Assembly: GCA_038893495.1 (NCBI GenBank)
Contig: JAWARJ010000001.1
Span: forward strand, 1,663,824-1,727,823
From: Thermoproteus sp.
GTDB taxonomy: Archaea; Thermoproteota; Thermoprotei; Thermoproteales; Thermoproteaceae
Reading direction: 5' to 3'
DNA length: 64,000 bases
Under the pieces are notes generated by a model. That model was not told the origin of the DNA and made no database searches. It saw only the letters and a list, made by a program, of their open reading frames with translations. The position numbers and the translations under genes are program-made. Each line of letters begins with the position of its first letter. Position 1 is the stretch's first letter. Positions 1 to 64,000 of this stretch are shown here, piece after piece.

Positions 1-1370
1 GCCATCTCGACGACGCCGTTAGCGTTATCGCTCACAGGGCCGTAGGAGTCGGCCGTAATTATTATCCCCGCTATCGCCAAGAGCCCCACAGAGGCCAGCG
101 CAGTTCCGAATATGCCGGCCAGATACTGGCCATAGCCGCCGAATCCGCCAACTTGGAACACAGTGAACCCTATGGCGTAAGAAACGCCCAATACAACTAT
201 TATCACCAATAGGACCGGAACTGCGCTCATAAGGCCCACCCCATAGCCAGTTATGATCACAGTAGCCGGGCTTATCTTAGCTTGGTCAGCTATCTGTCTC
301 ACGGGCTTGTAGTTATAGGAGGTGTAATAGTCGGTTATCTTGACGACTATGGGCGCTATGACGGCGCCCAACGACACGGCTGTCGCCATGGCTAAAGAGT
401 TCACTAGACTCAAACCTAACATAGAGCTCAATAGGAAAGCCCCTATGAAGAACAGGACGACCGATATGGCGATGGTGGCATATATGGCAGTACTTATAGA
501 GCCCATGGGGTTCTTCACGTTTCTAATACGCAACAGATTCACCCCCACGAACGTAGCTATCAGCGCTAACGTCGCGAACAGTATTATGCCCTCTATAAAG
601 GCCGAAGACATGCCCAGTATGCTCGCTAAGAATATGGCCGCAGTTATCGTGACTATATAGGATTCATACACGTCGGCGGCCATTCCGGCTACATCGCCTA
701 CATTATCCCCGACGTTGTCGGCTATAACTCCCGGGTTCCTCGGGTCGTCCTCCGGGATCCCTGCCTCTATTTTTCCCACCAAGTCGGCTCCGAGGTCGGC
801 GGCCTTGGTGTATATCCCCCCGCCGACCCTCATGAACAAAGTGACTAGACTCGCACCAAAGCCCAAGGCGACTAGCGGCGTGGCCCACTCGCTTGGGGCG
901 ACGAACCTAAAGAGTATGTAGAAACCTGATATCAACAGCAGAGCGACACTCGCCAACGAGAGCCCCATAACGGCGCCTGCACGCCACGACACTTGTAGAG
1001 CTCTGCCCATGCCGCCGCTGGCCGCAGCTTGGGCTACACGTGAAGCAGATCTCGTGGTCACATACATGCCCAAATATCCTGCCAACATGGAACCCAAAGC
1101 GCCCACAACGAAGCCTATAGCCGTAAGTCCTGGAAGCCCTCTAGTCATATCTACAGCTAGGAATATTGCTATGGCTAATATTACTAGCAGTATTGTTAGG
1201 GTTCTATACTGTCTGAATAGATACGCCCTGGCGCCGGTAGCTATGGCGTTAGATATAAATTTCATTTTGTCCGTACCTGGGTCTTGTCTTAATACCCATC
1301 TGGCCAAGTATAGAGCATATAGAAGGCCGAAAATTCCGACCAATAGGCCTAATACCGGTATAACTAACAT
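1..1370 (-). CDS. hppA: Membrane-bound proton-translocating pyrophosphatase (partial)
   Basis: Integral membrane enzyme that hydrolyses pyrophosphate and pumps H+ (possibly Na+) across the cytoplasmic membrane. Reading leftwards from ATG at 1370 the frame stays open to the window edge (about 456 codons); the C-terminal part is missing. Hydrophobic helices alternate with the family's substrate loop: GADLVGKIE, then IPEDDPRNP and DNVGDNVGD (about 670-810). The visible end holds the motif GPVSDNANG near position 20. A TATA-like ATATTTTAAAGG about 25 nt before the ATG supports the start. The K+-dependence residue lies beyond the edge, so that subtype cannot be called. The adjacent A-ATPase subunit is divergently transcribed. 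Confidence 0.96.
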   Translation of the reverse strand, partial: MLVIPVLGLLVGIFGLLYALYLARWVLRQDPGTDKMKFISNAIATGARAYLFRQYRTLTILLVILAIAIFLAVDMTRGLPGLTAIGFVVGALGSMLAGYLGMYVTTRSASRVAQAAASGGMGRALQVSWRAGAVMGLSLASVALLLISGFYILFRFVAPSEWATPLVALGFGASLVTLFMRVGGGIYTKAADLGADLVGKIEAGIPEDDPRNPGVIADNVGDNVGDVAGMAADVYESYIVTITAAIFLASILGMSSAFIEGIILFATLALIATFVGVNLLRIRNVKNPMGSISTAIYATIAISVVLFFIGAFLLSSMLGLSLVNSLAMATAVSLGAVIAPIVVKITDYYTSYNYKPVRQIADQAKISPATVIITGYGVGLMSAVPVLLVIIVVLGVSYAIGFTVFQVGGFGGYGQYLAGIFGTALASVGLLAIAGIIITADSYGPVSDNANGVVEM

Positions 1371-1390
1371 AGTGGTTTAGACTTGCTAGA

Positions 1391-1418
1391 CCTTTAAAAT
1401 ATTATCATTAATGATAAT
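1391..1418 (-). promoter_or_regulatory. hppA promoter with perfect 18-bp palindrome
   Basis: On the minus strand a TATA-like box (ATATTTTAAAGG, about 1391-1402) is directly preceded by a perfect 9+9 nt palindrome, ATTATCATTAATGATAAT, at 1401-1418. The palindrome overlaps the site where BRE/TFB would bind, so it could be an operator. The rest of the 257-nt gap (1371-1627) is AT-rich and holds no convincing gene. Confidence 0.45.
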
Positions 1419-1600
1419 TATAGCCCAACTCTTTAAATACATATTAACCAGTAAATATCGATTTAAATAGATATACATTTATGCTTAATAGTATATTTTC
1501 TAATCTATATTATATCTATCGATAATAATTACGATTTAAGAGGTAGCCATCCTTAGTGCTATTGGGGTTGCGATATGCCTGTTCCAGCAGGAGGTCTATA

Positions 1601-1612
1601 CTTTAAAAATAT
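1601..1612 (+). promoter_or_regulatory. TATA box of A-ATPase subunit I gene
   Basis: ACTTTAAAAATA centred about 22-25 nt before the GTG at 1628 fits a leaderless archaeal promoter and supports that start codon. Confidence 0.5.
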
Positions 1613-1627
1613 TGCAATTCCCCATTT

Positions 1628-3958
1628 GTGCCTTTAGAGCGGATTGTTGAATTCAGAATAGCGGCGCCGATCGACGTACTGCCTGATGTAATATTCTATA
1701 TTGGCAAGACCAAGGCGGCTATGTTTGAAGAGAGGCCTCAAAGGCTAGCTAGGCCGAGGGATCCGGAGGCTCAACAATATTTGAGGAAACTTGACGAAAT
1801 ATTATCTTTATTCTCACAATACTATCAGCCAAATCTGATGCAGTTGCCAAAAATACCATTAACGCAAATATTTAATAATGTATTTACAGAACTTATACAA
1901 ATCTTCAATGAGGTTAAAGGATATGCCGAAGACCTCCAGAAGTTAAGACAGAAACTCCAAATCTCAAGCCATCTGCGCGACGTAAAGAACGCCGAATTCC
2001 CCAAGACAGAGATGCTCGATGTATTTGTAGTAATACCAGGCAGATATGCCGCCGAGGTGTTACATCTCGCAAAAGACGTAGGGGCCACCGCTATTACTCT
2101 GGGCGACGTAATGGTGGTAACACTAGATAAAAACAAGAGCGGGCTTTTTACAGCCAGCCTCTCGAGACTCGGCGTTACCTTCTTGAAGCCGGAGGAGCTT
2201 AAGGCGGTAGAGGATCCTGAGGTCCTTAAGAGTAAAATAGATTTGCTATCTACAGATCTAAAGGAAAAAATCTATAAATATAAGAATTCTATAGATTTGG
2301 CATATACTCTAAGATATACATTATCGTTAGTTATAGAGACCTTTAATAGATCTGCCATATCTGAGGGGGAAGAGACTGGTCATTTGTTCTCGGCCCTATC
2401 GACAGAGATAGAGAGGTTAAAGTCGGAACTCAAAGAACTATCTGTAATACGCGACGTCTTGGCCGGATTGGCGGCTACCGGCAAGACGAACTTCAAACTG
2501 CCTAGTGGCTTTGCGCTATATGCAGAACTAAAGGAGCCATCTAATGCGGTTAAGATCGAGTTGGGAGGACGGGAAGCATATCTGGCTAGGGACGGTCTAG
2601 ACGGCGTCAAGGTGCCGAGCCAGTACCTAGAGGACGTGCCTTCTTCCCTTAGAGTGGTCGAGGAGACTCTTAACTCGGTCAAAAGGTCTCTGGAGAGTAG
2701 AGAACGTGAACTTGAGAGCTTGAGGCAGCTCTATAGGGAATACTCTGTATATGGCGACGAGAATTGGGCCTCACATAGAGATGTCGGCACTGTGATATTC
2801 TACGTGAGGGAGAGGGACGTAGGTCTTATTGACGATGCGCTTACAGACCTAGTCAGGGCGCTGGCTGTAAAACTATATGTAATTAGGAATATACGATATA
2901 AATATTTTGAAGATATACCTGCTGAAAGGAGGCCAACTTTAGAGAAATTCCCATCTCCTATAAAGCAATTTGTAAATAAGATCGCATATATGTATGGCGT
3001 CCCTAGCGCCATGGAGATAAGCCCGTCGGTCTTGGTGTCGATATTGTTCCCTATATTTTTCGGCTGGATGTTTGGAGATCTAGGCCATGGCCTATTGTTG
3101 TTGATAATGGGCCTATTGCTATATACAAAACTTTTTGGAGGCAGATATAAGGATTGGGGGGTCATATGGGCCGTAACTGGCGTGTTTTCTATGTTCTTCG
3201 GCGGTGTCGTATACGGCGAATTCTTCGGGCTTCCTTTATCCCCATTGGGCTGGGATGGGCTAGTCCATATGTTCCAGCCCGTAGTAGGGCCGCAGATGGG
3301 CACTGCGGTTGAGATAGAGGGGATATTCGCAGACTTGTTCGCCGCGATGCTCTTCGGGTATATAATTATGGCCGGCTCGTTCTCTCTGAAGGTCGCCAAT
3401 TTCGCGTTGAGAGGCGAGGGAGATCTAGCAGTGGGGTTGGGGCTCCCTATATTGTTGATTTACATCTCGGCGGGCATGATAGTCTTCGGCCTTCTCAAAT
3501 CGGTACTGCCCATGCCGGCCGGGATGGCGCAAGTGGTTAATCTACCTTGGATCTACATATTGGTGGCGGCAATAATTTTGCTTATAGTCGGGGCTATCGC
3601 GCTTACGGCTAAGTACCGCAGATATGAAGAGAAGCCGCCGATAGGCATGGAGATGGCGGTGGGGCTTGTTGAAGGTATTTTCGGAGGGCTTGCAAACGTG
3701 CCTAGTTTTGCACGTTTAATGATATTGATATTAATGCATGGCATATTCACAAAGCTGACCATGGGGTGGGCCCTCTCCATGTACAGTGCTGGAAATATAG
3801 CTGGCGCCATAGTTGTGGCTGTCTTCTTCAACGCGCTCATAGCAGTCGGAGAGGGCTTTATGTCTCTGGTACAATCGCTCCGCCTTACGTTCTACGAGAC
3901 GCTTAGCAAGTTCTACGAGGGGAGAGGACGCCTATTTACGCCGCTCATCTTGCCCTAA
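1628..3958 (+). CDS. atpI: A-type ATP synthase subunit I (subunit a)
   Basis: Stator/proton-channel subunit of the archaeal A1Ao ATP synthase. The 776-aa length is normal for the family. Residues about 1-440 form the cytoplasmic coiled-coil stalk part; from about 450 onward there are some seven to eight membrane helices. The channel helix near the C terminus has the conserved Glu in GLVEG and Arg696 in SFARL, and a second Arg in QSLRLTFYE. The start is GTG at 1628, supported by a TATA box. The stop overlaps the next ATG by one base (TAATG), so the two genes are probably translated together. The other A-ATPase genes are not in this window. Confidence 0.93.
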   Translation: MPLERIVEFRIAAPIDVLPDVIFYIGKTKAAMFEERPQRLARPRDPEAQQYLRKLDEILSLFSQYYQPNLMQLPKIPLTQIFNNVFTELIQIFNEVKGYAEDLQKLRQKLQISSHLRDVKNAEFPKTEMLDVFVVIPGRYAAEVLHLAKDVGATAITLGDVMVVTLDKNKSGLFTASLSRLGVTFLKPEELKAVEDPEVLKSKIDLLSTDLKEKIYKYKNSIDLAYTLRYTLSLVIETFNRSAISEGEETGHLFSALSTEIERLKSELKELSVIRDVLAGLAATGKTNFKLPSGFALYAELKEPSNAVKIELGGREAYLARDGLDGVKVPSQYLEDVPSSLRVVEETLNSVKRSLESRERELESLRQLYREYSVYGDENWASHRDVGTVIFYVRERDVGLIDDALTDLVRALAVKLYVIRNIRYKYFEDIPAERRPTLEKFPSPIKQFVNKIAYMYGVPSAMEISPSVLVSILFPIFFGWMFGDLGHGLLLLIMGLLLYTKLFGGRYKDWGVIWAVTGVFSMFFGGVVYGEFFGLPLSPLGWDGLVHMFQPVVGPQMGTAVEIEGIFADLFAAMLFGYIIMAGSFSLKVANFALRGEGDLAVGLGLPILLIYISAGMIVFGLLKSVLPMPAGMAQVVNLPWIYILVAAIILLIVGAIALTAKYRRYEEKPPIGMEMAVGLVEGIFGGLANVPSFARLMILILMHGIFTKLTMGWALSMYSAGNIAGAIVVAVFFNALIAVGEGFMSLVQSLRLTFYETLSKFYEGRGRLFTPLILP

Positions 3959-4629
3959 TGAAAATCATAGCAGAACTACCTCCATCTACCTCTAGGGCAG
4001 TCGTAATGCGGAGAGCTAGGGCGATTTCCGACTATACCAACCTCGTAGATATTCCTGACTCGCCTGGAGGGCGGCCGTCCGCACATGCGGTGGCTGTCGC
4101 ATATATCGCAAAGGAGAGCGGGCTAGACCCCATAGCCCACATCAGGCTGAGGGACTTGAACCTACTGGCTTATCGATCAATATTGGGCGCGGCCAAGCTG
4201 TTTGAACTAGAACGCATAGTGCCCCTCACAGGCGATCCCCCCGAGGTCGGGCAACCCGTAGATCATTTAAACACGGAAGCCGCCGTCGTTATCGCTCGAG
4301 AATACGGCTTTAGGGTGGGCGTGCTTTTAAGTATGAAGAGGAACTACATAGAGAGGATAAAGATAGGCGCAGATTTCTATCTCGTCCTGAATTTGGAGAG
4401 GCCGAGCCAGCTGGAGGGGCTGGCCGGCCTTGAGGCGTATCCATATCTCCTGATAAAGACAGAGAAAAATGCCGAGCTTATAAGCAGGTTACGCCAACCT
4501 GCTGTCACGTTGGAGTCGTTAAGGGCGTTTATGGAGAGTCTTGAGCCCTACGCTAAGGGCGTTATCCTATCGGCGCCTGGCGACTTCGAAGCGGAGCTAC
4601 TTGCGCTTTCTCTTATCGCTAAGAGATAG
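3958..4629 (+). CDS. Methylenetetrahydrofolate reductase-like flavoprotein
   Basis: A 223-aa protein resembling the TIM-barrel fold of MetF/MTHFR. The segment DSPGGRPSAHAVAVA followed by the region around HIRLRDLN matches the archaeal MTHFR-like group, which lacks the regulatory domain. It would reduce a C1-carrying pterin with a flavin, but the substrate cannot be read from sequence; hyperthermophilic crenarchaea use modified folates. It is translationally coupled to atpI by a one-base stop/start overlap, and its 3' end overlaps the convergent Rpp29 gene by 33 nt. Family assignment is good, exact reaction uncertain. Confidence 0.72.
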   Translation: MKIIAELPPSTSRAVVMRRARAISDYTNLVDIPDSPGGRPSAHAVAVAYIAKESGLDPIAHIRLRDLNLLAYRSILGAAKLFELERIVPLTGDPPEVGQPVDHLNTEAAVVIAREYGFRVGVLLSMKRNYIERIKIGADFYLVLNLERPSQLEGLAGLEAYPYLLIKTEKNAELISRLRQPAVTLESLRAFMESLEPYAKGVILSAPGDFEAELLALSLIAKR

Positions 4630-4860
4630 ACATCTCCTACCTAGTAGTCTCACGTCGCGATAACCTATTAAGTAAGTCCCCCTTATCAATCGCAACGAAT
4701 CTAGGTCCAAAAAGTAGCATGGGCCCTTCGGTACGACGGCAATACGGTCCCCTTTAAGTATATAAACGGCATTTTTGCTCTCGCCGACAACAACTCCCTC
4801 GGTCAGATGGCTACAGTTCATTACCTTTACCCTCTTGCCCAGAATGTCGTGGCAACTCAC
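4597..4860 (-). CDS. rnp1: RNase P protein component Rpp29/Pop4-like
   Basis: An 87-aa protein with the pattern of archaeal Rpp29: an N-terminal LGKRVKV strand, a central EGVVVGESKNAVYI strand pair, VPKGPC, and LIGYRDVRLLGRR in place of the usual LIGRPEDR motif, ending in a basic tail. It would bind the catalytic RNA of RNase P, which trims tRNA 5' ends. It starts inside the L29 gene (4-nt ATGA overlap), the place where archaeal ribosomal operons usually carry Rpp29. Sequence conservation is weak, so the call leans on gene order as well as motifs. Confidence 0.72.
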   Translation of the reverse strand: MSCHDILGKRVKVMNCSHLTEGVVVGESKNAVYILKGDRIAVVPKGPCYFLDLDSLRLIRGTYLIGYRDVRLLGRRCLSLSDKRKRK

Positions 4861-5069
4861 TTGGCGGACCCCTCCCGTTCAATTGTCAAAATTCTGGCTA
4901 TGGCCCTCCTTATATATCTAATTCTGCCCGAGTTCTCGACGATGCCTCTAGCCCTTTGCGTCTGTAGCTTGATGTATTCGGCCCTCAGCTGATCTAACAG
5001 CTTCAACCTATCTTCCCTATTCATCTGCCTTAAGGTCTTGGCGTTGAGCTTCTTAGGCGCCGAGGACAT
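4857..5069 (-). CDS. rpl29: 50S ribosomal protein L29
   Basis: Small helical protein of the large subunit exit-tunnel rim. Motifs: LRQMNREDRLKLLDQLRAEY followed by a basic GRIRYIRRAIARI helix. I prefer ATG 5069 (protein beginning MSSAPKK, 70 aa) because a purine-rich GGTGGGGAG lies just upstream; an in-frame GTG at 5087 would add six residues. It lies 30 nt downstream of S3 and overlaps Rpp29 by 4 nt, as part of one minus-strand operon. Confidence 0.9.
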   Translation of the reverse strand: MSSAPKKLNAKTLRQMNREDRLKLLDQLRAEYIKLQTQRARGIVENSGRIRYIRRAIARILTIEREGSAK

Positions 5070-5099
5070 GGCTCCCCACCTAGCCACTCATTTTAAATG

Positions 5100-5750
5100 T
5101 TACTGGCTTTGAGCCTCCTGCCTCACTGGAGGCTTCAATTTATAGTCGTCGGCAAATCTAGCGTTAGCCGGAGCTATGGCGATCCTAATGCCGTAGATGC
5201 CAGGCTTTAAGAGCACATGCACTGCAGTCCTCCTCACCGTCTTCATGGCGTCGTAACCCGTCTTGTAGACTTTACCCACTTTATACTTCTCGAACTTAGC
5301 CCTTTCTGTGGACAGCTTGCCACTAATCACGAGCTCGAAGCCCCTAGCTCCGGCCTCGGTGACCTGCCTTATTGCGACAAACGCCACCCTCCTGAACCTT
5401 ATACCTTTAGCCATGGCGTTAGCTATCCTATACGCCACGACCTTGGGGAACATCTCGGGGACGTCGACTTTAGATATATCTATTACATCTATCTGCGGGT
5501 TGTCCACGCCGAGCTTAGAACTGAGTATCTGGCTGAGCTCCTTCACCACAGCTCCCTTCTTGCCGATTATCCTGCTCGGCCTTTCGGCATATATTACTAT
5601 TCTCGTGCCTAGAGGCGTCTTTAAGATCTCCGAATCGACATAGCCGAGTCTGGCCAGCTTGTACTCCAAAAACTCCTTGATCATCCACCTCTTCACGTTG
5701 TCCTGTAGTATCTTCTTATATACAGCCAGCCTCTTGCCCTGCTGGGACAC
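5100..5750 (-). CDS. rps3: 30S ribosomal protein S3
   Basis: KH-domain protein at the mRNA entry site of the small subunit. The KH motif RPSRIIGKKGAVVKEL and the S3 C-terminal domain (GARGFELVISGKL, then AKFEKYKVGKVYKTG) are clear. I choose GTG 5750 (216 aa, MSQQGKRLAVYKK) because a TATA-like AATTTTTAAATG lies about 25 nt upstream; a TTG at 5789 would add 13 residues. Having its own promoter here means the operon is split: L22 and other neighbours normally found upstream of S3 are absent and an ABC ATPase is divergent instead. Confidence 0.94.
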   Translation of the reverse strand: MSQQGKRLAVYKKILQDNVKRWMIKEFLEYKLARLGYVDSEILKTPLGTRIVIYAERPSRIIGKKGAVVKELSQILSSKLGVDNPQIDVIDISKVDVPEMFPKVVAYRIANAMAKGIRFRRVAFVAIRQVTEAGARGFELVISGKLSTERAKFEKYKVGKVYKTGYDAMKTVRRTAVHVLLKPGIYGIRIAIAPANARFADDYKLKPPVRQEAQSQ

Positions 5751-5815
5751 AAGCCCTCTAAAGACCCCATTTAAAAATTCTCCCTCCAAGTAAATTTAAG
5801 AGCCCAACATATCTC

Positions 5816-6757
5816 GTGGACTTCGTAGTCGCCGAGAACCTATCGAAGAGGTTCACGGCAAAAGAGAGACTCGGCCTCTTCAAGACGCGCCAGAAAGTCA
5901 TTGAGGCTCTTTCTGACGTGTCGTTTAGGATCCCGAAGGGCTCGCTCTTCAGCCTAGTGGGGCCCAACGGGGCGGGGAAGTCCACCACCGTTAAGATCCT
6001 GGCTACTCTTTTATTGCCGGACTCCGGCAGGGCCTATGTTGGCGGCTTTGATGTGGTCGGCGAGGCGGCTAGGGTGAAGGAGCTCATAGGGCTTATGCTC
6101 TATCCGGACCGCGGCTTTTTCGGCCGGCTCTCCGGCTTTGAGAATCTGGTCTACTACGGCATGCTTTACGGCCTAGATAAGAGGGAGGCGAGCCGTAGGG
6201 CAAGAGAGCTCTTGGAGCTAGTGGGACTGGCGGAGGCGGGCGACAGGCCCTATGAGGAGTACTCCATGGGGATGAAGGCCAGGCTGGGTCTCGCCAAGGC
6301 CCTTATCAACGACCCGCAATTGTTGCTCCTAGATGAGCCCACAGTGGGCGTGGACCCTATAGGGGCCAGGCGGATAAGAGAGGCCATAAGGACCATGAAG
6401 AGGGAGGGCAAGACCATACTCTTCACGTCCCACAACCTGTACGAGGTGGAGGAGCTTTCGGACGAAATAGCGATAATAGCAGGAGGGAAGATCGTAGCGA
6501 TAGGGACGCCGCAAGAGATAAAGTCTAAGTTGGGCTTTAGGCCGAGAGTCTTCGTGACGTTGAGGTGTAGAGGCGACTTTCCTTACGGCGTAGCTGAGAA
6601 TGGAGAGGTCAAAATAGATGAGGAGGCCGAAAGGCCTGTGCAGATGCTCACAGAAATAATAAGAGAGGCGGAGGCGCGGAATTGTGAGGTGATTGAGGCC
6701 GCGATTAAGGAGCCATCGCTTGAGGAGGTAGTAATTAAAACAATATCTGGGCGGTAG
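5816..6757 (+). CDS. ABC transporter ATP-binding protein (ABC-2 / DrrA type)
   Basis: Cytoplasmic ATPase that would power an ABC exporter. Walker A GPNGAGKST is at residues 49-57; the signature loop is YSMGMKARL rather than LSGGQ, followed by Walker B LLLLDEPTVGVDP and the switch His in FTSHNLYE. The 313-aa length with a C-terminal extension fits the ABC-2/daunorubicin-resistance class. A TATA-like AAATTTAAG lies about 24 nt before the GTG start. No permease gene is next to it, so it is an orphan here and its substrate is unknown. Confidence 0.9.
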   Translation: MDFVVAENLSKRFTAKERLGLFKTRQKVIEALSDVSFRIPKGSLFSLVGPNGAGKSTTVKILATLLLPDSGRAYVGGFDVVGEAARVKELIGLMLYPDRGFFGRLSGFENLVYYGMLYGLDKREASRRARELLELVGLAEAGDRPYEEYSMGMKARLGLAKALINDPQLLLLDEPTVGVDPIGARRIREAIRTMKREGKTILFTSHNLYEVEELSDEIAIIAGGKIVAIGTPQEIKSKLGFRPRVFVTLRCRGDFPYGVAENGEVKIDEEAERPVQMLTEIIREAEARNCEVIEAAIKEPSLEEVVIKTISGR

Positions 6758-6760
6758 TTA

Positions 6761-6817
6761 TTGTGATGAGGACTCCAAATGGGCTTGTCGATATGGCCGG
6801 TTCATCCCTTGCTGAAT
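6761..6817 (+). ncRNA. Candidate C/D box guide sRNA
   Basis: Box C GTGATGA at 6763-6769 and box D CTGA at 6812-6815 enclose about 42 nt, the normal spacing for archaeal C/D sRNAs. A TATA-like TAATTAAAAC about 25 nt upstream would start transcription at box C. The internal D'/C' pair is degenerate (around TCGATATG, 6788-6795). It fills the short space between two convergent genes. It would guide 2'-O-methylation of rRNA or tRNA with the Nop5/fibrillarin proteins encoded at 52-54 kb. Target unknown. Confidence 0.5.
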
Positions 6818-7845
6818 TAAAATGGAACTCCCTCTCCGAGCCATTTGGCGGCGTCGAGCGCATAGTAAGTTATTATCAAATCGGCACCTGCCCTCTTGAT
6901 GCCGTAGAGGACCTCTAAGGCCACTATACGTTCGTCGATATAGCCGGCCTTCGCGGCCGCCTTTATTATCGAATATTCGCCAGAGACACTATATGCGGCT
7001 AGAGGCGCCCACGGGAAGCTCTCCTTGACGAGCCTTATTACGTCTAGATATGCGAGCGCCGGTTTTACCATAACGATATCGGCTCCCTCTTCTAAGTCCA
7101 TGGCGACCTCCTTAATGGCCTCTTTGGCGTTCCTCGGGTCCATCTGATAGGTACGCCTATCTCCAAATTTCGGGGCTGAGGCAGCAGCGATGCGGAAGGG
7201 ACCGTAGAACGCCGATGCGTATTTGGCGGAATACGCCATTATGCCCACGTCCTGATAGCCCGATGCGTCCAGCGCCTGCCTTATGGCCCTCACCTGTCCG
7301 TCCATCATGCCGCTGGGAGCCACGAAGTCAACTCCAGCGTCGGCATACACCACGGCCTCTTTGGCATATATGGAAATCGTCTTGTCATTATCTACCTTCC
7401 AGCCTCTTCCATCCCTCACCACTATTCCACAGTGTCCGTGGTCGGTATACTCGCAGAGACAGACATCTGCGAACAACAAGGCCTTATCGCCAAATACTTC
7501 TTTAAGTAATCTAATCGCGCGTGGAACCACCCCCTGCGGGTCGTAGGAGGCCTTGCCCTCGGGGTCCTTCAAGTCGTCGGGCAGGACTCCGAAAAGTATG
7601 AACTTATTTACGCCTAGGCCGAGCGCCTCTTCTACGTGTTTTATGAGGGAGTTGTCTACAGGCCATCTGTAGTAGCCGGGCATGGCTTCTATAGGCTCTA
7701 TGCCGGTCCCCTCCTTGACGAATATCGGCATTATAAAGTCGTCGGGCGACAAAGAGGTCTCGGCCACGGAGTCCCTTATGATCTTATTGGCTCTCAGCCT
7801 TCTGGGCCTGTAGACAGGATATTCTATTTGCACCTGCATGGTCAA
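6817..7845 (-). CDS. hemB: Delta-aminolevulinic acid dehydratase (porphobilinogen synthase)
   Basis: Condenses two 5-aminolevulinate molecules to porphobilinogen. The zinc site DVCLCEYTDHGHCG and both Schiff-base lysines (in MAYSAKYAS and in MVKPALAYLD) are present, and the 342-aa length is typical. It is the last gene of a minus-strand tetrapyrrole operon and overlaps the preceding MET8-like gene by 4 nt (ATGA), implying coupled translation. Confidence 0.97.
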   Translation of the reverse strand: MTMQVQIEYPVYRPRRLRANKIIRDSVAETSLSPDDFIMPIFVKEGTGIEPIEAMPGYYRWPVDNSLIKHVEEALGLGVNKFILFGVLPDDLKDPEGKASYDPQGVVPRAIRLLKEVFGDKALLFADVCLCEYTDHGHCGIVVRDGRGWKVDNDKTISIYAKEAVVYADAGVDFVAPSGMMDGQVRAIRQALDASGYQDVGIMAYSAKYASAFYGPFRIAAASAPKFGDRRTYQMDPRNAKEAIKEVAMDLEEGADIVMVKPALAYLDVIRLVKESFPWAPLAAYSVSGEYSIIKAAAKAGYIDERIVALEVLYGIKRAGADLIITYYALDAAKWLGEGVPF

Positions 7846-8480
7846 ATGTACTTCTTTAATATTTCGCGGGCTCTCCTTATGGCGCCCTCCACATCGCCTC
7901 TCCTAATAAGCTCCATAAACAAATCGTCGTCGACAAGCTCTTGGTAGAACCGAAGCCTCAACTTCACGTCCTTAACGGACCTCTTGGCCTCCTCTTTGGC
8001 CGAGGCGTAGGCCTTATAGAATTGCGGTATCCAGCTCCTCTTGAGGCACTCCTCAATGACGTCGAGGGCTAGGCGGGCAGGCGTGCCAGCTACCCCTTCG
8101 CTGGTTGTGGCGACCCTTATGCCTTCAACGTCCCTAAAATAGGGCACCACCACGTGCGTCCTCGACGCATTAGTGGCGTCGTTAACCAGCTTCCCAGCCG
8201 ATTGGGCCATCACAAAAAGCTTATCTGCTAGACGCTCGTCGTTGACCGCTATGACCACCAAGTCGGCCCACTTAATGTCGTCAGAGGGATCGTACACGTA
8301 CAGATCGGCCCTCTTTATCTCCACTCCGAGGCCCTCGAGGCCAGCGTCCACCTCCTTGGCGATCACTCTAACCTTCGCCCCCGCTGACGCGAAGAGACGG
8401 GCCCGTCGGGATCCAACGGAGCCCCCGCCGAAGACCACAACTTTGAGCCGCGACGCTTCAACCCACAACGGTATCCGCAT
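7842..8480 (-). CDS. Precorrin-2 dehydrogenase / sirohydrochlorin ferrochelatase (MET8/CysG-N type)
   Basis: NAD-dependent enzyme that oxidises precorrin-2 to sirohydrochlorin and may insert Fe2+ to make siroheme. The N-terminal Rossmann motif FGGGSVGSRRARLFASAG and the segment NDATNASRTH are characteristic; 212 aa is the usual length of the single-domain form. It lies between hemD (23-nt gap) and hemB (4-nt overlap). Whether it chelates iron or only dehydrogenates cannot be told from sequence. Confidence 0.88.
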   Translation of the reverse strand: MRIPLWVEASRLKVVVFGGGSVGSRRARLFASAGAKVRVIAKEVDAGLEGLGVEIKRADLYVYDPSDDIKWADLVVIAVNDERLADKLFVMAQSAGKLVNDATNASRTHVVVPYFRDVEGIRVATTSEGVAGTPARLALDVIEECLKRSWIPQFYKAYASAKEEAKRSVKDVKLRLRFYQELVDDDLFMELIRRGDVEGAIRRAREILKKYI

Positions 8481-8502
8481 ATATCCGTGTGGGACGGTAT
8501 TT

Positions 8503-9117
8503 TTAAGGCCTGAGCGCGATCTTAACGGCGGCCTCTATGGTGGCCTCAGGGGAAGTCACATGCGGTATCCCCAGCTCTTTGAGCCTCTCCGAGGTGACAG
8601 GGCCTATGGCCACCACCTTCTTGCCGTGTAAATCTATATGTCGGGCCAAGACCTCCGCGACAAGCGAACTAGTCACGACTACCGCTGAGGCCGCTTCCAC
8701 TTCCTCCTTGAGCCTCTCGACGGCGTCTTCGCTTATTACGACGTCGTAAACCGGCACCTCTACTACGTCTGGCACTAGACGCCTCAACACGTCGTTGCCA
8801 GCACTGGACCTCAACACAATTACTCTCCCCGGCGCCATTTCGCCCAGCAACCTCGCGACGCCGTAGCTGGTGTATTCCTTCGGCGTTATACATCCGCCCA
8901 CCGCCTTCGCGGTCGAGGGGCCAACACAGATAACACACTTGAAGCGCCGCCTCAGCGACTCCACGTCGACAGCCTCGGCGACCATAGGGCTCATAACGAC
9001 TAAGTAGTCGCCCTCGGGCACCACGACGTCCTTACGTAAAATTACCTTCCCTATATTGACGCATCGGGCGCCCTCGGGACATGCCCCCTCCTTTATCCTG
9101 ACGACTAAGACCTGCAT
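8503..9117 (-). CDS. hemD: Uroporphyrinogen-III synthase
   Basis: Cyclises hydroxymethylbilane to uroporphyrinogen III. The family is poorly conserved; the 204-aa length, the two-lobed pattern and segments such as VIVLRSSAGND, VPVYDVV and VVVTSSLVAEVL fit HemD. Position between cobA (13-nt overlap) and the MET8-like gene supports the call strongly. Confidence 0.88.
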   Translation of the reverse strand: MQVLVVRIKEGACPEGARCVNIGKVILRKDVVVPEGDYLVVMSPMVAEAVDVESLRRRFKCVICVGPSTAKAVGGCITPKEYTSYGVARLLGEMAPGRVIVLRSSAGNDVLRRLVPDVVEVPVYDVVISEDAVERLKEEVEAASAVVVTSSLVAEVLARHIDLHGKKVVAIGPVTSERLKELGIPHVTSPEATIEAAVKIALRP

Positions 9118-9833
9118 GTCCTACGTAATTGCGCGCCTCTTTCGACCACCTTGCCTATCACAATTATCGAGGGGTTGGGCACAGAGCCGAGCTTGTCCAG
9201 CGTGGTCTCCACGTATTCCTCGTCCTCGAAGTACGCGGATTTTATAACGGCGACTGGAGTATCCGGCGAGAGGCCGCCCTCCTTGAGCTCAGCCGCTATG
9301 TCGCTCGCAGAGGAGGCGCCCATATATATTATTATCGTATCTACCGCCCGCGCCAACCTCTTGAAGTCGACTTGTCGCGTCCCCTTGCGGGGGTCCTCCT
9401 TTCCGGTCACCAAGACGACGGAGCTGGCGGTGCCCCTCACGACGGGGGGTATGTAGTACTTGGCGGGCGCCGCCAATCCGCTGGTCACTCCCGGCACGAA
9501 CTCGCAAGGCACTCCCCTGCTTGCGAGGTATTCGCACTCCTCGAACCCTCTGCCGAACACTAGGGGATCGCCGCCGTGGAGCCTCACGACTACGCCGAAG
9601 CGTTGCGAGTATTCGTACAGCAAAGCGTTTATCTCCTCCTGCGAGGGACCCAGGCCTCCAGGCCTTTTGCCCACGTCGACAAGGACGGCGCCGGGCTTCG
9701 CGTAGCTCAAAAGGGACTTGGCGACGAGTCTATCGTATAGGATCGCGTCGGCCATCTGTATCAGCTTGAGCCCCCTTACGGTAATGAGCTCGGGATCCCC
9801 GGGGCCAGCGCCCACAATGTACACGCGACCCAC
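9105..9833 (-). CDS. cobA: Uroporphyrinogen-III C-methyltransferase
   Basis: SAM-dependent methylase that converts uroporphyrinogen III to precorrin-2, the branch point towards siroheme and cobalamin. Motifs YIVGAGPGDPELITVRG, ADAILYDRLV and LHGGDPLVFGRG are diagnostic. I place the start at GTG 9833 (243 aa); the frame is open up to 9935, but that extension would overlap the divergent hemL and does not resemble the family. It is the first gene of the cobA-hemD-MET8-hemB operon. Confidence 0.95.
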   Translation of the reverse strand: MGRVYIVGAGPGDPELITVRGLKLIQMADAILYDRLVAKSLLSYAKPGAVLVDVGKRPGGLGPSQEEINALLYEYSQRFGVVVRLHGGDPLVFGRGFEECEYLASRGVPCEFVPGVTSGLAAPAKYYIPPVVRGTASSVVLVTGKEDPRKGTRQVDFKRLARAVDTIIIYMGASSASDIAAELKEGGLSPDTPVAVIKSAYFEDEEYVETTLDKLGSVPNPSIIVIGKVVERGAQLRRTCRS

Positions 9834-9863
9834 ACAGAAATTTAGGGGTCTATTTTTAACCTC
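9834..9863. promoter_or_regulatory. Divergent promoter region cobA / hemL
   Basis: Only 30 nt separate the two divergent start codons. The T/A-rich TCTATTTTTAAC at 9849-9860 is the only promoter-like element, so the two genes may share or compete for basal factors, tying siroheme-branch and early pathway expression together. Confidence 0.35.
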
Positions 9864-11141
9864 ATGGATATCTGGACGAGGGCCAAGGCGGTCTTTCCCG
9901 GTGGCGTGAACTCGCCCGCAAGAGCCTTGAAACACCTAGAGAGGCCGTTGGTGGCCGAGAGGGCCGAGGGGCCGTATATATTTACAGATAGAGGCCGCTT
10001 GATCGACTTCTGCGCGGCTTTCGGCGCAATAATCTTAGGGCATAACAATCCCAGAGTCAGAGAGGCCGTCGTAAGACAGCTGGAGCGGGGATGGATATAC
10101 GCCTTACTCACAGAGCAGGAAGTCGCCTTCGCTGAGGCCATAAAGTCGCACATGCCCTCTATATCTAAAATCAGATTTGTGAACACAGGGACGGAGGCCA
10201 CCATGAACGCCATAAGGCTGGCCAGAGGCTACACGAAACGCGACGTAATTATAAAATTCGACGGCAATTTCCATGGGTCTCACGACTACGTGTTGGTCAA
10301 GGCCGGTTCCGGCGCCGCCACGTGGGGCGTCCCCACAAGCGCTGGTATACCTCAAGATGTGGTGAAACTGACAGTCGTGGTGCCCTATAACGACGCAGAC
10401 GCGTTTCGACGCGCCGCAAGAGAGGTAGGCGACAGGCTCGCCGCAGTCATAGTGGAGCCCATAGCCGGAAATTACGGCTTGATAATACCGGACACAGACT
10501 TCCTCAAGGCCTTGAGGGAAGAAACCGAGGCGGTAGGAGCCCTGTTGATCTTCGACGAGGTGATCACCGGCTTTAGGGTTGGGCTGTCCGGCGCGCAGGG
10601 ACATTTCGGCGTGAGGCCCGACCTCACCACCTTGGGGAAGGTCATAGGCGGGGGCTTCCCCATAGGCGCCTTCGGCGGGAGGGAAGACGTAATGGACCTC
10701 TTATCGCCTCAAGGGCCCGTCTACAACGCCGGCACGTACAACGCCCACCCCGTCTCGATAGCCGCCGGTATGGCCGTCTTGAAGGAGCTTGAGGGCGGAG
10801 GGCCCTACGGAGTAGCCAATTCGGCCGCCGCCAAAATGGCTAGGGGCATAGAGGAGATAGCGCAGAGGTACGGCTTCGACATTGTGGTGAAGCAAATAAC
10901 GTCTATGTTCCAGTTCTACTTCAAGCGCGGCGACGTGAAGACTCCACAAGACGTAAGGGAAAGCAACGAAAAACTGTACCTAAAGCTCCACGAAATCGCG
11001 TTGGGCCAGGGAGTATATCTGGCCCCCAGCCAATACGAGGTGAACTTCACCACCGCGGCCCATACGCCAGACGTGATAGAAGAAGCGCTGGGGGCACTCG
11101 AGACCTCCTTTAAGAAGTTGAAGCAACTTGCGGCTTTTTAG
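9864..11141 (+). CDS. hemL: Glutamate-1-semialdehyde 2,1-aminomutase
   Basis: PLP enzyme that moves the amino group to form 5-aminolevulinate in the C5 pathway. Class-III aminotransferase features are clear: FVNTGTEATMNAIRLARG, FDEVITGFRVG, and the PLP lysine in TLGKVIGGGFPIG. The 425-aa length is standard. The last 32 nt overlap the convergent 3' end of hemA, whose product makes the substrate of this enzyme. Confidence 0.97.
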   Translation: MDIWTRAKAVFPGGVNSPARALKHLERPLVAERAEGPYIFTDRGRLIDFCAAFGAIILGHNNPRVREAVVRQLERGWIYALLTEQEVAFAEAIKSHMPSISKIRFVNTGTEATMNAIRLARGYTKRDVIIKFDGNFHGSHDYVLVKAGSGAATWGVPTSAGIPQDVVKLTVVVPYNDADAFRRAAREVGDRLAAVIVEPIAGNYGLIIPDTDFLKALREETEAVGALLIFDEVITGFRVGLSGAQGHFGVRPDLTTLGKVIGGGFPIGAFGGREDVMDLLSPQGPVYNAGTYNAHPVSIAAGMAVLKELEGGGPYGVANSAAAKMARGIEEIAQRYGFDIVVKQITSMFQFYFKRGDVKTPQDVRESNEKLYLKLHEIALGQGVYLAPSQYEVNFTTAAHTPDVIEEALGALETSFKKLKQLAAF

Positions 11142-12309
11142 CGAGCTTTCTGGCCTCCCGTAGTATCTCAATAGCATCGTCAAGACGGCCGCTCTCGGCG
11201 AATTTCTTCAAGGCTTCTATTAACGGCAAGACGGCCCTTTTGGCGGCCGACCTGGCGGCTGTCATCGAGTCGGCCCCCGCTCTAAGCGCCTCCTCTTGGG
11301 AGGCCGAGGCCACGTATTGCATGAATTCGCCCAGTTCTAGCTCGAAGATCCTCCTAGCCAGAGCCCTCTCGATGTTGTCTACCTCGATTAGCGCCAAAGC
11401 TCGTATTTCCTCTACTGCCGATATTCTGTCTTTATTGTAACGCTCGGCAAGGCCTTGAAGGTCGTCGATCCTCACCACCTCGACGGGGAGGCCCCTTGCG
11501 ACGTTGCCGGGAACGCCTAGGTCGACAATTACCTTGACCCTACTGCCCTCGGGTATCTTCACGATTATGGGCTCGAAGGACATGGCCGTGGTGAACACGA
11601 CATCGCACATCTTCAAGCACTTCTCGACATTCCTTTCGTCTAGGCTCATCGCAATTGCGCCGTATTTCTCCGCCACTTCTTTAGCCCTTTCGAAGGTGCG
11701 GTTTAAGATATATATGTACTGGGCCCCTTCGTCCCTCAGCTCCTTGACAAGCCCGCTCCCCACAGACCCCGCGCCTATAACGCCGAACGTCAACTTGCTT
11801 AAATCGCCGAGGCGCTCCTTCACGTAAATAATCGAGAGGCTACCCAATCCCCGCGGCCCTCTGGATATGCTAGTAGTGGTCCTTACGGCCTTGCCAAACC
11901 TTATGGCCCTCTCCACCACGGTCTTCAACGGCTCTCTAGTTATATGGGCCCTCACTTGGCTGTCGAAGGCCTCCTCCATCTGGCCCAATATGTCGGTCTC
12001 GCCTAGAAGCATCGAGTCGAGCCCAGCCGCGACCTCCAGTAGATGTAACGCCGCCTCGCGCCCCCTCCTTATCACCACCTTATCGGAATACTCCTTGTAG
12101 TGTGCCAAGACCGCCTTAACTGCATGTTGAGGGACGCCCCAGGCGTAGACTTCAACACGATTGCAAGTATGGAGGACATAGAGCGGTATGGGGAAATGCG
12201 GGGCGACGCCCACAAGCTCCATAACGCTCCTCCCCAATTCGCCCAACTTGTCGGTAGGCACCTCTCTAAACGTTATGGACGCCGAAAACAGTTCGTCCAA
12301 GAGGGCCAT
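11110..12309 (-). CDS. hemA: Glutamyl-tRNA reductase
   Basis: Reduces Glu-tRNA(Glu) with NADPH to glutamate-1-semialdehyde, committing glutamate to tetrapyrroles. The catalytic Cys sits in LHTCNRVEVYAWG; LLGETDILGQM and the NADPH-binding GVIGAGSVGSGLV follow, then the C-terminal dimerisation helices. 399 aa is normal. It is convergent with hemL and divergent from hemC, so the early pathway genes are in three separate transcription units. Confidence 0.97.
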   Translation of the reverse strand: MALLDELFSASITFREVPTDKLGELGRSVMELVGVAPHFPIPLYVLHTCNRVEVYAWGVPQHAVKAVLAHYKEYSDKVVIRRGREAALHLLEVAAGLDSMLLGETDILGQMEEAFDSQVRAHITREPLKTVVERAIRFGKAVRTTTSISRGPRGLGSLSIIYVKERLGDLSKLTFGVIGAGSVGSGLVKELRDEGAQYIYILNRTFERAKEVAEKYGAIAMSLDERNVEKCLKMCDVVFTTAMSFEPIIVKIPEGSRVKVIVDLGVPGNVARGLPVEVVRIDDLQGLAERYNKDRISAVEEIRALALIEVDNIERALARRIFELELGEFMQYVASASQEEALRAGADSMTAARSAAKRAVLPLIEALKKFAESGRLDDAIEILREARKLAKKPQVASTS

Positions 12310-12376
12310 TGATAGTGAGGTTTTTTGCTCTATTTAAATTGTGATATATTTTTAACCGAAGGCAGGAGGCCGCTGT

Positions 12377-13291
12377 GTGAAAATAAGAGTGGCCACTAGG
12401 GGGAGTAGATTGAGCCTAATACAGACCGAGATGTTCCTAAACCAAATAAGAAGTGTGGAGCCCGATGTCGAGTTTGAAGTGATAACCGTAAAGACGTCGG
12501 GCGACTTGGTGCAAGACAAGCCGCTTTACGCCATAGGCGTAAAGGGCATATTCGAGAAGGAAGTAAATCTGGCGGTGCTCAGGGGCGAGGCGGATATAGC
12601 CGTCCACTCGCTGAAGGACCTGCCTTCCGAGATACACGAAGACCTCATAGTCGCAGGCTATTCGAGGAGGGACCCCCCATACGACGTCGTAGCCAGCCTC
12701 CGCGGCTATACTATATACGACCTGCCGCGCGGAGCTAAAGTGGGCACCTCCAGCGTCAGGAGGGCGGCCTTCGTCAAGAACATAAGGCCCGACCTACGCG
12801 TAGAGACCTTGAGGGGCAATGTCGACACTAGAGTGAATAAAGTGCTACAGGGGGTCGTTGACGCGGCGATTTTGGCGGAGGCCGGCCTCGTGAGACTCTA
12901 CGGCGGGAAGCCGCCGCTTGAAATACGGCGAGTGAGGCCGGAAGAAGTGCCGCCGCCCCCCGGACAAGGCATTGTGGCGGCGGTGGCCCGGGCGAAAGAC
13001 AGCTGGATAGTGGACCTTCTGAGGAAGGCAAGCGACTATAAGGCAATGCTAGAGGCCAAAGCGGAGAGGACCTTCCTAAGAGAGGTTGGCGCTAGTTGCC
13101 ACACAGCTATAGGCGGCCTCGCCTCTGCGACTACAAGCGGTATAGAGTTTATAGCAGGATATGCCGCCCCTGACGGTAGCAGGAAAGTCATACTGAAAAT
13201 ATTCGGCGAAGACCCAGAGGAGGTAGGACTAAGGGCCGCCAGAACGTTAAAGGAATTGATCTACGAAATAGAACGCCGTCAGCTACGTTAA
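12377..13291 (+). CDS. hemC: Porphobilinogen deaminase (hydroxymethylbilane synthase)
   Basis: Joins four porphobilinogens into hydroxymethylbilane. The N-terminal [40 protein letters not shown], and the dipyrromethane-cofactor Cys in [11 protein letters not shown] are all present in 304 aa. Start GTG 12377 follows a purine-rich GCAGGAGG and a TATA-like ATATTTTTAACC. Divergent from hemA across 67 nt. Confidence 0.97.
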
Positions 13292-13322
13292 AAATTTTAA
13301 AGCTCCTATACTCATTCTGGCG

Positions 13323-13424
13323 GGGCCGGTAGTCTAGCGGAAGGACGCCCAGGAGTTGCCCCGCATGGGGCGCCGCGTAGGCCTTGCGCGCGGGAGATCC
13401 CGGGTTCGAATCCCGGCCGGTCCA
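13323..13424 (+). tRNA. tRNA-Ala (UGC) with noncanonical intron at 29/30
   Basis: Acceptor GGGCCGG pairs with CCGGTCC and contains the G3-U70 pair that identifies alanine tRNA; discriminator A; T arm CCGGG-TTCGAAT-CCCGG. Removing a 30-nt intron at 13351-13380 (between positions 29 and 30; register may shift slightly) restores the anticodon stem CCCGC/GCGGG and the loop CTTGCGC with anticodon TGC. CCA is not encoded. Such introns need the broad-specificity crenarchaeal splicing endonuclease. Confidence 0.93.
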
Positions 13425-13477
13425 CTGACATTTTATCGACTACGTTAAGATTATATTTCTCTAGAGGGCTTTTTGTC

Positions 13478-14038
13478 ATGACTAAATTAGCAAAACCTTG
13501 CATCTTGCTGGGCCGTTGTCCAGGCGATCTGGGAGATACAGAGGTTCTCTGGTTCGGCGAGGCTAAATGTGTGTCCAAGGCGTCGGCAATAGTGAAGCTC
13601 TTCGGGGCGTTGGAGGCCGCTGTGGTACATATAAACCTCGCCGCCGTGAAGGCTGAGGGGAAGTATAAAAGGGCCTTGTGGCTGGCCCTCTGGTCCCTTC
13701 AGTATGCCGGCTTCTATCTCTCCACAGGAGATAAGAAGTTTTTGGATATGGCGTTCAAATCTCTAAACCGTGCCGTGAAGTTGGCCTTCGTCCTCGCGTC
13801 GGATGCCCCCTTGGGCTGGGTCATATGTCTAGACGAATTATGTGCCTATATAAACGCCGCGAGGACCTGGGTCAGGTGGACAGAACGCAGGTTGGCGCAA
13901 GTCGACAGGGGAAGGGAGGTCATAATGCTTTTGAACCATGTGGGGAATGTCCTCTTCGAGCTCATGAGGGCGAGGGCCCATATAGTTATAAGCGGCGGTA
14001 AGGCCTTTAGATATATCCCCCCTCCGCCGACCTACTAA
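13478..14038 (+). CDS. Probable PduO-type cob(I)alamin adenosyltransferase
   Basis: A 186-aa helical protein. It aligns by eye with the PduO/ATR family: GDLGDTEVLWFGEAKCVSKA corresponds to the family's GDDGTTSLFG..RVSKD start, the next helix KLFGALEAAVVHINLA to the YGTVDELNSALGLA helix, and ARTWVRWTERRLA plus NHVGNVLFELMRARA to the R..CRRAER and NRLSDLLFVLAR motifs. It would attach adenosyl to cobalamin. Several ATP-site residues differ, so activity is uncertain. TATA-like AAGATTATATTT lies about 25 nt upstream. Proximity to the siroheme/corrin branch genes is suggestive. Confidence 0.6.
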   Translation: MTKLAKPCILLGRCPGDLGDTEVLWFGEAKCVSKASAIVKLFGALEAAVVHINLAAVKAEGKYKRALWLALWSLQYAGFYLSTGDKKFLDMAFKSLNRAVKLAFVLASDAPLGWVICLDELCAYINAARTWVRWTERRLAQVDRGREVIMLLNHVGNVLFELMRARAHIVISGGKAFRYIPPPPTY

Positions 14039-14068
14039 ACTTTTAAAGCCCCCATACTCAGCACCTTT

Positions 14069-14539
14069 GTGTCTGAGGTCAGAGCAATAGTACGTATTGG
14101 GGACACCGATCTGGACGGCACTAAGGCTGTAGCGTACGCGCTGGCTCGCATTAAGGGCATAGGGATATCTGCGGCATTTGCTATATGCCGGAGGCTAGGC
14201 ATAGACCCCCAAGCTCCCCTAGGCTCGTTGGGCGAGGAGCAGGTGAGCAAGCTGGATTGGGCTGTGAGGAATCTACATGAGATCGCGCCTGCGTGGTTCT
14301 TAAATAGGCGTAGGGACCCTGTGAATGGACGCGACGCCCATCTAATTGGCTCCGACTTGATCTTAGCTGCCAAGAACGATATAGACCTCATGAAGAAGTT
14401 GAGGAGCTGGAAGGGCATGAGACACGCCGCTGGCTTGAAGGTCAGAGGCCAGCGCACAGTCACTACTGGCAGGTTCGGCCCCACTGCGGGAGTAGCCAAG
14501 AAGAAAGAGGCACAGCCGGGAGGCGGGGCGAAGCAATAG
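14069..14539 (+). CDS. rps13: 30S ribosomal protein S13
   Basis: Head protein of the small subunit contacting tRNA and the large subunit. Conserved features: VRIGDTDLDGTKAVAYALARIKGIG near the N terminus, and SWKGMRHAAGLKVRGQRT near the C terminus, followed by a basic tail. The GTG start has a TATA-like CTTTTAAAGCC about 25 nt upstream. Followed after 2 nt by rps4, as usual in archaea. Confidence 0.97.
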   Translation: MSEVRAIVRIGDTDLDGTKAVAYALARIKGIGISAAFAICRRLGIDPQAPLGSLGEEQVSKLDWAVRNLHEIAPAWFLNRRRDPVNGRDAHLIGSDLILAAKNDIDLMKKLRSWKGMRHAAGLKVRGQRTVTTGRFGPTAGVAKKKEAQPGGGAKQ

Positions 14540-14541
14540 CC

Positions 14542-15057
14542 ATGGGCGGCAAAAAGAAGAGTAGAAAGACCTACCTCGACGGCAAGCCGAAAAAGTTGTG
14601 GAACACCCAACTGTTGCTAGAAGAGCTACAGCTGATGGGCGAATACGGCCTTAGGAACAAGCGGGAGCTCTGGAAGGCCAGAGCCGTCTTGAAGCACATA
14701 GTGAGGCGCGCCAGAAGTCTACTCTCGATGAGGGCTGAGGAGAGGGCGCCGCTGGAGATGCCCTTCAAGGAGAGGCTATATAAAATGGGCTTTATAGAGG
14801 ACATCAACATACCGCTCGATAGGGTGTTATCGCTAGACGTGAGGGCGGTGTTGGACAGACGCCTCCAGACTATAGTCTACAAGAGGGGGCTCGCCAAGAC
14901 GCCTTATGAGGCGAGGCAGTTGATCGCCCACGGCCATATAGCCATCAACGGCAGGAGGGTAAGATCGCCCGGCTTTTTGGTTCCAAGAGATCTGGAGGAT
15001 AAAATAACGTACGCCCCCACGAGCCCGTTGGCCGCAAGGGCCCAACAGGCCCAATAG
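14542..15057 (+). CDS. rps4: 30S ribosomal protein S4
   Basis: Primary 16S rRNA-binding protein. The S4 RNA-binding domain is clear: LDRRLQTIVYKRGLAKTPYE followed by ARQLIAHGHIAINGRRV and SPGFLVP. 171 aa is the archaeal length. In most archaea S11 and RpoD follow; here the isoaspartyl peptidase gene begins immediately after the stop codon, so the operon is truncated relative to the common order. Confidence 0.97.
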   Translation: MGGKKKSRKTYLDGKPKKLWNTQLLLEELQLMGEYGLRNKRELWKARAVLKHIVRRARSLLSMRAEERAPLEMPFKERLYKMGFIEDINIPLDRVLSLDVRAVLDRRLQTIVYKRGLAKTPYEARQLIAHGHIAINGRRVRSPGFLVPRDLEDKITYAPTSPLAARAQQAQ

Positions 15058-16002
15058 ATGGACCCAGTAGTCGCAGTACATGGAGGAGCTGGTAGGTGGA
15101 GCATAAAGCCCGAGGAGGAGAGCCGCGTCCGTAAGGCGCTGGCCGACGCCGTCGCGACAGGTCTCTACGCGATGGCGCGCGGCAACGCAATAGACGCAGT
15201 GGTCGAAGCCGTGGCGTCTATGGAGAGTTCCGGCGTTTTTAATGCTGGTGTCAGCTCTGTATATACCATATCGGGCAGAGTTCAGATGGACGCAGGCATT
15301 ATGGACGGCAGGACTGGGAGGGCTGGCGCCGTGGCTTCGGTGGAAGACGTCAAGAGTCCCGTACGGCTCGCTAGATATGTCTTGGAGTCTACAGAACATG
15401 TATTAATAGTTGGCGAGGGGGCTACGGAAATAGCCCGCACGGCCGGCATGCTCGCGGCCAGATCTCTATTTTACAGCGAGGAGAAGAACAGGAGGTTTAG
15501 AGACATAAAGGCCGATGCCTCTGCCGGCCGTTGGCATTACACCAAAGTAGTGGAGCTGGCTAAAAAGCTCGGCATAGGAGATACCGTGGGCGCAGTGGCG
15601 TTAGATAAAGACGGCAACTTAGCCGCGGCCACTTCTACAGGCGGAGTCTGGTTGAAACTAGACGGTCGGGTCGGCGATTCGCCTATCCCAGGCGCCGGGT
15701 TCTGGGCCGAGAACGGCGTCGGCGCCTTTTCGGCGACAGGCGTCGGCGAGGCCATTATTTTAAGTCTGGCGTCGTTTAGAGCCGCCGAGCTTGTAAGATC
15801 CGGCTTAGATATAAACGAGGCCTTGAGGAGAACTGTCGAGTTCGTCACCAAGAGGTTCGGGCCCGATACTATAGGCATCTTGGGCGTAGACCACAAGGGC
15901 AGAGTGTCCGCCGCCTTCAACACACACGCCATGGCCAGAGCTTGGGGCTCCGGCGGGGAAGTCAAAAGGATAGCCTTACGTAAAGAAGAACTCTGGCCTT
16001 AA
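15058..16002 (+). CDS. Isoaspartyl peptidase / L-asparaginase (plant-type, Ntn hydrolase)
   Basis: Self-cleaving N-terminal nucleophile hydrolase that degrades isoaspartyl peptides and asparagine. The N-terminal VAVHGGAG motif, the autocleavage site GDTVGAVALD with nucleophile Thr, and STGGVWLKLDGRVGDSPIPG are diagnostic. 314 aa is normal. It begins one base after rps4 stops and is probably co-transcribed. Repair or disposal of isomerised aspartate is plausible at high temperature. Confidence 0.92.
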   Translation: MDPVVAVHGGAGRWSIKPEEESRVRKALADAVATGLYAMARGNAIDAVVEAVASMESSGVFNAGVSSVYTISGRVQMDAGIMDGRTGRAGAVASVEDVKSPVRLARYVLESTEHVLIVGEGATEIARTAGMLAARSLFYSEEKNRRFRDIKADASAGRWHYTKVVELAKKLGIGDTVGAVALDKDGNLAAATSTGGVWLKLDGRVGDSPIPGAGFWAENGVGAFSATGVGEAIILSLASFRAAELVRSGLDINEALRRTVEFVTKRFGPDTIGILGVDHKGRVSAAFNTHAMARAWGSGGEVKRIALRKEELWP

Positions 16003-16220
16003 GCCCTCTTCCGCCAGGTCTTGGTGTCGGGGTCGAACTTAAACCCCATCTTCTTCAGCTTAGAGATGGTATTCCTGAACTCGTCTTCAGGCAGACGGCG
16101 GCCGCGGCCGACTTTGACTACTAGCTCGTCGTCCTCCTTAGTCACATCTACAGGAAGTTTAGACAATTCGCCTTCTATGTCGACATTCCTAGGTCTCCGA
16201 CGACCTTCCTCTTCGCCCAT
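15999..16220 (-). CDS. Small conserved hypothetical protein
   Basis: A 73-aa hydrophilic, charged protein with no recognised family. The C-terminal half (EFRNTISKLKKMGFKFDPDT, ending WRKRA) looks like a small folded unit predicted as helix then strand. Convergent with the peptidase gene (4-nt overlap). The AT-rich stretch around 16235 could hold its promoter. Confidence 0.6.
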   Translation of the reverse strand: MGEEEGRRRPRNVDIEGELSKLPVDVTKEDDELVVKVGRGRRLPEDEFRNTISKLKKMGFKFDPDTKTWRKRA

Positions 16221-16248
16221 TCGAGTTGAGGAATACCGGTTATTAAGT

Positions 16249-16602
16249 TTATGCCAGCCGGTTCAGCCGTATTATCTTCCTCAGAGCGAGCTCCTCAGCC
16301 CACTTGGGCAGCTGGCCGTGTCTTAACACCTCGGCGACTAGTTCCTCCACCTCATCGCAGTCCCTCCCTCCCTGCTTCCTACATATCTCGACTAGATATT
16401 TCGATCTGGCCTCAAATAGGTCTAGGCCCATGGGCACCTTTCTACATTCGTGGTCGTAGGTATAGCCGCGCTTCAGATCGGCTAGGTGGAGATAGAGGTG
16501 AGCCGCGGCCTTCGCCAAATCCATAGGGCCCGGCTCTACATATACGCCGTCTTTCTTGGCGTAACAGCTCCTAATCCCCGAATATATAGAAGATTCCTTC
16601 AT
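16249..16602 (-). CDS. Hypothetical protein
   Basis: A 117-aa soluble, helix-rich protein if started at ATG 16602; the frame is open to 16671, but that longer form would overlap the divergent DUF72 gene. It contains four Cys (RSCYAKK, HECRK, EICRK, GRDCDE) that are not arranged as a recognisable zinc site. Function unknown. Confidence 0.6.
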   Translation of the reverse strand: MKESSIYSGIRSCYAKKDGVYVEPGPMDLAKAAAHLYLHLADLKRGYTYDHECRKVPMGLDLFEARSKYLVEICRKQGGRDCDEVEELVAEVLRHGQLPKWAEELALRKIIRLNRLA

Positions 16603-16642
16603 GTCGCTCTGTAGGATTTTAATTATATCTCCATTAGACAAC

Positions 16643-17353
16643 ATGATAGTAGGGACTTGCGGCTTCCCCAAAAGCAGAAAGGAGATCTACAAGTCGCTGG
16701 ACGCCGTGGAGCTACAGGAGACTTTTTATAACTTCCCAAGGGAGGAGAGAATGAAGGCGTTGGCGGAAGAGGCGCCGCCCGGATTCGTATTCGCCGTGAA
16801 GGTATTCCAGGGGCTGACCCATCCGGCGGGAAGCCCGACATATAGGAGGACTAGAGGGTTCAGCCCGGGGCCTGGCCACGGCCTTCTAAGGCCCACGAGA
16901 GAGAACTTAGAGCTCTGGGACGCCTTTAGGAGGGCCGTGGAGCCCTTGAGGCCGCGCGTGTATATATTCCAGACGCCGCCCAGCATGGGCGTGGAGTTAT
17001 TAAGGGAGGCGGTGGAGTTCTTCAGGACGATAAGAGGCGAGGGAATCTTCGTTTGGGAGCCTAGAGGCGCCATAGCGAGTATACCCAACTTAGACGAAAT
17101 TCTCAGCGAAGTCGGCGTCTCGTTGGTAGTAGATCCCTTGAGGAAGGCTGTGCCGAGGTCGCCCATATATTACTTCAGGCTCCACGGCCTCGGGAGGGGC
17201 GAAGTCAACTATAGCTACAGATATACGGACGAAGATCTCGCCCGCCTTCTGGAAATAGTCAAGAAATTAGAAAATCCATATGTTATGTTCAATAATGTAT
17301 ATATGTTTGAAGATGCTGTCAGATTTAAAAAATTGTTAAAGGTCAGCTTCTAA
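16643..17353 (+). CDS. DUF72 family protein (YecE-like)
   Basis: A TIM-barrel-like protein of unknown function widespread in archaea and bacteria. Start MIVGTCGFPKSRKEIY matches the family's IyVGTsGw opening; ETFYNFPRE, FVFAVKVFQGLTH and the segment around YYFRLHG are also typical. 236 aa. I reject an upstream in-frame ATG at 16601 because family members begin at the VGT strand. The 3' end overlaps the convergent gene by 11 nt. Confidence 0.88.
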   Translation: MIVGTCGFPKSRKEIYKSLDAVELQETFYNFPREERMKALAEEAPPGFVFAVKVFQGLTHPAGSPTYRRTRGFSPGPGHGLLRPTRENLELWDAFRRAVEPLRPRVYIFQTPPSMGVELLREAVEFFRTIRGEGIFVWEPRGAIASIPNLDEILSEVGVSLVVDPLRKAVPRSPIYYFRLHGLGRGEVNYSYRYTDEDLARLLEIVKKLENPYVMFNNVYMFEDAVRFKKLLKVSF

Positions 17354-18272
17354 GCCTGTATATCCTTGCGTCTATGGACCTGTCGTATCCTATCTCGACT
17401 CTTCCCGTCAATAGCAACATCGCGGGCAGATAGGGAGAGCGTTCTATTTTCCTTCTATCCGCGCCGCTCTTCAGCGCGGCCTTCCAGGCGTCGTGTAGCC
17501 TAGAGGGCGGGGCGTACCTCAACGCCCTCTCTAACAACTTGACGGTGGTCCTGAGGCAAGGGCCGTCCTGGCAACTGTCGCTTAAGTTCCTCAAGGCCTT
17601 TATCGAGTAGTAGACTATCGGCGTCGTTATGGGAAGCCCCGTGATGGGGTCGGCGATTAGTTTTATCGGCATATCGCGAGCCGCAAATACGGCCGACCAG
17701 AACCTCCTAGCTACCTCGTCGGAATCGTCTATGCCGAATATCCTCCTGGCGTGTTCCCTCACGAGCCTGTCGACTATCTCCTCCTCGTCTTCGCCCTCAA
17801 GTTTAGTCCGCCTCAACTCCGCTATGACCCTATAGGCGCTCCACTCCCTAGTCCTCCCCAACAGGTAAGGATCCACCTCGAACAAGCCCCGCGACTTCTC
17901 CCAAGTCTTCGCGAAGAATTCAGATGCGCCCACAGCATCGTCGCCGCAACTAGCTAGGAGCAAGCCGGTCGAGGAGCCCTCCATCACGTCGAGAGTTAAA
18001 TCGCCTCCAAATGCCACACAGACCCTATCGCCCTTTCTCATTACGTAAAAGGAGGAATAGAGCTTAGGCACATAGCGCACCTCAACTCTGTAGTTATCAA
18101 CGGCCTCCAACAGCCTTAGTTTATTCAAGACGGGGCCTTGGGTGACAACCCTTATGGGCATTCCGCTAGATGCCAATTTAGCCAGGCCGGCGCCCCCCAG
18201 TATTCTAGTGGCCACATCCAACGAGTCGGGCTTGTATTCTGAGAGACAGGCCTCAAGGCTTATACACAACAT
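17343..18272 (-). CDS. Hypothetical protein, probably restricted to Thermoproteales
   Basis: A 309-aa soluble protein I do not recognise. ATG 18272 is preferred over 18302 because a TATA-like GTTTAATAAT lies about 24 nt upstream. The N-terminal half alternates strands and helices, including a strand-like YSSFYVMRKGDRVCVAFGGD; the C-terminal half is helical and charged. No transmembrane segment or catalytic motif is evident. A phospholipase-D-like pattern is not present. Confidence 0.65.
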   Translation of the reverse strand: MLCISLEACLSEYKPDSLDVATRILGGAGLAKLASSGMPIRVVTQGPVLNKLRLLEAVDNYRVEVRYVPKLYSSFYVMRKGDRVCVAFGGDLTLDVMEGSSTGLLLASCGDDAVGASEFFAKTWEKSRGLFEVDPYLLGRTREWSAYRVIAELRRTKLEGEDEEEIVDRLVREHARRIFGIDDSDEVARRFWSAVFAARDMPIKLIADPITGLPITTPIVYYSIKALRNLSDSCQDGPCLRTTVKLLERALRYAPPSRLHDAWKAALKSGADRRKIERSPYLPAMLLLTGRVEIGYDRSIDARIYRLRS

Positions 18273-18382
18273 GGAGTATCGTTCGCCCCAATTATTAAAC
18301 ATAGGGACGGGCCTCTCGCCGTTGGCGTCAAGCGCCCTGGCATATCTGACAGAGACATAAATACTATAGAGATTAGCCGCTA

Positions 18383-18436
18383 CGGGGATGAGAGCCTCCG
18401 AAGCCGATCGATGACGTGTTCACGTACCGGCTGAAA
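18383..18436 (+). ncRNA. Candidate C/D box guide sRNA
   Basis: A box C-like GGATGA at 18386-18391, a D'-like CCGA (18404-18407), a C'-like CGATGA (18409-18414) and box D CTGA (18431-18434) occur in the right order and spacing. A TATA-like ACATAAATAC about 25 nt upstream fits a start near 18383. Box C is imperfect, and the 3' end overlaps the convergent hypothetical gene, so this is a moderate call. Confidence 0.42.
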
Positions 18437-18842
18437 TATATATCCTACATCTGCCCTCTACGTTTAGTACAGACCTAACAGTCTTGCAAAGCGCCACTGC
18501 GCCCAGCTTCGCCAAATACGTAAAGAGGGGGCCCCTATCGAGGGGCACTAGCTCCGCATCGCTCTCGTTGTGGCGTGAGACCGAATCGACCAGTACATAT
18601 ATCGACTTGCCGAAAGAAAGGGCTCTGGCCTTCACGTCAAAATGAGGCCAAAACTCGCCGCATTTATATACTGCCACCAACGCCTTTGAGAACACGCGGG
18701 GCCAGCTGAACATTAGCGAGTCCACTCTAACGTTTGCGGAAACCTTGCAGGGGGTACCATATGAGACAGTATATTCGGCAGGCCCCGCCGTCGAGAACAC
18801 AGGATTTTCCAACTCGACCTCGTTGACCTCTGGAATCTCCAT
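18420..18842 (-). CDS. Hypothetical protein
   Basis: A 140-aa protein rich in beta strands, not recognised. ATG 18842 is chosen because TATA-like AGCTAATAACC lies about 25 nt upstream; an in-frame ATG at 18854 would add four residues. The segment SFGKSIYVLVDSVSRHNE and the three C-terminal-half Cys are the most distinctive features. It lies 60 nt downstream of tRNA-Arg on the same strand. Confidence 0.58.
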   Translation of the reverse strand: MEIPEVNEVELENPVFSTAGPAEYTVSYGTPCKVSANVRVDSLMFSWPRVFSKALVAVYKCGEFWPHFDVKARALSFGKSIYVLVDSVSRHNESDAELVPLDRGPLFTYLAKLGAVALCKTVRSVLNVEGRCRIYISAGT

Positions 18843-18902
18843 GTATGTTAACAATACTCCTGGGGTTATTAGCTAATTGTCCGTCGGTAAAAGCGGCGCA
18901 AG

Positions 18903-19007
18903 CGGGCCCGGTGGGATTCGAACCCACGACCTACGGCTTAGGAGGCACGACGGAACTGGCGTGGGCCGAGCTCCACCGCCGCTCTATCCATGCTGAGCTA
19001 CGGGCCC
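18903..19007 (-). tRNA. tRNA-Arg (CCU) with noncanonical intron near 29/30
   Basis: Acceptor GGGCCCG/CGGGCCC, discriminator G, D stem GCTC/GAGC, T arm GTGGG-TTCGAAT-CCCAC. Removing 30 nt at 18947-18976 (29/30 register; 30/31 possible) gives the stem GCGGC/GCCGT and loop CTCCTAA, anticodon CCT. A TATA-like AACTTTTAAAGAGG lies about 25 nt before the 5' end. No CCA is encoded. The exon body is nearly identical to tRNA-Lys at 21.4 kb. Confidence 0.92.
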
Positions 19008-19037
19008 CCAACTTCTTGGAAGTGACCTCTTTAAAAG

Positions 19038-20168
19038 TTAACTAACCGGCCGCCATACGAGGCCCAGCTCGTCGGCATATCTATATGCTTCTTCCATCTC
19101 CTCCTCCGAGACGGTCCTGTTTATATCGGAATATCTCGCCATGTTGGGCACCAAGTAGTCCGGGTGGTATTGGTCCATTACATTGACAAGCGCGTTGGGG
19201 CAGTTTTGGGCTATCCATTTGAGCACGGGCTTTGTGCAACAGTCTATATGTCCTGGCAACACCAGATGCCTTATTATCACATTCTCGCCGCGCCTACATA
19301 TGACCGAGAGGTTTCTGGACACGACCTCCACATATCTAGGCGCCACCGAGTACTTCAACGCACATGCGTCGTTCCCGTACTTAAAGTCTGGAAGCCATAT
19401 GTCCATTACATGTAGTATTAAGTTCAGACCCTCCAGCGTCAAGTACATATTTGAGTTCCACAACTGGGGCACGTTGGCCTTTCTGCGCGCTAATTCTCCC
19501 AGCGACTCCAATATGGCGTGTATATTCGGCGTCGGCTCCCCGCCGACCCAATTTATGTTTTTAGCGCCTTCGGCCCTCAGCCTTATTTGTATTAAAGCTA
19601 ATTGGCGCGGCGTCACCTCCACGCCGTTTTCCGGCCTCTGCGATATGTCCCAGTTCTGGCAGTAGACACACCTGAAATTACACCCCGAGAAGAATATTGT
19701 GCCTGAAGGCACTAGAGGAGCCTCCTCGCCTAGGTGGTGGAACCAACTGGAGACTCTGGGCTTGTCGTCAAGCATACACGCCCCCCTCCTTTTGGTCCTA
19801 TCGACACCACATCGCCTCTCACAGAGCCTGCAGCGCTTCAACTCCCTACGGGCTAGTTCTATCTTCACGTCTAGGAAGGAGGGGGCACTTGCGTCTTTGC
19901 CCAAAATCGAGTAGTCCGGCTTCTCCTTCTGGACAGCCCACTCCTCGTCGAACTCCCTACCCAACTCCTCATGGAGCTTCCAGAGCTCTGCGTCGTCCAT
20001 GGACCTATAATCTCGTGGGGCCTCTATGCGCGCCGCTATGTGGTACTTCGCGGGGGCCAAGTTCTTCATCACCAAATAGTACCAATGGAGCCTATGCTTG
20101 ACGGTCTCGTCGTTCCATACAACTATCGCGTCGGGCCTGTATATTTGCCACACTTCTTTATTTCCCAT
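19038..20168 (-). CDS. Radical SAM protein (PflA/PflX-like, COG1313 type)
   Basis: Iron-sulfur radical enzyme. The [4Fe-4S]/SAM motif CNFRCVYCQNWDIS is clear, followed by VGGEPTP. An N-terminal cysteine cluster, CRLCERRCGVDRTKRRGAC, could hold another metal or cluster. 376 aa. This group is often annotated as pyruvate-formate-lyase activator, but no glycyl radical enzyme is nearby, so the substrate is unknown. Divergent from bud32 with a 12-nt gap. Confidence 0.85.
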   Translation of the reverse strand: MGNKEVWQIYRPDAIVVWNDETVKHRLHWYYLVMKNLAPAKYHIAARIEAPRDYRSMDDAELWKLHEELGREFDEEWAVQKEKPDYSILGKDASAPSFLDVKIELARRELKRCRLCERRCGVDRTKRRGACMLDDKPRVSSWFHHLGEEAPLVPSGTIFFSGCNFRCVYCQNWDISQRPENGVEVTPRQLALIQIRLRAEGAKNINWVGGEPTPNIHAILESLGELARRKANVPQLWNSNMYLTLEGLNLILHVMDIWLPDFKYGNDACALKYSVAPRYVEVVSRNLSVICRRGENVIIRHLVLPGHIDCCTKPVLKWIAQNCPNALVNVMDQYHPDYLVPNMARYSDINRTVSEEEMEEAYRYADELGLVWRPVS

Positions 20169-20180
20169 TAAATTTTTAAC

Positions 20181-20801
20181 ATGCGGCTCATAGCTAGAGG
20201 CGCCGAGGCCGATCTATATGAGGCCGATTGGTTCGGCATGAAGGCCGTAGTGAAGGTAAGAAAGCCCAAGCCATATAGAGACCCAGAGCTGGATAGAGCT
20301 ATTCGGACTAGAAGGACGCTGAACGAGGTGAGACTTATGGCGAGGGCCCGTGAGGCCGGCGTGGACGTGCCTGCAGTTTATTTCTTCGATCTGGAGGAGG
20401 CCCTTATAGTTATGGAACACATCGAGGGACCTACCGCCAAAAGCCTATTGGAGGCAGGGAGAGATGTGTTGCACGACGTGGGCTCAATAGCCGCGAGGTT
20501 GCATAACGCTGGCATAATCCACGGCGATTTGGCCCTGACTAATATAATATATCGCGACGGCGTCAAGCCCTTTGTGATAGATATGGGGCTGGGCTATTTC
20601 GTAAGCGGCAAGAAGGCCTATTTGGAGTTCGCGCGGGACGTCAACGTGTTGCTTAGAATTCTCGACACTTATGGCGATAAGAGTAGGGAATACGAAGAGG
20701 CATTTTGGGACGGATATAGGGCGGTCATGGGCGAGGCGGCCGAAGAGGTCAGGAAAAAGGTGAGGCTCATCCGGTCTTCCGCCCGCTACGTCGAACGTTG
20801 A
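20181..20801 (+). CDS. bud32: KEOPS subunit Bud32 (Kae1-associated kinase/ATPase)
   Basis: Small atypical kinase of the KEOPS complex that makes t6A37 in ANN-decoding tRNAs. It begins with the family motif MRLIARGAEADLY; the catalytic Lys is in AVVKVRKPK, the catalytic loop is HGDLALTNII and the metal site VIDMGLG. 206 aa, free-standing (not fused to Kae1). Its 3' end overlaps the convergent gene by 35 nt. Confidence 0.95.
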   Translation: MRLIARGAEADLYEADWFGMKAVVKVRKPKPYRDPELDRAIRTRRTLNEVRLMARAREAGVDVPAVYFFDLEEALIVMEHIEGPTAKSLLEAGRDVLHDVGSIAARLHNAGIIHGDLALTNIIYRDGVKPFVIDMGLGYFVSGKKAYLEFARDVNVLLRILDTYGDKSREYEEAFWDGYRAVMGEAAEEVRKKVRLIRSSARYVER

Positions 20802-21267
20802 CGTGAGCGTAGAGGCCCCACTCGTCGTACTGCTTGAAGAGCCTAGCCTGCTCCACAGAACTGGCTTCGCCTTCTAGAACTCTTAAGGCCGAAATCAAGA
20901 GGTCCCCTTCTGGAAGGCCGAGATTCGATAAGGCAACGCCTAGACTGGGTACTAATTCGTCTAAGACCGCATAGAGGGGCTCGGCTCCCCTCCTCTTAAG
21001 TAAGCTACACAAAACGCCGAGCTCGTGATATCTCTTTGAGAGCATACTACACGCAGGGACTCCGCCAAGCTTAATTCCGAGATTTGAATTCAACACAACA
21101 TCGGGCTCGTCGTTGAGGATTCCGAGAGCCAACGCGGATACGACCTCTGGCCTCAAAACCGACGATAGAGGTCTACGTAGGACTCCAAACGGCGGAACTG
21201 AGAGCGTCCCCACAAAGCCCATATATGCCATTTCTGCTATCATCTTCGCGGCTATTTTCCTCCCCAT
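20767..21267 (-). CDS. Hypothetical protein
   Basis: A 166-aa helix-rich protein if started at ATG 21267 (MGRKIAAKM); a GTG at 21297 fits a TATA-like ATATATAAAAAC at about 21311-21325 and is an alternative. No family recognised. The frame is open to 21369 but that would run into tRNA-Lys. Overlaps the 3' end of bud32 convergently. Confidence 0.6.
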   Translation of the reverse strand: MGRKIAAKMIAEMAYMGFVGTLSVPPFGVLRRPLSSVLRPEVVSALALGILNDEPDVVLNSNLGIKLGGVPACSMLSKRYHELGVLCSLLKRRGAEPLYAVLDELVPSLGVALSNLGLPEGDLLISALRVLEGEASSVEQARLFKQYDEWGLYAHVNVRRSGRKTG

Positions 21268-21370
21268 ATTTATTTGATAATAGGCCTCTTGATACACAAA
21301 ACTGAGACGTGCCGTTTTTATATATTCGTCAGCTCGCAAACTGTAAATGTTTACGTAAACGCTATGCAAG

Positions 21371-21492
21371 CGGGCCCGGTGGGATTCGAACCCACGACCT
21401 ACGGGTTTCTACAGGCGGCTCGCGCCGCCCTTAAAAGCCTCGACGGGCTTGGCTGGGCCCACCGCCGCTCTACCGGGCTGAGCTACGGGCCC
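21371..21492 (-). tRNA. tRNA-Lys (UUU) with two introns
   Basis: Acceptor GGGCCCG/CGGGCCC, discriminator G, T arm GTGGG-TTCGAAT-CCCAC. Two insertions must be removed: 23 nt at 21440-21462 (position 29/30, noncanonical) and 25 nt at 21407-21431 (canonical 37/38). This leaves stem GCGGG/CCCGT and loop CTTTTAA, anticodon TTT. The 37/38 intron contains a GGCGG/CCGCC hairpin as expected for a bulge-helix-bulge. A TATA-like CTTTTAAAATG lies about 22 nt upstream. Confidence 0.92.
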
Positions 21493-21533
21493 TGGTGGAT
21501 TGAGTAATGCATTTTAAAAGTGTTGTGCCTCTC

Positions 21534-21857
21534 TTAAAGGCTTTTCAGCACCTCGGCGAAGATGTAGAGGAGCACTGCGCCTATCAGTAGGCTCCTCCCC
21601 GTGTATCTGCTCAGCCTAGTGAAGTAAAGGAAGGCGCCGATCATCGCCATTATAACTGCAGTTACTTGGGAAATTTTCACTATATAATATTTTAATGTAT
21701 ATTCTAAATTAACTAGAAAATTTGTTCCAAAATTTAACCAATTATTTATTATATTATTTATATTATCTAATATTTGAGCGGAATTTGTGGAGTTCGTCGA
21801 CGCCGCATAGACGCTTACGATCAATATGAGGAGGGCTAGAGCCCAGATTGGCTTCAT
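21534..21857 (-). CDS. Small membrane protein, VirB2/TedC-like pilin candidate
   Basis: 107 aa. An N-terminal signal peptide (MKPIWALALLILIVSVYA, cleavage after VYA plausible) is followed by an Asn-rich linker, then two hydrophobic helices (VTAVIMAMIGAFLYF and SLLIGAVLLYIFAEVL) joined by a short basic loop, RLSRYTGR. This is the layout of VirB2/TraA conjugative pilins and of the Thermoproteales DNA-import pilin TedC. A TATA-like AGCTTTTAAAGGC lies about 20-25 nt upstream, so it is its own unit. No ced/ted ATPase is nearby, so the role is inferred from topology only. Confidence 0.62.
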   Translation of the reverse strand: MKPIWALALLILIVSVYAASTNSTNSAQILDNINNIINNWLNFGTNFLVNLEYTLKYYIVKISQVTAVIMAMIGAFLYFTRLSRYTGRSLLIGAVLLYIFAEVLKSL

Positions 21858-21882
21858 GTTGTAGATATGCCTTTAAAAGCTC

Positions 21883-22794
21883 CTATTCAACTTCGAGGTA
21901 TTTACCTCCTAGGCGTATCTTCACCTTGATGTTTCCGGCCCGCATATCGCGGGGATGTACTCCCTCTTCGGTGTATTCTATCGCCCCATCGTCTCTCACA
22001 TGTTCGTTAAAATAGGCCGAGAACATGGCCTCTCTAAACACCCTAGCGCCTATTTGGAATAAATCCTTGGCCTTGCTCCTACATATATGTACGGGGATCC
22101 TCTCGTCTATCATGTCCATTATCCTTCTGGCGGCCTCTACGCTGTTGGGCACATACCCATCGCCTATCTTGAAGCCCAGAGACTTCAGAGACTCTATGTT
22201 GCTCTCCGAGACGTCAAGCTCGTTTATGTTCACGAAATCTATAAGGCCCAAGTCGGCCAAGGCGTTTATCGCATAGGAGATGCTCTTCTCGAGGCCGGGG
22301 ACCGCGGGCACCTCCACGCCTACAGATATGCCTGTGTATTTGAGGGCGGCTATATGGCTTGTCCTCCTCGAAACCTCGCCGTAGCTTATGAAGTGCAGCC
22401 TCACTTCGTCTATGCCAGAATTTATCAACGCGTTAACTGAGGCGTTGTTGAGGCTAGCGGGCCTGGTGTATAGATGTATGTGAAAGTCCCTCCCGAACGC
22501 GCGTTTCAACGCCGAGACGACTTCGAAGACCCTTTTGGGGACCTCTAGAGGGTCGCCTCCAGTTATCGCGGCTCCCGCCACACCTGACTTCGCGACCTCC
22601 ACAACCACATCCTCTACGTCCTCTACGCGGACGTCGTTTACATACATCACATCTCTGCCGAATCTCTGCTTATCTACGGGACAATAGAAACACCTATATC
22701 TACAAAGCCCTGTGATGAAGATAACGGCCTTGGCTCCCACTAGGCATAAATCACACCCTCTGGCGATGGCGCCACGTCGTATATTATAATACAC
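21883..22794 (-). CDS. Radical SAM protein (COG2108-like)
   Basis: Radical enzyme with the cluster motif CRYRCFYCPVDKQRFG, preceded by a C-x2-C pair (GCDLCLVGAKAV). ITGGDPLEVP is the usual GGE/GGD strand. The start is likely GTG 22794 (303 aa), about 25 nt after TATA-like GGTATATTTTTAATA; a TTG at 22812 is possible. This archaeal group has no assigned substrate. It ends 25 nt before the pilin candidate. Confidence 0.85.
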   Translation of the reverse strand: MYYNIRRGAIARGCDLCLVGAKAVIFITGLCRYRCFYCPVDKQRFGRDVMYVNDVRVEDVEDVVVEVAKSGVAGAAITGGDPLEVPKRVFEVVSALKRAFGRDFHIHLYTRPASLNNASVNALINSGIDEVRLHFISYGEVSRRTSHIAALKYTGISVGVEVPAVPGLEKSISYAINALADLGLIDFVNINELDVSESNIESLKSLGFKIGDGYVPNSVEAARRIMDMIDERIPVHICRSKAKDLFQIGARVFREAMFSAYFNEHVRDDGAIEYTEEGVHPRDMRAGNIKVKIRLGGKYLEVE

Positions 22795-22838
22795 GAGAAG
22801 CGGCCGATTCAATATTAAAAATATACCCCATGAGGTCT
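22795..22838. promoter_or_regulatory. Divergent promoter between radical SAM gene and ThermoDBP
   Basis: The block TATTAAAAATATACC (22813-22827) is AT-rich on both strands and lies about 22-25 nt from GTG 22794 on the minus strand and ATG 22839 on the plus strand, so one element may serve both leaderless genes. Confidence 0.4.
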
Positions 22839-23441
22839 ATGGGTGAGGAAGTTAGAGAGGAGGAGAAAGGCGAGGTTAGATCGGAACTAGTAACTCGCGA
22901 GGGGAAGAAACTGGTGTTAATACGGTGGAATACAGGAAAGACCTCGGCCGGGCGGCTCTTTGGACGCTACGGACCCGGCGGCCGTCCAGAGTTCTTCAAA
23001 TTGCTGTTTGGCGCCGTGGCCGGCTCGCTCAGAGAGCAATTTGGGCCGGACGGCGAAAACATATTTACGCGGATAAGAGATTCCGATAAGTTTAGGGAGA
23101 CCTCAAGAGATCTATTCGATGGGCTGAAGAAGTGGTTCTTCGAAGAGGCCGTGCCGAAATACAAACTGGAGCGCGGCGATATCTTCATGATATCTACAGA
23201 GCTGTTATTAGATCCGGAAACCGGAGAGTTGACTTGGAACAAAGAGAAGACCGAATTGGTGTATTGGATCAGAAGCGATAGATGCGGACAAGCCGCGGCG
23301 CCCGACTACGAGTCGATCAAAAGGGAAAGAGACGAATTGGCTAAAGAGGTAGAGAGGCTGAAAGCCGAAAATGAGCGGTTGAGGAGAGAACTAGAAGACG
23401 TCAAGGAGAAGCTTAGGCAAATAACCAGCGCGTTGAAGTAA
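22839..23441 (+). CDS. ThermoDBP, Thermoproteales single-stranded DNA-binding protein
   Basis: Lineage-specific ssDNA-binding protein that replaces canonical OB-fold SSB/RPA in Thermoproteales. The DNA-binding core (IRWNTGKTSAGRLFGRYG, FFKLLFGAVAGSLREQFG, ERGDIFMISTELLLDPETG) matches what I recall of the Thermoproteus tenax protein, and the C terminus (about residues 158-200) is a leucine-zipper coiled coil used for dimerisation. 200 aa from ATG 22839; ATG 22830 would add three residues. It stands beside the NurA operon, which is interesting for end processing. Confidence 0.9.
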   Translation: MGEEVREEEKGEVRSELVTREGKKLVLIRWNTGKTSAGRLFGRYGPGGRPEFFKLLFGAVAGSLREQFGPDGENIFTRIRDSDKFRETSRDLFDGLKKWFFEEAVPKYKLERGDIFMISTELLLDPETGELTWNKEKTELVYWIRSDRCGQAAAPDYESIKRERDELAKEVERLKAENERLRRELEDVKEKLRQITSALK

Positions 23442-23492
23442 TCGTATACGTTTTTAACAGTTTCTCTTTTTATACATCCCAATCCCTAATTT

Positions 23493-23630
23493 ATGGAACG
23501 TGTAGTTGTCCCTCTAAAGCCTTCGGAATATAAGGCCTTGAAAGAGCTGTGTAGGAAATATGAGCTAGATCTCAACGACTGTATCAATTTAGCTATAGCA
23601 AATTTGGTATATATATACAAGGGTCTATAG
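23493..23630 (+). CDS. Small ribbon-helix-helix (CopG-like) protein
   Basis: A 45-aa protein: a strand RVVVPLKPSEY, then helix KALKELCRKYEL and helix LNDCINLAIANLVYIY. This is the length and pattern of a minimal RHH DNA-binding domain. TATA-like TTTTATACAT lies about 25 nt before the ATG. Its stop overlaps the convergent NurA gene end by 6 nt. It could be a local transcriptional regulator or an antitoxin-like protein without a visible toxin. Confidence 0.62.
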   Translation: MERVVVPLKPSEYKALKELCRKYELDLNDCINLAIANLVYIYKGL

Positions 23631-24407
23631 GAAATCCCTATATTTGTTGGAGAGTTCTAGAAACCTCGAAAGCATAATCTTCACCGTCCTTAAATATTCG
23701 CTAGAGATTTTAGCATATTTATGGGCAAGCCTCAATTTTATTGGGTAGCCAAATTTGAAGAAGGAAGCAACTACTTCTATAGGTATATATTCAGGAAATT
23801 CCACATAGAATACAGAATCTCCCTTTATATATGTGCCAAGGAATTTGCCCACCCTTATAGGTCTTAACATGGAGCCAGGCGGCTCGCCCCTAAGGAGCAA
23901 CTCAGCGCCGTATAGCTCCGATACATATCTCGAAATCTCCCTAAACCACTCGCCCGCCTCCCCGCCGAGGCCCCTCCAATAACGCGCGGCGGCGGGATCC
24001 TTAGAGACTCCCACCATCAAGCCAGTTGGGTCTGCCACATATGGCGTCAAGGGCCCGTCTAGAAGGACATATCCCCCCTCTTCCTGTGCATATCTGATTT
24101 CTTGTTGTCTTGCATAGAAATTTATATTTAAATTCTCATCTTTTTTCCTATTTAATATTATAGTTTTTATATTAATATTATTCTTTAAAATTACTAATAC
24201 AATAATGGTTAAATCTAAATATCGATATCGGATAGTAATATAGCCCGAATCTATAGCGACGTAGTCTGGAGGCATCTGAACTTCAGAGGGCCTCACGACT
24301 AGGTCCTTGTATTCATAAGCCTTTGACGCCAGTTTAATCAATATATCTTTGTTTCTTGGTATTTCTAATTCAGCTATACGTAATATTTCAGAGATAAGCT
24401 GTCTCAT
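23625..24407 (-). CDS. nurA: NurA-like 5'-3' nuclease
   Basis: NurA domain nuclease expected to resect DNA ends with an ATPase partner. Motif I is YVAIDSGY (metal-binding Asp); the acidic residues of QQEIRYAQEEGGYVLLDGPL form motifs II/III; near the C terminus FGYPIKLRLAHKYAKI has the family's GYP..L..AH signature. 260 aa, shorter than Sulfolobus NurA. ATG 24407 overlaps the upstream stop as TGATG, so translation is coupled. The usual HerA-Mre11-Rad50 neighbours are absent. The middle is AT-rich with many Ile and Asn. Confidence 0.82.
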   Translation of the reverse strand: MRQLISEILRIAELEIPRNKDILIKLASKAYEYKDLVVRPSEVQMPPDYVAIDSGYITIRYRYLDLTIIVLVILKNNINIKTIILNRKKDENLNINFYARQQEIRYAQEEGGYVLLDGPLTPYVADPTGLMVGVSKDPAAARYWRGLGGEAGEWFREISRYVSELYGAELLLRGEPPGSMLRPIRVGKFLGTYIKGDSVFYVEFPEYIPIEVVASFFKFGYPIKLRLAHKYAKISSEYLRTVKIMLSRFLELSNKYRDFL

Positions 24408-24910
24408 CAATAAATCTCTCCATATAAAATTTCTAATATTTTAGCCACAGTCTCTCTATCTACAGGACCCAGCACATCTGCTAGATATCCTGGCAGTTGC
24501 GCCTCGCCGTCTATAAATTTTTGGAGCGCCAATAGGGAAGTCGACTTTTTATATTTCTTTCTTTCCTCAAGTATTATTTTCTTTAATTTTTCTACTAATA
24601 TCTTAGTATTATCTTTATTATTATATGTTAAAAGTTCACGTTCTAAATATCCTAGTTCTTTATAGAGAGATAGAGGTATTGCCCTTATGTAGAGCACCTT
24701 GTCCAACAGGGAGGCGACTGGCTTCCCCGTATATTTACCCCATCCGACAACTGCCCCCTCCTTGACTTCGCCCACAGCTACCACCGACCGTAACTCCTTG
24801 CCTTCGAGCACGACCACATCGTAGAAGTCGTGGGGCGGCCTGGCGTCTATCACTACATCTGCGTCGAGCCTCAAATCGCCCTCCTTTAATATCAACACCC
24901 TAAGAGACAT
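24407..24910 (-). CDS. Unknown protein of the ATPase-NurA operon
   Basis: 167 aa, no family recognised. The N-terminal half is mostly beta (VLILKEGDLRLDADVVIDAR, then VVVLEGKELRSVVAVGEV), the C-terminal half helical and basic with a KKIILEERKKYKK segment. It overlaps the ATPase gene by 11 nt and NurA by one base, so the three proteins are probably made in fixed proportion and may form a complex. It could be an adaptor between ATPase and nuclease. Confidence 0.7.
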   Translation of the reverse strand: MSLRVLILKEGDLRLDADVVIDARPPHDFYDVVVLEGKELRSVVAVGEVKEGAVVGWGKYTGKPVASLLDKVLYIRAIPLSLYKELGYLERELLTYNNKDNTKILVEKLKKIILEERKKYKKSTSLLALQKFIDGEAQLPGYLADVLGPVDRETVAKILEILYGEIY

Positions 24911-27743
24911 ACTTCTTGGCTACAAGTCCCCTCTCTGCGAGCACCTCTAAATATCTAGCCACAGACCGCACGTCCATTAAGGTCTCAGAGGCGAGAGCCT
25001 CTACGTTCAGCTCTACGCCGGGACCTCTGGACGCTATTGCGATGAGGAGCTGATAGGGCACTTTCAACTCTGATGACTTCGCCCTCAACGTCTCCTCTAC
25101 GTCTCCAGAGGAGCCAAGACGCGTTTTGACCCACTCAGCGATGTTCCTCCTGATTTCCATCTTTCTCCTATATGTCTCATACTCCTCCCTCAGTTTGACC
25201 GAATACAGCTTAAGCGACGCCAAGTAGTCCTCCAGCCAGGGCTCCGGCAGGTTGAGGAGCACGTTTAGATCTACGTCCACAGATAGCTCCTTGCCGAGCT
25301 CCAAGGCCATGGGACGCAACGACCCCCAGAGCTCTAACACCTCATGCGTTTTTTCTAGGATCGCGGCCTCCCTCTCGACTATCTTCTCATCTAGAGCCAT
25401 GAACTTAATTCTTTGCGGCATTTTTTCGGCAAGTTTTTCCAACTTCGATATTAGCTCCCTCTTGGCCTTTAGTTCTTGTTCTAGTTCCCTCTTGGCGTCC
25501 TCCGCCTTTTGTTGTAGATCCAAAATGGCCTTCTTGTGGCGTATCACCAACATGGCGTATTCCTTGACGTCGTTGAATTCCAGCGGGATGACCTCTACGT
25601 CGAGTCTCCTGGCAAGTTTAATTTCGCCAAACAGCACGCTCTTAACGCTAACGGAGACCTCAATGTATGACTTCAACTGGCTCGAAAGTTCCTCGAGGAA
25701 CTTCCTGCCACGCTCCGGGTCGAACTTCACATATGTCCTATCGCCACTGGGGACTAAATAGCCCGTGTATACCAATAGCGCCAGTAGGTCCTCCTCGCGT
25801 ATATCCCTCCATAAGTTTATAGGGAACAACCTCGCTATTAGCGATTTAATTTCTCTTTCGTGTATTTCGCCATTTATCCTCCTTAGCAATATATCTGCAA
25901 TCTTATTGAAGGAGGACATACCCTCGGGAGCCGAGCCCGATATGATCTGCTCTGCGGCTTTCAACAACGCATATTCCTTACGTTCCTTTCCTCGTTTCAA
26001 CGCTAGAGTGTACTTGAGGACGTTCTCCCTGGCCCTCTCCCTCGCGAGCCTTAGCTCTTCAGCTACCTCAAGCATTCCTGCTTCTTTACCTAATATCTTA
26101 TCTATTTGATATCTTATAATTTTATATTTTAATTTATCCAATCTATCAGCACCATATATATGAATATATACATATTTGCTCGATGTGTCTGTATATGAGT
26201 TTTTCCAACTGACTTTAAGCAATGGGGATAACTCTTGCTCCAATTCGCTTGATAATAAAGTGTTAGAAAATATATATATGATTATATAATCCACTGGATA
26301 CTCATCTATTAAACCTTCCATTATTATCTCACTTATATTTTCTCTAAATATATTCAAATCATTATCTCTATCTATGTGGGACAGTACAACCAATTCTCTA
26401 AACCCCAAATTGTTGTACCATATGGCCCTGCCGCAACACGTCTTCATACGTATCCCACTCAGTTCCAACAACCTCTCGACCTCGGCGAGAAACGCGGCAG
26501 GCTCTTGTAGCTTTACGGCCAGTTCTTTGCTTAACCTGGCGGCTTCATCTCTAGATGTGAAGTTAGCTATATCTTCGCTGATCATATAGGCTTTGCCTAG
26601 TAGATATCCATCTAGCTCTTCTATTTCGTCATAGCTAATGAAATAAATGAATAGGGACCTGTCTTCGACTATGCTGTAATATAAATACGGCTCGTATGAG
26701 GCGCTCTTCTCGTCGGAGGGCACAATTTCTTTACCTTTCACGCTGAGGAATTTATTAATTATATTTATAGCTTCTTTATCTTTAAATGGAATTCTATATA
26801 AGTAAACCGTTTTAAAAATGTCTTTGTATTTTTCTTTTATTTCTAGTAGCGGTATGCCGGAAAGCACGTACTCCGCTAACTCCGCATTGGAGAGACTTAT
26901 CCCCTCCTCCGAGGCTAAGTCTGCCAGACCTCTGCCTCTGCTCTTCAGCTCGAACAGCCTAGCCGTAAGCTTTAACAGATAGCGGGGATTCACCTCGCCT
27001 TTCCTTAACGCTATGTTGTAGAGCGCTGCGAGCTCATGTAGAGTAAATGGCCAGAACCTCTCGGGCCTTTTGGCGGCTATATATGCGTCAAGTCTGGACT
27101 CGACGACCTCTAGGTAGAGCCAGAATGGGAACCTGGTATCTAATGTTATCTCCCTATATACGCGGCCTGTAGTTAGATCGAATACGTCAGGCACGACGTT
27201 CTTCAATATTGTGTAGTAGACTTGCGGCGTTAAGGCCGCTATTATTAGCACCTTGTCGTAATTTTCGGGGTTTTTCAACACGTGGGAGTAGTTCCTGGGC
27301 TCCAATAGCGCCCGTATTAACGATGCCAAATCCATCACGGCTTGTCTGAACTGATCGTTGGACAGAGCGCCGAGTCGGTACATAGCAGCTAGACGTGACA
27401 GCTCGTCGGCTTCGTCTATTAGTACCACCAGGGGGACCCCTTTGGGCTTGTCCTCTACGCTCTTAAGGAGGTCGTCCTTAAAGCTATGGGACAACGCGAC
27501 CCTCACATATCTCAATCCCCTCGCGCTGGCCTCTTGTTGCACCTCGTCGAGGAATTCGCTCTTGCCGTAGCCATACGGCGCGACTACTACCGCCAAGACG
27601 TTATTATGAGTCTTTAAGATCAAATCGAAAAGTTCGACCACTTGAGCCATCTCCTTCTCAAAGCCAAGAGCCCTATGTAGCCTAAACAGGTGGGTAACTC
27701 CCGAGGGGCTAAACGGCGAATCTACGATATTATACACGCCCAT
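24900..27743 (-). CDS. Large P-loop ATPase with coiled coil and winged helix
   Basis: 947 aa. An AAA+/STAND-like domain lies at the N terminus: Walker A VAPYGYGKSE near residue 60, Walker B VVLIDEADEL near 115. The middle (about 330-640) is not recognised. A long coiled coil (about 745-830, RHKKAILDLQQKAEDAKREL onward) and a C-terminal winged helix (ALASETLMDVRSVARYLEVL) follow. ATG 27743 is chosen because GAGGAGG stands just upstream; a TTG at 27776 would add 11 residues. It is not HerA. Operon order with NurA suggests a DNA-processing motor or sensor. Confidence 0.75.
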   Translation of the reverse strand: MGVYNIVDSPFSPSGVTHLFRLHRALGFEKEMAQVVELFDLILKTHNNVLAVVVAPYGYGKSEFLDEVQQEASARGLRYVRVALSHSFKDDLLKSVEDKPKGVPLVVLIDEADELSRLAAMYRLGALSNDQFRQAVMDLASLIRALLEPRNYSHVLKNPENYDKVLIIAALTPQVYYTILKNVVPDVFDLTTGRVYREITLDTRFPFWLYLEVVESRLDAYIAAKRPERFWPFTLHELAALYNIALRKGEVNPRYLLKLTARLFELKSRGRGLADLASEEGISLSNAELAEYVLSGIPLLEIKEKYKDIFKTVYLYRIPFKDKEAINIINKFLSVKGKEIVPSDEKSASYEPYLYYSIVEDRSLFIYFISYDEIEELDGYLLGKAYMISEDIANFTSRDEAARLSKELAVKLQEPAAFLAEVERLLELSGIRMKTCCGRAIWYNNLGFRELVVLSHIDRDNDLNIFRENISEIIMEGLIDEYPVDYIIIYIFSNTLLSSELEQELSPLLKVSWKNSYTDTSSKYVYIHIYGADRLDKLKYKIIRYQIDKILGKEAGMLEVAEELRLARERARENVLKYTLALKRGKERKEYALLKAAEQIISGSAPEGMSSFNKIADILLRRINGEIHEREIKSLIARLFPINLWRDIREEDLLALLVYTGYLVPSGDRTYVKFDPERGRKFLEELSSQLKSYIEVSVSVKSVLFGEIKLARRLDVEVIPLEFNDVKEYAMLVIRHKKAILDLQQKAEDAKRELEQELKAKRELISKLEKLAEKMPQRIKFMALDEKIVEREAAILEKTHEVLELWGSLRPMALELGKELSVDVDLNVLLNLPEPWLEDYLASLKLYSVKLREEYETYRRKMEIRRNIAEWVKTRLGSSGDVEETLRAKSSELKVPYQLLIAIASRGPGVELNVEALASETLMDVRSVARYLEVLAERGLVAKKYVS

Positions 27744-27824
27744 ATCCCCCCTCCTCAATATATTGGCTATAGACAAAAAGAGCGGCGCTACGCAATCCCT
27801 ATTAACTGGTTTATTCTATCCGCA
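27744..27824. promoter_or_regulatory. Divergent promoter region ATPase operon / rimI
   Basis: On the minus strand CCAATATATTG (about 27757-27767) is followed by a Shine-Dalgarno-like GAGGAGG directly before ATG 27743, one of the few strong ribosome binding sites in the window. On the plus strand TTTATTCTAT precedes GTG 27825. Confidence 0.4.
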
Positions 27825-28298
27825 GTGCCCATCGAGCGGTGTTCCCCCGACAGAATTGGAGAAATATACGAAGTGGAGTTGGAGTCCTTTAAGAGTGATG
27901 ATATATATAGTATAGAGTTAATTAGATTTCTATGTTCATTTTGTTATGATAATTCATATATTTACATTGAAAATAATAGGGTAATAGGCTATATTATTAC
28001 TTGTATAGAAGGCTCATCGGCTCATATAATTTCAATTGCCGTGAGGCGCGACTTCAGAGGTAGAGGCGTGGGGAGTGCCTTGTTGTGTACGGCCTTAAGG
28101 CTTCTAGAAAACGGGCGCGTCAATAGAGTGTACCTAGAGGTGCGGACGAGTAATAAGAACGCCATAAGTCTCTACGAGAAGGCCGGCTTTAAGGTCGTCG
28201 AGATCCTTAGGAATTACTACAGCGACGGCGAGGACGGATACAAAATGGAGATCACCGATAAAGGCGCCGCGAAATCCTTCTGTAAAAATTATAAATAA
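27825..28298 (+). CDS. rimI: GNAT N-acetyltransferase, RimI/Ard1-like
   Basis: N-terminal protein acetyltransferase. The acetyl-CoA motif is IAVRRDFRGRGVGSALL, and YLEVRTSNKNAISLYEKAGF is typical of RimI/Naa10. Start placed at GTG 27825 (157 aa) because homologues begin near here and the open frame upstream (to 27690) lies within the divergent ATPase gene. The 3' end overlaps the small convergent gene by 10 nt. Confidence 0.87.
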   Translation: MPIERCSPDRIGEIYEVELESFKSDDIYSIELIRFLCSFCYDNSYIYIENNRVIGYIITCIEGSSAHIISIAVRRDFRGRGVGSALLCTALRLLENGRVNRVYLEVRTSNKNAISLYEKAGFKVVEILRNYYSDGEDGYKMEITDKGAAKSFCKNYK

Positions 28299-28432
28299 TT
28301 TACTTTCTTACTGTAATATTTCTTTATTGCTATAAATATTTGTTCAAAAGTATTATATTTATATAATATTTCGATGAATTCTTCTAGGGATAAGTCTCCA
28401 GATAGGTATAGATGTTCCAACAAGCTCTCCAC
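28289..28432 (-). CDS. Small helical protein next to ParA-like gene
   Basis: 47 aa from GTG 28432: ESLLEHLYLSGDLSLEEFIE followed by ILYKYNTFEQIFIAIKKYY, an amphipathic all-helical small protein. A TATA-like GCTTTTTTACC lies about 20-25 nt upstream. The frame is open to 28501, but that longer form overlaps the ParA start. Coding status is uncertain; the clean helix periodicity and promoter support it. A partner of the ParA-like protein is possible. Confidence 0.45.
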   Translation of the reverse strand: MESLLEHLYLSGDLSLEEFIEILYKYNTFEQIFIAIKKYYSKKVNYL

Positions 28433-28482
28433 AACTTTTTGGCGGTAAAAAAGCAACGTAGCTTTTAACGCACCTAGTATAT
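28433..28482. promoter_or_regulatory. Divergent promoter region, small protein / ParA-like gene
   Basis: Fifty bases between two divergent GTG starts. The plus strand has GCTTTTAACG (about 28461-28470) before GTG 28483; the minus strand has GCTTTTTTACC before GTG 28432. Confidence 0.35.
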
Positions 28483-29022
28483 GTGGATATATGCATAACA
28501 TCAGGCTCTAAGGGAGGCACTGGAAAAACTACTTTTAGTTTCATACTATCTCATGTCTTAAACTATATATATAAAAAAGATGTTTATATTATAAATTTAT
28601 CGAAGATATCATATAATTTAAAAACAAATATTAACATCGTATTTGAGGCCAATGGCGCTCCGCTTAGACTTTTCGATTTCCCCGCATTTGGGCTTACAGA
28701 CCGCGTGTTGTTAGATTACTATCTGTCCTGTAGAAATGTCGTATTTGTTGCAGATGAAGATCCACAGACTATCGAAATAGCTAAGACCTACCTAAAAATA
28801 GCTAGAGGCGACAAACTAGGAATTTTAATTAATATGATAATTGGAAAGCCTAAATTAAAATATTTAATAAGTTATAGGAGATTTGGGAAGGTCTACTTAA
28901 TACCTTTCGATAGGGAGTTGCGCATATATAGGGCAGAAGGGCTGGACCCCATAAAGGTGAGGAGTCCAGGTGTCGTCAAGATGATCAGAGCCGCCGTAGA
29001 TATAGCAAAGAAGATTAAATAG
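28483..29022 (+). CDS. ParA/Soj-like ATPase
   Basis: 179 aa. Deviant Walker A KGGTGKTT at residues 10-17, Walker A'/switch Asp in LFDFPAFGL, and VVFVADEDPQTIE match the ParA/MinD superfamily, though the protein is short. The N-terminal half is AT-rich and Asn/Ile/Lys-rich. No ParB or centromere-like repeats are visible, so it is an orphan; the divergent 47-aa protein may be its partner. A role in DNA or protein positioning is inferred from the family only. Confidence 0.78.
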   Translation: MDICITSGSKGGTGKTTFSFILSHVLNYIYKKDVYIINLSKISYNLKTNINIVFEANGAPLRLFDFPAFGLTDRVLLDYYLSCRNVVFVADEDPQTIEIAKTYLKIARGDKLGILINMIIGKPKLKYLISYRRFGKVYLIPFDRELRIYRAEGLDPIKVRSPGVVKMIRAAVDIAKKIK

Positions 29023-29042
29023 TACATAGGCTATATGGCTAC

Positions 29043-29849
29043 GTGAAAGGCGTTGTCGTCAGGGCAGATGGAGAAAACGTGCTACTGGTGGCGGACACCC
29101 ATGTGGGCTATGAGGCCGAGTTGAGACTCCGCGGTATTTATGCCGTAAGCCAGACAGACCGACTGCTCGACGAATTGAAGCGGTGGGGCGAAGAGGCCGG
29201 CGCGAATACTCTGGCCATTCTCGGCGATATAAAACATGAATTGCCCACGCCGAGAGAGACGGCGGCTGAAGTCAGGCAGTTCCTAAAAGATCTCGCGAGG
29301 GCTTTTGAGAGGGTCATACTAATCCCTGGAAATCACGATAGCCTCATAGAGGAGATATCGCAGGGCATAGAGGGAATATATCTGGCAGACAGTCGTGGAG
29401 TTTTGCTGGAGGGCACAAAGCCGACATTGTTGCTACATGGACATGCAAAGCCCCGCCCGGAGGACCTCATGAGGGCGGAGTTTGTAGTCATGGGACATAC
29501 GCATCCCGCCGTGCCTATAGTCGATGAGGTGGGCTACGTCGCGAGGGAGCACGCCATATTGAGGATAATCCAAGACAAAGATGCGTTATTTAGACGCATG
29601 TATGGCCGCGAGGCGACAAGCGGCGGCAAGATAAAAATAGTGGTGCTCCCAGCTTCACATCCCCTTATTACTGGTTTTGATATTTCTAATCTGTCTGAGC
29701 TAAATAGAGACGACCGGACCATACTGAAATATATAGATTTCAAGCCTGAGTTAATCGAGGTGTATTTAACTGATTTCACTTTCCTCGGGACTTTAGACCT
29801 CTTTGTTAGACGTAAGGAGGACGTTCGGCTTGAGATGGTGACATCATAA
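29043..29849 (+). CDS. Metallophosphoesterase (COG1407-like)
   Basis: Calcineurin-like phosphoesterase with all metal motifs: VADTHVGYE, LGDIKHE, IPGNHDSL, LLHGHAKP and MGHTHP. 268 aa, with a C-terminal extension after about 190. This archaeal group is often next to helicase or repair genes but its substrate is unsettled. GTG 29043 starts it; the 3' end almost touches the convergent RNA kinase gene. Confidence 0.87.
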   Translation: MKGVVVRADGENVLLVADTHVGYEAELRLRGIYAVSQTDRLLDELKRWGEEAGANTLAILGDIKHELPTPRETAAEVRQFLKDLARAFERVILIPGNHDSLIEEISQGIEGIYLADSRGVLLEGTKPTLLLHGHAKPRPEDLMRAEFVVMGHTHPAVPIVDEVGYVAREHAILRIIQDKDALFRRMYGREATSGGKIKIVVLPASHPLITGFDISNLSELNRDDRTILKYIDFKPELIEVYLTDFTFLGTLDLFVRRKEDVRLEMVTS

Positions 29850-29850
29850 C

Positions 29851-31176
29851 TCAGGCGCTGCCCGCTCCCCTCATCGTACCGTCTTGTATGCGTATATTTA
29901 AATCATATCTTAGCAACTGCGATATACGCTCAGACTCCTCAAAGCTGTCGTTTAGGCGAACTAGCCCCAGCCTTATACACGAAGCCCTGGGCAACGCCTT
30001 TTCGGTCCTCGCAGACATGTAGACCACCGCCTTCTTCCTGTCGTAGTATATTTTCTTTAAGACGCCTAGGCCTATAAGAAAGCCATCGCGGTCTTCTATG
30101 CCTACTAGTAGACCCCTCTCGAAGCCTTCAGGAAGTCCGTAAACCCTAAACGAGTTGAGCTTTCGGATTAACCACTGGTCCGTTATTGCGTAGACAATCG
30201 AGCCTATCTGATTTGCGTAAATCACCCTCGCGTTTACTATATGCGACAACATGGCCTTGAACTCACCCGCGAGGTCTATCCCCCTGAAGAGCCCTATGTT
30301 GCATAGAGGCGTCTTGTCTAGGTCTATTGATATCTCTCTGACCGGAAATATGAACCTCGCATAGCTCATCTCCCTATGTATTTTCCTATCCTCCTTGCTC
30401 CTAGCCCTTGCGGCTGGCGGCGGCCTTACGGAAACTACGCCGGGGACTCCTGATAGTATGCCGTCGAGCTCCTCGCCGATTCTTATTGCAATTACGTTAT
30501 TGGGCTTTATTGCCGTCAACAGAGCCTTTTTGTACTCGACAGCCTCCTCGCCTGATATCCAGCCGTCCGTGTTGACTATAACGGAGTCTACAGACCACGT
30601 CGACTTGGCGTATGAGATAAGTTTCCCCACGGCCTCTATGGCGCGCGGCCAGATCTTCTCTAAACTGGTGGACTGCATAAATATGGACCTCTCCGCCTGT
30701 ATCTGCCTCAAGCTGGTAATAGGCCTTAAGACTCTACTTATCGATATGGTGGTGGGAGGCCCTATGTCGTTTTGCCCCACGTCGGCGTCTATTACGGCCA
30801 CCTTAAGGCCGCGAGACAGGGCCTTATTGGCCAACACAGCCGTCATGGTGGACTTCCCCACATCTATGGCGCCAACCACTATGGCGATGCCTTTTAGGTC
30901 TATTGTAGAGGCTGCTTGCTCCCACTCGTCGAGTACTTCCTCTTCGGGCTTGGCTCTCTCCAACACCGCATTGGGGCCTAGCATCACGCTGATCTTAGCC
31001 CTCTCAACGGCCTTAAAGGCGAGCTTTCTGGCCCTAAGTACTGTGAAGTGTTGGCCACTCGTATATAGAGCGCCGACGGCGTAGACTACGCCCTCAACTA
31101 CGTCCACCCTTGCAGGGCCCTCAACCCTATAAATCTCGCCTGGCTCCATCGAGTATATCTTCACGTAGTACATCAT
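29851..31176 (-). CDS. Polynucleotide 5'-hydroxyl kinase, Grc3/Clp1/Nol9 type
   Basis: RNA (or DNA) 5'-OH kinase. Walker A VVGAIDVGKST, then VIDADVGQNDIGPPT and the lid/Walker B neighbourhood VDSVIVNTDGWISG match the archaeal Clp1/Grc3 group. 441 aa, with family-specific beta domains on both sides of the kinase core. Substrates might include ends produced by tRNA splicing. The start is ATG 31176 or a downstream in-frame ATG at 31149 (MEPGEIYRVEG). Divergent from priL. Confidence 0.86.
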   Translation of the reverse strand: MMYYVKIYSMEPGEIYRVEGPARVDVVEGVVYAVGALYTSGQHFTVLRARKLAFKAVERAKISVMLGPNAVLERAKPEEEVLDEWEQAASTIDLKGIAIVVGAIDVGKSTMTAVLANKALSRGLKVAVIDADVGQNDIGPPTTISISRVLRPITSLRQIQAERSIFMQSTSLEKIWPRAIEAVGKLISYAKSTWSVDSVIVNTDGWISGEEAVEYKKALLTAIKPNNVIAIRIGEELDGILSGVPGVVSVRPPPAARARSKEDRKIHREMSYARFIFPVREISIDLDKTPLCNIGLFRGIDLAGEFKAMLSHIVNARVIYANQIGSIVYAITDQWLIRKLNSFRVYGLPEGFERGLLVGIEDRDGFLIGLGVLKKIYYDRKKAVVYMSARTEKALPRASCIRLGLVRLNDSFEESERISQLLRYDLNIRIQDGTMRGAGSA

Positions 31177-31252
31177 CTACCGTCTTTTTAGCCTTAAGGT
31201 CCGCGCTCGACGGCGAATACGCAGTTTTTTATTGTCCCACAGACTATTCCCT

Positions 31253-32296
31253 ATGTCGTGTTACGCTACCATTCAGGAGCTGGCTTGTTTATTCCCCTAC
31301 CTTGATCGGTCTGGGGAGTATCTATATGTCCGCGGCATCACGCTAGAGGGCGCATTGAAATCGGAGGAAATAATCGACAGGGCCGTACAGTTCGTCGAAG
31401 AGGCCTTGCGCAAGCCTAAGCTGAGACCTTGCGTCTCGGGGCAAGAGGTAGAAGCCGCGGCGGCTAGGTTGGCCGTATACATAGTTGCATCTACTGCTAA
31501 TATCTACGTCTTGAGGAGGTTCGCCGACTCTCAAAGCAAAGCGTTCACGTATAGGCTTAGGAACACGCCAGGGATACAATCCCCCGAGTGTAAACTCGAG
31601 ATAGCCGCCGATCTGGGCGTCAAGGCGGCCTTGACGCGCGATGTAATTAAGGGCTCTCTGCTCGCCGTGACGCACCCCATGGCCGTCAAGTGGATGGACT
31701 ACGTCAAATATGCCCCCCAAGACCCGGACTGGGCTATGATAAACAAGCCTGTAGTCAAGGGCTGGGTGTTGCTGAATATAGACGACTTCGAGAGGATCTT
31801 AGAAGAGGCATATGAGGCTAAGATCTTAAAACTCGCAACTAGAGACGATGTGGGGTATATCACCGGCTTGTTGAACAAGATAGATAAGATCTCGCCGCTC
31901 CTAGATAGGCTGAGGTCGTACAGACCCGTGACAGTTAAGGCCGTGAGCGGCGAAATGCCGCCATGCATGCAAGCGATAATGGACGCCATAAGGAGGGGCG
32001 AAAATACGCCTCATGTAGCTCGCTTCGCTATCACTACATATCTGCTAAAGACGGGGTGGGACGTAGAGAGGATAGTAGATCTGTTCAGATCGTCGCCTGA
32101 CTTCAACGAGAAGATAACGCGGTATCAAGTGCAGCACATAGCCGGACAGATCGGCGGCAGGAAGGAGTATTCCGTGCCCAGTTGCGAGACGATGAACTCC
32201 TGGGGGCTATGCCCCACAAATCTGGGATGTGGGATAAGGAACCCGATACAATATGGCAGAAGAAATAGTCGAGTTGTTAAGGAGAATAGGGCCTGA
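31253..32296 (+). CDS. priL: DNA primase large subunit
   Basis: Regulatory subunit of the archaeal-eukaryal primase. The C-terminal [4Fe-4S] domain holds the conserved cysteines in MPPCMQA, VPSCETM, GLCPTN and GCGIRNP, with HVARFAITTYLLK between. ATG 31253 (347 aa) is preferred: TATA-like GTTTTTTATTG lies about 25 nt upstream. The last 44 nt overlap the AGOG gene in another frame. The small subunit PriS is not in the window. Confidence 0.92.
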   Translation: MSCYATIQELACLFPYLDRSGEYLYVRGITLEGALKSEEIIDRAVQFVEEALRKPKLRPCVSGQEVEAAAARLAVYIVASTANIYVLRRFADSQSKAFTYRLRNTPGIQSPECKLEIAADLGVKAALTRDVIKGSLLAVTHPMAVKWMDYVKYAPQDPDWAMINKPVVKGWVLLNIDDFERILEEAYEAKILKLATRDDVGYITGLLNKIDKISPLLDRLRSYRPVTVKAVSGEMPPCMQAIMDAIRRGENTPHVARFAITTYLLKTGWDVERIVDLFRSSPDFNEKITRYQVQHIAGQIGGRKEYSVPSCETMNSWGLCPTNLGCGIRNPIQYGRRNSRVVKENRA

Positions 32297-32990
32297 GGCC
32301 ATATTGGCCCTAGAGAAGAGAGACCCCCAATATCTGGCCATATGTAAGCTGTGTCGGGCAAGAGGCGAAGAGGACACTGCACGGCTCGCCATGTTGAACG
32401 CCCTCGTGAGTTACAGATTGGCCGGCAAGGGCGAAGAACATTGGGAATACTTCGCCGAGTTTTTCTCCAGAAGGAGGAGCCGCGATATCTGTGAGGAATT
32501 TTTGGAATATCTGAAGGCCAGCCCGTATTTGGCCTTGGCGAGAAACGCCAAGATTAAGAGAACACTTAAGGCGTGTCGCTACGAGCCAGATCTAGAGGAC
32601 CTCACAAAGACTTGGAGGGACTTAGCGGCGCTAGTGGGCGCCGATACTGAGTCTAAAACTATAGTATTTGCCATAAAGATCTTGAATTATGTATATATAT
32701 GTTGTAGAGGTACAGAGAGGCTACTGCCTATGGAAATCCCGATACCTGTCGACTACAGAGTCGCCAAGCTTTCGGCTTGTCTCGGCCTAATAAGAGCAAG
32801 TCCTGAGGAGGCGTTGAGGAGAGCCAGAGAGGTTCAGGAAGCGTGGAATAAAGTCGCCAAGGAGAGCGGGATACCTCCACTCCATATAGACACACTGCTC
32901 TGGCTTGCAGGCAGAGCAGTGCTTTACGGCGATCGCGACTACGGAATACCGGCCGACTTTTTAACCCTCGTGAAGAGATTTTGCCACTGA
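32253..32990 (+). CDS. N-glycosylase/DNA lyase AGOG
   Basis: Archaeal 8-oxoguanine DNA glycosylase first described from Pyrobaculum. It excises 8-oxoG and cleaves the strand by beta-elimination. LTKTWRDLAALVGADTESKT, then the catalytic Lys in VFAIKILNY and the Asp in LHIDTLLWLAG fit the helix-hairpin-helix active site. 245 aa. It starts 44 nt inside priL, coupling repair and replication genes; the 3' end overlaps the convergent gene by 30 nt. Confidence 0.92.
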   Translation: MAEEIVELLRRIGPEAILALEKRDPQYLAICKLCRARGEEDTARLAMLNALVSYRLAGKGEEHWEYFAEFFSRRRSRDICEEFLEYLKASPYLALARNAKIKRTLKACRYEPDLEDLTKTWRDLAALVGADTESKTIVFAIKILNYVYICCRGTERLLPMEIPIPVDYRVAKLSACLGLIRASPEEALRRAREVQEAWNKVAKESGIPPLHIDTLLWLAGRAVLYGDRDYGIPADFLTLVKRFCH

Positions 32991-33254
32991 TATAGCCATA
33001 CTTTCAATTTGCTTAAGGCTTCTCCTAGTTGATATAGGCCTAATTAGCACTATATAATTATTTTCTATCTTTATATAATTTGCTTCGATGAGCCTCTTTA
33101 GTACTTCTTCTGCAGTCTTATCGCCAGCCCAAAATCGAAGCGCCCTGTAGGAGCGGAGATATTTTGCCTTGACCTTGCCGCCTCTTACTGCCAATTCCTC
33201 CAATATGTATAGAGCGATTTCCGATAGGAGTTTCCGCCTATCGACAATGCTCAT
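32961..33254 (-). CDS. Winged-helix-like hypothetical protein
   Basis: 97 aa, basic. The pattern IALYILEELAVRGGKVKAKYL, then AEEVLKRLIEANYIKIENNYI looks like a winged helix (helix-turn-helix followed by a two-strand wing). It overlaps the aconitase X small subunit gene by 17 nt and is the last gene of the mevalonate operon, so it may regulate it, but this is inference. Confidence 0.6.
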   Translation of the reverse strand: MSIVDRRKLLSEIALYILEELAVRGGKVKAKYLRSYRALRFWAGDKTAEEVLKRLIEANYIKIENNYIVLIRPISTRRSLKQIESMAISVAKSLHEG

Positions 33255-33594
33255 AGACGCCAGTCGAGAGGTCTATTTCTACACATCCGTCCTTAAGTTC
33301 CCCCTGAAATAAAGGTACGCCAGCCAGCACCGACGCCGTTATCAACATAAGGTCTATCGACTTGCTGACTATGGCAACGGGGGCGTTGCCCTTAATTGCG
33401 GCGTGCCAGAGCACATAAGGCCCAACCGTGGACCCTCTAACGTAAGGGACGGCCAACACCCTCCCGGATATCTTGACCCCCAACACCTCTCCTGACTCTG
33501 GATTTAAATCGCCTAGAAACGATATCGGCCCCAAATTCACCACTTCAGCCTTGACGCGACCCGTCCCCTTGACTATAGGCTTAAGTGTAGGCAT
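33238..33594 (-). CDS. Phosphomevalonate dehydratase small subunit (aconitase X swivel, DUF126)
   Basis: 118-aa swivel domain subunit. The family motif is PYVRGSTVGPYVLWHAA, followed by NAPVAIV. With the large subunit it dehydrates 5-phosphomevalonate to trans-anhydromevalonate 5-phosphate in the archaeal mevalonate pathway. It overlaps the large subunit gene by 14 nt. Adjacent large subunit and UbiD-type decarboxylase reproduce the functional gene set known from Aeropyrum. Confidence 0.87.
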   Translation of the reverse strand: MPTLKPIVKGTGRVKAEVVNLGPISFLGDLNPESGEVLGVKISGRVLAVPYVRGSTVGPYVLWHAAIKGNAPVAIVSKSIDLMLITASVLAGVPLFQGELKDGCVEIDLSTGVYEHCR

Positions 33595-34696
33595 AGTCTA
33601 TACACCTCAAGGTCTCGCAGGGCATCACCTTAACTCCATGAAGCCTAGGCATGTAGTACACGGACTTCATCGAATCTGTCGCAATCACTTTATATTTTCT
33701 AGTATAGGGAGATACCACTAAACATGATCCAGCAAATATATGTACATTGTATTCTCTTAGTTTTTCAGCCAGATTGCCGAGAGCTCTATATGTGCCCGGC
33801 GAGACCGATATGTATATGGGCTTTTTGGCGCGACCGCGCCCTAATATATATGAGGCCAACCTCACTACAGTCTCGAAGTCTAGGTGGGGACAACCCAAAT
33901 ACACTACGTCTGGGTTCCCTACGTCCTTTAGGTATTTCGACAAATCGCCTTCAGAGATAGAGATCTTGTCCCTAAAATCGGCCTCGGCCAGATAACGCCT
34001 CCAATTCGGCGTAGCGCCCTCAACGACTGCGAAAATTATCGAGGAATATGTAGAGAGGGCTGCGGCGAATTCGCGCCTAGCCTCCTCACTGTCTAGTACC
34101 AAACCTACGAAATAGGGAATGCCGGATCCCAGAGTCTCTCCAACAAACGCGCCCACCAGACCGGCCTTTAGGGGGTCCACCGTCATTTTGGCCTCTACGT
34201 AGGCTGTAGGCCGCCGGCCTTCAAACGTGTACATAGCCGTCTTGGGGACGAAGCCGGCTATGGCGGCGAGGAGGGCCAGAGGGCCGGGGTTTTTATCCGA
34301 CCATGCGTCTCTAAATGTGTTTATGTAGGTAATTGCGTTCGACTCGGCCCAGGCGTGCATAGTGCCCGGTCTCACCCTGAGGAACTCGTAGGGGGCGCAC
34401 GTCAACATGGGAGATACGCCGATCTTTAAGAACGCATCTATTACGCGCCGTTGGCCCATCGCGAATTCGGGCTCTACGCCTAAGACCGATGATACGTCGT
34501 AGCCTGCCGGATTAGAGGTGGTAAATACTTTGACTTTAGCTCCAGAAGACGCGAGAGCCTCTATGAACTTAACGCCGTACTCGCCCAACGTCAAATACGA
34601 CACGCCCGACACATGCGCAGTCTCTATCTCGACGACCTCGCCTCCAGACACCGCATCAGCTATCTTCCTCACCGCCTCTACCGCGTCGACGATCAT
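33581..34696 (-). CDS. Phosphomevalonate dehydratase large subunit (aconitase X, DUF521)
   Basis: 371-aa Fe-S dehydratase subunit. Conserved family elements include TTSNPAGYD, LTCAPYEFLRVRPGTMHAWAESNAI and YLGCPHL, with Cys residues (in LTCAPY, LGCPH and GSCLV) that can hold the cluster. Generic annotation would be aconitase; the operon with the UbiD-type decarboxylase points to phosphomevalonate instead. It overlaps the decarboxylase by 4 nt. Confidence 0.88.
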   Translation of the reverse strand: MIVDAVEAVRKIADAVSGGEVVEIETAHVSGVSYLTLGEYGVKFIEALASSGAKVKVFTTSNPAGYDVSSVLGVEPEFAMGQRRVIDAFLKIGVSPMLTCAPYEFLRVRPGTMHAWAESNAITYINTFRDAWSDKNPGPLALLAAIAGFVPKTAMYTFEGRRPTAYVEAKMTVDPLKAGLVGAFVGETLGSGIPYFVGLVLDSEEARREFAAALSTYSSIIFAVVEGATPNWRRYLAEADFRDKISISEGDLSKYLKDVGNPDVVYLGCPHLDFETVVRLASYILGRGRAKKPIYISVSPGTYRALGNLAEKLREYNVHIFAGSCLVVSPYTRKYKVIATDSMKSVYYMPRLHGVKVMPCETLRCIDYAYT

Positions 34697-35964
34697 GGTA
34701 TCCTCGCCTTTTCGAACATTTTGGGGTCCCTGTCGAGCGGCCTCGTGGCGTCTACGCCTACTTTATACGTAAGCCCTTCGTCGTTAAGCGCCATAGGGTC
34801 CAGCGTGGAGCCGCGGACGTACGGTATCACGAAGAGGCCCCTGTCGGCCCTAAAACGGGTGGCTAGGGCCCACTCGACATCGCGCGGATCGTCGGGGTCT
34901 ATATCTTCATCCACCACCACTACGTGTTTCAGGCTAGGATGTGCCGCAAAGGCCGCGAGGGCCGCATTCTTTGCGTCGCCCTCTACATTCTTCCTTATGG
35001 AGATAACCGCATGCATCCAGCCAAAGCCTCCCGGCGTCAATCTGACCTTTACGACTTTAGGTACCACCGACGAGACGGCCCTCCATATTTTTGCCTCCCT
35101 CTCAAAGCCCATGAGTAATTGGTGTTCGAGACCCGCCGGAAGTAAATAGTGCACTAACGGCGAGTTCTTCAAGACATATATGCGTTTTATCTCGACGACA
35201 GGCTGTTTTCTAACTATGTCGTAGGTGCCCACGACGTCCACATAGGGACCCTCTTCGGCCATCTCATGTGTGATATAGCCCTCCATGACCACCGAAGCTA
35301 AATACGGCGCGTAAACGCCGTTGTCCAGCTCGAAGACCTTCAGGCCGGCCATAAGCCTCGCCGCGACTGCAAGCTCGAAGACTCCATACGGCGGCGAAGA
35401 GGCCGCCGCGAGCAACACCAAGGGGTGTACGCCCCAGACAACAGCTATAGGCGTCTTCTCCCCTCGCTCCCGCCACTTGTTATATATAGTATATAAATGT
35501 CGAGGAACCAACCTCACGACAGCCTTATCATCGCCTATGGGAGTGAATCGATGTATCGACGCGTTGTACGCGCCGTCAGGCGATCTGGCTATTACGACCG
35601 CGGATGTCATATACGGCGCGGCCTCCTTCTCGTAATACCTAACTAGAGGCAGATCTCTAAGAGATCCCAACTGCCTATATTCGTCTCCCCACGAGCTTAT
35701 TACATCTAGACGGCCCGGCGCGTCTTCGGCGCCCAAGAGGGCCCTATAGGCCTCCTCGTCGTTGGAGACGCCTAGTAGCTTCAACAGCTTGGACCTCTTG
35801 TCGACCAGGTTGCCGACTCCGTCAAATCCGCCACCTACCCTATTAAAGTACGGCGTATATCTGCCCTCTGACTCCTTCAAGATTCTGGCTATTCCGAACT
35901 CGCCGTAGGGCGGGTCGTACCGCCTCAAATCGTCTAGGCTCCTGACGTAATCCGCTAGAGACAC
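34693..35964 (-). CDS. UbiD-family decarboxylase, anhydromevalonate phosphate decarboxylase
   Basis: prenylated-FMN-dependent decarboxylase that would convert trans-anhydromevalonate phosphate to isopentenyl phosphate. UbiD hallmarks: GHEP-like region replaced by VWGVHPLVLLAA, EGYI...EGPYVD, and DPRDVEWALATRF with GSTLDP at the end. GTG 35964 (423 aa, MSLADYVRSLDDL) matches family starts; the frame is open to 36105, but that extension would overlap the divergent zinc-ribbon gene. First gene of a four-gene operon. Confidence 0.87.
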   Translation of the reverse strand: MSLADYVRSLDDLRRYDPPYGEFGIARILKESEGRYTPYFNRVGGGFDGVGNLVDKRSKLLKLLGVSNDEEAYRALLGAEDAPGRLDVISSWGDEYRQLGSLRDLPLVRYYEKEAAPYMTSAVVIARSPDGAYNASIHRFTPIGDDKAVVRLVPRHLYTIYNKWRERGEKTPIAVVWGVHPLVLLAAASSPPYGVFELAVAARLMAGLKVFELDNGVYAPYLASVVMEGYITHEMAEEGPYVDVVGTYDIVRKQPVVEIKRIYVLKNSPLVHYLLPAGLEHQLLMGFEREAKIWRAVSSVVPKVVKVRLTPGGFGWMHAVISIRKNVEGDAKNAALAAFAAHPSLKHVVVVDEDIDPDDPRDVEWALATRFRADRGLFVIPYVRGSTLDPMALNDEGLTYKVGVDATRPLDRDPKMFEKARIP

Positions 35965-36035
35965 ATAGGGGCCTAATGCCTCTATTAAAAGTCGTCGTCC
36001 GTTAACCTTTAAAAAGCCCCATTGAGGGGGGTGCC
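35965..36035. promoter_or_regulatory. Shared divergent promoter, mevalonate operon / zinc-ribbon gene
   Basis: CCTTTAAAAAGCC (36006-36018) is TATA-like on both strands. It lies about 25 nt before ATG 36036 on the plus strand and about 45 nt before GTG 35964 on the minus strand. Confidence 0.4.
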
Positions 36036-36278
36036 ATGTCTGAGGGAGGAGAATGGGAGTTTCCAGAAGATTGGGAGTACGCCGGCGGCGTGCCGGAACG
36101 CACATTAAAGGTTAGAGCTAAATGTCCCAAATGCGGAAACGTATTTGAGGTCGAAATAGGCGAGAGTTGGTACAACATGGGCTTCAGCATAGCGTGTCCT
36201 AAATGCGGATATCAGTTTCCGATAAACATGTACGGACAGATAGTCGGCGAGGTGAAGCCCCAAAAGCCGAAAAAATAA
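36036..36278 (+). CDS. Small zinc-ribbon protein
   Basis: 80 aa with two CxxC knuckles, AKCPKCGNVF and IACPKCGYQF, separated by 21 residues: a classic zinc ribbon. The N terminus is acidic and tryptophan-rich (EWEFPEDWEY) and the C terminus is Lys/Pro-rich. Leaderless start supported by the TATA element above. Could bind nucleic acid or RNA polymerase; no specific function can be given. Confidence 0.75.
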   Translation: MSEGGEWEFPEDWEYAGGVPERTLKVRAKCPKCGNVFEVEIGESWYNMGFSIACPKCGYQFPINMYGQIVGEVKPQKPKK

Positions 36279-36347
36279 TACAGGAGTACTTTTCAAATAT
36301 CTCATTGAGCCAACAGTACTAATTTAGCGCCCCATCCAATAAACTAC

Positions 36348-36731
36348 ATGGAGCCCATAAAGAAAATAGAAGAGGGATTGAAAGAACTCTATACTGCAAA
36401 TGTGGGCAAAATAGAACGCGAGCCCGATGTGGACATCTACGAACAAGGCGAAAATCTGCTAATACTAATAGACCTGCCGGGCTTTAGAAAAGACTCCATA
36501 AAGGTCAAGCTATTTGAACACGCCGTGGAGGTCACCGCATTGCCGAATTCCGACGCTCCAGGCCGCGCTATTGTCAGGGAGAGAGCCGCCAACTTCCCCA
36601 TACAGAGGCGTATAGAGCTACCGTTTAGGCTAAGAGTCGATACGGCGCGCGCCATATATAAGGACGGCGTCCTTCAAATATCGGCCGTCAAGGCGGGAGA
36701 AATCGGAACTGCCGAGCTTAAAATAGATTAA
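36348..36731 (+). CDS. hsp20: Small heat shock protein, Hsp20/alpha-crystallin family
   Basis: ATP-independent holdase chaperone. The alpha-crystallin domain is visible as [28 protein letters not shown], and the dimer-strand motif [14 protein letters not shown] in place of A-x-nGvL. 127 aa, with short N-terminal arm and no clear I-x-I tail, so its oligomer may be small. The stop overlaps the convergent endA by 4 nt. Confidence 0.9.
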
Positions 36732-37276
36732 AGTTTAGCCCACTTAAATCCTATCAGTACAACTTCGTTGCTCGGTTTTAACACCGTCGCAAGGGTAAAC
36801 GTCTTCTTCACCGAGTGGGAAAGCCTGCCGCCTCTAGCTATGTCTATTGCGCTAATTCCGCGATCGGGCTCCAAAAACACTACAACCATAGGCGCGTGGT
36901 CTATCCCAGGTCCCTTTTCGTATACAGAAAATAAAGCTCCAAACTTCAAGCCAGATTTCACTATATATCCAAGATCTCTAAAATATTTATAGATTAGATA
37001 TATCTCCTCAAAATTTTTAAGATTACTTATACCTATTTTTTTGAGGTCGTCGGGGCCGAGTTGTTGCGAGTCGTTATATACCTCTAGCACTCCTCTCTCG
37101 ACCAGATAGAGCGCCTCGTAGAGAGACAGGATGAGGGGGGATTCTATCTTGTCGACCTCGTCCAACTTGACCTTATCTTTTAGTAGGAACTTGCCGTAGA
37201 ACCCGCTCTTGTAGAGCCTACGGGCGTCCTCTATGTCTTCTACAACTACGGCTAGGCCCTTGAGGATCCCCCTCAT
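36728..37276 (-). CDS. endA: tRNA-splicing endonuclease catalytic subunit
   Basis: Cuts bulge-helix-bulge motifs to remove tRNA introns. The catalytic triad is visible: Tyr in [14 protein letters not shown], His in the same segment, and Lys in [10 protein letters not shown]. 182 aa is the size of the crenarchaeal alpha-type subunit, which works with a structural beta subunit and has broad substrate range, matching the five intron-containing tRNAs here. It overlaps the upstream 109-aa gene by 4 nt. Confidence 0.93.
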
Positions 37277-37602
37277 CTAATCTTCCTCACCGTGACGACA
37301 GTCCCCTCGGCGATGCCTAACGACCTTAAATCCTCTGGGTTTATCCAAACCTCCTGCTGGGGGACCTTCTCGTCCGTGACGACCTTGAAGACCCTTTTCT
37401 TCTCGCCCTCCACTATTTCAACCTCCTCAATAGAGCCGTAGAGCTCCACAACGTCTTTATTCATCTTGACGTTGCCCTTCTCCACGTCGTCTACCCCCTT
37501 GACGCGCAATCTCCTCTCCTCTCTTGTCGCTTTCTTCTCCTCCTTTTGCGGCTTTAGGAACGGAGGCACCAAGACCTTACGTCCCCTCTCGATCTCGCCC
37601 AT
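37273..37602 (-). CDS. Conserved hypothetical protein upstream of endA
   Basis: 109 aa; basic, charged N terminus ([20 protein letters not shown]), then a probable small beta-barrel domain ending [20 protein letters not shown], reminiscent of AbrB/double-psi barrel or CDC48-N folds. TATA-like GCTTAAATAGAG about 20-25 nt upstream gives it its own promoter overlapping the GlyRS 3' end. It is translationally coupled to endA by ATGA, suggesting a role in RNA processing. Confidence 0.65.
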
Positions 37603-37624
37603 GTCGATACCGGCTACGCTCTAT

Positions 37625-39391
37625 TTAAGCGTTTCTGAAGGGGACGGCGCCCAACTCGGCGGCAACCTCGTCGAAGGGCTTGCCGGCCCTCACGCCAAGC
37701 GCGAACTCTACAGCCTTGGCCGATGCGATCCTCACTTGTTTCCGCGAATCCCTCTCTCTAGCCGTCACAGTTCCGTCTCTAGGCGTCTCCTCGTCTATAG
37801 TGAACGCTATGGGCGTACCTATTTCGTCACATTTGGCATATCTACTACCTATAGTGCCCTCGTCGTCGTATAGAGCAGTGACGCCGGCCCTCCACAATCT
37901 CCTCGCCAAATCAGCGCCTAGCTCCACGTACTCGCGCCTCTTCACTATAGGCAAGACACAAACCGTTATCGGCGCTATGTCGGGAGGTAGCCTTAGGTAC
38001 CTCCTCTCGCCCTCTATGACCACGGCGCTCTCTAGCGTCACGTATAGGATCCTATCCAGGCCGAAGGATGGCTCGATAACATGCGGTATGAACTTCTCCA
38101 CGTCGGTACGCCTCACCTCTCGCTTCAAGAACACCATATCGCGAGTTATCTCATAGCCCTCCACCTCGACCTTATCCGCGCCTTTGATCAATAACGACGC
38201 TATTTGTTGCGAATTCCTCTGTATGGCCCTTATAACCTCGCCGATCTTATCGCCGAATTTAGCCCTCAGCGCTTGTGGGTTCGGGTAAACCCTTATTTCC
38301 TCCACCTCTCTGGCCTCCTTAAGCCTCCTTTCCAAGTACATTTCATGTCCGCTATATTTGCTATGCCTTGAGAGGTCGTAGTCAGTCCTATACGCGTGGC
38401 CCGACACTTCGACCCATCCGAACCTCTCCGTGAGCACCATTTGGTCGTAAGACTTGGCGCTGTAGTGCGCCCGCTCGTGGGGGAGCTTCCCCAAGAACTT
38501 CTGCCTCTCTACGGGAACTCCCAACTCCTTCATGAACTTGACGGACAACGCCATGAAGAAGGCCATCCACTCGTTGGCGTAACCCCTATCGACTACCTCC
38601 CGCGCGGTGATTATGAGCGGGTCTGTCTCCCCCTTGGCTACGTTCTCCTCAGGCACTATGGGCACCTCTAGGTTTTCTACCTCTGCGAAATAGGGACAAC
38701 TGGGGTTCTGGGGGTCAAAGAAGAGCTCTATCTCCATCTGCGAGAACTCTCTAAGCCTGATCAAGCCTTGTCTCGGAGATATTTCGTTCCTTCCAACTCT
38801 GCCTATCTGCGCGACGCCAAAGGGCACCTTCCTGCCCATATAGTCCGCCAGGCGCGGAAACGCCACGAACATCCCTTGGGCCGTCTCTGGCCGCAGGTAG
38901 CCGTACTCGTTGGCGTAAGGCCCTATGGTCGTCTTGAACAATAGGTTGAACCTCTCGGACTTGCCGAGAGGGCCTCCGCACGCGGGACACTTTATGTTGT
39001 ATTTCGCTATTATCTCGTCCAGTTGCTCTCCTGAAAGCCCCTCTAGGCTCAGCTTTATCCCTCTGGGCGAGAGCACCTCCTCTATTAGATGGTCAGTCCT
39101 GTACCTCCTCCCGCATTTCTGGCAAGCCACCACGTAGTCCGTAAAGTGGTCCAGATGGCCCGACGCCTTAAAGACGGCCTCTGGCATTATCACAGGAGTC
39201 TCCACTTCTATAATGAGGTCTTGATAGGGCAACACGAAGATCCTACGCCACTTCTCCACTATGTTGCGCCTAGTGAGCACCCCCAGAGGGCCGTAGTCGT
39301 AGAAGCCCCCTACGCCTCCATATATCTCGAAGGAAGGCCAGTAGAATCCCCTCTTCACTGCTATATCCGCCACGAACTCGCTCCTCTGCAT
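37625..39391 (-). CDS. glyS: Glycyl-tRNA synthetase (archaeal/eukaryal dimeric type)
   Basis: Class II synthetase. FYDYGPLGVLTRRNIVEKW is the N-terminal signature; a zinc-type insert has CQKCGRRYRTDH and CPACGGPLG; motif 2 is RNEISPRQGLIRLREFSQ-like and motif 3 EPSFGLDRILY. The C-terminal anticodon-binding domain follows from about residue 485. ATG 39391 (588 aa, MQRSEFVADI) is the natural start; the frame is open to 39538 but that extension would enter the divergent agmatinase gene. Confidence 0.96.
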   Translation of the reverse strand: MQRSEFVADIAVKRGFYWPSFEIYGGVGGFYDYGPLGVLTRRNIVEKWRRIFVLPYQDLIIEVETPVIMPEAVFKASGHLDHFTDYVVACQKCGRRYRTDHLIEEVLSPRGIKLSLEGLSGEQLDEIIAKYNIKCPACGGPLGKSERFNLLFKTTIGPYANEYGYLRPETAQGMFVAFPRLADYMGRKVPFGVAQIGRVGRNEISPRQGLIRLREFSQMEIELFFDPQNPSCPYFAEVENLEVPIVPEENVAKGETDPLIITAREVVDRGYANEWMAFFMALSVKFMKELGVPVERQKFLGKLPHERAHYSAKSYDQMVLTERFGWVEVSGHAYRTDYDLSRHSKYSGHEMYLERRLKEAREVEEIRVYPNPQALRAKFGDKIGEVIRAIQRNSQQIASLLIKGADKVEVEGYEITRDMVFLKREVRRTDVEKFIPHVIEPSFGLDRILYVTLESAVVIEGERRYLRLPPDIAPITVCVLPIVKRREYVELGADLARRLWRAGVTALYDDEGTIGSRYAKCDEIGTPIAFTIDEETPRDGTVTARERDSRKQVRIASAKAVEFALGVRAGKPFDEVAAELGAVPFRNA

Positions 39392-39446
39392 AAGCCTCAA
39401 AAACACCCCGCTAATTAATTTAAGCTTAGTCGTACGCCGACGGGAC

Positions 39447-40262
39447 GTGATCTGTAGGGAAGAACAGGTCAAAATCGTCGGGGCGCCTATGGAGGACACC
39501 TTGAGCTTTAAGCCCGGCACTAAATTCGCCCCGGCCAAAATAAGACAAATACTGCCCTATCTGGAATACAACACGCCTTTCGGCAACGCCAAAAGCCCCT
39601 GCGACATAGGCGACGTCGAATTGCTACAGGGCAATCCCGCCGAAAATTTAAGGCGTATACAACGCCTCCTCGAAAAAGTGGGACCGCCTTGGGTCATGGT
39701 CGGCGGCGAGCATACGGCCACGCTGGCGGCCCTCAGGGCCTTGAGGCCGAAAACCTATGTACATATCGATGCGCATATGGACACTAGAGACGAATGGCCG
39801 CCGGGCCAGAAGCTGTCGCACGCGACATTCGTGAGGCGGGCGGCCGAAGAGCTCGGCATTTATGTAATATATATAGCGGTTAGAGCCTACGACGAGGACG
39901 AAATGAAGTACGCCAAGTCCATGGGGTTCTCCGTGGTGGAGGGCAACAGGAAGATCTCGCGGGGACAGGTGTTAGACGCGCTATCCACTGCGACGCGACC
40001 CGCCTACGTCTCCCTGGACGTTGACGTGATGGATCCCTCGGAATTTCCAGCGGTGGGGACGCCGGAGGCTGGGGGCCTCGCCTTTAGGGAGCTAGAGGGC
40101 ATATATGTCGACGCCCTACTGAGCGTAAAGCCGGCGTCTGTAGACGTGATGGAATACTCGCCTCCAAACGACGTGGCCGATATAGGCGCCGTCAAGGCCG
40201 TCCGATTGGTATTAACCGCAACGAAAATACTAGAGACTCTCAGACAGCAGGGATACGTTTGA
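39447..40262 (+). CDS. speB: Agmatinase / arginase-family ureohydrolase
   Basis: Mn-dependent hydrolase that releases urea, most likely from agmatine to make putrescine for the polyamines hyperthermophiles need. Metal motifs [18 protein letters not shown] and [19 protein letters not shown] are complete, with EYSPPND near the C terminus. 271 aa from GTG 39447. A related substrate cannot be excluded. The 3' end overlaps rpo12 convergently by 23 nt. Confidence 0.88.
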
Positions 40263-40449
40263 CCATGGGCGATCTGACCTTGAGAATTATCTTGTAGTTA
40301 CAATAGGGACAACGAATCCCCGGCAGAATCTCCATCTCGCTTCTAGAAAACGTGCGCCCACATCTCATACACATGTAGATCTTGCGCTCGCCCGCGCCTA
40401 CAGATTCCTCCCCGACCGACGGCTCGCCGACGCCCACCTCTTCGCCCAT
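40240..40449 (-). CDS. rpo12: DNA-directed RNA polymerase subunit P (Rpo12) with N-terminal extension
   Basis: Small zinc subunit of archaeal RNA polymerase. The core [32 protein letters not shown] and the VKRIPAV tail are typical. The 69-aa protein has an extra acidic Gly/Glu/Val-rich N terminus with repeats ([17 protein letters not shown]); the family is usually about 45-50 aa. TATA-like GGTTTATATAGC about 25 nt before ATG 40449 supports the long form. Confidence 0.9.
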
Positions 40450-40478
40450 AGCCTGCCGTATCGCCGAGCTATATAAAC

Positions 40479-40979
40479 CTAACCCTCTTCGTATAGCTCC
40501 CGCAACCTCCTAACGCCGTCGATCTCTTCGATGAACTCCGCAACGCCCTGGGGGACCAGCTTGCGCCAGCTCTGTTCGCCCGACGCGATTAGCTGTCTTA
40601 TGTGTCTCCCCGACAGAGTCTCTCTATCGTAGTAGGGATGCCCCTTGACTTCAATTCCGGCGTAACTCAAAGCGGCTCTGACATAGCCGTTGTTGGAAAA
40701 AGCCACATTAAAACGGGGACACCAATGCTTCACATAGGCGCCCCAGAGGCTCGATGCGCCGTTCGTATCGGGCACGGCGCACATCACGAAGCGCCTATCG
40801 AAAGTCCTAAGAAACATCTCGATCCTCTCGCCTACAGTGAACGGGTTGTCTTTAGTAATGCCCTTATCGGCAGAGCCTATAACCACCACTATGTCGTCAT
40901 AAGTCTCTAGGAGCCACTCCAAGACCTTAACGTGTCCCAGATGCAACGGCTGGAAGCGACCTATAAACGCCACCCTCAC
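40479..40979 (-). CDS. nadM: Nicotinamide-nucleotide adenylyltransferase
   Basis: Makes NAD from NMN and ATP. The archaeal NadM motifs [16 protein letters not shown] and the C-terminal [16 protein letters not shown] are clear; the C-terminal motif binds ATP phosphates. 166 aa is normal. TATA-like CTTAAAAACACC lies about 25 nt upstream and overlaps the 3' end of a C/D sRNA gene. NAD kinase is also in this window (60.4-61.2 kb). Confidence 0.95.
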
Positions 40980-41003
40980 GAGACAAATTATAGGGGTGTT
41001 TTT

Positions 41004-41058
41004 AAGTCAGGCAGTATGCCTCTTCGTCATCAATAGGCCGCGAGCTACGTCATCACAT
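41004..41058 (-). ncRNA. C/D box guide sRNA
   Basis: On the minus strand box C GTGATGA (41056-41050), box C' TTGATGA (41033-41027) and box D CTGA (41010-41007) are all consensus; D' is a degenerate CCTA/CTAT just before C'. Guides of about 12 nt precede D' (GTAGCTCGCGGC) and D (GAGGCATACTGC). TATA-like AATTTTTATGGCG about 25 nt upstream starts it at box C. It lies between tRNA-Pro and nadM. Target sites are not determined here. Confidence 0.75.
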
Positions 41059-41089
41059 ACGCCAATCGCAAATCGCCATAAAAATTTGG

Positions 41090-41200
41090 TGGGGCCGCCG
41101 GGATTTGAACTCCCGAGGTCTCCCTCCCCGGGTCCTCGCGGGCCCAAGCCGCGCGTCGGGGGCTTCTATCGCCTGTCCTACCAGGCTAGACTACGGCCCC
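41090..41200 (-). tRNA. tRNA-Pro (UGG) with two noncanonical introns, one in the T arm
   Basis: Acceptor GGGGCCG/CGGCCCC with discriminator A; anticodon stem CGCGG/CCGCG around CTTGGGC gives anticodon TGG without interruption. Two insertions disturb the rest: about 20 nt at 41155-41174 between the D stem (GGAC) and position 26, and about 17 nt at 41110-41126 between T stem CCGGG and loop TTCAAAT (53/54; registers can shift by a few bases). Removing both restores a normal tRNA. The T-arm insertion explains why the raw T loop looks 9 nt long. Confidence 0.87.
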
Positions 41201-41227
41201 TCCATCTAAAAGGCACGGCTTTAAAAA

Positions 41228-41620
41228 TTAAGAGTGCGCTCCTGCCATCAGGCTGAGCGCTATTCTCTCCGCCAGAAAGTCCCTAATGGAGACCACGCCA
41301 TATATCTCGTCGCCCCTCATGACCACAACGTGCCTAATCCCCAAATTCTTCATCAGAGACCACACGGCCTCTATATCGTCGTTAAACTGCACCGTCACCA
41401 CCTCGCGCCTCATTATGGAGTCTACAGGAGACGAGGGGTCAACGCCAGAAGCCGCCGCCTTAACTATATCCCTCTCGGATATAACGCCAACGAGCCGGCC
41501 CGACGCGACCACTGGGAGGAATCCAATCCTCCTCTCGACCATAATTCTAGCGGCCTCCCTTATGGGGGAACCCGACTCTATAACTACAACAGGCCTTCTA
41601 GCAATAGCTCCAGCCTTCAT
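41228..41620 (-). CDS. CBS-domain pair protein
   Basis: 130 aa made of two CBS motifs (first about 5-60 with GRLVGVISERDIVKA, second about 65-122 with GDEIYGVVSIRDFLAERIA). Such stand-alone pairs bind adenine nucleotides and usually regulate partner proteins. No catalytic domain is present and the partner is unknown. It lies downstream of a convergently unrelated tRNA and just upstream of nothing on its own strand, so it is probably monocistronic. Confidence 0.88.
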   Translation of the reverse strand: MKAGAIARRPVVVIESGSPIREAARIMVERRIGFLPVVASGRLVGVISERDIVKAAASGVDPSSPVDSIMRREVVTVQFNDDIEAVWSLMKNLGIRHVVVMRGDEIYGVVSIRDFLAERIALSLMAGAHS

Positions 41621-41695
41621 GGTACTAACCGTATAACATAATTTTAAGTTTTTAGTTCTATATTCAACATTAAAAATAGGATAATATATTTAATT

Positions 41696-42496
41696 TCAAC
41701 TAGATGGAAATATAAATGTATAGATACCAAGCCCTATTAAGAAAAAGCCCAATATCAATAAACTAAGTCTACCGGCTCTGACTAAAACTTGAGGCGCCTT
41801 GACAAGCCTCACAAGGCCTTTGTAGGCCAGTAACACTATTCCCAACTGACCCAAAAACGAGCCGAAGCCGAATAGAAAGCCCACTAACGCCAGAGGGAAC
41901 GTCTGAGATATGGCTTTGATGGAGAGCGCGAGCAACAAAACCACAAAGAAGTCGCCGCCAAACGCGGCGCCGACTCCGTGTATCCATATAGCCTTATAGT
42001 CAGGCGCGGCCCCTCCGCTGTCCCCTTCATGCTCCTTCCTGAGGTACAGCCCGGCTATTGTCACCATAGTGAGGCCGACCAATACGTCCACAAGCCAGTC
42101 GTAGACCCCCTCGAAGAGGCTACTGGGGAGGAGCCCCACCAGGGCGCTCATTGCCGTCCATACTAACGTCAACGCTCCAGTGAAGGTCATAGTAGTGAGC
42201 ACTGCCCTCTTGGCATCTTTCTGCATCATGGCGTAAGATATAGTAATCGGCCACGTATGTTCGTCGGGCTTCAAGCCGTGTACGACGCCTATGGCCAAAA
42301 GGGCTATGGGCAATATATAACTTAGAGACGACAGGAGGACGCGCGCTATCGGCTCTAGGACTTTGGGCATAGAGAGAATTGCTATCATGATGGCGGCAGC
42401 CACTACTGCTGCTAGAATTATATCAAACCTCATGCTGGTCTCTCTGTGCACTCCGCCTGGCGAAGTATTAGAGATCATCCTAAGGATTCTGTGCAC
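41696..42496 (-). CDS. Probable divalent metal (Ni/Co) transporter, NicO-like
   Basis: 266-aa membrane protein with about six to seven hydrophobic helices. The motif HGLKPDEHTWPIT after the second helix resembles the metal-binding H-x4-D-H motif of NicO/RcnA-type transporters, and IHGVGAAFGGDFFVVLLLAL carries another His/Asp pair. GTG 42496 fits TATA-like GCTTAAAAATAC about 24 nt upstream; ATG 42433 is an alternative. Substrate and direction are inferred only. Confidence 0.65.
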   Translation of the reverse strand: MHRILRMISNTSPGGVHRETSMRFDIILAAVVAAAIMIAILSMPKVLEPIARVLLSSLSYILPIALLAIGVVHGLKPDEHTWPITISYAMMQKDAKRAVLTTMTFTGALTLVWTAMSALVGLLPSSLFEGVYDWLVDVLVGLTMVTIAGLYLRKEHEGDSGGAAPDYKAIWIHGVGAAFGGDFFVVLLLALSIKAISQTFPLALVGFLFGFGSFLGQLGIVLLAYKGLVRLVKAPQVLVRAGRLSLLILGFFLIGLGIYTFIFPSS

Positions 42497-42693
42497 AATA
42501 AACCTGATGTCATGTATTTTTAAGCTTTTTGCAACTATATTATAACAACATAATTATATATTCTTTCTATTTCAAATTATTTTTTACTTTATTATATTGA
42601 TATTAATATTATAAATTAGAATGATATTAGCTGTTATCGCCAAAAAATTTCAATTCCGCTTCAGTGTTAGCTGGGGCAGACTAACAAAGTGCG

Positions 42694-43122
42694 CTATTTG
42701 GCCGCTCTTTCCGCCAGCTTTTCGGCCAGCGTAGTCCAGAAGATCTCCGCCAACTCGTTTTTCTTCGGCTGGTAGCTACTGGCGGCTTCCAGCACCACTT
42801 CGGCGAGCCTCCTCTCTTTTTCGCCCGGCTTTAGCCCGAGGGCCTCTAGGATCCATGGGTTCTCCTTTATAAATTCGGCGAGTGCTTCAAGGAGGGCCTT
42901 CGCGGCGGCTTTTATCGTATCGTGGTCTAGACACGGCTTTTTCTCCCCCTCTTTTTCGTTTGACGTGAATTCTTGCCGTAGTTTCTCCACCTCTTCTTCT
43001 GGTATGAGCCATTTGTCTCCTTCTCTTACGGCCTTTATCCTGCCCTTTCTGGCCCAATACCTGACCGCAGCCGGGGTGACGTTGAACATCTTGGCTACCT
43101 CCTCTGTGGTGTACATCTTCAC
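42694..43122 (-). CDS. MerR/excisionase-type HTH DNA-binding protein
   Basis: 142 aa. The N terminus (YTTEEVAKMFNVTPAAVRYW, then ARKGRIKAVREGDKWLIPEEEVEKL) is a MerR/excisionase helix-turn-helix with wing. The rest is a charged helical region (about 65-140), perhaps for oligomerisation. GTG 43122 or ATG 43116; TATA-like AACTTTTACGC lies about 25 nt upstream and overlaps a candidate operator. A mobile-element origin is possible. The 197-nt gap behind it is AT-rich and shows nothing else than a short GTTAG/CTAAC hairpin (42667-42686). Confidence 0.82.
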   Translation of the reverse strand: MKMYTTEEVAKMFNVTPAAVRYWARKGRIKAVREGDKWLIPEEEVEKLRQEFTSNEKEGEKKPCLDHDTIKAAAKALLEALAEFIKENPWILEALGLKPGEKERRLAEVVLEAASSYQPKKNELAEIFWTTLAEKLAERAAK

Positions 43123-43235
43123 GGCGGATCGACTTATTTTGCGTAAAAGTTTTTCGCTTGTTCGGAGAGAGAAGCGGTTTTGCGCAAACTGTTTTCTTCG
43201 GCTCTAGGTTAAATATCCCTTCTGTTTTACGTCTT
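43123..43235. promoter_or_regulatory. Divergent promoter with paired TTTGCGYAAA sites
   Basis: Two near-identical decamers lie between the HTH gene and the MscS gene: TTTGCGTAAA at 43138-43147 (over the HTH gene's TATA box) and the perfect palindrome TTTGCGCAAA at 43179-43188, 41 bp apart (about four helical turns). The MscS gene has its own TATA-like GGTTAAATATCC about 25 nt before ATG 43236. The layout suggests autoregulation by the HTH protein. Confidence 0.45.
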
Positions 43236-43973
43236 ATGGATCTGGAGCCTTTGGTGTTGCTTATAGCTCTAGGCGCCTCGGCCGCCTCCTATATAGCCGC
43301 TAGGCTCGGCTTTTCGCAACTTATGGAGAAGCTGGGGGTCGAGGTGACTGCCGTCTTCAACGCAATTTCGGCGCTTTTGGCCGTGGTGATATTTCTAGCC
43401 GTGGCCTCTTTTGCCTACAACGTCTATGCCCTCTTCCTATTGATGACGACGTTTTTGGTATTGGCTTTAGTGGGACTTTTGATAGCTTTGAGGCATTTGA
43501 TAGAGGAATATTCGGCCGGCGTGTTTATCTCTAGAGTACATGGAATACATATCGGCGACTATTTGCAGATAGGCAAGACGGCGGGCTATATAGTGGCCAT
43601 GAGGCCGACTTCGTTAGTTATTAGGGACTTCAAGCGCAATCTGGTCCATATACCCTACACTAAGCTGATACACGAGCCGTTTAATTTAGTCAGAGTTGAG
43701 GAGGGACATGAAATTAGAGTGCATATGTACATGCCGTATGGCTCCGACGTGAATAGGCTTAGAGTTGAGTTGAGCCACGTGGCCTCAGAATTCGGCGTAG
43801 AGAACTTCAGGATAGACGTGGACCACATAGGGTATAGGGGAGTGATCTTGACTGCGCGCGGAATCTTGAGGGACCCCAGGAGGGAGGAGGAGGTTAGGTA
43901 TGCCCTACTTGACAGAGCCTACGCCTTTCTTGCTACTGGCAAGCAACAACGCGGCGCCAGCGGCGGCCCATAG
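43236..43973 (+). CDS. MscS-family mechanosensitive channel-like protein
   Basis: 245 aa with three hydrophobic helices (about 5-22, 40-65, 72-95), then the MscS beta domain: GIHIGDYLQIGKTAGYIVAM, SLVIRDFKRNLVHIPYTKLI (the family's pN..i..), and an alpha-beta C-terminal domain. It would release solutes on membrane tension. ATG 43236 is supported by a TATA box. The 3' end overlaps the convergent permease gene by 69 nt, the longest such overlap here. Confidence 0.85.
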   Translation: MDLEPLVLLIALGASAASYIAARLGFSQLMEKLGVEVTAVFNAISALLAVVIFLAVASFAYNVYALFLLMTTFLVLALVGLLIALRHLIEEYSAGVFISRVHGIHIGDYLQIGKTAGYIVAMRPTSLVIRDFKRNLVHIPYTKLIHEPFNLVRVEEGHEIRVHMYMPYGSDVNRLRVELSHVASEFGVENFRIDVDHIGYRGVILTARGILRDPRREEEVRYALLDRAYAFLATGKQQRGASGGP

Positions 43974-45236
43974 CGCTAGCACCCAGACCTCTTGGTATCT
44001 GACGATTAGGGATAGGGCTAAGCCTATCGCTGTTAGGACTACGCCCGAAATCCCCACTAGGGATATGCCTCTTATTGTAGGCGTCCTTAAGGCCCCGTAG
44101 AGCTCGCCTCGGCGTACTTCCAGCAAAAGAGATAGGGAGACCATTAGGTAGTTTATGAGAGAGGCGACGGCATATATGTCAACAATTATGTAAATCTCAC
44201 CTGGACTTAAGAAAGCAAACGCCACCGCTGCAGACAGTATTATAGACACGTAGGGCGTCCTGTACTTCTTATGTATCCTTGAGAACAGTTTGGGCAACAT
44301 GCCCTCCTCAGCGAGCCTGTAGACCAGTCTTGAAAAGGCTACGAAGCCCGCCAGGGCGGCCATTATCTGTACGACGGCGGTAACTACGCCGACTGGGAAC
44401 ACCAGCCATGTCCCATACGGCAGAGATGCCGCTATGTTGACCACTGCTGTCGCGGGGTTTGACGCGACTACGCTGTACGTAACGCTGTTCATTAAGAGCG
44501 CTGTGAGGCCTATGCCGTAGGCGGCGCCTATGCTGGCGGCGAGTATTGTGGCCCTCGGCACCTGTATAAGCGGCATCTCGGCCTCGCCGGCTAGCTGACC
44601 TATCGCGTCCATGCCCGTATAGCCTCTAGACGCGTAGGAGAGGCCCGCCCAAATGTCAGCGGCCTTCACGCCGCTCCAGGCGAAATAGGGAGGTGCCGTC
44701 TTGAGTTCTAAGATTAAGCCCAACAACACTGTCATCACGCCTATGAGGACCAGATCCAATATGGCTACGGCGGCTGAAACTCTAGCTGACTCCTTTATTC
44801 CTATAAATGTAAGTATAGCAAGGCTTAATGCAATGACAAATGATAAAACCCTAATAATTATATATGGAATGTAAATTCCATAATAGGATAGCATACTTGA
44901 TAAATAGAGTGTTCCATCAAGAGACCCATATGCAACCATTACCGCTTGGTCGAAGGAGAGAAGCCAGGCCGAGAAGAAGCCGGCGGTCCTCCCCAATGTC
45001 GTCTTGACGTATAGGTACGACCCGCCAGTTTCGGGAAACCTGGAGCCCATCTCGCCGTAGGCCAGCGCTATGGCGGCCATTAAGGCCGTGCCGTAGAGGA
45101 CCACTAGGAATGTGTACTGGCCAGCCGCGGCTGCTATGACCCCTAAGATGAAATAGAAGGTAGATTGGCTGTCGGCGTGGACAAGCGAGTATATGTCAAA
45201 TACCCCCAATTTGCGCCTTAGCCAGTCCCTGCTCAT
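43905..45236 (-). CDS. APC-family amino acid permease
   Basis: 443-aa cytoplasmic-membrane transporter with about 12 helices. Features: N-terminal GVIAAAAGQYTFLVVLYGTA, GEMGSRFPETGGSYLYVKTT (the family's P..GG.Y.y), SYASRGYTGMDAIGQLAGE, and RIHKKYRTPYVSIIL. Substrate not predictable. Its start overlaps the upstream TrkA/RCK-like gene by 4 nt, so the two are coupled and the RCK protein probably gates or regulates the permease. Confidence 0.9.
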   Translation of the reverse strand: MSRDWLRRKLGVFDIYSLVHADSQSTFYFILGVIAAAAGQYTFLVVLYGTALMAAIALAYGEMGSRFPETGGSYLYVKTTLGRTAGFFSAWLLSFDQAVMVAYGSLDGTLYLSSMLSYYGIYIPYIIIRVLSFVIALSLAILTFIGIKESARVSAAVAILDLVLIGVMTVLLGLILELKTAPPYFAWSGVKAADIWAGLSYASRGYTGMDAIGQLAGEAEMPLIQVPRATILAASIGAAYGIGLTALLMNSVTYSVVASNPATAVVNIAASLPYGTWLVFPVGVVTAVVQIMAALAGFVAFSRLVYRLAEEGMLPKLFSRIHKKYRTPYVSIILSAAVAFAFLSPGEIYIIVDIYAVASLINYLMVSLSLLLEVRRGELYGALRTPTIRGISLVGISGVVLTAIGLALSLIVRYQEVWVLALWAAAGAALLLASSKKGVGSVK

Positions 45237-45865
45237 GACAGAAGGTCTTTTAGGGTCTCTAAGACTCCCATCGCGATTAAGTTGTCCCCCTCCTGTATCA
45301 CCGCGTCGGGCGCGGTGATTATTTCATCTCCTCTAATTAATACGGCCTTGACCCCGTAGGACTCCTCTAATTCAGCTAGGCTCTTGCCTATAGCCTTGAA
45401 GTCGGCCGTCACGAACATTTCTAAAAGCCCGAAGTCGCCTCTTAGGGGGGTTATTTTGGTGTACTTTAAATTTAACACCCTATAGAGCCTGCCAAGGATA
45501 CATTGAGATGCGCTTATCGTAACTATGCCGTATTCTTCGGCCTCTTCGACGTAGGTCTGGTTTCTCATAGTCGCGATAACCCTCGGGACGCCTTTAGACC
45601 TACATATCTTGCCTATAGATAGATTCAGCTTGTCGTTAGGAGAAATTAAAATAGCTATTTCCACATCTTCAAGACCTATATTATCTAGTACTTCTTCATA
45701 TGTCTCAGCTTTAACTGTATGTATATATACTGGATATTTAATAAACTCTTTACCTCTATGCTCGCTCGATATAAGGTGTATCGTATATCCGTTTTCGGCC
45801 AGCGCGTCGACGACCATTTTAGCCAGATCGTCGCCGCTGTCTAGCACCAACGCCTTTCTAGCCAC
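45233..45865 (-). CDS. TrkA-like regulator (TrkA-N plus TrkA-C/RCK domains)
   Basis: 210 aa. Residues 1-125 have the RCK/TrkA-N alternation (KALVLDSGDDLAKMVVDALA, ISPNDKLNLSIGKICRSKG) and 135-210 a TrkA-C domain (FKAIGKSLAELEESYGVKAV, EGDNLIAMG). The usual GxGxxG of the Rossmann fold is replaced by DSGDDL, so NAD binding may be lost or changed. Coupled to the APC permease, not to a K+ channel. Confidence 0.83.
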   Translation of the reverse strand: MARKALVLDSGDDLAKMVVDALAENGYTIHLISSEHRGKEFIKYPVYIHTVKAETYEEVLDNIGLEDVEIAILISPNDKLNLSIGKICRSKGVPRVIATMRNQTYVEEAEEYGIVTISASQCILGRLYRVLNLKYTKITPLRGDFGLLEMFVTADFKAIGKSLAELEESYGVKAVLIRGDEIITAPDAVIQEGDNLIAMGVLETLKDLLS

Positions 45866-45910
45866 GTCGCAATGTAGAGACCGAAATATAAGTTAAGCGC
45901 CGTAGACCCC

Positions 45911-47080
45911 CTATATCCCGGCCAGCAGTACTACCAGGACCGCCACTACTAGATATATAAATATTGCGCGGCGCGCTCTCTCTCCTATATATAACTTTAT
46001 AATACTATAATAAATATATAAGCCTATTATCAATAAAGAAATCTTTATAAATATATTATTTGCAATAATTGATATAGCTGAAAATAGAAAAGAAAGTCCA
46101 ACAGCCATTCTGGCCAGATTTGTATAGCCTCTATCTGTCAATCTGGCCTCGACGAGCCTCCTCAGCAAGACCTCTCCGAGTAGCGACAAGAAGTATATAG
46201 CCGTCGAGGTCCCTATGAAGAGAAGGAGGTAGTAGGCCGTGGGGTTCTCGTACGCGGGTCGGAAGGACCATGCGACTTTAGGCAGGAGGACCGTCGAGGA
46301 GGCCGCCGAGAACAGCAGTAGATGTTCCCAAGGCGCGTGGGCCGCTATGGGGTCTCCCAACAACAAGACGAACTCCCCCTGGGTGTGGGTCAGCCTGGAG
46401 CGTAGAGGCTGTCGCCAACTGCCGTAACGAGTCTTCATGAGCTTTATAAAGAGGTCGTGCGACTTGATCCCCATGGCCTTGAAGACGTATATATCCGCCT
46501 CGACCTCTAGGGTCCTCACAAGCACGAATAGGAAATAGGCTGTAGTGGCCACGAGGGCTACAGAAAAGACGTAGACGTATGCCGGAAGCAGGCCTATAGC
46601 CGAATAGGTCGACGGCAACGCCGACATTTCCCCATATAGCGCCGACCCTACAATCCATATCTTGGCGGGATGTTTAAACTTCGCGTGGGCCTCCTCGTGG
46701 AGCTCGACGAATCTTTCCAGCTCGGGGTCCTCCCCTCCGCCCAGCACGAGGAAGGAGACCCATCTGGTCAGGCCCCCTGCGGTGAACCCGTACGGCTTGG
46801 CTCCCGCCCGTCTGTATTTGACTAGATGCGCCCCCTTGCTTATACTGAAATATCTACCGGCTATTTGTTCCTCCAAGAATATCGCCAGTATAAATAGAGA
46901 TGAGCCCAACGCCGACAGCGCTAAATAAGGACACAAGCCGTCGCAAGGGGACGTGTTGAGCGGCTCCACTAGGGGCGACAGAATGCGGGCCAGGTAGGAT
47001 AAGAAGTACAGGAGGGCCAGACCTGTGGGCACCAATATGGACGACACGACGAGCAACAACTTGCCTACAGTTATCTCCAC
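45911..47080 (-). CDS. M48-type membrane metalloprotease (HtpX-like)
   Basis: About 390 aa with several membrane helices at both ends. The zinc motif is ELHEEAHAKF (HExxH) near residue 150, and the third ligand Glu is in LEVEADIYVFK. This is the M48 layout of membrane-embedded quality-control proteases. GTG 47080 fits TATA-like GACTAAAAATAGG about 23 nt upstream; a TTG at 47116 would add 12 residues. Divergent from the small membrane protein gene. Confidence 0.8.
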   Translation of the reverse strand: MEITVGKLLLVVSSILVPTGLALLYFLSYLARILSPLVEPLNTSPCDGLCPYLALSALGSSLFILAIFLEEQIAGRYFSISKGAHLVKYRRAGAKPYGFTAGGLTRWVSFLVLGGGEDPELERFVELHEEAHAKFKHPAKIWIVGSALYGEMSALPSTYSAIGLLPAYVYVFSVALVATTAYFLFVLVRTLEVEADIYVFKAMGIKSHDLFIKLMKTRYGSWRQPLRSRLTHTQGEFVLLLGDPIAAHAPWEHLLLFSAASSTVLLPKVAWSFRPAYENPTAYYLLLFIGTSTAIYFLSLLGEVLLRRLVEARLTDRGYTNLARMAVGLSFLFSAISIIANNIFIKISLLIIGLYIYYSIIKLYIGERARRAIFIYLVVAVLVVLLAGI

Positions 47081-47145
47081 GCCCAATCCGAAAGACCTAT
47101 TTTTAGTCGATCCCAATATTTAAAACGGCCTCATTTCAGAGGCAT

Positions 47146-47439
47146 ATGCATAGAGATAAAGCCGTGGGCTTGGCCTTAATGGTGCTGTCCGTTGTAGTGA
47201 TTATAGCCTACGCCTGGCTTGTCTTCCTGACTAAATACGACATAGTGGTCTTAAAGATCACGGCGTTTTTGGCCGTGGCGGCCGTATTCGGGATATTGGG
47301 CTGGGTCGGCTACGCTCTGGCTACCACCCCGCCGCCTAAGCCCATAGAGGAGATCGAGAAGGAGGTGGAACAAGCCTTGAAGGAGATAGAAAGACAGATG
47401 CAAGAGGGGGGAGGTGAGGAGGGAAAGAAACAGCCCTAG
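47146..47439 (+). CDS. Small two-helix membrane protein
   Basis: 97 aa: two hydrophobic helices (about 8-28 and 35-58), a proline-rich joint TTPPPKP, and an acidic coiled-coil-like C-terminal helix (IEEIEKEVEQALKEIERQMQ). TATA-like AATATTTAAAACGG lies 25 nt upstream. It stops directly before the DNA glycosylase gene, so they are co-transcribed, but no functional link is evident. Confidence 0.7.
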   Translation: MHRDKAVGLALMVLSVVVIIAYAWLVFLTKYDIVVLKITAFLAVAAVFGILGWVGYALATTPPPKPIEEIEKEVEQALKEIERQMQEGGGEEGKKQP

Positions 47440-48039
47440 ATGCAGATATTCCGGCCCTATATCGACTGGGTTAAGTCGGCGAAGGCGCTCGACGATAGAA
47501 GGCTGGGAAAGCAGAGGGCCGAGGCGAAACAAGTTATCCTGGCCATATTGAGGAAGCTAGGCCTTCTTAACGACGGCAAGAGGGGATGGCTGAACCATCC
47601 AGTGGTCTTAATGTACTTCAACGACGGCGTGCCGTACCTCGAAGACCTCGTGGGGTACTTCAGGGCCGTAGTCGACGAATGGCGCTCTAGGGGTTTCCGC
47701 AACTCCGTGACTCTATCCGACGTAGAGGGGCTTATCGGCAGAGTGAGAGGCGCCTCGGGGACTCCCATAACCCATGTGCACGAGGTCGAATATAGGAGAG
47801 TCTTGTTGCTCAAAGACCCCTGTTACTATATGGGCAAGTTCAGCCGCGAGGAGATACTGGAGGTGTTGGAGACCGAGCCCACGCCGATAAGGGGAGTCAA
47901 CCTCTGGATTTTCGACATATACAACGCATATAGGAGGTTTGTGGCCGAATTGAAGTCGGGCCGGAGGGTCTGCGCTCCTATATTCCCGCGGCGCGCCTCA
48001 GCCTCTCGAAACACCTATCGCAGAAGCCAGGGCCCTTGA
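47440..48039 (+). CDS. Pyrimidine dimer DNA glycosylase (Pyr_excise, PF03013 type)
   Basis: Repair enzyme for UV photoproducts. The family opening MQIFRPYIDWVKSAKALDDR followed by RLGKQRAEAKQVI, then GWLNHPVVLMYF and a C-terminal IYNAYRRFV segment are typical of the non-T4 group known from mycobacteria and archaea. 199 aa. It starts immediately after the previous stop; its last 62 nt overlap the convergent archaemetzincin gene. Confidence 0.85.
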   Translation: MQIFRPYIDWVKSAKALDDRRLGKQRAEAKQVILAILRKLGLLNDGKRGWLNHPVVLMYFNDGVPYLEDLVGYFRAVVDEWRSRGFRNSVTLSDVEGLIGRVRGASGTPITHVHEVEYRRVLLLKDPCYYMGKFSREEILEVLETEPTPIRGVNLWIFDIYNAYRRFVAELKSGRRVCAPIFPRRASASRNTYRRSQGP

Positions 48040-48481
48040 GGTCCGTGTCGACTATCGTGTTGCTGAAATACATGACGCACCTAGGGTTCCTGCAGTGGCC
48101 CAGCCCTAAGGTGTGCCCCAATTCGTGCGTTATCTCCTTAGCCAGCCTCATGTCGAAGAGGGGCGACGAGGGGTCAAGCCTCCTGGTGAACACCACGGCC
48201 TTATCGCCGTAGGCGACCCCGAAGACGAAATTAAGGCCGGGCACGTAGCCGTCTGCGTCGACTACGTATACGCGCCTTTGCCGGCCCCTTGCAGGCTCCA
48301 GTAGCTCCAACAGCCTGTCCGCCCTTATTTGCATCCTTGACGCGTCTAAAGCCAGCGCCTTCATCGGCGCCAGATCTACGCGCGTCGTCCGCACCTCGAC
48401 TAGCCCCCTAAACGAGGAGACCACGACGTCCACGACGGACTGCCGTATCTCTATTTCGGACAGCAGTAAGACCTCAATCAC
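47978..48481 (-). CDS. amzA: Archaemetzincin metalloprotease
   Basis: Zinc protease with the extended motif HELGHTLGLGHC and the following CVMYFSN (Met-turn). A second zinc site is formed by Cys in GLGHCRNPRC and GFCDRCFERL, as in archaeal and human archaemetzincins. 167 aa. Physiological substrate unknown. The 3' 62 nt overlap the convergent glycosylase gene. Confidence 0.93.
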   Translation of the reverse strand: MIEVLLLSEIEIRQSVVDVVVSSFRGLVEVRTTRVDLAPMKALALDASRMQIRADRLLELLEPARGRQRRVYVVDADGYVPGLNFVFGVAYGDKAVVFTRRLDPSSPLFDMRLAKEITHELGHTLGLGHCRNPRCVMYFSNTIVDTDLKGPGFCDRCFERLRRAAGI

Positions 48482-48509
48482 TTTTTATCTTAGGCCCAGA
48501 CCTTTATAT

Positions 48510-49211
48510 ATGAATAAAGTCCTCGAGGCCCTCGCCAGAAGGGCCGTGGTAGGCCATAGGGGATATCCCCTAAAGAGGCCGGAAAACACGATAGCCTCCT
48601 TCATGGAGGCCATAAAGGCGGGGGCCGACATAGTAGAGATGGATGTACATAAGACTAAAGACGACGTCTTGGCAGTGGTCCACGACTCCGAGTTGAGGAC
48701 TCCGGGCGGGGTCTTGAGAGTGAAAGAGGCGGCTTGGGCAGACCTCTCAGGCTATAAGATAGGCGGAGAGCCCATTCCCACCCTCGAGGAGGCTTTGTCG
48801 GCAATAGACGGGAGGGCGGGGGTGTTCATAGAGATAAAAGACATAGAGGCCTCGGCTCTGGTGCGAGACGCCATAAAGTCCGCGGGGGCCGCCTCGTGGG
48901 CGGCAGTGATAAGCTTCCACAAGGAGGCGCTTATTGGCTTGAGGGGCCTTGTGCCTCTAGGCCTGATATACGCGCGGCCTCCCGGCGAGATCCTGGAGGC
49001 CAAACGGTCCGGGTTCGACTTCGTGCTCCCCCAATACAGGCTGGCGACCGCCAAGGCCGTGTCCTTCGCACATAAAGTGGGGCTTAAGGTGGTGGCTTGG
49101 ACTGTCAATGAGGCGCAGTTGATGGAGGAGCTGTGGCGTAGAGGCGTCGACGCGATAGCCAGCGACGACGTGGAGCTCGCCGTCTCCGTCAGGAATAGGC
49201 TCGGCTCTTGA
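48510..49211 (+). CDS. ugpQ: Glycerophosphodiester phosphodiesterase
   Basis: TIM-barrel enzyme that splits glycerophosphodiesters to glycerol phosphate (in archaea likely sn-glycerol-1- or 3-phosphate) and an alcohol. VVGHRGYPLKRPENTIASF, VEMDVHKTKDDVLAVVHD and VFIEIKD carry the catalytic His pair and metal ligands. 233 aa. It overlaps the MFS transporter gene by 4 nt, which may import its substrate. Confidence 0.93.
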   Translation: MNKVLEALARRAVVGHRGYPLKRPENTIASFMEAIKAGADIVEMDVHKTKDDVLAVVHDSELRTPGGVLRVKEAAWADLSGYKIGGEPIPTLEEALSAIDGRAGVFIEIKDIEASALVRDAIKSAGAASWAAVISFHKEALIGLRGLVPLGLIYARPPGEILEAKRSGFDFVLPQYRLATAKAVSFAHKVGLKVVAWTVNEAQLMEELWRRGVDAIASDDVELAVSVRNRLGS

Positions 49212-50353
49212 CTATGCGGCGAGGCGGCTATTTGAGCTTGATATTGGCGGGATCCATAACCGGCTTTCTATGGGGAGCCAACCAGACCGTACTCTCGATA
49301 TATCTATACAGGATAGGGCTGACGCCGGCGCAAGTCGGCATAGTCTACGCGCTGTCCACTACCTTCATGACGTTAGGAGCTCTTGTCGTGGGCTATCTGG
49401 CCGACCTATACGATAGGGCCCGCCTCTATTACGCCTTGTCTTTCGCTTCTGCGGTCCTCACGGCGCTCATGGGGCTACCGAATCCGATCGTGGTGGTCGT
49501 CTCCTACATCTCGACTAGCTTTCTGAACAGACCCACGGTCTATAGTGCGATATTGGGCGATTACGCCAAGACTAGAGGCATCTCCAACGAGGCCTTCGCC
49601 TACTCCGCGGCCCTATCTTCGTTCTTCGCCGCGCTGGGCTCCTCCTCTGCCTCCATAACGGCCTTGGGGCCGGCTGGCTTTAGGGCTCTATTCCTACTGG
49701 AAAGCCTCGTGATAGTCCTATCCGCGTTGTTTATAGCCTCGGCAGGGCCTACGTCCACAGTCGAGCATGTTAGGCCCTCGTTGAGCTTTAAGGAGCTGAA
49801 ATCCTACTGGCTGTTGAAAAGATTGATCCCGGAGGCCGTCATAGGCCTGGGGGCGGGGCTCATAATACCTCTATTCTCTCTGTGGTTTTACTTGAAGTTC
49901 CATGTATCTGTCACGAGCTTATCGATATCATATGCGCTGTCGGACCTAACTCTATCGGTGGGCACAGCCACGGCCCCTCTGATCGCCAAGGCGCTAAAGA
50001 GCAGGGTCAACTCCATAGTGGTCCTACAGTCCATCGCGACGGCCATTTTGGCAGCCATGCCGCTTGTCGGCATAGCCGAAATCGACTTAGCCCTATTTGT
50101 GGCTAGGACGGCCTTAATGAATATGGCCAACCCACTACTCTCCGCGTTGATAAACGACTTGGTGCCCCAGGAGGAGCGCGGCAGGGTCTTCGGCGCTTGG
50201 AACGCCTTAAGCAACATCCCAAGGGCTCTGGGTCCCCTAGTGGGAGGCTATCTGATGGATTTGGGACTTGTTGACGCTCCCTTGTTCATGACGGCCGGAC
50301 TTTACGCATCTGCTGTAATTTTATTTAAAATACTTTTTAATAATATAGATTAA
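49208..50353 (+). CDS. MFS transporter
   Basis: 381 aa, about 11-12 membrane helices. The cytoplasmic loop after helix 2 has GYLADLYDRARLYY, a variant of the MFS G..aDr.grr motif, and a second copy-like LVPQEERGRVFGAWNAL stands in the second half. Coupled to the phosphodiesterase by ATGA overlap, so uptake or export of glycerophosphodiesters is a fair guess. The stop overlaps convergent mobB by 4 nt. Confidence 0.87.
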   Translation: MTMRRGGYLSLILAGSITGFLWGANQTVLSIYLYRIGLTPAQVGIVYALSTTFMTLGALVVGYLADLYDRARLYYALSFASAVLTALMGLPNPIVVVVSYISTSFLNRPTVYSAILGDYAKTRGISNEAFAYSAALSSFFAALGSSSASITALGPAGFRALFLLESLVIVLSALFIASAGPTSTVEHVRPSLSFKELKSYWLLKRLIPEAVIGLGAGLIIPLFSLWFYLKFHVSVTSLSISYALSDLTLSVGTATAPLIAKALKSRVNSIVVLQSIATAILAAMPLVGIAEIDLALFVARTALMNMANPLLSALINDLVPQEERGRVFGAWNALSNIPRALGPLVGGYLMDLGLVDAPLFMTAGLYASAVILFKILFNNID

Positions 50354-50781
50354 TATTTACTTAAAAATTCTAATATATTAACATTGCACTTAGCCATCTT
50401 CAATATCTCTTCGGAAGAGGCGAGGGCTCTATCTAGGTCGAGTATTAAATCGGCATCGGCTGGGGGGTCCGGCCCTATATGGACCTTAAGGCCTAACTTA
50501 ACATCTCTAAACCCCTCTACTATCACCAAGTCGGCGTTCAGCTCGCCCAATATGAGCCTATCGGAGAAACAAGCCCACATGCCGCCGCCCCTCAACGCTA
50601 CGACGTCAGCCCCAGCGGACTTCATCCTATAGCTGTCCTTATCGGGGACGTCGGGGAGATGGTGGCTTTGTTTCACCGCGAAGACCTTGAGCCCCTTGGC
50701 CGACGCTAGCGAGATGAGCCTTTCGGCTAGCACAGTCTTCCCCACGTCCTTATTGCCAGTTATCTGTATTACGCAAACCAC
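50350..50781 (-). CDS. mobB: Molybdopterin-guanine dinucleotide biosynthesis adapter MobB
   Basis: GTP-binding adapter for molybdenum (or tungsten) cofactor maturation. Walker A is ITGNKDVGKTVLAERLI; VKQSHH, SYRMKSAGADVVAL and LVIVEGFRD are typical of MobB. 143 aa. It overlaps moeA by 13 nt. Tungsten enzymes are common in Thermoproteales, so the cofactor may carry W. Confidence 0.9.
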   Translation of the reverse strand: MVCVIQITGNKDVGKTVLAERLISLASAKGLKVFAVKQSHHLPDVPDKDSYRMKSAGADVVALRGGGMWACFSDRLILGELNADLVIVEGFRDVKLGLKVHIGPDPPADADLILDLDRALASSEEILKMAKCNVNILEFLSKY

Positions 50782-52001
50782 CTCCCTAGATCTCTTAGAT
50801 CTCTATAGAACAACATCAAGACCTTGTCCCCCCTCTTGGCCCCTCCAGGCGGAATCAACAATATGCCGGACGCCTCCGGGTCCGTGAAGGAGTGGTGTTT
50901 GGTCTTTAATGGCGTCACGAAGATCTCGCCGTCTTTATATTCGGCCTTGGCTCTGACGAATTGGGCCAGATCCCCCACTACGTCTGTCGTGAGCGTCGCG
51001 TAGGTCCAACCACCAGCGGGGCCAGCGACTACGTTAGCTATCTTCCTCATTATGGGCTCGACTATACGTATAGTGCCGTGTAGCGCACTGATGGGATAGC
51101 CGGAAAGGCCGAAGACCGCTTTGCCGTCCACAACAGCCACGGAGGTTGGGCGGCCTGGCTTCATCCTGAAGCCTCTTATCCCGGCAAGTCCCAATTTGTA
51201 GAAGTGGTCTATCTCGCTGGGACCTGCGCCTCCCGTTATTATCACCGCATCTACCTTAGGCAGCACCTCCTCGATTGCTCTCTTCAACGCCTCGTTGTCG
51301 TCGCCCATGACGCGTCTATCCGAAATTTCGACGTAGGGCATGAAGTTACGTATATACCATTCAACTAGAGAACCCGTCGACTCTATCACCTTCCCTCTAA
51401 GCACCAACTCGGCGGCCTCGTCAGGGTCGACGGGGGGCTTTATCAGCTCGTCGCCAGTAGAGAACAACGCCACTCTGGCTCTCCTATAGACTTTAACTTT
51501 AGTGACGCCTACATCTAGGAGACCTACAACGTCGAAGGCTGTGAGCACATAGCCCTTCTTAACGAGGACGGAGCCCTTCGAGGCGTAAGAGCCAGGGGGA
51601 TCCACGTTGTCGTAAGCGTTGTACTTACGTTGTACTATTATTCTATCCCCTTCACGCTTTGCGGCCTCTTCGGGCACCACGGCATCTGTGCCCTCCGGCA
51701 GGAAGGCGCCCACAGTGACGTAGAACGCCTCGCCGCGTCGAGCCTCTACGTTTCTAAACTGGCCTACGAGGACGGAGCCAACTACCTTAAACTCGCCTGG
51801 CGTCTCGGCCGAATTTACGGCATAGCCGTCATAGGCGGCTCTAGGCTTGGGCGGATAGTCGTGAGGGACTATTACGTCTCGTGCGACCACAAAGCCTGTC
51901 GCATCCCACGTGGGGATTGTCAGAACGTCCTCTATCGATTTTATGAGAGGTAATAGATCAGCTATTTTGGAGAGAGGCGTTAATTTCTCTAAATACCGCA
52001 T
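50769..52001 (-). CDS. moeA: Molybdopterin molybdotransferase MoeA
   Basis: Inserts Mo or W into molybdopterin. Domains: N-terminal (RYLEKLTPLSKIADLL, PPKPRAAYDGYAV), MPT-binding core with IITGGAGPSEIDHFYK and GLSGYPISALH, and C-terminal beta domain. 410 aa. TATA-like GTAAAAATTTTCC about 25 nt before ATG 52001. Forms an operon with mobB. Confidence 0.94.
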   Translation of the reverse strand: MRYLEKLTPLSKIADLLPLIKSIEDVLTIPTWDATGFVVARDVIVPHDYPPKPRAAYDGYAVNSAETPGEFKVVGSVLVGQFRNVEARRGEAFYVTVGAFLPEGTDAVVPEEAAKREGDRIIVQRKYNAYDNVDPPGSYASKGSVLVKKGYVLTAFDVVGLLDVGVTKVKVYRRARVALFSTGDELIKPPVDPDEAAELVLRGKVIESTGSLVEWYIRNFMPYVEISDRRVMGDDNEALKRAIEEVLPKVDAVIITGGAGPSEIDHFYKLGLAGIRGFRMKPGRPTSVAVVDGKAVFGLSGYPISALHGTIRIVEPIMRKIANVVAGPAGGWTYATLTTDVVGDLAQFVRAKAEYKDGEIFVTPLKTKHHSFTDPEASGILLIPPGGAKRGDKVLMLFYRDLRDLGRWFA

Positions 52002-52036
52002 TAGTTCTATGGGGCTGGAAAATTTTTACTTTTCGG

Positions 52037-52744
52037 CTATATGCGCTTCGCCACGACCATCGCGTGGGCCACGTCGTAAGGTTCTAAATGTACTGTGTCC
52101 AATATGTCGTATCCGCGTTCCTTCAAGGTATTTATCTCCTGTTTGAAGGTCTCGGAGGGCTCCTTCGTTACGTCAATGCTCATCGCCTTTATCACCAACA
52201 TGACGTATCCGCCCTTCTTGATGAAATAGTCCGCGTTGTCGGCTAGTATCTTAGCTTGTACGGGCTGCGCGATATCTATATAGACGATATCCACCCCCTT
52301 TATGTAGTGCGAATATTGATATGGAAACCTAGCGTCGCCCAGTATGGGCACTACGTTTTTCCTCCCTTGGTCGACTAATTTCTCCATGAACTCTCTGAAT
52401 ACTCTAGGCGAGAACTCAACGGAATAGACCAAACCCCTCTCGCCCACTATGTCGCTTACATGGCTCGGAGTAGTTCCGGAGGCTGCGCCGAGGTACAATA
52501 CGTGGCTTCCCTCCCTAATGGGCATCTCCTTCAGCCCATTGAGTATCGCGGCAGCTAGTTTCGACCTATACGGGTTCCACTCCCTATACTCGACATCTTT
52601 CCATTTTATTAGACGCTCGCCATATACTCTTCTGCCCGGCGTTAAATTCTTGGTGGCTAGGCGCTCCGAGCCGTCTTCAAATCTGGCCACATAGACTCCA
52701 GGAAACTTCTCGTGGGGCCTTACGTCAACAACCTCGATGGACAT
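52037..52744 (-). CDS. flpA: Fibrillarin-like 2'-O-methyltransferase
   Basis: Catalytic subunit of the C/D box sRNP that methylates rRNA and tRNA. SAM-binding motif [20 protein letters not shown] and [17 protein letters not shown] are diagnostic; 235 aa is normal. It lies 23 nt downstream of nop5 in the usual archaeal pair. The candidate C/D RNAs in this window would be its guides. Confidence 0.96.
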
Positions 52745-52767
52745 AGCCCAGATCTAGCCTCGTGCTT

Positions 52768-54015
52768 TTATTCTTTCCGGCTCGGCTTTTTCGCCGAGGG
52801 TTTCTTCGGCGGGGGGCCTTGTCTCCTCTCAGGCGCTCTAGCAGGCTTCGCGACGGGCGTTCTAGGCGGGGGTTTCGCATAGAGCGTCTTGATTTCCTGT
52901 ATACGAGCCAAGAGGTCTTCCTTCAGCTTGACCGCTATGAAGTTGCCAGTAAATGCGTCGGCTTTGGCGGCTATGGCCAATTTAGCCGCCAGAGCCCTCG
53001 CTATTTTGCCCCTTTGCCATCTAGGAGCTCGGAATATCTCCGGGTACTGGAATATAACGCCGTGTTTAGGCGGCTTTCCGCCTGTCCTTAATGCTCTGAA
53101 TAACGCCTTCTCGGCGCCCAATACCTGTATCGTAGATGCGGGCAACATGGCGAGCCTCATGAGGCCGCCCGCTAGTTTTATCAACCTGGCGCCTAAGAGC
53201 GGGCCGACCAGCTCTCTGACGTTAGGCGCGACGTCCTTCATGGCTTCATCTATATATTCAGATAATTTATTTCTATAATCATCTAATTTTAAATATATAT
53301 CGGCATAAGTTCTTATTTGATCTAAATCCCAATCCGACATATCGGCGCCTATGCTCTTTTTGGCGGCATCGACAATCCTCTTTATCCTATCGTCCGGCGC
53401 GCCCTTTAAGACGGATTTAACCGCATCTAACGTGTACTTAGACCTATGGCCTACCTCCCTTACTAGAAGCACATACTCCCTGTTATCTCTCACGAGCTCT
53501 TCAAGCTCAGGGAAATGAATACCGTACCACTCCCTTATGCGCGATGCGATGAGGTTCAACGTCTTGTCTATATCGTCGACTGTGCTGATCGATTGGGCTA
53601 TGAATAGGTCACGTTTCTCTACGGCCTGCCTCAACTTCCTGCGGGTAATCAGATCCGAGACCTCCAGCAAGACGGCTTCATATTCCTCCTTGGAGACGCC
53701 TAGTTTGGGCAGATAGAAGTCCCAAAACCTCCTCCTGAATTCCACCACGATCGGATCTGGCGCCTCGTTGGCGATCTCGACGCCTTGCAGTGAGGCGGCC
53801 AGCCTCCTGGCTAGTTCGGGATCCTCCAGGACTATTTTGTCCTTAAGTCTACTAGCCAGCTCTATTAGTTCCGGTATGGGCGACGACTTTTCGAGCTCGA
53901 TGAGCCTATCCGCTATGAGTTCAGGCTTCCTCTCGAAAAGGACCTTATCGACTATATTGCCCTGGTCGTCTAGGGCTATCAGACCCAGTATATCCGTCGC
54001 TATGTGTATCGTCAT
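52768..54015 (-). CDS. nop5: C/D box sRNP core protein Nop5 (Nop56/58)
   Basis: Scaffold that joins fibrillarin to L7Ae and the guide RNA. NOSIC/NOP region with PNVRELVGPLLGARLIKLAG, GAEKALFRALRTGGKPPKHG and the C-terminal basic tail (KKPSAKKPSRKE) are clear. 415 aa. TATA-like GGTTAATAAGAC about 22 nt upstream overlaps the gatE 3' end, so nop5-flpA has its own promoter. Confidence 0.96.
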   Translation of the reverse strand: MTIHIATDILGLIALDDQGNIVDKVLFERKPELIADRLIELEKSSPIPELIELASRLKDKIVLEDPELARRLAASLQGVEIANEAPDPIVVEFRRRFWDFYLPKLGVSKEEYEAVLLEVSDLITRRKLRQAVEKRDLFIAQSISTVDDIDKTLNLIASRIREWYGIHFPELEELVRDNREYVLLVREVGHRSKYTLDAVKSVLKGAPDDRIKRIVDAAKKSIGADMSDWDLDQIRTYADIYLKLDDYRNKLSEYIDEAMKDVAPNVRELVGPLLGARLIKLAGGLMRLAMLPASTIQVLGAEKALFRALRTGGKPPKHGVIFQYPEIFRAPRWQRGKIARALAAKLAIAAKADAFTGNFIAVKLKEDLLARIQEIKTLYAKPPPRTPVAKPARAPERRQGPPPKKPSAKKPSRKE

Positions 54016-54039
54016 CGAGGCTTACTCCTCTAAGTCTTA

Positions 54040-55881
54040 TTAACCTTTCTCCACTGTTATCTCTCTTAACGCCTTCATTACGTCCATCGAGTCTATCCTC
54101 CCTCTATACCTCCTCATGGCTTCTTTAAGCGCCTTGTCGGGCCCCACCTCCTTCACTAGCTCCTCAACTATCTTTTTGACCTCGTCGTAGGGCATCCTGA
54201 CGAGACCTAGCCTTTTGGCCGTCTCCAACACGCTTTCGCCTTCCCTCATGGACCTCAATATGTCCTCCACAGCCTCTTTAGTTATATTGCCTTTGTCTAG
54301 CTCCGCCAAAACCGCCTCTATTTTCTCCGGCGTGACCTCCACGCCCTCTCTAGCTAAAGCCTTAGCCGTATTGAGCAAAATGCCGGCTATTTGCGTCGGA
54401 GGCACGTTGGCGTATTTCTGCACGAAGTCGTTGAAGTAATCCAGCCAGGGAGACTTCACGAGCCTCACGGCCATGTCCCTATTGATCCCCAAAGAGGTCA
54501 TCCTCTCTATTTCCGCCTCGAGGTTGCGCGACGCTATCTCCTCTGCCCTCCTCTCTATCTCGAAGGTTATCTTCACGGGGGGTAAGTCGGTTTCGGGGTA
54601 CATCCTGGCGGCGCCCGGCCTGGGCCTCATGAAGCGCGTAGTGCCGTCTGGATTCGCCGCTCTAGTCTCCTCGGGAACTCCTTCGAAGGCGCGCCTAAGT
54701 CTCTCCACCACAATTTCGGCGGCCTCGGCAACTTCTTTCGGATTTACGCCAGATAGGAGTATATAGGCAGGAGAGCCCAACTTCTGTTCTAACGTCCTCA
54801 CTTCGTCGGACGTTATGCCGTATCCCGGCAACTCATCCGAGTGCATCAAGCCGCCCAGCTCGGTCCACGCCCTTACGTAATCCGCAAGCTCCGTCCCGAA
54901 ACGTCTCCCCGGCTGCACCTCGAAGCCCAATAGCTTCTGGAATCCAGGAGCCTTAACCGCATAGACGACCCCTCCGGCCTCTACGACCTTCTTTAAAATC
55001 CTAGAGGACGTATTCCTAAAGACGTCCGTGACGTCGACATAGCCCCCTTCGGGCAGAGGCGCGCTTCTATTTGTCAACTCATCCTTTATCTTTAGTAGGT
55101 TGAGCTGGCGGAGTACTTCGTACTCTATGACTTTAGGTATTAAGTCCAATCTAGGCACTCCCTTTATCTCCGTTTTGGCTCCGCCAGCTATAGAGACATT
55201 GACGTCTTGGCGAACCGTCCCTATCCCCCTTTTGGCTCTGCCCGTGACTTTAACGCTGTATCCTATAATCCACGCTACCTCCTCTACCTGTTGCGGGTCG
55301 TACTCCATGGGCGACGTCGATATCTCGACTAGCGGTATGCCGAGTCTGTCCAGCCTATAATAGACATATTTGCCCTCTTCTTTTACCTTCCTGGCCGCAT
55401 CTTCCTCCAACGCTATCGTGTCTACATCTATACGATAGCCTAAAATCTTCGTGGAGCCGTCGTGAGCTACGAGCATAGTGCGCTGGAAGCCCGACGTATT
55501 TGAGCCGTCTACCACTATCTTCCTCATTACGTATATTTCGTCGTAGAGCTTAGCCTTGAAAATCTTAGCCGTAGCCACCGCCGTAGTTAATGCCTCCTCG
55601 TCGGGAAGATGCGGCGGCTCTTCGTCCAGTTCCACCAAACATGTGGTATCTCTATATCCCTCATAGACGAAAACACGCCTCTTCCTGACCTCCCAAATTG
55701 CCGCAGGGTCAATCGCGCCCAGCTCGCTGAGAGCCACGTGGAGCCTTCTGGTCACTCTGAAGTGGGGCTCGTCGTCGCGTAGGACTGGCGGACACTCGCA
55801 GAAGAGCTTCCGCTTGGTGTTCAGCTGGATGTGTATCTCCAAGCCCGTCTTGAGGCCTAATGCCCTGTAGTCCAACTTCAT
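54040..55881 (-). CDS. gatE: Glu-tRNA(Gln) amidotransferase subunit E
   Basis: Archaeal GatDE subunit that phosphorylates Glu-tRNA(Gln) for amidation, replacing GlnRS. LKTGLEIHIQLNTKRKLFCE at the N terminus, GTVRQDVNVSI, MRPRPGAARMYPETDLPP and a C-terminal YqeY-like domain are present in 613 aa. The partner asparaginase-like GatD is not in the window (the isoaspartyl peptidase at 15 kb is a different family). Divergent from ksgA. Confidence 0.96.
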   Translation of the reverse strand: MKLDYRALGLKTGLEIHIQLNTKRKLFCECPPVLRDDEPHFRVTRRLHVALSELGAIDPAAIWEVRKRRVFVYEGYRDTTCLVELDEEPPHLPDEEALTTAVATAKIFKAKLYDEIYVMRKIVVDGSNTSGFQRTMLVAHDGSTKILGYRIDVDTIALEEDAARKVKEEGKYVYYRLDRLGIPLVEISTSPMEYDPQQVEEVAWIIGYSVKVTGRAKRGIGTVRQDVNVSIAGGAKTEIKGVPRLDLIPKVIEYEVLRQLNLLKIKDELTNRSAPLPEGGYVDVTDVFRNTSSRILKKVVEAGGVVYAVKAPGFQKLLGFEVQPGRRFGTELADYVRAWTELGGLMHSDELPGYGITSDEVRTLEQKLGSPAYILLSGVNPKEVAEAAEIVVERLRRAFEGVPEETRAANPDGTTRFMRPRPGAARMYPETDLPPVKITFEIERRAEEIASRNLEAEIERMTSLGINRDMAVRLVKSPWLDYFNDFVQKYANVPPTQIAGILLNTAKALAREGVEVTPEKIEAVLAELDKGNITKEAVEDILRSMREGESVLETAKRLGLVRMPYDEVKKIVEELVKEVGPDKALKEAMRRYRGRIDSMDVMKALREITVEKG

Positions 55882-55915
55882 TTAGGTCTGCTATTGAAAT
55901 ACTATAAAAATAAAG
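55882..55915. promoter_or_regulatory. Divergent promoter region gatE / ksgA
   Basis: One AT block, TACTATAAAAATAAAG (55899-55914), reads as a TATA box on both strands. It lies about 25 nt before ATG 55881 on the minus strand, but only about 10 nt before ATG 55916 on the plus strand, which would favour a GTG start at 55934 for ksgA. Confidence 0.4.
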
Positions 55916-56629
55916 ATGCCCAAACCGAGCGGGGTGTCGCGTAGGAAGAAATTGGGCCAACATTTCCTCAAGGACCGCTCCATAGCCGAGTACATAGCCA
56001 GCTTGATCCCCGAGGGCTCTGTGGTGCTGGAGGTCGGCGCCGGCACGGGCATCTTGACTCTGGAGCTTGCCAAGAGGGCCTCGAAGGTGTTCGCCATAGA
56101 GCTAGACAGAGCTCTTGCAGAATATCTACGCGCAGTGGCGCCTCCCAACGTGGAGGTGATAATCGGCGACGCGTTGAAGATAGAGTGGCCGCCTGTAGAT
56201 ATCTTCGCCGCCAATATACCGTATTCCATCTCTTCACGACTTTTACTGAAGCTAGCCGCTAGGAGACTCCCCGCAGTAGTTATGCTACAGAGAGAGGTAG
56301 CCGAGAGGCTCTCGGCGGAGCCGGGCACCGAATCCTATGGAAGGCTCACCGTAGCTATTAAGTGCAACTACGATGTGGAGATGTTAAGAGTAGTGCCGCC
56401 TTATGTCTTCGCGCCGCCCCCTAAGGTGTATTCAGCCATTGTAAAGTTGACGCCACATAAGCCTTGCGTAAACGACTTTAAAGCCTTCGAGAAGTTCACG
56501 GCCATGTTGTTCTCCCAGAGGCGGCGCGTAGTGAGGAAGATATGTAGAGACGGTGCGCTTGGAGACAAGAGGGTATATCAATTGACCCTTGAGGAGGTCG
56601 TAGAGCTATTTGGAAGATGCCGATCTTGA
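55916..56629 (+). CDS. ksgA: 16S rRNA adenine dimethyltransferase KsgA/Dim1
   Basis: Dimethylates the two adenines of the 3'-terminal small-subunit rRNA hairpin. RKKLGQHFLKDRSIAEYI, LEVGAGTGILTLEL (SAM motif), FAANIPYSISSRLLLKL (NIPY catalytic motif) and QREVAERL are complete. 237 aa from ATG 55916; the TATA position also allows GTG 55934. The 3' end overlaps rnz by 13 nt. Confidence 0.94.
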   Translation: MPKPSGVSRRKKLGQHFLKDRSIAEYIASLIPEGSVVLEVGAGTGILTLELAKRASKVFAIELDRALAEYLRAVAPPNVEVIIGDALKIEWPPVDIFAANIPYSISSRLLLKLAARRLPAVVMLQREVAERLSAEPGTESYGRLTVAIKCNYDVEMLRVVPPYVFAPPPKVYSAIVKLTPHKPCVNDFKAFEKFTAMLFSQRRRVVRKICRDGALGDKRVYQLTLEEVVELFGRCRS

Positions 56630-57471
56630 AGTTGCTGTTTTTAGGCACAGGAGGGGCCGTCCCGAGGGCCGATAGGAGGATGCCGGGAATATATTTAGAG
56701 GATTGGGAGGGACATAGAGTTCTTCTGGACGCGGGCGAGGGCGTCCAGTACTCGCTCTTAGAGAACGGAATATCGCCGGCTTCGCTTGACTACGTTGCCG
56801 TCACGCACAACCACGAAGACCACATCCTGGGCCTGCCGGGCCTATTGAGCACGGCCAATATGGCGGGCAAGGCCCTTAAGGTGTTGGCACCTCCCAGGCT
56901 GGCCTCTGTCTTAATAAAAAACAACATAAACGCCATGAGCGCTGTATCGGATAGGCATATGACTGTGAGGTGTGTAGAAGTCTGCCACACCGTTGAGACT
57001 TGCGGGTGGCTTATCGAGTGGGACGTCGGATTTAAACTGGATTTGTCTAAAGTCGCCGGATTCCCCAAGCAGGCGTTGACTAAACTCATAAGGGGCGAGA
57101 CCGTTGAGATAGACGGGAGGGTCGTACGGCCTGAAGATGTAGCGGAGCCCGGCCACAAGAGGTACAGGAGACTGTTCTATACAGGGGACACAGCCCCCTG
57201 CCCCAAGGCATATGAGGCGGTCGGATGGACCGACATACTGATACATGAGGCCACTTTTGCTGACGATGTCGAGCCGGCTAGAGCACATGAGGAGGGACAC
57301 TCCACTGTGTTCGACGCAATAGAGGCTGCTAGACGACTCGGAGCAGAGCTGTTAATTATAACTCACATAAGCGCTAGATATGACGACTTGAGCAGACATA
57401 AGGCACTGGCGGCTTCTTACAAATACGCGGTGATACCAGAAGACCACGACTGGCTACTCGTCAGATTTTAA
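56617..57471 (+). CDS. rnz: Ribonuclease Z (tRNA 3' endonuclease)
   Basis: Metallo-beta-lactamase-fold nuclease that cuts tRNA precursors after the discriminator, needed because tRNA genes here lack CCA. Metal motif THNHEDHILGLPGLL, then YTGDTAPC, IHEATF and a late TH in IITHISARYDD. 284 aa. The segment LFLGTGGAVP replaces the usual G-T-s-g strand. The 3' end overlaps a convergent methyltransferase gene by 18 nt. Confidence 0.91.
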   Translation: MPILKLLFLGTGGAVPRADRRMPGIYLEDWEGHRVLLDAGEGVQYSLLENGISPASLDYVAVTHNHEDHILGLPGLLSTANMAGKALKVLAPPRLASVLIKNNINAMSAVSDRHMTVRCVEVCHTVETCGWLIEWDVGFKLDLSKVAGFPKQALTKLIRGETVEIDGRVVRPEDVAEPGHKRYRRLFYTGDTAPCPKAYEAVGWTDILIHEATFADDVEPARAHEEGHSTVFDAIEAARRLGAELLIITHISARYDDLSRHKALAASYKYAVIPEDHDWLLVRF

Positions 57472-57855
57472 GACTAGCCAGACGCCCAACGTCTCCGCCA
57501 CAACTACGTCGGCATATGTCGATAATATCCTCGCATCGCTAATATTTTCAAATACAGTTATCGCGAGCGCCGTGTCGAAGCTCTTGGGTCTAAGGGGCAG
57601 TAGGCGCACGTCGGCCATTAACACGTCCAAACCACGGCTTCTGGCTCTCTCCAACATCCCTCTAGATATATCCACACATACGACATAACGGGGGCGCAAC
57701 AACGCAGCGCCGAGGCCGGTCCCACATCCGGCATCTAGGATCCTATCGCCGATTATATGCGCCGACGCCTTTAAGTATTTAACGACCTGCTCCTGGCCGT
57801 ACAGCTCGTCATAAGTCCTCGATAGGTTGTCGTAATATTCTACAAGCTCTTTCAC
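57454..57855 (-). CDS. Short class I SAM-dependent methyltransferase
   Basis: 133 aa. Motif [16 protein letters not shown], motif II-like [20 protein letters not shown] and [19 protein letters not shown] are typical, but the protein ends soon after strand 5, much shorter than most members. Substrate unknown. It overlaps tyrS by 4 nt on the same strand and rnz convergently. Confidence 0.82.
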
Positions 57856-58973
57856 CTAGTGACTACCAACAAGTCCTTCATCTCGTCCAGGATTTTGGCG
57901 CCCGGCCCCTCAAAGAATTCGCGGATGGGCCTCAGCGCCTCTATTAACGCGTTGGCCGTCGCCGCCTTTAGGTCGGCCGGATGTATCTGGCCGGAGATGT
58001 AGGCCTTTTCGAGCTCTTCATAACTCCAAAACTCTAGGGGACCGCCGTATTTAGCCGGCCTCTCCAGCACGAACGGGCTTTTCCTCTCCTCCCTAAAGGC
58101 TGATATATGTAAGATCTCCAATACGGGGTTGTACTCGGCGTCTCTAGGCGGGCAGTAGGCCTTAGATATCTTCTCCCTTATGGAGTCCGGGGCGTCGTGT
58201 ACGAAGATCGCGCTTTGCGGGATAGATTTAGACATTTTCATTTCGCTCAATTCCTCTTTGCTTTTAGGCCTCTCGGATATATTTAAAGCGGGCAGGAGCT
58301 TGTGATGTAGCGCCACCGGCTTTATCCTCTTGCCGTCTACTGTAAGCGGATAGAACCGCGTCTTGAGGGCAACCTCGCGCGCAAGTATGTGAGCCCTCCT
58401 TTGGTCTATGCCGCCGTGCGGTATGTGGGCGCCTAACGCGAACACATCGGCGACTTGAAGCGGCGGGTAGACCAAATATGCCAGAGGTATCGAGTCCCCC
58501 ATCTTCCTGCCCAATATAGTCAGGCTGTGGCGCACTTCTGAGAGGGTTAAGTTCCTCACGATGTCCATAAGCAAGAACCAATACTCGTCGTTGTTGTGAT
58601 ATAGGTCGGACCCCAAGACGAACCTAACGCCGTCTGGGTCCCCTCCGAGAGCCTCAATTATCTTCTTGAAGGCTTGGGTGTAATAAGACACAGCGACTCT
58701 TCTTATGGCCTCTAAATCGCCCCCCAGCTTGTTGTTAAGCCACGAGTGTATATCGGCTAGAAATATCGTCGGCCTTACGCCGGCCTTTTGGAGGTCCACC
58801 ACCTTAGCCATACTGACGAGTCCAGTCCCTATGTGGATATATCCGGATATCTCAAAGCCTATGTAGTGATTGAGCTTGTAGCCAGACTCCAAAAGGCCCT
58901 TTAACTCGTCAAGCGTTAAGACCTCCTCAGTGGGGTATCTAGTAATCAGCCTAAGCCTCTCCTCGAGGTCCAT
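57852..58973 (-). CDS. tyrS: Tyrosyl-tRNA synthetase
   Basis: Class I synthetase. The HIGH-like motif is GYIHIGTG and the KMSKS motif [23 protein letters not shown] and the [20 protein letters not shown] region fit TyrRS rather than TrpRS. 373 aa, archaeal size without extra C-terminal domain. A TATA element shared with the divergent DUF371 gene lies about 25 nt upstream. Confidence 0.93.
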
Positions 58974-59014
58974 GGCTCAATTAACGGTTATTTTTAACTG
59001 CTTTAGCGAGGTCG
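58974..59014. promoter_or_regulatory. Shared bidirectional TATA element tyrS / DUF371
   Basis: GTTATTTTTAAC at 58986-58997 is almost palindromic and lies about 20-25 nt from both divergent start codons (58973 minus, 59015 plus). Confidence 0.5.
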
Positions 59015-59446
59015 ATGCGCGTAGCCAGCGACGTAATAATCGCGAGGGGGCATGTCAACATAACTGCGAGGAACAAGAGGACTCTAGAAGTCACGAGAGA
59101 CCCCTACGTGACGAGGAGTGGCGACTGTATTATAGCTTGTTGCGCCGATAAGGCGGGCCCTTCGCTCGCCAGAGAGCTAAGAGAGGCGTTGAGGCGGCCT
59201 GGCGTCGTCGAGGTGGTCATAGAGGCCGGAGGCGTCTACGAGGTGGTGAGAGGCAGGACTCCCCTCTCGGCTCCCGATAATCCCCATAGGTTGGTCATGA
59301 GGAAGAGCAACTTCGTCGACGACTCGACGTTGATGGTCGCAGCGGACAAGGCGGCCGCCGATCTATCGCGAAGACTAGTGGAGGCCTTGAGGAAAGAAAT
59401 AATAGTGAAGGTAACAATACGGGCATGGACATCAGAGGGCTTTTAG
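59015..59446 (+). CDS. DUF371 family protein
   Basis: 143-aa archaeal conserved protein of unknown function. Family features: ARGHVNITARNKRTLEVTRD, TRSGDCIIACCADKAG, and LVMRKSNFVDDSTLMVAADK. Ribosome or tRNA-linked contexts are common for this family. It overlaps the next gene by 22 nt. Confidence 0.88.
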   Translation: MRVASDVIIARGHVNITARNKRTLEVTRDPYVTRSGDCIIACCADKAGPSLARELREALRRPGVVEVVIEAGGVYEVVRGRTPLSAPDNPHRLVMRKSNFVDDSTLMVAADKAAADLSRRLVEALRKEIIVKVTIRAWTSEGF

Positions 59447-60105
59447 TGAGGAAGGCCTTCCATATAGTCGGCGCGGTCCTTCTCGCCGTCCCTCTTTTCG
59501 TGGACGTCTCGGTGTCGATATATTACGCGGCATTGGCGCTAGTAGCTGGCGTTTTCTATTCCATACAGGTAAAACGACCTCAATTACTCCTCGACTTAAG
59601 ACAAGATATTTTTAGGAGCTTGGAGAACGTCTTCGACAACCTCGATAGGATCGTGCCGGTCGGCCGCGCCGATTTAAAGCTACAATACGACTTACTGTTG
59701 AGCTCCATAGAGAAGGCCATAGAGGCCGCCGAGAGGGACTACGAAAAACGCGGCGGCTATCTAGGGCTCTTGATGGGGGCCGTGGGGGTTCTGATATCCT
59801 ATAACGTCTTCGGCGCTAGCCACTTGGCGCCCGCCGTTGTGGGGCTGGCGGTATACGATACATTCTCGGCACTTGTGGGGACCGCCCTCGGCAAGCATAA
59901 ACTGCCTGGCTCCAACGCGACCTTTGAGGGAATTTTAGGAGGCTCTGCGCCCACATTGGCCGTGCTGACCGCTTTGGGCTATAAGCCTCTTGTATCCCTA
60001 ATAATAACTCTATTTATAATACCGGCAGAAGCTTATGGAATTGAAGACAACTTAGTCGTGCCCATCGCCGCATCTGCCGCCGCATATCTGGCTGGGTTTA
60101 TTTGA
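59425..60105 (+). CDS. Dolichol kinase / CTP-transferase-like membrane protein (SEC59 type)
   Basis: 226 aa with about six membrane helices interrupted by a cytoplasmic stretch (about 50-105). The conserved motif is YDTFSALVGTALGKHKLPGS followed by ATFEGILGG, matching CTP-dependent polyprenol kinases. It would phosphorylate dolichol for protein glycosylation, or a related polyprenol. Its 3' end overlaps the convergent PIN gene by 8 nt. Confidence 0.78.
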   Translation: MDIRGLLVRKAFHIVGAVLLAVPLFVDVSVSIYYAALALVAGVFYSIQVKRPQLLLDLRQDIFRSLENVFDNLDRIVPVGRADLKLQYDLLLSSIEKAIEAAERDYEKRGGYLGLLMGAVGVLISYNVFGASHLAPAVVGLAVYDTFSALVGTALGKHKLPGSNATFEGILGGSAPTLAVLTALGYKPLVSLIITLFIIPAEAYGIEDNLVVPIAASAAAYLAGFI

Positions 60106-60430
60106 CGAAATAAAAACCTTTGGCCTTAACGCCTAGCCTCCTCGCGGCTTTGGCCAACCTCACATCGTCTGTCAAGAGCACGCAACCGGTCTTATGGGCT
60201 AGCGCCAACACAGAGGCGTCCGCTCTGCTTAGCCCTGCCTTAGAGTATGCCGCAAGTTCCTTCTCGTCTATATCGACGACCTCGACGTTGAGTATCTCCA
60301 ACGCCGCTTGTGCCCTTACGTCTTTTATCTCCTCTAGGACGTATTTAGTAGTCAATAGGCGCGAACCTTGGAAGAGCCTCAGATCTCTACCGTGAAACAA
60401 AGCGCTTGCGTCTAACACGAAGCAGCTCAT
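60098..60430 (-). CDS. PIN-domain ribonuclease
   Basis: 110 aa, PIN domain only. Metal-binding acidic residues: Asp in FVLDASALF, Glu in YVLEEIKD, Asp in SRADASVLALA and in LLTDDVRL. It resembles the PIN domain of archaeal Nob1-like rRNA nucleases without the zinc ribbon, but a VapC-type toxin is an alternative; no VapB-like gene is adjacent. It overlaps nadK by 4 nt. Confidence 0.82.
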   Translation of the reverse strand: MSCFVLDASALFHGRDLRLFQGSRLLTTKYVLEEIKDVRAQAALEILNVEVVDIDEKELAAYSKAGLSRADASVLALAHKTGCVLLTDDVRLAKAARRLGVKAKGFYFVK

Positions 60431-61152
60431 TGCGATAACAGCCTGGCGGATACCCTCTCGTAGAAGTCGTACTCGCCGAACACCACGAGCTTTAAATTAC
60501 GGCCGCCCCTCCTAATGTGGAAGGACCTGCCCCTCTGGACGTCGTAACCGTCGCAAGTCAGCTCGGCTTCCTGCGCCGTGAGGACTTCAAGAGGCTCTTG
60601 GGGCACTACGAGGGGCCTTAGGTGGAGCGTATAGGGAGCCAGAAATGATATAACAAAGGCGGCCAGTCTATAGTCGACTATGGGGCCCCATGTGGATATG
60701 GCATAGCCGGTTGATCCCTGGGGGGTAGCCACGATGACTCCGTCGGCGCGTCCGCTAACTATTTGGGTGCCGCCCACTATTTTGAAGGAGAGGAGCTTTC
60801 TATAGTCGACGTTTCGAATCACGACCTCGTTGACCGCCGTACAGCCTGCATCTATTGTCGGCAATTCGACCACGTTGAATTCGCTTGAAAGGACCCGCTT
60901 GGCGATTTCCTCCAGCTTCATTTCCCCTATTCTAACACTCCTATAGAAGTTTATACGCCCCCCGCCTATATGTACCACCAATGAGTCCAACACACAAGGA
61001 TATCTGTGTATAGTCTCCAACAGAGTGCCGTCGCCGCCGACCACTACAGTCACATCGGGACGTTTCGAGCAATCCACATCGGAGGCTCCCAACAGCGACT
61101 TCAACTTGTTGGCCACATCGGCTAGATCTACGCGATATGCTATGGAGATCAC
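60427..61152 (-). CDS. nadK: NAD kinase
   Basis: Phosphorylates NAD to NADP. VVVGGDGTLLETI, AVNEVVIRN and VATPQGSTGYAIS are the family motifs; 241 aa is normal. GTG 61152 with TATA-like TGTAATAACAC about 24 nt upstream. The 80-nt gap to the PaREP2b-like gene shows nothing further. Confidence 0.93.
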   Translation of the reverse strand: MISIAYRVDLADVANKLKSLLGASDVDCSKRPDVTVVVGGDGTLLETIHRYPCVLDSLVVHIGGGRINFYRSVRIGEMKLEEIAKRVLSSEFNVVELPTIDAGCTAVNEVVIRNVDYRKLLSFKIVGGTQIVSGRADGVIVATPQGSTGYAISTWGPIVDYRLAAFVISFLAPYTLHLRPLVVPQEPLEVLTAQEAELTCDGYDVQRGRSFHIRRGGRNLKLVVFGEYDFYERVSARLLSQ

Positions 61153-61232
61153 AGAACTAACTGGTCCGTGTTATTACAGTTAACCCTATAGCTCGTAGGG
61201 GCCTCTAAGATATGTAGCCGGCGGGATCCCAA

Positions 61233-63164
61233 TCAATATAGAGGGTGGGGCTTCCCTCTGTCGGTCAACTCCTCCAGGTCGGCCCTACTTAATCTGAAAT
61301 ACCAAGCGTGGCCGTCCGGCGCCAACTTGGCCTCTTTTCGCCTACAGCGCCCTTCAGATATACAACCCGCCAACAGCTCGTTAAAGGTCTCGGCATGGGC
61401 CTTCGCGACCCCCTCCTCCGAGTGCCACAACGAAACGTCCCCAATTCCCGTCACCTTCCCGCCCATAGCTGTCCAATCCCCCCTCACACGGAGCACCGAA
61501 TAGATATATATGCCGTCTTCCGCATCGACGCGGAATATGTAGTGTCTCTTCCTGGCAATAAGCAGAGAGACGCCGTTCGGCAACTGCGGCGTTCCGCCCC
61601 TTTTCAAGACGTCTCCAATAGCCATAGCGACTAGCCCCCACATTGCATCCCGCCCCAACTTCACGCCCAGTCGCGTCGCCTTGACGCGTATTCCCTTAGC
61701 CCTTAATATAGGATAGAGCGATGCGTCCTCCAAGAGGATGCCTCTGTTGCCTCTCAACAACACGAATTCGACTCTGCGTTCAGCCCCACCCTGCCTTATA
61801 ATTACTGCGTCGCCTGCCAACGAGACCTCCATAGGCTCTGCGCTTAGCGCTCTCTCCTCAAACGCGGCGATTATGGGGCGAGTCACGTAAAGGTAATAGA
61901 CGGCAGACCGTCCTCTCCGCCTCCTGCCTATCCTCCCCACTTGCGCCTCAGAGCCTATGGCGTCTAGCGCTTCCTTCAAGGCGGCCTTAAGGGCCCTCAA
62001 CGTCTCAATATCGGCATGTTGAAGCATTACCTGCCTGCCGACGTACTTCCCGCCGACAGCCCGCCAGACGCCGTCGTGGCGGAACGTAAATTGATAATAG
62101 GCGCCCTTCCCGTCAACGCGCTTAAAGACGTATAGGTCTCTATATTCGTCTTCGTCCAGGGGATACAAGCGCTGGTACCCCTCAGGCGTTATGCCAGCGG
62201 CGATCGACATGCCCCAGTAGGACTCCCCATTAAGGCGGACCGCCCTCCCCCTAACCTCGGCGTAGACGCCAGCCGCCCTTAAGCGCCTATAGAGACTTAT
62301 CGCCTCTTCGGCAGCTCCGAGTTGAATTACTGCGTAGGGCTGAAGCTTGCCGTGAAGCGCCCTCTCGCCGAACTCGACAAGCCTGCCGTCTACCTCGAAA
62401 CGCATTCCGCCGAGGTGCTTGACGGCGGCGGGCTCGGCGGCGATGAGCTCCGAGCGGCGCCCTATACGTCTCAACAGCTCCTCACGGAAGCCGCCGTAGA
62501 ATACAAGCTCCTTCACGCCGCCGCCACTCCAAATCGGCGTGACGCGTAGCCCCTCCGCCTTTAGCAGTCGATACAGTTCGCCTAAGTGTTCTTTAAAGAT
62601 GCCCTCCCCCTCGTTAGCACACAGACGTCCGAGAAATCGTTTTTGCCCCTCACGATACCTCACCTCTATATCGACAAAAGGCCGCTCCGGCCTCGTCTCG
62701 AACCATCTGTAGAACCAAAGGCGGAACTTCAAGTCGCCGTTTTCCCTCAAATCTAAAATCTCTATCTTCGCGACTGTCCGGCCCTTACCCCTCAGCCCCC
62801 TGCCCTCCATACCTAATACAAGCGATCGTGTATTCCTCATCAACAGTAGGTAAAGAAGGACCCTGCCCGCCGTTGTGTCGACGACGTAATGGTCCTCCCC
62901 TCCGCTCTCGGCCCCTCCGCCCATGGCCCTGGCGAGCTCTTTGATGCCTAGACACGGAGGGGATTCGCAATACAGACGGCATCTGCGTGAGTCCATCGAA
63001 AGCCTATATTGCTCCCACACGGTCCCTCCGCCCATCCGAACTGGATAGGCGAATGCCGCATCGATATTTTCGCCGTCCTGTCTGACCTTTAAAATATAGG
63101 CATGATCGGCCAGCCGACGCACATGAGGAAACTTCTCAAACACCCTCTTGAACATGTCATTCAC
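61233..63164 (-). CDS. PaREP2b-like repeat-family protein
   Basis: 643 aa, basic. It resembles the PaREP2b proteins, a multicopy family of Pyrobaculum. The second half shows an internal duplication: YYQFTFRHDGVWRAVGGKYV (about residue 363) matches YIYSVLRVRGDWTAMGGKVT (about 568), each preceded by a region with an LNGESYWGMSIAAG or GRDAMWGLVAMAIG stretch. These WG-containing segments recall the layout of homing-endonuclease-like paralogues. No catalytic motif is certain. It sits next to tRNA-Ser, a common integration spot. GTG 63164 or ATG 63155. Confidence 0.7.
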   Translation of the reverse strand: MNDMFKRVFEKFPHVRRLADHAYILKVRQDGENIDAAFAYPVRMGGGTVWEQYRLSMDSRRCRLYCESPPCLGIKELARAMGGGAESGGEDHYVVDTTAGRVLLYLLLMRNTRSLVLGMEGRGLRGKGRTVAKIEILDLRENGDLKFRLWFYRWFETRPERPFVDIEVRYREGQKRFLGRLCANEGEGIFKEHLGELYRLLKAEGLRVTPIWSGGGVKELVFYGGFREELLRRIGRRSELIAAEPAAVKHLGGMRFEVDGRLVEFGERALHGKLQPYAVIQLGAAEEAISLYRRLRAAGVYAEVRGRAVRLNGESYWGMSIAAGITPEGYQRLYPLDEDEYRDLYVFKRVDGKGAYYQFTFRHDGVWRAVGGKYVGRQVMLQHADIETLRALKAALKEALDAIGSEAQVGRIGRRRRGRSAVYYLYVTRPIIAAFEERALSAEPMEVSLAGDAVIIRQGGAERRVEFVLLRGNRGILLEDASLYPILRAKGIRVKATRLGVKLGRDAMWGLVAMAIGDVLKRGGTPQLPNGVSLLIARKRHYIFRVDAEDGIYIYSVLRVRGDWTAMGGKVTGIGDVSLWHSEEGVAKAHAETFNELLAGCISEGRCRRKEAKLAPDGHAWYFRLSRADLEELTDRGKPHPLY

Positions 63165-63269
63165 TATATCCTAAAGACCTGTTGATTTAAGCCCCACGGC
63201 GTTAGTGTGGAGCGAACCTCAGTCTTAACTCACTGCCAGCGCACAGCGCCGACAGGAATCTGTGAACAA

Positions 63270-63302
63270 GCCGGAGGCGACAACCACGGTGATCGCTCCG
63301 GC
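63270..63302. other. Imperfect hairpin upstream of PaREP2b-like gene and tRNA-Ser
   Basis: GCCGGAGGCGA and TCGCTCCGGC form a 10-bp stem with one bulge around a 12-nt loop. It lies in the 174-nt gap 63165-63338, which holds no convincing gene. It could be a structured leader, a terminator or a remnant of an insertion. Confidence 0.4.
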
Positions 63303-63338
63303 AAGAAAAATTAAATAACCCGCGACGAGGTTAGATAC

Positions 63339-63440
63339 GCCGGGGTGGCCGAGCGGCCCAAGGCGCGGGTCGGCAGAACCGCGCGAACCTGGAGAGTCCG
63401 TCCCCGCAAGGGGGCGTGGGTTCAAATCCCACCCCCGGCG
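63339..63440 (+). tRNA. tRNA-Ser (GGA) with noncanonical intron at 29/30
   Basis: Class II tRNA: acceptor GCCGGGG/CCCCGGC, discriminator G, long variable arm with CCCC-GCAA-GGGG, T arm GTGGG-TTCAAAT-CCCAC. Removing 18 nt at 63369-63386 restores stem CGGAC/GTCCG and loop CTGGAGA, anticodon GGA. AT-rich AAAATTAAATAA lies about 25-30 nt upstream. No CCA encoded. Confidence 0.92.
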
Positions 63441-63532
63441 CATTTCTACTCTTGCTGTCTATCGTGGGCGCGAAGGGACTATGTAGCACCTTGTGGACGC
63501 ACGTATAGCGCCGATTTAGAGGACTTTACGCA

Positions 63533-63560
63533 GGGCTATTCACGTGTCTGAATTTAGCCC
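63533..63560. other. Hairpin between convergent tRNA-Ser and tRNA-Leu
   Basis: GGGCTA pairs with TAGCCC and the inner TTCA with TGAA around a 6-nt loop (10 bp with a 2-nt bulge). It lies in the 145-nt gap 63441-63585 between the 3' ends of two convergent tRNA genes and may act in termination or be part of an unrecognised RNA. Nothing else was seen in the gap. Confidence 0.35.
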
Positions 63561-63585
63561 TTGAGTGACAGATAGGAGGTTTTAG

Positions 63586-63670
63586 TGCGGGGGGTGGGAT
63601 TTGAACCCACGTAGGCCTACGCCACAGGGTCTTGAGCCCTGCCCCTTTGACCTGGCTCGGGCACCCCCGC
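63586..63670 (-). tRNA. tRNA-Leu (CAA), intronless
   Basis: Class II tRNA: acceptor GCGGGGG/CCCCCGC, discriminator A, anticodon stem CAGGG/CCCTG with loop CTCAAGA (anticodon CAA), long variable arm TGGCGTAGGCCTACG, T arm GTGGG-TTCAAAT-CCCAC. TATA-like TTTATAAGCC lies about 25 nt upstream. It is the only tRNA in the window without an intron. Confidence 0.93.
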
Positions 63671-63751
63671 CTGTGCTATTTAACATATCGGCTTATAAAG
63701 TTTTTAGCCGAGCTGTCGTTTGCGCCTATTTGGCGGCCCTCATGTGACGTC

Positions 63752-64000
63752 TTAATCTAAACTGCCTTGACATATGACTTGGCGCTTTATGGCGGCCTCT
63801 ATGGTTTTTCTTATGCCGACCCAATGGGAGCCTATCCAATATGTCGAGCCGCAGTTAGGGCAGACCCAACATCTATTAGAGTGGATTGCGTGGCTGACTC
63901 TCCTTTCGGCCTCCTCGCAGGGGATCTCCACAAGCTTGAAGTTGCATTTGGGGCATCTGCTCTCCTTGAGGGGCTCCACGCCCAACAGCCGTATTAGTGC
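63752..64000 (-). CDS. Mut7-C RNase domain protein (partial, C-terminal end)
   Basis: The frame is open to the right edge, so only the last 82 codons are seen. ESRCPKCNFKLVEI, a CWVCPNCGSTYWIGSHW segment and the two CxxC pairs match the zinc-ribbon C terminus of Mut7-C (DUF82/COG1656) proteins, whose PIN-like RNase part would be off the edge. Family role: predicted ribonuclease; substrate unknown. Confidence 0.82.
   Translation of the reverse strand, partial: ALIRLLGVEPLKESRCPKCNFKLVEIPCEEAERRVSHAIHSNRCWVCPNCGSTYWIGSHWVGIRKTIEAAIKRQVICQGSLD

What the first reader, a model, noticed from the sequence alone, without database searches (positions are those of the whole stretch)
23625..27743. Candidate undescribed system: large coiled-coil ATPase - unknown 167-aa protein - NurA operon
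NurA is normally paired with the hexameric ATPase HerA (and Mre11-Rad50). Here NurA is coupled (TGATG, 11-nt overlap) to an unknown protein and a 947-aa ATPase that is not HerA: AAA+/STAND-like P-loop (APYGYGKSE, VVLIDEADEL), long coiled coil, C-terminal winged helix. ThermoDBP is close by. The set could be a lineage-specific end-resection machine or an anti-virus system. The gene overlaps and motifs are seen; the function is inference.
Basis: partly seen in the sequence, partly recalled or inferred. Interest (0 to 1): 0.78.

Follow-up and report, generated by a model that had tools for sequence, protein, structure and literature searches.

The report
Conserved ATPase–adaptor–NurA nuclease operon, Thermoproteales
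One order of heat-loving archaea carries, in nearly every species, a three-gene operon that couples a DNA-cutting enzyme of the NurA family to a large ATPase unlike its usual partner HerA and to a small protein of unknown fold, probably a previously undescribed DNA-maintenance machine rather than a virus defence.

Summary
Three overlapping genes on the minus strand encode a 947-aa ATPase (24900-27743), a 167-aa protein (24407-24910) and a compact NurA (23625-24407). The order ATPase, small protein, NurA is kept head to tail in 34 of 36 testable genomes, in all three families of the order and all 8 genera with hits. All 25 genomes that are at least 90% complete have the ATPase, once. Outside the order neither ATPase nor small protein has a credible homologue in the phylum, viral or plasmid collections searched. 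NurA is real: its profile finds SsoNurA (2YGK) and keeps the aligned D54/E104/D118. It is the fourth NurA in the genome; the standard nurA-herA-mre11-rad50 locus lies elsewhere. The ATPase is not HerA: its model best matches Orc1/Cdc6 AAA+ proteins. The small protein matches nothing. Gene distances track the replication protein Gins23 (r = 0.92-0.95) at similar rates, which favours housekeeping over antiviral defence. Best reading: an order-specific DNA-processing module in which an Orc/Cdc6-clade ATPase, not HerA, serves NurA. Physical partnership and function are inferred, not shown. Two MAGs of one genus keep the ATPase but show no partner genes.

The parts
24900..27743 (-). Large ATPase, 947 aa: Orc/Cdc6-clade AAA+ domain (about 28-270), alpha+beta region (310-550), predicted winged helix (612-673), helix plus beta hairpin (676-713), coiled coil (726-876), C-terminal winged helix (882-937)
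   Evidence: ORF, ATG with Shine-Dalgarno-like stretch; invariant Walker A/B; AlphaFold2, mean pLDDT 87.1, pTM 0.48; best Foldseek match Cdc6 of P. aerophilum, E 2.5e-5; S. solfataricus Cdc6/Orc1 2qby, rmsd 4.9 over 304 columns; domain limits beyond the AAA+ are my reading of the secondary structure
24407..24910 (-). 167-aa protein: N-terminal beta domain (7 strands, residues 5-79), C-terminal helices with ERR..K.S.TL motif; putative adaptor
   Evidence: E116, R117, Y167 invariant in 29 orthologues; pLDDT 88.7, pTM 0.59; no match in Pfam, PDB sequence, PDB fold or viral fold searches
23625..24407 (-). Compact NurA-family nuclease, 260 aa from ATG (261 aa from TTG at 24410)
   Evidence: 27 of 29 orthologues match PF09376; profile finds SsoNurA 2YGK at 1.2e-7, aligned D54, E104, D118; D54, E104, D118, K137 invariant in 29
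24900..24910 (-). 11-nt overlap of the ATPase end and the 167-aa start
24405..24409 (-). TGATG stop-start coupling of the 167-aa gene and nurA
   Evidence: Read from the sequence

Best explanation
The trio is an order-specific, vertically inherited DNA-processing module. Proposed mechanism: the large protein assembles on DNA through its Orc/Cdc6-clade AAA+ domain and winged helices, with the coiled coil as spacer or oligomerisation arm. It uses ATP to load on or remodel DNA ends or branched intermediates and, through the 167-aa adaptor, delivers them to the NurA nuclease. It thus plays, with an unrelated ATPase, the role that HerA plays for the other NurA proteins. Shown: conservation, operon structure, intact ATPase and nuclease motifs, fold class of the ATPase, vertical inheritance. 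Inferred: physical complex, DNA as substrate, adaptor role, and a housekeeping role in repair or recombination.
For: Fixed gene order and tight coupling in 34 of 36 testable genomes although flanks change between families. Present in every genome at least 90% complete in the order, one copy. No match outside the order with the ATPase-domain profile in 398 phylum genomes. NurA ligands and Walker motifs invariant. ATPase model matches DNA-binding Orc1/Cdc6. Distances correlate with Gins23 at r 0.92-0.95 with similar rates. A separate HerA-NurA-Mre11-Rad50 locus exists.
Against: No direct evidence of a complex or of activity; no complex prediction could be run. In the G045 MAG (69% complete) the ATPase stands without the other two genes although the contig continues, and G044 (87%, contig end beside the ATPase) has no match to either partner profile, so the ATPase may have a role of its own. 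In G070 the 167-aa/NurA pair lies apart from the ATPase. Operon membership does not prove partnership, and DNA handling is inferred from fold class.
Confidence: 0.55

Rival explanations
1. Antiviral or anti-plasmid system, like BREX or HerA-nuclease defence systems: the ATPase senses foreign DNA and NurA cuts it.
For: 11 of 30 ATPase members touch the Pfam BrxC_BrxD model (best 2.1e-5), and the order of domains is reminiscent of that described for BrxC (PMC12839542).
Against: Nearly universal in the order, single-copy, vertically inherited at Gins23-like rate, housekeeping flanks; no significant profile similarity to E. coli BrxC; no BREX partner seen in the neighbourhoods; only weak, scattered PADLOC matches; absent from the viral and plasmid collections searched.
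Confidence: 0.12
2. NurA still works with a HerA encoded elsewhere, and the ATPase and 167-aa protein form a separate complex that merely shares the operon.
For: Pyrobaculum has an unpaired herA group (PMC3396285); this genome has seven DUF87 ATPases over the cut-off against four NurA; the ATPase can stand without NurA (G045).
Against: The three genes stay coupled over three families while flanks change, and none of the HerA-family hits lies in the window.
Confidence: 0.2
3. Part of the Thermoproteales DNA-import (Ted) apparatus, processing incoming DNA.
For: In family f1 a small signal-peptide membrane protein and a ParA/MinD-like ATPase lie nearby; Ted loci carry ParA, HerA and Rad50 genes (PMC9905601).
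Against: The small membrane protein family matches no pilin in the PDB sequence search; no TedA/TedB-like gene was recognised beside it; neither neighbour is linked to the trio in family f3.
Confidence: 0.08

Closest known systems
HerA-NurA (with Mre11-Rad50) end-resection machinery
   Same: NurA-family nuclease with the same aligned ligands, coupled to an ATPase gene
   Different: ATPase is Orc/Cdc6-clade AAA+ with coiled coil and winged helices, not a HerA/FtsK ATPase with HAS barrel; an extra 167-aa protein; no Mre11-Rad50 in the operon; NurA shorter (260 aa against 331-427 aa for the other three in this genome)
CRISPR-linked nurA-csm6-herA cluster of Thermoproteales (PMC3396285)
   Same: NurA with a small protein gene beside it and an ATPase
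   Different: The small protein there is Cas_APE2256-like and the ATPase is HerA; that pair and csm6 are absent from P. islandicum according to the paper
BrxC of BREX
   Same: Orc/Cdc6-clade AAA+, winged helices, alpha+beta domain, long coiled coil
   Different: No significant profile match to E. coli BrxC; no BREX genes seen nearby; nearly universal in the order rather than scattered
Orc1/Cdc6 initiators
   Same: Closest solved AAA+ fold
   Different: About 550 further residues, including the coiled coil, and coupling to a nuclease gene

Membership tests
NurA nuclease | NurA domain over its full length | tested here: met
   27 of 29 orthologues match PF09376 (best 5.4e-20); profile matches 2YGK 18-312 at 1.2e-7; the window member alone is 0.8 bits under the cut-off
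NurA nuclease | Metal-ligand acidic residues | tested here: met
   D54, E104, D118 invariant in 29 and aligned with D and E positions of SsoNurA; that these are the ligands is from memory, the structure paper was not held
NurA nuclease | Nuclease activity | not testable with these tools
   Needs an assay
HerA-NurA system | HerA/FtsK-type ATPase (DUF87, HAS barrel) in the operon | tested here: not met
   No DUF87 or HAS-barrel match in the ATPase or orthologues among the families shown; DUF87 hits of the genome lie elsewhere
BREX (BrxC ATPase) | BrxC-family ATPase | tested here: inconclusive
   11 of 30 members match PF10923 weakly, but it is not among the matches of the window member; no match of the profile to E. 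coli HS BrxC
BREX (BrxC ATPase) | PglX, PglZ and other BREX genes at the locus | tested here: not met
   None recognised in the window around the trio; flanking clusters in the order are unrelated
AAA+ ATPase, Orc/Cdc6 clade | Walker A and B, conserved arginines, AAA+ fold | tested here: met
   Invariant G58, G60, K61, D110, E111, R144, R194, R254; Foldseek to Cdc6/Orc1
GINS (for the 167-aa protein) | Profile or fold similarity to Gins23 | tested here: not met
   hhalign probability 18.6 over 36 columns at non-equivalent places; no GINS among the 50 fold matches shown
Known defence systems (PADLOC) | Convincing match to a defence protein model | tested here: not met
   Only weak AAA+ or coiled-coil matches, best 5.3e-6, for scattered members

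The most novel reading that the evidence does not exclude
The trio is a second, HerA-independent class of NurA machine: an Orc/Cdc6-clade AAA+ motor or loader, a new-fold adaptor and an RNase H-fold nuclease that together resolve or resect branched DNA, a working analogue of RuvB-RuvA-RuvC that is core to genome maintenance in Thermoproteales. The adaptor gave only insignificant RuvA fold matches (E 0.36 and above), so the RuvABC comparison is an analogy only.
Probability: 0.2. Interest if true: 0.82.

Novelty: new variant of a known kind. Interest (0 to 1): 0.6.

Why it matters
NurA has been studied as the nuclease of HerA. A conserved operon in which it is coupled to an unrelated AAA+ ATPase would show that NurA is a modular nuclease served by more than one motor. 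It would also add an order-specific component to the genome maintenance of Thermoproteales, an order that has also replaced its single-stranded DNA-binding protein. Genomes in the order that keep the ATPase without NurA offer a natural test of which part is indispensable.

Tried and rejected
GINS-like identity of the 167-aa protein (a sequence resemblance I noticed): rejected by profile comparison with Gins23 of the order and by fold search. HerA HAS-barrel identity of its beta domain: no support (single-sequence comparison). RuvA-like: fold matches insignificant. BrxC orthology of the ATPase: no profile match to E. coli BrxC, only weak Pfam matches in a third of members. TedC identity of the neighbouring 107-aa membrane protein: no PDB sequence match. 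Plasmid or viral origin: no ATPase match; the NurA profile could not be scanned in the viral collection. Coiled-coil matches in the PDB profile search were discarded as low-complexity.

Full report
OBSERVATION. The window lies in a complete 1.995-Mb genome (G000, window at 1663824-1727823). Three minus-strand genes overlap: ATPase (24900-27743; mechanical TTG ORF to 27776), 167-aa protein (24407-24910) and NurA (ATG at 24407 to 23625). The ATG at 27743 is preceded by a GGAGGGGGG stretch, and orthologues begin near the same residue, so 947 aa is preferred.

NURA. The window protein scores 20.2 bits on PF09376, under the cut-off of 21, so it would be missed by cut-off annotation. The family is nevertheless certain: 27 of 29 orthologues match (best 5.4e-20), and the alignment profile finds SsoNurA 2YGK at 1.2e-7 over nearly its full length. 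D54, E104, D118 and K137 are invariant, and the first three align with D, E and D of SsoNurA. That these are the metal ligands rests on my knowledge of the family; the paper was not held. Nuclease activity is not shown.

OTHER NURA GENES. The genome has three more NurA genes. One sits in the standard cluster NurA-HerA-Mre11-Rad50; one is beside a Cas_APE2256-like gene and a convergent HerA; one has no HerA beside it. PMC3396285 describes three nurA-herA pairs in Pyrobaculum, including the CRISPR-linked one, and an unpaired herA group. The window NurA is a fourth kind. Seven DUF87 ATPases over the cut-off lie elsewhere in the genome.

ATPASE. It is not HerA. Members touch AAA_16 (25 of 30), nSTAND_NTPase5 (23 of 30), BrxC_BrxD (11 of 30) and MarR_2 (14 of 30), none convincing for the window protein. 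The AlphaFold2 model (pLDDT 87.1, pTM 0.48) best matches Cdc6/Orc1 (1fnn E 2.5e-5; 2qby rmsd 4.9 over 304 columns). From the secondary structure I read AAA+, an alpha+beta region, a winged helix, a beta hairpin, a coiled coil and a C-terminal winged helix. This is reminiscent of the architecture described for BrxC (PMC12839542), but a profile comparison with E. coli HS BrxC found nothing. I therefore call it an Orc/Cdc6-clade ATPase of its own family.

SMALL PROTEIN. Seven strands followed by helices (pLDDT 88.7, pTM 0.59). No significant match by sequence or fold. E116, R117 and the last residue Y167 are invariant. A GINS idea and a HAS-barrel idea were tested and dropped.

DISTRIBUTION. The ATPase is found in 41 of 81 genomes of the class, all in the order, and in every order member at least 90% complete, one copy each. 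With the ATPase-domain profile nothing outside the order reached 1e-8 in 398 phylum genomes. The small protein had only marginal matches outside the order, two of three with stop codons inside. The NurA profile matches outside the order only weakly (2e-7 to 9e-6), as expected for other NurA proteins. The ATPase has no relative in the viral collection or in plasmids at the sensitivity used.

OPERON CONSERVATION. Neighbourhoods of 35 other genomes were compared. The trio is contiguous and co-directional in 34 of 36 testable genomes, usually overlapping or within a few bases. Flanks differ completely between families f1 and f3, while the trio stays. Exceptions: G070, where the 167-aa/NurA pair is 3.8 kb from the ATPase in the other orientation (possibly assembly), and G045, where the ATPase is present and both partners are missing although the contig continues. 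G044 (contig ends beside the ATPase) has no match to either partner profile; G043 has no match to any of the three.

INHERITANCE. Tree distances of the ATPase, small protein and NurA correlate with Gins23 at 0.954, 0.917 and 0.927. The ATPase and small protein evolve at about the Gins23 rate and NurA about 1.5 times faster. This fits vertical inheritance under housekeeping constraint and gives no sign of an arms race. It does not by itself prove function.

FUNCTION. The best-supported reading is a DNA-processing module in which an Orc/Cdc6-clade AAA+ ATPase with DNA-binding domains serves NurA through a small adaptor, parallel to HerA-NurA. Conservation, coupling, motifs and fold class are shown; complex formation, substrate and pathway are inferred. 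Defence is disfavoured but not excluded. A serious rival is that NurA uses an unlinked HerA.

LITERATURE. Searches for NurA with HerA, Thermoproteales, Cdc6 or ThermoDBP returned no paper whose listing or searched passages describe this operon. The library holds only open-licence papers, so absence is not proof.

Noticed in passing
window 21534-21857 (-): 107-aa protein with signal peptide and hydrophobic segments, conserved beside the radical SAM and ThermoDBP genes in 12 genomes of family f1; resembles a pilin in layout but matches no PDB pilin sequence.
   Followed up: partly
window 28483-29022 (+): ParA/MinD-like small ATPase conserved near the trio in family f1 only.
   Followed up: no
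L050 (G045) 3854-7207, L054 (G044): ATPase gene kept with intact Walker motifs; in G045 the 167-aa gene and nurA are missing from the contig, in G044 the contig ends beside the ATPase and neither partner is found in the genome.
   Followed up: partly
L068 (G070) 5586-6864 and 10703-13564: The 167-aa/NurA pair lies apart from the ATPase, in opposite orientation, on one contig.
   Followed up: partly
L057 7607-8770 (G000 140777): Third NurA paralogue with no HerA beside it, flanked by a phosphorylase-like gene and ABC transporter genes.
   Followed up: no
window 24905 and 24410 regions: Both the ATPase and the 167-aa protein end in a conserved tyrosine near the C-terminus (Y945 of 947, Y167 of 167), also in genera where the genes do not overlap; possibly a docking tail.
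   Followed up: no
L039 4979-5278, L041: In genus g7 a 97-99-aa winged-helix-like gene, elsewhere near the primase large subunit gene (window 32961-33254), follows nurA on the same strand.
   Followed up: no
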